From a virus: a stretch of DNA of 23,352 nt. Each line of letters starts with the position of its first letter. The first letter of the stretch is position 1. Location: the IMG/VR virus record IMGVR_UViG_3300009177_000467, positions 1 to 23,352 of that record, one strand, 5' to 3'. The position numbers and the translations under genes were made by a program. A model generated the notes under the pieces. The model was given only the letters and a program-made list of their open reading frames with translations, ran no database searches and was not told the origin of the DNA. Positions 1-23,352 of this stretch are shown here, one piece after another.

Positions 1-3000
1 ACACAGCTTCGCTCAACCTCATCACCCCGTCCTGGGCCTCGGTGGACACGCCGTCCATCTTGTAGAACCTGTGCCATAGCCGCTCCTGGATCATCTCCCG
101 GCCATTGGGCTTGATGTTCACGCCGTGCGTTGTGTTGTTTATAATATCCCCGCCAAAGATGCTGGATATCATGTGCATCGCATCCTGGTTCACATACAGG
201 GTATTGGTGTGGCCAGGACGTTTCTTGAACTGGGTCCACACATCCTTCAATGTGTCATTGGTAAAATCCAGGGTCTCCTCGGGACTGAGCAGTGGCCCAC
301 CCGGACCCCTGTTGACACCAAGTGGGTCGGCGGGGTCGTGGTAACCCAGCCGGTCACTGGGCCGTTGGCCGGGAGCTAGCTTTAACTTAGCACCTTGAGG
401 TGATGGGGTACGGGGCAGACGCCCAAGCAGCGCCTGCAACTCATCCATCAGCGACTTGGTCTTGGGGTCCCTGGTAACGTCAAGGTCTATGACTGGGTTG
501 CCGTCGGCGTCGGTGTAAACGCCATGGTCGAATTGGACTACATCACTGTCGGCGGCGGCGCTAGCGTCTACTTTTTTTTTTACCTGTCCCCCACGGCCCA
601 CGATCATGGATGGGGTTTTGGTAGGCGGCACAAAGTTGGGGTCGGCGAACTTGGCCTTGGTGCGCTCGGCCAGTAGACGACGCCGGCGCTCGGCACCACC
701 GACAGGGGCATTGGCGGCAGTGGTATCGACGTCAACCTGGGGCCGGTCAATGTCTTCAATAATCATCCCTTCTGGTGTCGTCGCCTTGGGCTGGTTAGTG
801 ACTAACCGCTCACCGCCACCAGCCGGTTGCTCCTGTTGCGCCATCATGTCGCGCATCTCCTGCTGCTGGGTGGGCGACAGGGTCGAGTCAATATCAACAT
901 CTGGTGCCACTGGCCTCACTGGGGGTGGTGGCTCCATTGCACCCCTACCCGCGACACGGGGCGCAGGCTGTGGCCCGAATGGCCGTGGCTCCGCACCCAC
1001 TGGGCGTGGCAGTGGCGACGCCGCACCGTATGGTAACTGTGGTGGTGTCGGTGGCCGCTGCGACATAGGTACCCCAGGCTCTGGGCGGGGAGCTAGTGGT
1101 GGCCACGGGCTGGGGGGCATGGCTCGGCCAAACGGACTATCCGGTGTCGGCAACCCCGTGGGCAATGCTGGTGGTGGGGGTGGCGGCACTTCCCGCAGAT
1201 TAGGCGGTAGTGGCGCACCCGGGGCAGTACTTGGCGGTACCCCGGGTGGCACATACCCCGTCTCCCGCCCCCCTGGTCCCGGCATGTGCGGGGTGACTGG
1301 CCCAGCCTCCATGCCGGGTACCGCACCCCGGTCGGCAGGGCTGCCCAGCATACCGACACGTGGTGGGGGATTGTAGAAGTCTTGCATACCAATCGGCGGT
1401 ACAGGTAATGGGGCTGGCGGCGGCTGGTAGAACGCCCCACCCATCGTCCCCGGTCCACCACCCTGGTCAACTGGTGGCCGTCCCTGCCCCGGGTAGAAGC
1501 CACCCATGTAATCGGGTTGCCGTGCCGGTGCGGGGGTGGCCTGTGTGAACCCACCCATAATATCGGCAGGTAATGGTGCCGGGGTTGTCCCGGGTGTTGG
1601 CCCAGCGGCCTGTTGCTGCCATGGCTGCTCACTCGGTGGCGGTGCGCCGGGTACCTGTACCACTGGTGGCCTCTCCCCAGTGCCGTAATCGGTTGGCGGT
1701 GGCCATGTACCTGGGGCTGGGCCAGTCTCGGGTATGGGTGGGCCGAGTGGACGGCCAAGTGGCGGTACCTTGCCGGGAGTAACATCGGGGGCGGGAGTGG
1801 TACCCAGGGCCGCACCCATGTCGGCAACTGGGCGGGGCGTGGCAATCCCCGGCATCACCCCCTGTGGGCCTTTGGGTTGGACGATGTCCTGCATACCGAA
1901 TGCCGCTGGCTTGGGCACGGTGTCAGTGAGTGTCGCAGGATGAGGTTGCGCGGGGGCACCGCCAGCGTGGCCGACAGTAGGTGCAGGGCCAGCGGGTGTG
2001 GCGAGACCAGCGGCAGTGGCGGCAGCGGCACCACCAGTGGGTCCAGCACCAGCACCAGCATCGGGGTGGGCCATGGGTGGCTTGCTATGCAGGATGGCGG
2101 CAAGTAGCCACTGTATGCCTGCCCCCTCTACACGTTGCCCGGGGTTCGCGCCAATCGCACCAAGCCCAGCCTGTATCGCACTATTGAGCATCCGGTGATC
2201 GACAAGTTTACCGGCGACCGCGTCACTAAGTGTGCCGATCACGGACTGCATGGCGGTCTCAGCTAATGCGCCCCGTTGCCCCGCTTGTGTTACATTCCCG
2301 TAGACGTCACGTTTCTCCTGTCCCCTCTCCTCCTCCGGGGTGAGCCACGTTTTCACACCCTCGACCGCGCCCTGTGCCGCGCCACTAGTCAATGCCCGTG
2401 TGAGTAGCCGGGTCGCCCCCACTGCCTTCTGGGCGGCACCAACCGCGCCTAGTCCTGGTAATGCGCCGGGGAGTAACCGGCCAGCCGTCTCACCAGCCTG
2501 GGTGGCGAACGTAGGATTATTGGGGTCCCCGCCACTCGCCCACTGACCAGCAGCCTCTAGGGCAGGGCCAACCACACGTGCGCCTGTACCAGGGATATAC
2601 CCGCCGGTCCACTCGCCCACCTTGTTGGTGAAGGCGTTGCCCAGGTTGGCCAGTTCGGCACCGCCTTTCAACACCCCGCCCAGTGCGCCGCGTACCACCT
2701 CGGCAGGGGCCTCCACTGCGCCGTACCTGGCCCGGCTAATGAGGTCGTTGACGCCGCTGGGCAACCATGACCCAGACGCCTCCCGCCCAACCCGTTCAAT
2801 GTCCTGCCCCAGGATGGGCGCGACGGCGGCGGCGGCTGGGGGTACGGCAAATGCTGCTGGTCCACCACGGCCAGCGATGGACTTCATTGCCGCATCGCCG
2901 GGAGTGACCACTTCGCCGAATGACTGTGGGTCCATCTGCTTGGCGTTAGTGACTAACTCCGCATCGGTGAAGTCCTTTAGATCGCCGTTGACGTCGGCCT

Positions 3001-3043
3001 TGCGTAGCCGCGTGATCAAGTTCTCGTAGGTTTCCGCTGGCAT
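1..3043 (-). CDS. Giant Pro/Ala-rich internal-virion-like protein (3' end cut by window)
   Basis: One frame stays open from the ATG at 3043 to the left edge (at least 1014 codons, no stop in the window). The start overlaps the previous stop as TAATG and has an AAAGGGAG-like SD 7 nt upstream, so translation is probably coupled. Residues about 60-330 are rich in Ala and Gly with hydrophobic stretches. Residues about 400-715 are extremely Pro/Gly-rich with loose repeats such as MGGF and GMQD. The end seen here (about 820-1014) is more globular. It is the last of three large genes after the tail genes, the place where T7-like phages keep the internal core (DNA-ejection) proteins; function is inferred from position and composition only. 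An A10 run on the coding strand (572-581) and two in-frame copies of the 13-bp palindrome (residues 30-33 and 747-750, both LVTN) are unusual. No enzymatic motif recognised. Confidence 0.85.
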   Translation of the reverse strand, partial: MPAETYENLITRLRKADVNGDLKDFTDAELVTNAKQMDPQSFGEVVTPGDAAMKSIAGRGGPAAFAVPPAAAAVAPILGQDIERVGREASGSWLPSGVNDLISRARYGAVEAPAEVVRGALGGVLKGGAELANLGNAFTNKVGEWTGGYIPGTGARVVGPALEAAGQWASGGDPNNPTFATQAGETAGRLLPGALPGLGAVGAAQKAVGATRLLTRALTSGAAQGAVEGVKTWLTPEEERGQEKRDVYGNVTQAGQRGALAETAMQSVIGTLSDAVAGKLVDHRMLNSAIQAGLGAIGANPGQRVEGAGIQWLLAAILHSKPPMAHPDAGAGAGPTGGAAAATAAGLATPAGPAPTVGHAGGAPAQPHPATLTDTVPKPAAFGMQDIVQPKGPQGVMPGIATPRPVADMGAALGTTPAPDVTPGKVPPLGRPLGPPIPETGPAPGTWPPPTDYGTGERPPVVQVPGAPPPSEQPWQQQAAGPTPGTTPAPLPADIMGGFTQATPAPARQPDYMGGFYPGQGRPPVDQGGGPGTMGGAFYQPPPAPLPVPPIGMQDFYNPPPRVGMLGSPADRGAVPGMEAGPVTPHMPGPGGRETGYVPPGVPPSTAPGAPLPPNLREVPPPPPPALPTGLPTPDSPFGRAMPPSPWPPLAPRPEPGVPMSQRPPTPPQLPYGAASPLPRPVGAEPRPFGPQPAPRVAGRGAMEPPPPVRPVAPDVDIDSTLSPTQQQEMRDMMAQQEQPAGGGERLVTNQPKATTPEGMIIEDIDRPQVDVDTTAANAPVGGAERRRRLLAERTKAKFADPNFVPPTKTPSMIVGRGGQVKKKVDASAAADSDVVQFDHGVYTDADGNPVIDLDVTRDPKTKSLMDELQALLGRLPRTPSPQGAKLKLAPGQRPSDRLGYHDPADPLGVNRGPGGPLLSPEETLDFTNDTLKDVWTQFKKRPGHTNTLYVNQDAMHMISSIFGGDIINNTTHGVNIKPNGREMIQERLWHRFYKMDGVSTEAQDGVMRLSEAV
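794..806. repeat. 13-bp palindrome copy 1 (inside giant gene)
   Basis: GTTAGTGACTAAC on the + strand. It is read as Leu-Val-Thr-Asn (residues 747-750) by the surrounding gene; an in-frame ATG follows at 766 (residue 760), 27 nt on. Confidence 0.85.
2945..2957. repeat. 13-bp palindrome copy 2 (inside giant gene)
   Basis: GTTAGTGACTAAC on the + strand, read as Leu-Val-Thr-Asn (residues 30-33) near the start of the giant gene. An in-frame ATG (residue 37) follows after 9 nt, so it could mark an alternative start. Confidence 0.85.
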
Positions 3044-5043
3044 TATATGACTCCCTTTGCTGCCTTCGCCCTTGCTTCACGTTCCCGCTTCATCTTCAGC
3101 ATGTTCTGCACCACTGCCGCTGCCGCCGGGTCAGCCGCCGCCGCATCCTGTTCCTTCTTCTTATTCCCCGCCCCCGTCCTGTCCCTCAATGGAACAACCG
3201 GTGGCGGTCCACTCGTCTTCCTGGCTTGGTTCTGATCCTGCCAGTCTTTAAGCAGGCTATTCTGCCAGTCCACATCCCGCACCTGGGTATACCCGGTCTT
3301 GTCCAACTCGCCGTTCATTACCGCAGCAATATACTTCTGGTAATCGACCACGCCGTCCTTGCCCGTGAACCGCTTAACATGCCTCTGGGTAACCTCGGAG
3401 ATGCCCTTCCCCTTGACGGTCTCGCCCAGCGGCATCTGCAATATGGTCTGCTTGGGCGGGTTCATGTCATTGAGTATCTTGACGTCGGCCTTGAGCTTGG
3501 CCATTGCCGGTCCCTGCTGCTCAGGGGGGAGTTTGCTAATGGCCTGTATCTGGGCCAGTTGGCCAGTACTCCCCGCTGGCTCATAACCCCGTAGTCCAAA
3601 CCGCATAGTCTCGTCCCACTCATCCGGGGTCAACTTCCGGCCCAGTATCTCCTCACGCGCATTCACCAGGAACACCGCCTGCCGCGTCTGCTGCTGCTGG
3701 GCGCTCTCGTTGGCCGGGACGGCGATCTCTGGGACAACCCTGCCATTGACGACCCTGGCCGCAACTGATCCTGGGCCGACAACGGTGAGGTCGTTCGCGG
3801 CTTTCGTGGCGGCGGTCTGCGCCTGTGTCTTGGCGGTCTCGGCGTTCATCAACGCAGCAGGACCAAGCTGAGTAAGCATATGCTGGCCGCGATCCCCAAG
3901 GTACCCGCCGTAGCTATACGCCCTAAAGCCCTCGCCGCCCTTTTTGTAGATGTCGGCAGCGGTATCGGCGGCTTTGCGTGCGGCTTCCTCCTGACCAGCG
4001 ACTTGACCAAGTACACTAGTCGCATACTGGGCACGCAGGGCACGCTCGGCATCACTCATCTTTTGATAGTCGGCGCTACCCATGGCAAACCCACGGGCCG
4101 CATCCTTGAAACTATTACCTGTACCGGGTAGCGCAGCACTACCAAATGCGCTGGCCAGCATGTTGGACAACTTCTCAGCCCTTGATATGCCGGGATATGG
4201 GCGCAGTTGCTGGTACAGGGCGGCGCGGTCAATGCCCGGTTGCAGGCGGGTCGCGGGTGCCGGTGGCGGGAAGTTGGGTAACGTGCCATGTGGCCGGGAG
4301 TAGACGCCACCCCCAGTAGTTGCCGCCACTGGTGGCTGGTCCTCGCCACGAAACCCGGTGCCCAGTGCCCCGGTGGGGGAGGTGTACTTGCCGCTAGCCG
4401 CCTTGGGGTAAGCGGGGGCGGGGGCGGCACCCGGGGCAGGGGCACTGGTGGTGGCGGCACTGGTGGCCGTGGTGTCAGGCACGCCCAGTGGGCCACCAAT
4501 GTTGGGCACTACTGTACCGGTGGACTTCTCTGCGTCGGTAGGCTCACGCTCCCAGTTGGATGACGCCTTAGGTGGGGTCTTGGGTGGCGTGGCATTGGGG
4601 GTACCTCCCCAGCCGCCCATGGGATCGACCGCGCCGTCGGCAGTAGTGGTGGGTCCCTTGCTCGTCGTATCCCCGCCCCACCCGCCGTAGGCGTCCATGA
4701 ACTCCTTGGGGATCTGCGCGGCAGCGGGGGCGTTGGGACCAATGGTCTTGGATAGCTCCGCTGCCGCCTCTGGGGAACCTGGGGCTGGGCCTGCACCTGT
4801 ACCCGGTGACCCTACTGCCGACACCTGGGTAACTGGGGTAGTAGTGTCACCAGTACCTGCCTTGCCCAGCGCACTGGGGTCGGTGCCCTCGTCGGCGGGG
4901 AGGTTGTCGTAATCAATGTTCTGACCAAAACCCCCTGGATAGTTGGGGTCAGTGCTGTTGACAAACATCTGCGGGTAGAGTTGCCGCAACTTATATGCCT
5001 TCTCCTCATCGGAGAGCAGGGGGTCGATGTAGGTTGATGGCAT
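3043..5043 (-). CDS. Internal-virion / DNA-ejection-like protein, 666 aa
   Basis: 666 residues starting MPSTYIDPLLSDEEKAYKLR. A GAGG SD lies 6 nt before the ATG, just after a palindrome copy. Residues about 60-270 are low-complexity Pro/Thr/Gly/Ala. Residues about 270-470 are Ala-rich and probably helical, with many AEKA/AARKAADTAAD-type segments. The C-terminus is basic and Ala-rich (KMKREREARAKAAKG). No enzyme motif is visible. It sits between two other large Ala-rich genes and overlaps the next start by TAATG, suggesting fixed-ratio synthesis of a protein set like the T7 internal core proteins. The role is inferred from context; a tail or head accessory protein is possible. Confidence 0.85.
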   Translation of the reverse strand: MPSTYIDPLLSDEEKAYKLRQLYPQMFVNSTDPNYPGGFGQNIDYDNLPADEGTDPSALGKAGTGDTTTPVTQVSAVGSPGTGAGPAPGSPEAAAELSKTIGPNAPAAAQIPKEFMDAYGGWGGDTTSKGPTTTADGAVDPMGGWGGTPNATPPKTPPKASSNWEREPTDAEKSTGTVVPNIGGPLGVPDTTATSAATTSAPAPGAAPAPAYPKAASGKYTSPTGALGTGFRGEDQPPVAATTGGGVYSRPHGTLPNFPPPAPATRLQPGIDRAALYQQLRPYPGISRAEKLSNMLASAFGSAALPGTGNSFKDAARGFAMGSADYQKMSDAERALRAQYATSVLGQVAGQEEAARKAADTAADIYKKGGEGFRAYSYGGYLGDRGQHMLTQLGPAALMNAETAKTQAQTAATKAANDLTVVGPGSVAARVVNGRVVPEIAVPANESAQQQQTRQAVFLVNAREEILGRKLTPDEWDETMRFGLRGYEPAGSTGQLAQIQAISKLPPEQQGPAMAKLKADVKILNDMNPPKQTILQMPLGETVKGKGISEVTQRHVKRFTGKDGVVDYQKYIAAVMNGELDKTGYTQVRDVDWQNSLLKDWQDQNQARKTSGPPPVVPLRDRTGAGNKKKEQDAAAADPAAAAVVQNMLKMKREREARAKAAKGVI

Positions 5044-5054
5044 GTGGGTCCTCA

Positions 5055-5067
5055 GTTAGTGACTAAC
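5055..5067. repeat. 13-bp palindrome copy 3 (junction)
   Basis: GTTAGTGACTAAC between the TGA of the 513-aa gene and the start at 5043; the SD GAGG lies between it and the ATG (11 nt). Confidence 0.9.
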
Positions 5068-5074
5068 TCAACTA

Positions 5075-6616
5075 TCATACAGGTTTGTTGTCATCGTCGT
5101 AGCCGTAGCCGCCGCTGGGATTCTTGGGCGGGGTGTAGGTGGTGGTGGGCTTTTTGGCAAAGTAATCTGCCGCCGCCTTGCCGCCAGTGGCCGCGAGGTT
5201 GCCTACCATCGAGGCAAACGACCCACCAGCGGCATTAGCTCTATTGGCAGTATCGGTATACCCACGGTACGCCTCCTGGCCAAAGTTACCGGCGAGTTGC
5301 ATATCGCGGTACGACCGGTTGAATGCATCATTAGACGCCTGCCCCATCATGGTGGTACCACGGTCCTTGCGTCCATAGTCGGCGGTGGCAAAGCCCATGC
5401 CCACGTTGTACTGCGCCATACGCAGGTTGTTGCCCACGTTGGCGTCGGCATTGCGCCGGTCAGCGAGACCAATGCGGATGGCCAAGTCAGCCCTGCTATT
5501 GGCTAGGCGGTCAGTAGCTGCGGCAATGCGTCCCTGGTATATTTGATCGGCCTTATCCTGGTAGCGGTAGGTATTGGCAAGGTTCAGCCCAAGGTTGACG
5601 CCCTCCTGGTTGATACGGCGTTGACCGGCAGTATCTACAGTTTCGCGATCTATTGCGCCCTTGTCCAGTATCAGCCCCCGCCCAATAGCCTCGTCGGCGG
5701 TGGACAAATTGATGTCCCTGCCCATCTCGTCCCGGGATATACCTAGCCCAGTGTCGAGTACAGTACCCGCAATCCCTAGCCGCCCCTGGGCCATCTTTTC
5801 CGCATCGAGTGATAATGCGTCATCGACGGCCCGGGACCGGCTGGCCTCCACACGGGACGCCATCGCATTATACGTTGGGTCCATCGAGGATAGGCCACCA
5901 CGACGAGCACGAAACGCTGTTGCCGCCGCCGCTGGGGCGAAGGCTCTACCTACACGGGCACTGGTCGCATCAGGTGAGAATGCTCTATCTAGGGCGGCGG
6001 TGGCATCAGTCTTATACGTGTCAAGCTGGCCGCGCTGCTCCTTGAAACCGGCACCCATGCGGGTACGCAATTCGCCATAGAGCTTGTTATGTAAGTCGGT
6101 GGCGTCCTTGAACGTCGCCCCGGTCATGGACAGGATCTTCTTCTCTATGTCGTCGATGTGGGCTATGACCCGGCCATTGGAGTCACGTATCAACCCCTCG
6201 GCGGCATCAAACGTCGCGCCTGCCCCAATCCCCATCTGGTCCAGGTAGGACATCACGTCGCCGTGGGTGGTCTCGGCGTTGGGTCCAGCATCCACCCGGT
6301 GGGTGAGGTCGGCGGTTCCCTCCTGGGCGATCTGGGCCTGCCCGGTATCCTGGATGACAGAACTCCCCTTCTGCATCATCTCTTCGGGAGAGCCGAACCC
6401 CTTGTCCTCCATCTCCTGGACCTTGTCAATGTAATGGCCCCACAGTTCCCGTGCGATGCCCTCGTCGAGGTTGGCATCCCCAATGAGTTTCTTCATGGCC
6501 TCATGGAACTCTTTGGGCATGGCCTCAGCCTGCTGGGTTTCCTTGTTCTTGCCCTTGCCGAACAGGCCAAACAACATAGGGACAGCGGAGGCAATCAGGG
6601 GAATGAATGCAGCCAT
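5075..6616 (-). CDS. Internal-virion / DNA-ejection-like protein, 513 aa
   Basis: The chosen start is the ATG at 6616 (MAAFIPLIASAVPMLFGLFG), because AAGGAG lies 12 nt upstream. An in-frame ATG at 6652 would add 12 residues and sits 17 nt after a palindrome copy, but has no SD. The N-terminus is a short hydrophobic segment followed by a Lys-rich stretch (GKGKNK), then a long mostly helical, Ala/Asp/Arg-rich body, and a Pro/Tyr/Gly-rich tail (GGYGYDDDNKPV). A hydrophobic N-terminus with a long helical body is common in podoviral ejection proteins that enter or cross the cell envelope. It is the first of three such genes. Function is inferred; no catalytic motif seen. Confidence 0.85.
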   Translation of the reverse strand: MAAFIPLIASAVPMLFGLFGKGKNKETQQAEAMPKEFHEAMKKLIGDANLDEGIARELWGHYIDKVQEMEDKGFGSPEEMMQKGSSVIQDTGQAQIAQEGTADLTHRVDAGPNAETTHGDVMSYLDQMGIGAGATFDAAEGLIRDSNGRVIAHIDDIEKKILSMTGATFKDATDLHNKLYGELRTRMGAGFKEQRGQLDTYKTDATAALDRAFSPDATSARVGRAFAPAAAATAFRARRGGLSSMDPTYNAMASRVEASRSRAVDDALSLDAEKMAQGRLGIAGTVLDTGLGISRDEMGRDINLSTADEAIGRGLILDKGAIDRETVDTAGQRRINQEGVNLGLNLANTYRYQDKADQIYQGRIAAATDRLANSRADLAIRIGLADRRNADANVGNNLRMAQYNVGMGFATADYGRKDRGTTMMGQASNDAFNRSYRDMQLAGNFGQEAYRGYTDTANRANAAGGSFASMVGNLAATGGKAAADYFAKKPTTTYTPPKNPSGGYGYDDDNKPV

Positions 6617-6669
6617 GGGGTGTGGTGACTCCTTGGATAATTGTACACCCATTGGCGGGTGGGGTGGCG

Positions 6670-6682
6670 GTTAGTGACTAAC
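6670..6682. repeat. 13-bp palindrome copy 4 (junction)
   Basis: GTTAGTGACTAAC between the 84-aa gene and the 513-aa gene: 53 nt before the preferred ATG (6616), 17 nt before the alternative one (6652). Confidence 0.9.
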
Positions 6683-6698
6683 TGTAACTAATAGGTAC

Positions 6699-6953
6699 CT
6701 AATAGGTATAGGCGGTCTTGAGCTTGATAGGTGCGCCGGGGTCGCTGTTGAATACGCAACGGTTAAGCGCAATAGCAGTGATTTGGATCTTGCCAATACC
6801 GCAGAACGAGTCAATGAGTATGAATTGGTGTGAGCCGTCGCTATCGTTGATGTCCAGGCCACGTGAGCCTTCGAAGTCCGGGTGTGCCTGTAGATGAGTC
6901 ACGTCGAGCGACTGGGGGTCGAACAGTCCTTGGTACAAGGCCACGTTTGGCAT
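6699..6953 (-). CDS. Small virion-associated protein, 84 aa, overlapping tail protein gene
   Basis: 84 residues, MPNVALYQGLFDPQSL at the start and a beta-rich middle (SHQFILIDSFCGIGKIQITA). It begins inside the 3' end of the upstream tail gene, in the +1 frame relative to it, and overlaps it by 113 bases. In the overlap this frame uses codons typical of the neighbours (CTG, TTC, GAC, GTG), while the other frame is full of CGA and AGG, so this is likely the frame under selection. AGGAGG abuts the ATG directly, too close for good initiation, and an in-frame TAG lies at 6966-6968. It could be a coupled separate gene, or the true C-terminus of the tail protein reached by frameshift or hidden by an indel. 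No family recognised. Confidence 0.65.
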   Translation of the reverse strand: MPNVALYQGLFDPQSLDVTHLQAHPDFEGSRGLDINDSDGSHQFILIDSFCGIGKIQITAIALNRCVFNSDPGAPIKLKTAYTY

Positions 6954-8370
6954 CCTCCTCGTTGGCTATGGTTAGGGCGAATACGAGACTGCCATCGCCG
7001 TGATTATTAGTATAGTTGGTCCAGTTGAAACCGGCGTGAACAAACGTCTGGTCCATGTCGATATCATCCTGCACAATGAGGGCACGTGGTATCTGCGCCA
7101 TCATCATCATGGGTTCTGCGTCGGTTGGCCACTTCCACCCAATAATGGGTACCATGGCCCCGTCGAGTTGGCCTACCGCCGCCACCTTGCACATGATGTT
7201 ACTGAACGGCGACTTCATCGTAAACAGTGAGATCCAGTTGTGGCCCCCGGTGCTGTCCAGGATTATGTAGTAGAACGACGAGTCGCAGCACATGGTGTAG
7301 TCAATGTGTTGGCCGTACCCCGGCATGGCTTGCAGGTTGTGGCGGAAGGTAATGCTACAGTAGTTTGCTCTAAAGTTGCCCATGGCAAAGAACATGCGTG
7401 AGTGACGTTTATAGGTCGCCCCCAGCCCGGTCCCGGCATTGTACCCGGCGACGTAGGTGCTGGCATTGAGATCGAGTACGGTGGGCGAGATGACGGTCAC
7501 TTGCCACGAACCATTCAAGGTGTTGATATACGACCCCCCAAATGTCGCTTGGTCTATGTAGAGGTTCTGCCCATCCCCCATGCCATGGTCACTGGCAAAC
7601 GTCACCCTGTAGTTATTCGTTGGGCTGGCCGTCACACTGGACACTACTAGCGGTTCCATGCCCTCGAACACAAACGGTACGCAGAAGTGCGCGAGGCAAC
7701 CGGCGGTGACAGCGGCCCCGCTCATCCAGGTAATAAACTGCTGGCCATCCGCACTAAACTTGAGTAGCCGTAGATTGATCACTGCCCACCAGTAGTATGG
7801 ACTATACGACTTCTTGTCCACTGAGAAACACCGCCACCGTATGTCCACCCCATCGGTGCTTATCTCGACTGCGGCACGTAGAGGTTGTACGTCACTGGTC
7901 GCACTGTAGAATAGATGGCCCCCGTAACGCCATAGAGTGAGGCCGATACGCGCGGTGTTCTTGGAGACGGGGATGTCGGCATGTACGCCGCTGGTGCGGT
8001 TGATAAGTTGGAACCACGCATTGTCACTGGTGTCTGCCACATCCCCACGGGTCGCGCCAACTAGTGGATCGACGGCGTTGATCTTGGCAATGGCGTTGTC
8101 GCGGGTGACGTAGAAGTTGGCATTAATGGCGATGTCATTCGCCCCTGTGGGGGTGGCCTTGAACGTGTAGACAGCAGCACCTATAGTTATGGTTGCGCCT
8201 TCGTTGGCGTTGAACCGGTCGATGGTAACGTCGAACCTCTCGTACAGGTTCTCGAAGTTAGTCCACCCAGCGTCAATGAGTGCCTGCCTAAACGCGGGTA
8301 TGGCAATGAGGACAGTAGACATGTCGATATCGCGGTAGACCAGTTCGCCCACGGGCATTCGCATCGACAT
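6841..8370 (-). CDS. Tail/receptor-binding-type structural protein, copy B (509 aa)
   Basis: Clear paralogue of the adjacent 491-residue gene: both start M-x-MRMP-(V/I)-G-x-LVYRDIDMS and share segments along the whole length (EGMEPL, HGMGDGQN, LNGSWQVT, CKVAAVGQLD, DDIDMDQTFVHAG). Residues about 245-310 resemble the ubiquitin-activating-enzyme E1 FCCH-type beta domain that recurs in phage tail proteins. Start chosen at 8370; GAAGGAG lies upstream with a palindrome copy filling the 13-nt spacer. The last ~37 residues (after ALTIANEE, residue 472) are Arg-rich, have no counterpart in the paralogue and overlap an 84-residue gene in another frame, so the C-terminus is doubtful. Probable tail fibre or appendage protein, by context and domain resemblance. 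Confidence 0.85.
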   Translation of the reverse strand: MSMRMPVGELVYRDIDMSTVLIAIPAFRQALIDAGWTNFENLYERFDVTIDRFNANEGATITIGAAVYTFKATPTGANDIAINANFYVTRDNAIAKINAVDPLVGATRGDVADTSDNAWFQLINRTSGVHADIPVSKNTARIGLTLWRYGGHLFYSATSDVQPLRAAVEISTDGVDIRWRCFSVDKKSYSPYYWWAVINLRLLKFSADGQQFITWMSGAAVTAGCLAHFCVPFVFEGMEPLVVSSVTASPTNNYRVTFASDHGMGDGQNLYIDQATFGGSYINTLNGSWQVTVISPTVLDLNASTYVAGYNAGTGLGATYKRHSRMFFAMGNFRANYCSITFRHNLQAMPGYGQHIDYTMCCDSSFYYIILDSTGGHNWISLFTMKSPFSNIMCKVAAVGQLDGAMVPIIGWKWPTDAEPMMMMAQIPRALIVQDDIDMDQTFVHAGFNWTNYTNNHGDGSLVFALTIANEEDAKRGLVPRTVRPPVARRDSSTGTPGLRRLTWPGHQR

Positions 8371-8371
8371 A

Positions 8372-8384
8372 GTTAGTTACTAAC
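8372..8384. repeat. 13-bp palindrome copy 5 (junction; contains stop)
   Basis: GTTAGTTACTAAC on the + strand (centre T). It holds the TAA of the upstream tail gene and ends 1 nt before the next ATG, filling the spacer after GAAGGAG. Confidence 0.9.
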
Positions 8385-9848
8385 TCCTTCGCCTGTCACG
8401 GCTGGTGGCGTTGGCGGTGCTGGTGGTGGGGCGGCAGCGGTGAGGGCAATGATCAATGCGCCACTATTGTCGTTATTGGTGTAGTTGATCCAATTGTGCC
8501 CAGCATGGACAAACGTCTGATCCATATCAATGTCGTCCTGTACCACGAGACACCTTGGCATCTGCCCCATCATCAGCTTGGGATCACTAATCGTCGGCCA
8601 GTTCCATGCGAGTATAGGTACCATCGCCGCATCCAACTGGCCGACTGCGGCAACCTTACACATAGTATTGGTATTGGCAGTCTTAAGTACCATGAGGGTG
8701 ACCAGCGACGTGCCGTAGACGTAACTCCCCGTATAGCTGTAGAAGCTCCCATCACAGCACACCACCTGCCCGTGCCCGGCCCCGCTCCAGCACTCGATGT
8801 TATGCCGAAAGCATGGCGTGTTCTGGTTCCAGGCGTTGTTGCCAATGCCATAGAATAGCCGTGAATGCCGCTTATAGGTTGCGCCAAAGCCCGTGCCCTG
8901 CGCGTAGAGAGTATCAAATACGCTGTTGTCGAGGTCCAGCACAGTGGGTGAGACGATAGTGACTTGCCAACTGCCATTCAGCCCACTGTCATAGGTGCCG
9001 TCCGATATGGCTTGATCTATAAATATGTTCTGGCCGTCGCCCATGCCGTGCTCGTTGGCAAAGGTAATGCGGGACCCGCCATCAGCGTTGGGTTCAACGG
9101 TGGCAATGGATAGCGGTTCCATACCCTCGAATACGAATGGGACACACGCATGGGCACAACACCCCTGGACAGTGGAGGAGGATAGGAGCCACGTGAAAAA
9201 CTGCTGGCCATCAATACTAATCTTGAGCATCCGCCCAGGCACGACATCCCAAAAGAAGTAGACACTGAAGGAGCTAAAATCCACGGGGCACATGCGCCAC
9301 CGCAGGTCATAGCCGTCGGCACTAAGTTCAATGCCTGCGCGTAACGGTTGCTCCGGCCCAGTGACACTAAAGAACGTGTAGCCCCCACCCATCCATGGGC
9401 CGTATACCTCCAGGTTCCCCCAGTAGTCGGTGGTGGCAATGGAGATGTTCATGTTCACCCCAGGAGTGAGGTTAATGAGGGTGATGCGATCTGTTGCGGT
9501 GCCGTCGATACTGCCCATGGCCGCATCCACCAGCGGGTCGTAGAGGGTGAGGTAGTTGACGCAGTTCTGCATCTGGATCTGGATCGTGGGACCCAGTGCA
9601 ATCTCCCATGGCAGGGTGGGGGTGTTGCGGAACGTGTACTTGGTGGAGGTCGCACCACGGCTTATGGTCAATGTTGCGCCATCGGTCAACCCACCCCTCC
9701 ACTTGAGGTCATGCTTCTCATATAGCATCCCCACCAGTTCCCACCCAGCGTCCACAAAGGCTTGGCCCAGGTTGTCAATGCCCACGATGATGTTGGACAT
9801 ATCTATATCCCGGTAGACGAGGGTGCCGATCGGCATACGCATTGCCAT
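8373..9848 (-). CDS. Tail/receptor-binding-type structural protein, copy A (491 aa)
   Basis: 491 residues, paralogue of the next gene downstream. The N-terminal block (MAMRMPIGTLVYRDIDMSNI) and C-terminal third are the most similar parts; residues about 60-200 diverge more. The middle carries the FCCH-like beta segment (ITFANEHGMGDGQ ... LNGSWQVTIVSPTVLDLD). A Pro-rich linker ends the protein (PPPAPPTPPAVTGEGVSN). The ATG directly follows a palindrome copy with AAGGA upstream of it, and the stop TAA lies inside the next copy. Two successive diverged copies suggest a heteromeric tail appendage or alternative receptor specificities. Virion role inferred from position and domain type. Confidence 0.87.
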   Translation of the reverse strand: MAMRMPIGTLVYRDIDMSNIIVGIDNLGQAFVDAGWELVGMLYEKHDLKWRGGLTDGATLTISRGATSTKYTFRNTPTLPWEIALGPTIQIQMQNCVNYLTLYDPLVDAAMGSIDGTATDRITLINLTPGVNMNISIATTDYWGNLEVYGPWMGGGYTFFSVTGPEQPLRAGIELSADGYDLRWRMCPVDFSSFSVYFFWDVVPGRMLKISIDGQQFFTWLLSSSTVQGCCAHACVPFVFEGMEPLSIATVEPNADGGSRITFANEHGMGDGQNIFIDQAISDGTYDSGLNGSWQVTIVSPTVLDLDNSVFDTLYAQGTGFGATYKRHSRLFYGIGNNAWNQNTPCFRHNIECWSGAGHGQVVCCDGSFYSYTGSYVYGTSLVTLMVLKTANTNTMCKVAAVGQLDAAMVPILAWNWPTISDPKLMMGQMPRCLVVQDDIDMDQTFVHAGHNWINYTNNDNSGALIIALTAAAPPPAPPTPPAVTGEGVSN

Positions 9849-9861
9849 GTTAGTGACTAAC
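9849..9861. repeat. 13-bp palindrome copy 6 (junction; contains stop)
   Basis: GTTAGTGACTAAC on the + strand. It holds the TAG of the 264-aa gene and abuts the ATG at 9848 directly; AAGGA lies upstream. Confidence 0.9.
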
Positions 9862-10651
9862 CATCCTTGACCATCGTGTATCGTATGTTGACCACAAGAT
9901 TTGCACCTGGGTAATCGGTGCCCACGTAACCTATACCTAGACGTAGGCGGTCCTCGCGTAACAAGGGCATGGGGTTGGCAATGAACGTGGCCTTGAACCC
10001 ACTGGTGGTCTTGTTAGGCAGAATAATTAGTGGCGCAGTAAGTAGTGGTACAGTCCAGGTGAGGCCGTGGTCATGGCTACGGTAGAATTGCAGGCGTATA
10101 TCCTGGCCAACCGGCGCATGTGACACTGATGCGATGTACTCGTACATGTCGATGTGATACTTATCGGGGCACGTGTTGACCCAATAGTATATCCCGTCCT
10201 CATCGCCGAGACCGTCATTGGTTTCCAGTAGGCCCGGGATGTTGAAGGTTGCACGCTCAACAAGGGACGCCGGGTCTGGGGGGATTGGTTCAAAGATGGA
10301 CTTCAATGTCCCGGTACATGGCACCCGTGGACTCTCGGCCTCGGTGGTGTGGTTGTAGGTCGATACAAATATACTATCCCCAGACAAGCCATCCTGTAGA
10401 AACGTCTGGTCACTAGGTACTTGGCGTACAATCTTGTCGTCCGCATCCCCCGGGCTGTAGATCCTAAAGTGCGTATACATCCCGGGGCTATCCGGGTGGG
10501 GCCGTTTCCATCGCATGATGGTGCCCTCAGCGGTGACCTCGCGTGGGGGTGCAGGCGTGACGCGGGACAGGCGTGCGGCGCGATCAAGCTCGGCGAGGTG
10601 CCGCTCGACCTGCCCACGTTGGCTCCATGTGTACCCACGACCGGTTGGCAT
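9857..10651 (-). CDS. Virion protein with fibronectin-III-like segment, 264 aa
   Basis: 264 residues. An N-terminal charged helix (QRGQVERHLAELDRAARL) is followed, at about residues 33-115, by a stretch with the look of a fibronectin type III fold (VTAEGTIMRWKRP, then HFRIYSP, then SDQTFLQDGL). The C-terminal half is beta-rich (DIRLQFYRSHDHGLTWTVP), as in phage fibre or carbohydrate-binding tips. No SD is evident; the ATG lies 4 nt after a palindrome copy, and the stop TAG is formed by the next copy. It sits between a membrane protein and two tail paralogues, so a tail-associated structural role is likely. The fold assignment is by eye and tentative. Confidence 0.8.
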   Translation of the reverse strand: MPTGRGYTWSQRGQVERHLAELDRAARLSRVTPAPPREVTAEGTIMRWKRPHPDSPGMYTHFRIYSPGDADDKIVRQVPSDQTFLQDGLSGDSIFVSTYNHTTEAESPRVPCTGTLKSIFEPIPPDPASLVERATFNIPGLLETNDGLGDEDGIYYWVNTCPDKYHIDMYEYIASVSHAPVGQDIRLQFYRSHDHGLTWTVPLLTAPLIILPNKTTSGFKATFIANPMPLLREDRLRLGIGYVGTDYPGANLVVNIRYTMVKDG

Positions 10652-10655
10652 GACG

Positions 10656-10668
10656 GTTAGTGACTAAC
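10656..10668. repeat. 13-bp palindrome copy 7 (junction)
   Basis: GTTAGTGACTAAC on the + strand. It shares its first coding-strand base with the TAG of the 66-aa gene and lies 4 nt before the ATG at 10651, which has no visible SD. Confidence 0.9.
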
Positions 10669-10868
10669 TACAGGGGCCGTCGAAATACTGTACCGCCACC
10701 GACACCAAGTTGGTGAGATAGAAACAGTAGTAGCACAATCAGCAGTACCCCACCAACGATCCACCTTATGGGTTGCGGCAGGTTGTACATTACGCACACA
10801 TAGTTCAATCCGTAGGCCACGATGGCGAACATGATGATGTAGACAATAAGCATTATCAACTGGTCCAT
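10668..10868 (-). CDS. Small two-helix membrane protein (holin candidate)
   Basis: 66 residues with two hydrophobic spans, about residues 3-25 (LIMLIVYIIMFAIVAYGLNY) and 35-53 (IRWIVGGVLLIVLLLFL), separated by a short loop with NLPQPIR. The start overlaps the previous stop as TAATG, so it is probably translationally coupled to the large gene before it. The design resembles small two-span phage membrane proteins often annotated as holin-like or of unknown function. No endolysin gene is visible in the window, so the lysis role is only a possibility; a virion or membrane-channel role in DNA entry is an alternative. Confidence 0.75.
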   Translation of the reverse strand: MDQLIMLIVYIIMFAIVAYGLNYVCVMYNLPQPIRWIVGGVLLIVLLLFLSHQLGVGGGTVFRRPL

Positions 10869-12949
10869 TACTGTAACCTGATCCTTCCTTTGGTTAGCAC
10901 AAACCCAATCTTACCTACAATACCCACCATGATTTTGGCCAGTGGCAACCGCCCGTATTCATACGAGGTGGGATACCATGTCTCTGTCGCATCTGCCACA
11001 AGGCGGGTACGTAGTTTCAAGTTGTACACAGACCCTAGTAGAGCTTTGCCGACCGACACCATGTAGTTGGCCGCACTAAACAGGGCAGTGGTCATGACGT
11101 TGGGTATGCCGGTCGCAGGCAGGGGTTCCTCGTGGTCGCGCCACGCATGGATGGATAGGTTGCCACTGCGTACATCGCCATGTATGTGGGTCTCGGCGAC
11201 ATTGCCAATACTGCTGGGGTCGCCAAAGTCTATCCAGTGCGTCTCATGCTCACCAGTGCGGCGTTGCGGAGTGACCACGCCACCAACCACTATGTCATCC
11301 TTGACCCGTTCCCTGCCCATGGGGTCATCCGGTTGGCCAGCACCAGTGAATATGTCCTTATTCGCGCAGATGTGATACTTGCGGCAGGACTGGTCCATGA
11401 GGGTACGGGCCGCATGGAAATCCCCATCCGCACTATACCCCTGACCGGTGACAAAGTCGTGTATCCATTCGGTGCCGTCAGTGAAAAATAACTCGTACCT
11501 GTCGATCATGTTGTTGGGATCGAGCGTGTGGGTGGCGGCACGGCTGGTCTTGCCACGCAACTTGTCCTGGTACGGGCGGGACAGGATTGAGATATTTGCG
11601 TTCTCGTCGAGGGCTACGATTTCCCCATTTTGCGTTTCCCAGATCGACCCGTGGGGGGTACGTGCACAGTAGGTGGCGGTGTTTTTGATCCCGTACCTGC
11701 CGGGAATTTCGGTGAAGGTGTGCCTTTCGTCGATGTCTTCAAAGACGATGAAGTTGGACGTTTCGGTGATGACATGGAGTGATTTACCCTCGGGTGATCG
11801 TGCGCCCCATATAGGTTGCTCGGTATTGGGGGTTGATTTGAAGTTATCCAGGGGGAACGCATGTTCCGGTGCCCCCAGGAAGAATGTCTCGCTTACGTCA
11901 GATGCTGCCGCAGACCAGACGATACCGGGGAGGTAATGGGTTGGCGGCACGTATGAGAAGTCAGGTAGCGATGGTGATGCCCCGGCCTCTGGTAACAGTG
12001 CCCCGTAGATACGGCCTTCGACAAAATCCACCCATCGCATAGGACGTGGTGGATGATTCTCTACCGGGGCCTCCTTGAATACGTCCAGGATGTAATTGGA
12101 AATAGTGTAACTGGTGTCGGTGATGTTGGCCATGAGCGGCATGGTGGGGTCAAGGGGGTCCATCATGAGGTACCCCACCTGGGCGTTCTTCAGATCGACT
12201 GTGCCGAAGAACACATACTTCTGTAGCCCTTGCTCATAGGGGCCGTGGTTGTGCATCTTGATGTTTTGCAGTCCACCAATGGTAATGCCCAGGTCCTCGC
12301 CAGCGGCCATGGTGCCGCATTTCACGACATTGGAGAAGTGGTAGGTACGGGTATTGAACAGGCCGACGTAGATGGTGACCTCGTTGACGATCTTGATCGC
12401 CCCACTGGTGGGTGTGGTAAACGGTGGCCCGGTCCAGATGGGCACAAAGCAGTCGAGACCTAGATATATCTGTTGGCCGTTGTCCACGCAGTAGAGGGTG
12501 AATGGCGGCATGGAGCCAAGGGAGCCGTCACGTACACCTAGCCCGTTGTATATGACGATGCCGTCGTCCACGTTGCAGATGGGTGCGGGGCGAGTTTGCG
12601 TGAAACTACCGCCATGGGTCTGGTCGATAGTGAGCACGTCCATCATGAACCAGTCGCCCAGGTGGATTTGAACCCACTTGACCACACTGCCGGTGACGTT
12701 TTGGCCAAGCTGGTTGAGGAACCCGGCGTAGAAGGGGTCGCGGTACTCGTGAAAGTACTTCCATAGGCCGGTACTGTATATTGCACGGGCAACGCGACCA
12801 CCAAATAGCCGTAGCCATAGGGTGCCGTCTACGCTGGGCATGACCCGGAAGTTATGGCAATGGGTGGCCGCTGGTGGCGGGGCAGACGGGTTCATTTGCG
12901 TAACCACGCCAGTGAGCGGTATATATGACGGGGGCTTGGAGTCAGCCAT
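10868..12949 (-). CDS. Large tail nozzle / DNA-stabilisation candidate, 693 aa
   Basis: 693 residues, beta-rich, with repeated segments of the kind seen in propeller-like tail hub proteins (for example SLHVITETSNFIVFEDIDER, then GIKNTATYCARTPHGSIW). It directly follows the adaptor candidate, the place of tail tubular protein B (T7 gp12) or of P22-like plug/stabilisation proteins, and its size is close to theirs. Start at 12949: AGGAG lies upstream and a palindrome copy fills the spacer, ending 1 nt before the ATG. The C-terminus (KIMVGIVGKIGFVLTKGRIR) is hydrophobic and basic. Assignment rests on order, length and beta-rich character, not on a recognised motif. Confidence 0.82.
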   Translation of the reverse strand: MADSKPPSYIPLTGVVTQMNPSAPPPAATHCHNFRVMPSVDGTLWLRLFGGRVARAIYSTGLWKYFHEYRDPFYAGFLNQLGQNVTGSVVKWVQIHLGDWFMMDVLTIDQTHGGSFTQTRPAPICNVDDGIVIYNGLGVRDGSLGSMPPFTLYCVDNGQQIYLGLDCFVPIWTGPPFTTPTSGAIKIVNEVTIYVGLFNTRTYHFSNVVKCGTMAAGEDLGITIGGLQNIKMHNHGPYEQGLQKYVFFGTVDLKNAQVGYLMMDPLDPTMPLMANITDTSYTISNYILDVFKEAPVENHPPRPMRWVDFVEGRIYGALLPEAGASPSLPDFSYVPPTHYLPGIVWSAAASDVSETFFLGAPEHAFPLDNFKSTPNTEQPIWGARSPEGKSLHVITETSNFIVFEDIDERHTFTEIPGRYGIKNTATYCARTPHGSIWETQNGEIVALDENANISILSRPYQDKLRGKTSRAATHTLDPNNMIDRYELFFTDGTEWIHDFVTGQGYSADGDFHAARTLMDQSCRKYHICANKDIFTGAGQPDDPMGRERVKDDIVVGGVVTPQRRTGEHETHWIDFGDPSSIGNVAETHIHGDVRSGNLSIHAWRDHEEPLPATGIPNVMTTALFSAANYMVSVGKALLGSVYNLKLRTRLVADATETWYPTSYEYGRLPLAKIMVGIVGKIGFVLTKGRIRLQ

Positions 12950-12950
12950 G

Positions 12951-12963
12951 GTTAGTCACTAAC
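12951..12963. repeat. 13-bp palindrome copy 8 (junction)
   Basis: GTTAGTCACTAAC on the + strand (centre C). AGGAG lies just upstream on the coding strand and the ATG at 12949 is 1 nt downstream, so the palindrome is the SD-to-start spacer. Confidence 0.9.
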
Positions 12964-12965
12964 TC

Positions 12966-13724
12966 CTAATTCGATCCCACCATGTGATGCCCACCGGGGG
13001 ATGCGGCCATGATTGGATTCAATGCCTCTAATGCCGCGTAGTATCGTTTCATGGACACGTCCAGCCTACTATCCTGGTTGCCGCTGGCACGATCCCCGTA
13101 GATGTAGGCGCGATGAAGTAGTACGAGTACAGGTATTAACTGGTTGGGTATGTACAGGGAGAGGTTGGTATCGGTCCACACGCCACTTGGGTGCGCTGGC
13201 AGTGGTGGGCGCTGCACGTAGACGAGACGCAGGACCAGACCGGCTATGGCGGGGCAGTTGAACACCATCACCTTGTAGTCGCCATCCGTGTCATCACCCA
13301 CTGGGATCTCGGCGGCGGTGGCGGCGGCGATGCGATAGGTTGACGGGTACCCACTCGCAGGCTTGGGGTAGTCGGCGTGATCGCCCCATTCGGTTACGGC
13401 GGCAATGGCCGGGATGTCGTGGCTGGGCGTAACCTCGTAGCCGAAGCCTGGGAACATGGTGCCCATGGGGGAGTTGGCCCCGGCGATAAAGGCCCCATGC
13501 GGCTTAATGGTCAGCACGTCGGGCGGCAGGACGATGCGGTTCTCATTGGCCGGTATGGGGATCGAGAAGGTCGTACTGCTAAAGTAACCAGCGCCATGCC
13601 GGTTGTACACGTCGGTCATGAACTGGGGCAGGATGTTATACCAAAACTGCCAATCATGTGGGTAGCCGCCGACAGCGATCTCATCGTAGTTGACTAGATT
13701 CTTCCAATAAGCTGAGTACAGCAT
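12966..13724 (-). CDS. Head-tail adaptor (tail tubular A-like) candidate, 252 aa
   Basis: 252 residues, starting MLYSAYWKNLVNYDEIAVGG. The N-terminal part is helical with aromatic residues (WQFWYNILPQFMTDVYNRHG), then comes a beta segment (FSIPIPANENRIVLPPDVL), and a late helical stretch (LIPVLVLLHRAYIYGDRASG) resembling adaptor proteins below the portal. GGAGG lies 12 nt before the ATG. The position after capsid and before the nozzle candidate fits a T7 gp11/P22 gp4-type adaptor. The 49-nt gap to the upstream gene has no copy of the palindrome. Moderately sure of function, sure of the gene. Confidence 0.82.
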   Translation of the reverse strand: MLYSAYWKNLVNYDEIAVGGYPHDWQFWYNILPQFMTDVYNRHGAGYFSSTTFSIPIPANENRIVLPPDVLTIKPHGAFIAGANSPMGTMFPGFGYEVTPSHDIPAIAAVTEWGDHADYPKPASGYPSTYRIAAATAAEIPVGDDTDGDYKVMVFNCPAIAGLVLRLVYVQRPPLPAHPSGVWTDTNLSLYIPNQLIPVLVLLHRAYIYGDRASGNQDSRLDVSMKRYYAALEALNPIMAASPGGHHMVGSN

Positions 13725-13773
13725 AGTTGGCGGCTACCTCCTGCGTGGCGTTGACTGGGGCTAGACTATTGTA

Positions 13774-14514
13774 CTACCGCCGCTTGCCACCTCGTGCCTT
13801 ACGGGCTTCTTCTAGCATTACATCGTCATCGGGGGCGGGGGGTTTGAGGAACCGGGCAGTAGCCTCATCACTGGGTTCTGCCGTCGCGTCCCCTAGGGCG
13901 TCGCCGCTAGCCATGGCTTCGAGGTCAACGTCCTTGTCTATGTCGAGGTCCTCGCTGGGCGTGGTCACTGCCCTGTCGCCCTGGAGCTTGGCCACGATGG
14001 CACGTAGGCGATTAAGCTCGGCCTCCTGGGCACTGAGGCGGGATTTTTGTTCACGTATGAGTGGGTTCAACGTCGCGGTGGTGTCGTCCACGATGCGGTC
14101 GGCCAGCCGCTGGGCGTGCGACTTGGTGGCCTCGACCATCTCGCTAGCAACCAGGATGGAGCATATCCCACTCTCGGCCATCTCGGCGGCGCGGGAGTCC
14201 TCGATGGCTTTGATCCACAGGGGGTTGTTGGTACGCAGCACGCCTAATGCCACATTCTGGCCGGGACCGATGTTCTTGGGCACAGTCGAGAAGCGCATCT
14301 GGGCGGTGATAATGGCGTCCTTGTTACCGGCGACCGGCTTGGGATTGACGAAGTGGACCTGCTTAGTGAGACCTGGGTATGTCAGGCAGTAGTACTCCTT
14401 GGTGGGCAGGCCACTACGATGGATGAGGGGGTCACCAATGGAGAGCAAGGACAGGCCATTAGATGGGTCGGCCAAGTAATCGGCCACTACGTTGTCGGGG
14501 ATAGTTGCGGTCAT
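13774..14514 (-). CDS. Unknown virion-associated protein with coiled coil, 246 aa
   Basis: 246 residues. The N-terminal ~110 residues form a mixed alpha/beta domain (YYCLTYPGLTKQVHFVNPKP). A heptad-like helix follows at about 145-185 (SRLSAQEAELNRLRAIVAKL), then an acidic linker (DLDIDKDVDLEAM) and a basic tip (KARGGKRR). AAAGGAAA precedes the ATG and a palindrome copy sits 20 nt upstream. Lying between capsid and adaptor it could be a head-completion, decoration or assembly protein, but no family is recognised. Confidence 0.83.
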   Translation of the reverse strand: MTATIPDNVVADYLADPSNGLSLLSIGDPLIHRSGLPTKEYYCLTYPGLTKQVHFVNPKPVAGNKDAIITAQMRFSTVPKNIGPGQNVALGVLRTNNPLWIKAIEDSRAAEMAESGICSILVASEMVEATKSHAQRLADRIVDDTTATLNPLIREQKSRLSAQEAELNRLRAIVAKLQGDRAVTTPSEDLDIDKDVDLEAMASGDALGDATAEPSDEATARFLKPPAPDDDVMLEEARKARGGKRR

Positions 14515-14534
14515 GCGGTTGGTTTCCTTTGCGG

Positions 14535-14547
14535 GTTAGTTACTAAC
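14535..14547. repeat. 13-bp palindrome copy 9 (junction)
   Basis: GTTAGTTACTAAC on the + strand. It closes the 34-codon frame (TAA) and lies 20 nt before the start at 14514, with AAAGGAAA in between. Confidence 0.9.
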
Positions 14548-14640
14548 TGTCAGTTTGCGGTGTCGGTCAACGGTGGGGGCAAGTGGCACCGCATATACCA
14601 CCTGCCCCCGCTCAACCCAGGCTGGGGAGAACAGAACCAT
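14536..14640 (-). CDS. 34-codon frame after capsid gene (small gene or -1 extension of capsid protein)
   Basis: From the ATG at 14640 this frame encodes MVLFSPAWVERGQVVYAVPL and a basic end, stopping at a TAA inside a palindrome copy. Its codons match the neighbours (GTG, CTG, GCC, CCC, GAC, AAC). The same frame is open upstream through the end of the capsid gene and is the -1 frame relative to it. A slip on the Pro codon in GCCCCCTGG, two codons before the capsid TAG, would add about 47 residues to the capsid protein. T7 gene 10 makes such a minor capsid form (10B). A weak AGGG 9 nt upstream could instead start it separately. It may also be non-coding. Confidence 0.4.
   Translation of the reverse strand: MVLFSPAWVERGQVVYAVPLAPTVDRHRKLTVSN
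14575..14609 (-). other. Strong RNA hairpin after the capsid gene
   Basis: Arms 14575-14586 and 14598-14609 pair over 12 positions with an 11-nt loop. The single mismatch is a G-U wobble in the minus-strand transcript but an A-C clash in the + strand one, so the hairpin fits leftward RNA. No U-run follows, so a simple terminator is unlikely; RNA-end protection, attenuation or chance are the options. Confidence 0.5.
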
Positions 14641-14672
14641 GTTGTCCAGCCCTGGCGAGTTGTTGGACCACA

Positions 14673-15911
14673 CTACCAGGGGGCGGTGTAGTCGGTGACG
14701 TTTTGCAGGACCCCGTGCTTCTTTTCGTGACGCACCTTGAGGCCGCATATCATACGGGTCTGGTCCACGATACGGCCAGCACCGTCCTTGATCACATCCT
14801 CCATGACCGTGGGTTCACCATACGAGAAGCCATTCCCCTGGAGGAAGACGATCTCCACGTTGGCGAAGTCCACGGCAAACGCGATGTGACCAAAGCCGCG
14901 AGTTTGACCCGTGAGCGTCTCGAGGGTCTTGTCATGGATGAGCCGCAAGTCGCCAAAGCCGGTCTGCACCATGCGGGTCTTGATGCCGAACATCTTCTCC
15001 GTTGGCCCCACCATCATAAACTGGTGCTGCCAAGCGTTGATCGCATTGATAACAATCGCTGGGCAAATGAGGCCCATCTCGGACCCCGAGTCATGGTATT
15101 GGAACACCCGCTCGACGAAGCCAAGGAACCCCTTGTACGTGAGTAGTCCACCAGCATCTACCACGTTGGTTACGATCTCGCTGCGCAACCCGGCCATGGT
15201 CCGCATCTCGCCGTTGACGTCATTGAGATCCTGTGACGCCTTCCCCCAGTAGGCGGTACGGTTGTAGTCCAGCTTCATCTCGTTCATCATCTTGGACTGC
15301 AACTCATCGCGCAGCCCTTGGGGTGAGGCGTACTGGGCACTCGCAGCCTGTTCCAAGGTGATGCGCTTGGTCTTGCTGAAGTGCTGCATGTACGTCTGCT
15401 TGGTCATCGAGATGGTGGACTTGCTGTCTGGCGCAGCCGCACCTTCGTTCATGGCCGGGCCGTTGATTGACAAGGCAGAACCGCTGGCAATGGCCGCAGG
15501 AGTCGTACCGGCAAACCCACGTACCACGGTGATGATGTTGGTCACCGGGTTGTTGGCCGTGACACGTACTAGCTCACCCATGGCGACGGTGGCATTGGCC
15601 GGTGGGAAGTACAGCACATCCCCGGGGACGACCAACTTGCTGTCAACCAGGGTGAACGCGGTGGCGATACCGTCTGCGACAGCGGCTGCCGTAATCACCC
15701 ATTGCGCCATCCAGTCATCCTCTTTCCACTCGATGAGGGTGCTGGACTGGCCCTTTTTTCTGGACTTCTTCAGCCCCTCCACGAGCAATGTCGTCAGTGG
15801 GGCGATGTCAGGACGTATGAGCATGGCGTCTACGCCGACGACGCGGATATTATCGGACGCGGCAAACATCTGCTGGGTGTGGCGATTACCCAGTGCATAA
15901 CCTAAAGGCAT
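14673..15911 (-). CDS. Major capsid protein, SU10/DUF5309-like HK97 fold
   Basis: 412 residues. The N-terminal block (PLTTLLVEGLKKSRKKGQSS then TLIEWKEDDW) is the pattern of SU10-type capsid proteins. Residues about 90-165 hold the inserted beta region typical of that family (GDVLYFPP, GELVRVTA, ITVVRGFAGTTPAAIASGSA), followed by an EGAAAPDS-type turn. The C-terminal half has the family's helical spine and long beta strands (MNEMKLDYNRTAYWGK; GLICPAIVINAINAWQHQFM). AGGGAG lies 9 nt before the ATG. It directly follows the scaffold gene, the usual order. It would assemble into the procapsid shell with the upstream scaffold. The end may be extended by -1 frameshifting into the following frame. 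Confidence 0.92.
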   Translation of the reverse strand: MPLGYALGNRHTQQMFAASDNIRVVGVDAMLIRPDIAPLTTLLVEGLKKSRKKGQSSTLIEWKEDDWMAQWVITAAAVADGIATAFTLVDSKLVVPGDVLYFPPANATVAMGELVRVTANNPVTNIITVVRGFAGTTPAAIASGSALSINGPAMNEGAAAPDSKSTISMTKQTYMQHFSKTKRITLEQAASAQYASPQGLRDELQSKMMNEMKLDYNRTAYWGKASQDLNDVNGEMRTMAGLRSEIVTNVVDAGGLLTYKGFLGFVERVFQYHDSGSEMGLICPAIVINAINAWQHQFMMVGPTEKMFGIKTRMVQTGFGDLRLIHDKTLETLTGQTRGFGHIAFAVDFANVEIVFLQGNGFSYGEPTVMEDVIKDGAGRIVDQTRMICGLKVRHEKKHGVLQNVTDYTAPW

Positions 15912-15991
15912 GGCGGTTGGCTCCCTGTGAGATATGAGTAACTGAGTGGGCGGTTACGGTTGGCCACAGGTGACACCATGCGGTAGTGCCG
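15912..15991 (-). other. Capsid gene leader, 80 nt
   Basis: One of the longer gene-free gaps, between scaffold and capsid genes. It holds the capsid SD (AGGGAG) next to the start and an ATG that opens a ~25-codon frame running into the capsid start in another frame. No promoter of the sigma-70 type is convincing here. Confidence 0.3.
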
Positions 15992-16004
15992 GTTAGTGAC
16001 TAAC
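15992..16004. repeat. 13-bp palindrome copy 10 (junction; contains stop)
   Basis: GTTAGTGACTAAC on the + strand. It supplies the TAG of the scaffold gene, 80 nt before the capsid start. Confidence 0.9.
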
Positions 16005-17235
16005 CAAAGATGCTGGTCGATTTGTTGGCGGCAATGCGGAGGCGCTCGGCGTCCGGGTTGGCGAACCGACGTTGACCATTGGCGGCAGTGGCAGTACCAT
16101 TACCACCCCCTGCGCCTGCGGCACGTTTAGCCAGGATAGATGCGGCGGCAGCTTTGGCAGCACTGGAGACAGTGGTACCCTTTTTCACTAGTGCTGCTGC
16201 GGCCTTAACCTTGGCCACCCGGCCCTGAGCATTGGCATTAGCCTTGGCGGTACGAGGCGCGAGATCATGGGCGAGACGGATGCGATCAATCTCGTGCAAT
16301 ACTGCGCGTCGGTCGGCTGGGAGATCAGCGTATTCTGGATTCTCACCCAACCGGTTCACCCTGGCAATAATGGCTGGATTGGCGCGAAGAACAGCTTGAT
16401 ACGTGGAACTGCCGTCTTTCGAGGGCTTTACAAATTCGGCGATATCGGGGTCTGTCTTCTCCAGCTTGGCAAGCTGTACTATAGCAGAACGTTCGGCGGC
16501 TTGTCTAGTGCGGAATTGCGAGGCACTTTTGTTGAGGTTGTCGAACTGCGCGAGGCGGGGTTCGACGTCAGCGAGGAGTTGCTCCCGCAGGTAGTTGAGT
16601 ACTGTTGGCGACTTGAGATTGAATACGAGGTCTTTGGCAAACTCGTAACGGCGATGTTCACGGAGTTCCTCAAAAGCTCTACGCCGCTGTGGCTCACTGA
16701 GACGGGCATCGAGTGAGTCACTGTAGAGTTGGGCCTCGGCTGTGTAGTGCAATGCGGGGTCGAGCACAATCGGGTCGGCATCACCAGCGGGGATGGGGGC
16801 GCGAGTAGACTGTGGGGGTGCAGTGGTGGCGGTATCGCTGGCCTTGGCCCGGGCAGTGCGGACTTCACGCTCGATCTCAGTTAGGGTCGAGTCATCCTGT
16901 GGCTGGGCAACTGGGGTGGACGCCTCGCTCTCAGCGAGTTGGGCAATGACTTCCTCGATGATTTGTGCCTGTTTCGCCGTGAGATTCGCGGGGTCATAGC
17001 CCATCTCGTCGGCGATGGCAGCACGATGCTCCTGGTCGGCGGTGGGCTGTGCCGCCTCGCCCTCGCCGTCGATTGGGTCAACTACCGGTGCCGCCTCGCC
17101 ATCCTCGTCCTGGGCGTCGGGGTTGCTGGACGACTCATCCGGGTCCTCTATGATGTTGGGTTCATCGTTGCCGACCGACTTGATCTCGTCCATGGTGGCG
17201 GTGCCGGTGGGTGCGCCGAAGGTTTGCATAGCCAT
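16000..17235 (-). CDS. Capsid scaffolding protein candidate
   Basis: 411 residues. The first ~90 are strongly acidic (IIEDPDESSSNPDAQDEDGE), the middle is helical and charged (YEFAKDLVFNLKSPTVLNYL; a segment LRANPAIIARVNRLGENPEY), and the last third is Ala/Lys-rich and basic. This polarity, together with the position between portal and capsid genes, is typical of internal scaffolds of podoviruses. AAGGAG lies 12 nt before the ATG at 17235; a second in-frame ATG follows 6 nt later. The stop TAG is formed by a palindrome copy. No protease motif seen. Function by context and composition. Confidence 0.82.
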   Translation of the reverse strand: MAMQTFGAPTGTATMDEIKSVGNDEPNIIEDPDESSSNPDAQDEDGEAAPVVDPIDGEGEAAQPTADQEHRAAIADEMGYDPANLTAKQAQIIEEVIAQLAESEASTPVAQPQDDSTLTEIEREVRTARAKASDTATTAPPQSTRAPIPAGDADPIVLDPALHYTAEAQLYSDSLDARLSEPQRRRAFEELREHRRYEFAKDLVFNLKSPTVLNYLREQLLADVEPRLAQFDNLNKSASQFRTRQAAERSAIVQLAKLEKTDPDIAEFVKPSKDGSSTYQAVLRANPAIIARVNRLGENPEYADLPADRRAVLHEIDRIRLAHDLAPRTAKANANAQGRVAKVKAAAALVKKGTTVSSAAKAAAASILAKRAAGAGGGNGTATAANGQRRFANPDAERLRIAANKSTSIFG

Positions 17236-17257
17236 TGGTGGTCTGTTCTCCTTGAAT

Positions 17258-17270
17258 GTTAGTTACTAAC
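17258..17270. repeat. 13-bp palindrome copy 11 (junction)
   Basis: GTTAGTTACTAAC on the + strand, between the stop at 17287 and the scaffold start at 17235 (22 nt), followed by AAGGAG. Confidence 0.9.
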
Positions 17271-17286
17271 TGTCGCCTACTGTCGT

Positions 17287-17700
17287 CTAACCGTCTAAAT
17301 GGGCAAATAATGGTAACGACTGCATTGACTGTTCCTGGTTGCAGTACGCTTCCATGTCGCTAATCATAGCATTGAGCAGGGCATACCGGGCCGCATGTAC
17401 GACCGCGCCATTGTGATCCCCGGTGAGGGCGGCACTGGCCATGGCCTGCATCGCATCCCCGCCCCTTGCCCGGGTGTAGTCCTGTAGAAACGGCCTAAGC
17501 AAGCGGAGCGCCTCCCATACTTGAGAGTTGTCCTTCCAGTTCGGGGCCACCTGTCCCTGGGATGGGTGGTGCTCCTGCTGGGGGAGGGGGTGGAAAACCG
17601 TTCGGCTTAGGTCCGGCGGGGTTGGGGTTGGTGGGGTTAGTATTGGCTGGACCTTGCTGGGGCTGGGGTCCAGCGGGGCTTGACTGTTGCGGTTTGCCAT
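17287..17700 (-). CDS. Unknown 137-aa protein starting inside the portal gene
   Basis: Start chosen at 17700 because AAAGGAGG lies 8 nt upstream, one of the best SDs in the window; an in-frame ATG at 17763 is less likely. The first ~65 residues overlap the portal 3' end in another frame and are Pro/Ser-rich. The remainder is helical and charged (SQVWEALRLLRPFLQDYTRA; then AALTGDHNGAVVHAARYALL). The gene overlaps the portal by 206 bases, so the portal tail and this N-terminus are encoded on the same DNA in two frames. No family recognised; it lies where some phages encode small head-assembly proteins. Confidence 0.75.
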   Translation of the reverse strand: MANRNSQAPLDPSPSKVQPILTPPTPTPPDLSRTVFHPLPQQEHHPSQGQVAPNWKDNSQVWEALRLLRPFLQDYTRARGGDAMQAMASAALTGDHNGAVVHAARYALLNAMISDMEAYCNQEQSMQSLPLFAHLDG

Positions 17701-19849
17701 TCGGTGGGCCTCCTTTGCCCATTGCCCCCATGAGGGCTTCCATTGGATTGCCGCCACCCGCACCCTCGGCCCCGGGTTCGGGCTGTGGCTTGATTAGTCT
17801 ACCAATATCCTTGCCCTTGCCCATGGCCTTGAGGACATCCTTGATCGCCTCATCCATGCGGACGACATCGGGGTTCTCCTTGGCCAGCGTATATATCAAC
17901 TGGGCCTCGTTGACCTTGTTCATCTTGGCGTCGGGGAACATCGACGTAGAGTCTACAATGATCTCCCCGTCATCCTCGTAGTCCTCTGGTTCCATGGTCA
18001 CCATGGAGGTTTCGACGTCTTCCAGTTTCGCCGACTGTCCACCCATGAGGTGATAATGGCCAAGGTCGAGGGAGAGATCTTCGTTCAACTCACTGCGTAG
18101 CAACTCGCGCATCATCTCGCAGTCATCGCCGATCTTCTTGACGAACATGGACGTCGTCTGCCCAGCGAGTACGGCGGTGTTGCGGTCCATGATCTTGGCA
18201 CCAGTGGCAGTGTTGCTCTGTTGAGGGGCCAACTCGGCCATGCTGCTTAGACTGCTATCACCTGTGGTGGATTGAATCAGCTTCATTGCCGACTCATCAC
18301 TGTTCATGCTGGACAGCGCACTGGCAATGGCTGGACCCGATTGCTCGAAACCAAAGGATTTACCGCCGCCACGGGTGTAGACCACACGGAAGCCGGAAGT
18401 ATTTCTGGTAAAGAACTCGGGGTTGGACCATAGGGCAGCATCGTCTGTCCAGAGTAAGGGACGGGATATGGCATCAATGAGATCGTGGCGTTGAAAGAAT
18501 GACTGGGCATACATGTCAGCGAGTGAGACAATATGGTGCGCGGGACTCTCGCCGGGACCGCCAAGGATGCTGTCTACGATGCGTAGTTCGGTGCGTGCCA
18601 CCTTGCCATCACCGATTAGGTATGGGTAGTAGAAGTGGCCAAGCCAGATGTTGTCGCACTTGTACTCAACAGTCGCATCCTCACCACCATGCCCTGGGTA
18701 CTCGATTTTATGCACGCCCCAGCGGACCTCGATGTCGTCGGCGTAGGTGCCCTCGTTGCTGGGGTGGGTGGAGGCGCTACGCTTGACGAGGTTGTAGAGG
18801 TTGCCGCGCAGGCGTTCACTCTGACTGCCAATTGCACGCACGTCGCCGTTGGGCTTGTCGTCCATGACGGCCTGGATGCGGCGTGCGAGGTCCGGGTCAT
18901 ATTCGCCATTAGGTAATTTATGCCGCTCGTATAGCTCCTGGAACCACTCGATGCCGACCCGCATGTACTCGCCCACATACGCGCATGTCCCCAGGGTGTC
19001 GAACTCGGGTTCGGGGAAGATGTCGCCGGGGAACGTGTACTTGACACTGGGGCCGACGTACCCGCGCTCGTCGTAGATGATACGTAGCCGCCCCTTATGG
19101 CCATATGTCTGTGCCAATACTGGTATCGCTTGTAATGCGACCTCATCCATGGCCTCCTGGTCGTTTGGGTCGATGCTGGCGCTGGTGGCAATGTCCTCGA
19201 TGATTGGCACAAGCTGTGGCTCGTAGGTGTCCAGTACGGCGAGGATCATGTCGTCAGTCATGCGCTCTGGACGGACGAGGCGCACCCGCTTGATAATGGT
19301 GTCGTCCCAGCCCCAGCTATTGGGACCCCAGCCGGTGATCCACGCACTGGTTAACGTCTTATTCACTACCCGGGACTTGCGTTGCGCCTTGTCATAGAAA
19401 TACATGTACGACGCCGAGAGCTTGTCGGCACGCTCAGTGTTGCGGGACCGGCAAGTGATTACTGGTACGTTGGCGTTGACCCGGGCGACCATGCGCTGGC
19501 AGGCATTCCACAGCACGGGCAGACCGTCTGTCCTATCTTGTCTCTTTATGCGGGTCGCCGCCTGCCGCAATATGGCCACACTATCACTGGCGAATGCCCC
19601 ATCCATGGTACTGGGGGTGGCAAGGGTGGGGTCGTTGAGGACCTGGGGTTTGCGGTAACCACTGTAGGATTCCCACGTCTTCTCCCACACCGGCCAGTAG
19701 TTATTCTCCAGCCATGACTCACTGCGCTGAATACGGTCGTCCATGTTACGGGCGCGGTCGGCGTCGTGGTCACCAGTGGAGAAATCGACATTACCACTGG
19801 GTATATATGGCCCACCTCCGGCGACGTCAACTTGTTCTTGCGTGGTCAT
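17495..19849 (-). CDS. Portal protein
   Basis: 784 residues, large for a portal and in the range of podoviral ones. The N-terminal ~100 residues are charged; residues about 110-200 (WNACQRMVARVNANVPVITC, WITGWGPNSWGW) and 440-560 (SLADMYAQSFFQRHDLIDAI, FRVVYTRGGG, TTGDSSLSSMAELAPQQSNT) look like the clip/stem region of this type, where a Ser/Thr-rich helix precedes a turn. The last ~90 residues are a Pro/Gly/Asn-rich tail shared in coding space with the next gene. AAGGAG lies 7 nt before the ATG, just after a palindrome copy, and the start is 23 bases inside the terminase gene. It would form the dodecameric DNA entry ring. Gene order (TerL, portal, scaffold, capsid) supports the call. Confidence 0.88.
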   Translation of the reverse strand: MTTQEQVDVAGGGPYIPSGNVDFSTGDHDADRARNMDDRIQRSESWLENNYWPVWEKTWESYSGYRKPQVLNDPTLATPSTMDGAFASDSVAILRQAATRIKRQDRTDGLPVLWNACQRMVARVNANVPVITCRSRNTERADKLSASYMYFYDKAQRKSRVVNKTLTSAWITGWGPNSWGWDDTIIKRVRLVRPERMTDDMILAVLDTYEPQLVPIIEDIATSASIDPNDQEAMDEVALQAIPVLAQTYGHKGRLRIIYDERGYVGPSVKYTFPGDIFPEPEFDTLGTCAYVGEYMRVGIEWFQELYERHKLPNGEYDPDLARRIQAVMDDKPNGDVRAIGSQSERLRGNLYNLVKRSASTHPSNEGTYADDIEVRWGVHKIEYPGHGGEDATVEYKCDNIWLGHFYYPYLIGDGKVARTELRIVDSILGGPGESPAHHIVSLADMYAQSFFQRHDLIDAISRPLLWTDDAALWSNPEFFTRNTSGFRVVYTRGGGKSFGFEQSGPAIASALSSMNSDESAMKLIQSTTGDSSLSSMAELAPQQSNTATGAKIMDRNTAVLAGQTTSMFVKKIGDDCEMMRELLRSELNEDLSLDLGHYHLMGGQSAKLEDVETSMVTMEPEDYEDDGEIIVDSTSMFPDAKMNKVNEAQLIYTLAKENPDVVRMDEAIKDVLKAMGKGKDIGRLIKPQPEPGAEGAGGGNPMEALMGAMGKGGPPNGKPQQSSPAGPQPQQGPANTNPTNPNPAGPKPNGFPPPPPAGAPPIPGTGGPELEGQLSSMGGAPLA

Positions 19850-21683
19850 GGCTGGACTCCTTGTTAGTGACTAACACTGGGGCAGTAAACTGGTTGGCGA
19901 TGACGTAGCGGTTGCTGGCCATCATCTCGGTGTAGAATATGTTACCACTAAGCAGGTAGCGGGTATTGTCCAGCATGTGGGTGCGGAACTGCGATACACG
20001 CTGGTTGAGGTCCTTTGACAATGACGTACTCGTCGTGGCGTAGCGGTGATTGCGAAATTCAGCACGGAGTTCCAGTAGGGATTCTGCGATAAATAGGCGT
20101 GGCCGAGTAGTATTACGCCACACCTTGGGTTCCAGTAGCTCGTCGATCTTGTCATTACCAACCGCATGTGACTTGCGCGGGTCCTGGCAGTAGATGCCAT
20201 ACTTGCGGTACTCGTCATAGATGAATAGGTCCGGGGTGCCCTCACCACTAATGCGAAACCCCTTGCCTGCCTGGTCCATAAGACGAGATACGATCCTCTC
20301 GCCACCATCGCGATGAGTGTACTGGTACATTTCATACGGGGTACCGGGGCTGGTGGCCACTATCTCATTACCCTCTACAAAAGCTATATACTCTGCGTAT
20401 GTACGGACAGTATAACGGTTACATTCATCTTCATCTCGGAGACGCCGTCCAGTGCCGTAAACGTTACTGGGCCAGGATTCGCGGTAAAAGTAGAAGTCGT
20501 AGTCTCTAGTAACCAGCAGCCAAAGGGCCGCGTGTTCGGTGCGTGGATGAGGATCAATGGACATGTATAGACAGCCGTATTCGGGGATGTCGCGGTCGGG
20601 GATGACGTGGATTTGCTCATTGTATTTGGGGTGGACTAGTGCGCCGCCCAGGGCCTCGGCGTCGATCTCCATCTCACGTTTCCACATGGGCGATCCCATG
20701 CCACCGAAGACCTTGGCAACCCGTTTGAGTTTCGCGGGGTCGCGCATCGACGGGTCGCAACTGTAGTGGACCCGTATAAATACCCAGCCCTGTGGCGAGA
20801 GGTGCTTGGTTAGCCCTGGTATTGGCCCGGTGACGTCATTGCTCGTCATCCCCTGTGGGGTTGGTACCTGTAAACCAGATAGTCCAACTTGTGCAAGACT
20901 GCCATGGTCGAAAAGGTGAGTGTAGGAGTACAAGTCCTGGTGTAGAAGTGGGTTGTACGACCACGGGATCTGCTTGCACTCTTTCCATATCTCGTTGAGT
21001 GGACCCGGCTTGGCTGTGGCGATCAGCCAGATGAATGGCGTTTTGGCGGCGAGAGCATTGGTGACGCATTCTAGTAACTCTCCCTCTAGGGATGCTTCGT
21101 CAAAGATGTAGACGGTGCCGTGCTCGAAACGTATCTTGTCACTGCCACTGGCAAAGGCGGCGGCGCTACTGCCATTAGGTAGGTTGCACTCGGCGTAGGA
21201 TTGCGAGAATAGATCGAGGGTCAGGTCGCCCAGCCACTTACCCTTGAGGCGGTCGGTGCTATTCATGAGTAGCACCTTGATCTTTTCTATAATCTTGGCG
21301 GCGCGGGGTTGGTCAGCGGATTGGACAATGACACGGGTGTCGGGCTGGGTCGCCATCATGTGGGCGGCGAGACCGGCGGCAGTCCACGACATCATCAACG
21401 TGCGCGATTTGTATGTCGCGTGGATGAGTGACTCACCTTTGGGTGGACGTGTCATCAGGTCCTCGGCGATGTAGTCGAAGTACGGCGACAGGGGGAAGGG
21501 CTTGCGGCTGTTGGCGTCCTGTTCATCCACTGTCCTGGTGCCGTTGCGGAGCCAGAACATGGCCGACTTTGGGGTGTTGATATTGGATTCCCTGTATATC
21601 AACTCATCGGTTAGCTCGGCGATGTCGGCGGCGAGTTTGACGTTGGCTAGGTTAGGTAGTGGAACAAATGTGGGTGTGGCCAT
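19827..21683 (-). CDS. terL: Terminase large subunit
   Basis: 618 residues. The ATPase has a variant Walker A at about 89-97 (ATYKSRTLM), a Walker B with acidic pair at 191-196 (VYIFDE) and a coupling-type segment at 221-227 (IATAKPG). The nuclease half starts with a beta strand carrying Asp377 (YMSIDPHP), with further acidic residues at DLFIYDEY (about 485-492) and in the late NDKIDELLEP segment. This two-domain order is that of the packaging motor that cuts and pumps DNA through the portal. The ATG lies 4 nt after a palindrome copy and lacks a clear SD. Its 3' end runs through another copy (LVTN, residues 604-607) and overlaps the portal start by 23 bases. Confidence 0.92.
   Translation of the reverse strand: MATPTFVPLPNLANVKLAADIAELTDELIYRESNINTPKSAMFWLRNGTRTVDEQDANSRKPFPLSPYFDYIAEDLMTRPPKGESLIHATYKSRTLMMSWTAAGLAAHMMATQPDTRVIVQSADQPRAAKIIEKIKVLLMNSTDRLKGKWLGDLTLDLFSQSYAECNLPNGSSAAAFASGSDKIRFEHGTVYIFDEASLEGELLECVTNALAAKTPFIWLIATAKPGPLNEIWKECKQIPWSYNPLLHQDLYSYTHLFDHGSLAQVGLSGLQVPTPQGMTSNDVTGPIPGLTKHLSPQGWVFIRVHYSCDPSMRDPAKLKRVAKVFGGMGSPMWKREMEIDAEALGGALVHPKYNEQIHVIPDRDIPEYGCLYMSIDPHPRTEHAALWLLVTRDYDFYFYRESWPSNVYGTGRRLRDEDECNRYTVRTYAEYIAFVEGNEIVATSPGTPYEMYQYTHRDGGERIVSRLMDQAGKGFRISGEGTPDLFIYDEYRKYGIYCQDPRKSHAVGNDKIDELLEPKVWRNTTRPRLFIAESLLELRAEFRNHRYATTSTSLSKDLNQRVSQFRTHMLDNTRYLLSGNIFYTEMMASNRYVIANQFTAPVLVTNKESSHDHARTS
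19863..19875. repeat. 13-bp palindrome copy 12 (end of terL, before portal)
   Basis: GTTAGTGACTAAC on the + strand, read as LVTN (residues 604-607) at the end of terL and placed 13 nt before the portal ATG, just ahead of its AAGGAG. Confidence 0.9.
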
Positions 21684-21687
21684 TGCG

Positions 21688-21700
21688 GTTAGTCACTAAC
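21688..21700. repeat. 13-bp palindrome copy 13 (junction; contains stop)
   Basis: GTTAGTCACTAAC on the + strand (centre C). It supplies the TAA of the small-terminase candidate, 4 nt before the terL ATG, which has no clear SD. Confidence 0.9.
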
Positions 21701-22333
21701 TGGTGTGACGTCGATGACGCCTTTAACACCACTGGCGCGTAGTGTGCCGCCAGCTTGTTGGACTAATTCTACCAGACGCAGGCGTAGTTCATCAGTGGAC
21801 AATGCTGCCAACTTATCGCCGATCTCATGCTCCACTATAGCCTTAGATGGATGATTCGCCCCTAGGGTGTCGAGTAACTTGGCCGCAGCAGTGATACGGG
21901 TGCGGTGATCGGGCGTAAAGTGGGGGTTACCTTCCCTGTCATACGTGACACGTTCCGCATTCATGCCGTCGTCGATGACCGCGAACGCCTTGGCTATACG
22001 CACCCCCACCAGTGCTGCGGCCTCCTGGGCCTTGACATACATGGCCCGTTCCATGGTCGCCCTGGCAATGATGGTGCCCTTGCGGATACGGGACCGTATG
22101 TAATTGGATAGATCGACCTCGGGGATGGCGAAGCGGATGGCTACGGCGGCAATGTACTCGTCGATGTTGTCGCTAGTTGGTGGGTAGGCGGCGGCGAAGT
22201 CGTCAACGAGGCGGGTCCATGGGGGAACAGGTTGCCCAGGAGGGATGCTGTCGGCAGTATGGTCGATACCGTTGACGGCAGTGGCCGTGGCGTTCCCGTT
22301 CCCCTGTCTATTATTGCGTAGGTTGAGAGCCAT
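21689..22333 (-). CDS. Terminase small subunit candidate
   Basis: Start taken at the ATG at 22333 (MALNLRNNRQ); a TTG two codons upstream is possible, and neither has a clear SD. The ~214-residue product has a disordered, Pro-containing N-terminus, a helical centre (SRIRKGTIIARATMERAMYV; AAALVGVRIAKAFAVIDDGM) and a C-terminal helical part (LSTDELRLRLVELVQQAGGT). Position just before terL and the helical make-up fit the DNA-recognition subunit of the packaging motor, but I see no unmistakable helix-turn-helix. The stop TAA is supplied by a palindrome copy. Confidence 0.7.
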   Translation of the reverse strand: MALNLRNNRQGNGNATATAVNGIDHTADSIPPGQPVPPWTRLVDDFAAAYPPTSDNIDEYIAAVAIRFAIPEVDLSNYIRSRIRKGTIIARATMERAMYVKAQEAAALVGVRIAKAFAVIDDGMNAERVTYDREGNPHFTPDHRTRITAAAKLLDTLGANHPSKAIVEHEIGDKLAALSTDELRLRLVELVQQAGGTLRASGVKGVIDVTPVSD

Positions 22334-22347
22334 ACGCAAGTATCATA

Positions 22348-22629
22348 TCAATAGCGGCCATCGTGGGTGATTGCACTATTGCAGTCCATGCGTGCCTCGC
22401 GTAACTTGCGTATGGCGGCACTACGGTCAGGCCCGGCGGGGACAGTGCGGATGATGAGTTTCACTGCGTTGGCCAGTACCTCACGTACCCTACTGCCCTG
22501 CTCGACCTGTACGTCGTTCCAACGGTGGTACGTGAACATGTCGTCCACAGTGGTGTCTACCAGTTCCGCCTGGGCCTCGGCGTGGGCGGGGCGGACAGTG
22601 TTTAGGTTCAAGACGGACGCGGGTTCCAT
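22348..22629 (-). CDS. acb2: Acb2/Tad1-hairpin family protein (probable anti-CBASS sponge)
   Basis: 93 residues. The second half matches the family pattern as I know it: FTYH near residue 32, then a Q..R..VREVLANAVKLI helix, VPAGPDRSAAIRKLREARMD, and a closing NSAI. Known Acb2 proteins of this size bind cyclic di- and trinucleotides and so block CBASS defence; the related Tad1 binds the Thoeris signal. Acting in the cytoplasm of the infected cell, it would shield the phage during assembly. AAGGAG lies 7 nt before the ATG, with a palindrome copy upstream. It is unusual only in its setting just before the terminase genes. Family call from sequence pattern; ligand and activity are inferred. Confidence 0.8.
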   Translation of the reverse strand: MEPASVLNLNTVRPAHAEAQAELVDTTVDDMFTYHRWNDVQVEQGSRVREVLANAVKLIIRTVPAGPDRSAAIRKLREARMDCNSAITHDGRY

Positions 22630-22644
22630 TGCGGTTCTCCTTGG

Positions 22645-22657
22645 GTTAGTGACTAAC
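22645..22657. repeat. 13-bp palindrome copy 14 (junction)
   Basis: GTTAGTGACTAAC on the + strand. It shares a base with the TAG of the 145-aa gene and lies 15 nt before the Acb2-like start, followed by AAGGAG. Confidence 0.9.
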
Positions 22658-23094
22658 TAGGCGTTTTTGCCAAATACCAGTTCCTGGTGGACGACCATCT
22701 TGGGTCCTAGTTCCACTTCGCCAGTGCCAACGTCATACATATAGGTGCGGCCATAGAGGTCAGGCCCCTGCTTGTAGGCGACGTGGGTTGGCGTCATGGC
22801 CTCGATCTCACAATACTCGTACATGCCCCCGCAGGACGACACGTCATCGCCACCCTTGCCCTTAGCCTTTTTAGACTTGGCCTGCGCCCTTGCCTCTTCC
22901 ATCAGGGCCTCGTGGACCTTCTCGGTCTTGGTGGCGAGGTTCTCCCTGTCCGTGATACGGACGTTAGAGGCGTTGGACGTGGACGCACGCTTGGCCTCCT
23001 TGCGCTCGGCACTGTACTTCTCGGCCTTGGTGCCGGTTGGCTTCAGGCCGAGATACAGCGTGCGCTCGTTCATGTCCATCGTGCTGGTGGGCAT
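22657..23094 (-). CDS. Unknown charged 145-aa protein
   Basis: 145 residues. The first ~70 are very Lys/Glu/Ala-rich and probably helical (TKAEKYSAERKEAKRAST; HEALMEEARAQAKSKKAKGK), with a Lys/Gly-rich joint. The C-terminal half is a compact beta-like domain (MYEYCEIEAMTPTHVAYKQG, then GRTYMYDVGTGEVEL) with two Cys. AGGAG lies 9 nt before the ATG. The stop TAG shares its last base with a palindrome copy. No family recognised; it lies just upstream of the Acb2-like gene. Confidence 0.75.
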   Translation of the reverse strand: MPTSTMDMNERTLYLGLKPTGTKAEKYSAERKEAKRASTSNASNVRITDRENLATKTEKVHEALMEEARAQAKSKKAKGKGGDDVSSCGGMYEYCEIEAMTPTHVAYKQGPDLYGRTYMYDVGTGEVELGPKMVVHQELVFGKNA

Positions 23095-23161
23095 GTAATG
23101 GTACTCCTAGGCTGTAGAGTACACGATAGTGACACGGGATGTCAACTGGTATTTGAGACGG

Positions 23162-23352
23162 CTAGGCTTGGTTAGTGACTAACTCCAGCATGGGATGCGT
23201 CAACTTGGATACTAGATCACCCAGCCACTCGGCGTCGGCGACACGTACTGGAGTCGCTGATTCTATTGCGGTTGCGAGTGCTTTGGCCTCTTCGTTTTCC
23301 AGCGGTATGTCCTTCGCCCCGTAGTTGGGGCTGGGCAATTTCCACCCAAACT
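23162..23352 (-). CDS. Unknown protein, C-terminal end only
   Basis: Minus-strand frame entering at the right edge and ending at the TAG at 23162-23164; about 62 residues are seen (FGWKLPSPNYGAKDIPLENE, then SATPVRVADAEWLGDLVSKL). The last residues are LELVTNQA, where LVTN is read through a palindrome copy. Codon choice matches the neighbours. No function can be given from this fragment; it precedes the charged 145-residue gene by about 70 bases. Confidence 0.6.
   Translation of the reverse strand, partial: FGWKLPSPNYGAKDIPLENEEAKALATAIESATPVRVADAEWLGDLVSKLTHPMLELVTNQA
23171..23183. repeat. 13-bp palindrome copy 15 (end of right-edge gene)
   Basis: GTTAGTGACTAAC on the + strand, read as LVTN close to the end of the right-edge gene and 76 nt before the start at 23094. 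Confidence 0.9.

What the first reader, a model, noticed from the sequence alone, without database searches (positions are those of the whole stretch)
22348..22629. Acb2/Tad1-like anti-defence protein placed just before the terminase genes
The 93-residue product fits the Acb2/Tad1 hairpin pattern (FTYH, helical Q..R..VREVL, RSAAIRKLREARMD, N.AI). Acb2 proteins sequester CBASS cyclic nucleotides. Here it is embedded in the late packaging operon with its own SD and palindrome, suggesting co-expression with virion genes, late in infection when CBASS usually fires.
Basis: partly seen in the sequence, partly recalled or inferred. Interest (0 to 1): 0.62.

Follow-up and report, generated by a model that had tools for sequence, protein, structure and literature searches.

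The report
Acb2/Tad1-like sponge in a swap slot
A phage from uncultured, largely soil-type communities carries, in a swappable slot just ahead of its DNA-packaging genes, a small protein distantly but clearly related to the Acb2/Tad1 'sponges' that soak up bacterial alarm nucleotides; it is a new branch of a known kind, and its ligand is untested.

Summary
The ORF is real: 93 aa, minus strand, 22348-22629, with a Shine-Dalgarno sequence. Alone it misses the Pfam PF24729 (Acb2_Tad1_hairpin) cut-off (16.4 vs 27 bits), but its relatives settle homology. An HMM from eight family members, including T4 Vs.4 (=Acb2), scores it 52.9 bits; 10,000 shuffles reach at most 12.2. Profile-profile E is 4e-13. 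The AlphaFold2 model (pLDDT 91) is a helical hairpin whose best viral fold matches are almost all 'Acb2/Tad1 hairpin' proteins. Its clade keeps Vs.4's Tyr8 (Y34), has Arg for Lys23 (R49, invariant) and small residues at three of Vs.4's hexamer contacts. It lacks Vs.4's H11, R79 and F82, so ligand choice probably differs.

Best explanation: a nucleotide sponge against CBASS- or Thoeris-type signalling; ligand binding and hexamer formation are inferred. It is an accessory cassette: relatives 84-96% identical in terminase lack it, three have a precise empty site, and others carry an HNH-endonuclease-like gene or a 45-aa ORF there. Terminase adjacency is not typical of the family. The 'own palindrome' is one of 15 copies of GTTAGTNACTAAC, a lineage-specific repeat, mostly near gene starts, that may be the more unusual feature here.

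The parts
22348..22629 (-). 93-aa gene, divergent Acb2/Tad1 hairpin protein (stop codon included)
22637..22642 (-). Shine-Dalgarno AAGGAG, 7 nt before the ATG
   Evidence: read from the sequence
22352..22643 (-). 292-nt accessory cassette, absent at the empty site of L040, L054 and L058
   Evidence: alignment to the empty sites, 52 nt downstream identical; other occupants in other relatives
22645..22657 (.). 13-nt palindrome GTTAGTGACTAAC at the upstream edge of the cassette; one of 15 copies in the window
22657..23094 (-). 145-aa gene of unknown function, upstream neighbour, conserved in relatives
21689..22333 (-). downstream gene in the small-terminase position (likely ATG at 22333)
   Evidence: position and conservation only; no profile match
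19827..21683 (-). large terminase subunit, 618 aa
   Evidence: phrog_5989 E 2.4e-4; 19 related loci

Best explanation
The gene encodes a divergent member of the Acb2/Tad1 hairpin superfamily, most likely a nucleotide 'sponge'. Copies would assemble through their helical hairpins into an oligomer (a hexamer in T4 Vs.4) and hold a cyclic-nucleotide alarm signal in pockets between subunits, so that CBASS- or Thoeris-type effectors are not triggered. It sits in a swappable accessory slot between an unknown 145-aa gene and the terminase genes, is probably co-transcribed with them, and has its own ribosome-binding site. Shown here: homology, predicted monomer fold, conservation of part of the pocket and hexamer-contact residues, and precise presence/absence in relatives. 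Inferred: oligomer, ligand, target defence, timing.
For: HMM of eight family members scores the protein 52.9 bits versus at most 12.2 in 10,000 shuffles; HHalign 97.9%, E 3.7e-13; 27 of 28 clade and bridging sequences match PF24729. Model pLDDT 91 with the short N-helix and two long helices of Acb2 (layout in PMC10419184); 17 of the 19 best viral fold matches are annotated Acb2/Tad1 hairpin. Y34 and R49 align with Vs.4 Y8 and K23, A72/A79/C83 with hexamer contacts A66/A73/A77 (Vs.4 residues from PMC10097602). Accessory behaviour: precise empty site, alternative occupants, absence from 15 relatives' contigs.
Against: Below Pfam's curated cut-off as a single sequence. Vs.4's H11, R79 and F82 correspond to W37, S85 and T88. 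Foldseek E-values are modest and the PDB search listed no solved Acb2. No binding, oligomer or phage-defence evidence; host and its defences unknown.
Confidence: 0.62

Rival explanations
1. It has the Acb2/Tad1 hairpin fold, but this clade binds a different small ligand or signal, through a pocket remodelled around W37, R49, the DR..IRK.R motif and the T-H-x-G-K/R-Y tail, rather than the known CBASS or Thoeris signals.
For: Clade-specific invariant residues W37, D68, R69, R74, K75, R77, D82, N84, S85, G91; H11, R79 and F82 of Vs.4 not kept.
Against: F82 and R79 are also missing from other PF24729 members aligned here, so their loss alone does not signal a new ligand; Y34 and R49 are kept.
Confidence: 0.18
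2. It is a Tad1-type sponge that mainly captures the Thoeris signal gcADPR.
For: PF24729 includes the Tad1 hairpin; solved Tad1 chains rank after the Acb2 homologue in profile searches, below significance.
Against: Tad1 carries an N-terminal antiparallel beta-sheet (PMC12043709); the 93-aa model is all helical.
Confidence: 0.08
3. It is a packaging or head-assembly accessory protein (for example a terminase partner) that happens to have a helical hairpin.
For: Location directly upstream of the terminase genes; close to terminase in G017, G024 and G025 and in Arthrobacter phage Jasmine.
Against: Relatives with 84-96% identical terminase lack it, with a precise empty site; most family members are far from terminase or on the other strand; sequence homology is to Acb2/Tad1.
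Confidence: 0.07

Closest known systems
Acb2 / Vs.4 of phage T4 (PDB 7UQ2; PMC10097602)
   Same: PF24729 hairpin domain; small single-domain protein of 88-93 aa; Tyr8 equivalent Y34, Lys23 equivalent R49, small residues at hexamer contacts A66, A73, A77
   Different: About 16% identity; no F82, R79 or H11 equivalents; shorter hairpin (Vs.4 has an insertion); gene placed among packaging genes here, while vs.4 lies among the tk/vs/regB genes in T4
Acb2 homolog 43 (PDB 9PTQ)
   Same: Best solved relative by profile (6.6e-6, 2e-6)
   Different: About 23% identity; its ligand was not looked up here
Tad1, Thoeris anti-defence 1 (PDB 7UAV, 8KBB and others)
   Same: Shares the hairpin domain; weak sequence match over the AI.KL.E..M stretch
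   Different: Tad1 has an added N-terminal beta-sheet domain (PMC12043709), absent here
PHROG 1454 and PHROG 31113
   Same: Direct significant matches of the single window protein (4e-8 and 2.5e-7); ChisanaKitsune gp20 and contig L031 members match the same PHROGs
   Different: No function annotated in PHROGs v4

Membership tests
PF24729 Acb2/Tad1 hairpin superfamily | Significant sequence homology to family members | tested here: met
   52.9 bits to an HMM of eight members versus 12.2 maximum in 10,000 shuffles; HHalign E 3.7e-13
PF24729 Acb2/Tad1 hairpin superfamily | Single-protein score above Pfam's curated cut-off (27 bits) | tested here: not met
   16.4 bits, E 0.011. A curation threshold rather than a biological feature; bridging relatives L028, L030 and L031 pass it
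PF24729 Acb2/Tad1 hairpin superfamily | Two long antiparallel helices preceded by a short helix | tested here: met
   AlphaFold2 model, helices 21-32, 39-62, 67-88; viral fold matches
Acb2 (anti-CBASS 2) | cGAMP stacking and polar contacts Y8 and K23 of Vs.4 | tested here: met
   Y34 kept in nearly all, R49 (conservative for Lys) invariant in the aligned clade
Acb2 (anti-CBASS 2) | cGAMP contacts H11, R79 and F82 of Vs.4 | tested here: not met
   W37, S85 and T88 at these places; R79 and F82 are also not kept in other PF24729 members aligned
Acb2 (anti-CBASS 2) | Homohexamer | not testable with these tools
   Only single chains can be predicted; contact positions A72, A79 and C83 are small, but Vs.4 L29 is A55 here
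Acb2 (anti-CBASS 2) | Binds CBASS cyclic oligonucleotides and protects phage from CBASS | not testable with these tools
   Needs biochemistry and a phage assay
Tad1 (Thoeris anti-defence 1) | N-terminal antiparallel beta-sheet domain before the hairpin | tested here: not met
   93-aa all-helical model, no strands

The most novel reading that the evidence does not exclude
This clade (31 viral-contig loci plus six genome-contig loci, five of them in Acidobacteriota MAGs) is a sponge subfamily with a remodelled pocket that captures an immune nucleotide signal not handled by known Acb2 or Tad1 proteins, and in this phage it travels as a cassette placed directly at a lineage-specific palindrome next to the packaging genes.
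Probability: 0.15. Interest if true: 0.65.

Novelty: new member of a known kind. Interest (0 to 1): 0.34.

Why it matters
It extends a known counter-defence family into a clade from uncultured phages that the Pfam cut-off misses, so the reach of nucleotide sponges is probably undercounted. The precise empty site and the alternative occupants show that such a gene can be exchanged within the packaging block, which names a place to look for other accessory, possibly anti-defence, genes in this lineage.

Tried and rejected
Single-sequence PDB searches with the window protein and two relatives gave only chance matches. Foldseek and VIA-align against the PDB gave only generic helical hairpins; that a solved Acb2 was not listed does not show the folds differ. 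PADLOC and NCBIfam gave nothing meaningful. Conserved terminase adjacency was rejected: of the contigs with both genes mapped, only G017, G024 and G025 have them within about 1 kb. An equivalence between PaMx33 Acb2 R67 (recalled from memory as a trinucleotide contact) and R69 here was considered and dropped because the alignment is ambiguous there. No sigma-70 promoter was found in 19800-23352. Several primary Acb2/Tad1 papers are not held. A search by phylum failed on its handle, so the host of the window phage was not identified. Literature and phage-record searches for the palindrome found nothing.

Full report
What is there. The 93-codon ORF lies at 22348-22629 on the minus strand, ATG at 22629; the plus strand has stops there in that frame. 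AAGGAG sits 7 nt before the ATG. The neighbours on the same strand are, upstream, a 145-aa gene of unknown function (22657-23094) and, downstream, a 216-aa ORF in the small-terminase position (likely ATG at 22333), a 618-aa large terminase (phrog_5989, E 2.4e-4), a 784-aa gene in the portal position (no profile match) and a major capsid protein at 14673-15911 (phrog_1328, 3e-12). The window is a 23,352-base virus record.

Is it Acb2/Tad1-like? The single protein scores 16.4 bits against PF24729 Acb2_Tad1_hairpin (cut-off 27; E 0.011) over essentially the full 58-position profile, but matches the unannotated phrog_1454 at 4e-8 and phrog_31113 at 2.5e-7. Thirty-one viral-contig loci encode relatives. 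Of 28 sequences aligned (A1), 27 match PF24729, and four contigs carry copies over the cut-off; G008 has two copies, one strong (72.5 bits) and one of the divergent kind. To test homology with less circularity I separated the divergent clade (25 sequences, A4) from eight family members including T4 Vs.4 (A5). HHalign gives 97.9%, E 3.7e-13. An HMM of the eight scores the window protein at 52.9 bits and every clade member at 35 or more, against a maximum of 12.2 among 10,000 shuffled sequences. Caveat: two of the eight (L030, L031) were found by their similarity to the window protein, but both pass Pfam's cut-off by themselves.

Fold. [quoted passage not shown] PMC10419184). In the viral library 17 of the 19 best matches are annotated 'Acb2/Tad1 hairpin domain-containing', mostly with probability 0.97-1.00, though E-values are modest (best 1.1e-3). 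The PDB structure search gave nothing specific. By sequence profile the best solved relative is 'Acb2 homolog 43', 9PTQ (6.6e-6; 2e-6 with A5); solved Tad1 chains come next but below significance.

Pocket. Jenson et al. (PMC10097602) report that Vs.4 is a hexamer holding three cGAMP, with stacking by Y8 and F82, polar contacts by Y8, H11, K23 and R79, and hexamer contacts at L29, A66, A73 and A77. In alignment A3 the binding residues Y8, H11, K23, R79 and F82 map to Y34, W37, R49, S85 and T88, and the hexamer contacts to A55, A72, A79 and C83. Y34 is kept in nearly all clade members, R49 and A72 in all, and position 83 is C, A or S. H11, R79 and F82 are not kept; R79 and F82 are also absent from the other family members aligned. 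Thus the scaffold and part of the dinucleotide site look preserved, while the rest is rebuilt around clade-specific invariant residues (W37, D68, R69, R74, K75, R77, D82, N84, S85, G91). I read this as a nucleotide sponge of uncertain specificity. Ligand binding and oligomerisation are not shown.

A swappable cassette. Nineteen loci of close relatives were found with the terminase protein, 85-96% identical in the best segment (84.6-96.4%). Between the 145-aa gene and the gene in the small-terminase position, L040, L054 and L058 have an empty site; L048, L049 and L055 also show no gene there, though their flanks are more diverged; L042, L050, L053 and L057 carry a 208-aa protein matching endonuclease VII / HNH endonuclease PHROGs (5.9e-18 for the L042 copy); L044 and L051 (and, from matching gap lengths, L045 and L046) carry a 45-aa ORF (phrog_2423). 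Against L040, L054 and L058 the window has a clean 292-nt insertion (22352-22643) that begins one base after the palindrome and ends at the hairpin gene's last codon, with 52 nt downstream identical. No PF24729 match occurs anywhere in 15 relatives' contigs, three of them 65-67 kb. The gene is therefore dispensable in this lineage and exchanged, as expected of an accessory anti-defence gene and unlike a core packaging part. In the wider family the gene usually lies kilobases from the terminase and often on the other strand; only G017, G024 and G025 have it within about 1 kb. In bacterial genome contigs six relatives were found: five in Acidobacteriota MAGs (two Bryobacteraceae contigs of one isolate, one Solibacteraceae, two labelled Acidobacteria) and one betaproteobacterial; a phage of the acidobacterium Tunturiibacter also has a member. 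This hints at hosts for the clade, not for the window phage.

The palindrome. GTTAGTNACTAAC occurs 15 times in the window (0.23 expected), 10 copies within 40 nt of a start codon and 12 within 100, and 43, 39 and 27 times in the three 65-67 kb relatives, with none for the reversed control pattern. In those genomes it is less tightly linked to starts by my crude ORF calls (26 of 43 and 13 of 27 within 100 nt). In IMG/VR a palindrome-plus-SD pattern is found mainly in contigs already reached through the terminase. It recalls the start-associated sequences of cluster K mycobacteriophages (PMC3203893), which are 13-bp and gene-start-linked, but those are asymmetric and confined to the non-structural half; here the element is palindromic and lies among structural genes too. 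An operator for a DNA-binding protein or a seam for module exchange are both possible; neither was tested.

Verdict. The family assignment is right at superfamily level. The function, an immune-signal sponge, is the best guess at about 0.6. Late expression and CBASS as the specific target are unproven.

Noticed in passing
window 794, 2945, 5055, 6670, 8372, 9849, 10656, 12951, 14535, 15992, 17258, 19863, 21688, 22645, 23171 (13 nt each): Palindrome GTTAGTNACTAAC, 15 copies (0.23 expected), mostly just before minus-strand gene starts, sometimes so close to the ATG that no separate Shine-Dalgarno fits; 27-43 copies per 65-67 kb relative and largely confined to this lineage. Function unknown; not found in the literature library.
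   Followed up: partly
window 22329-22341 and 22404-22416: Perfect 13-nt inverted repeat: codons in the hairpin gene (AIRK region) can pair with the start of the downstream gene, which has no clear Shine-Dalgarno; predicted RNA stem z-score -2.15. It could couple translation of the two genes, or be chance.
   Followed up: partly
L042:1397-2023, L053:4021-4647, L050:4690-5316, L057:4702-5328: The same slot in relatives holds a 208-aa endonuclease VII / HNH-like gene, suggesting the slot also receives mobile endonuclease genes.
   Followed up: partly
L010:6001-6198 and 6719-6916; G008 16922-17083 and 20265-20438; G019 1464-1628 and 42966-43130: Some phage contigs carry two Acb2/Tad1-hairpin genes, in G008 one divergent and one strong family member.
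   Followed up: no
L039:3001-3216 (Paenibacillus phage Halcyone): Family members in Paenibacillus and Brevibacillus phages are annotated 'putative phosphomannomutase', probably a propagated misannotation.
   Followed up: no
window 2-13724: Large minus-strand ORFs of 250-1014 aa downstream of the capsid gene; those scanned have no PHROG match at 0.01 (the 1014-aa ORF was not scanned). A poorly sampled phage group.
   Followed up: no
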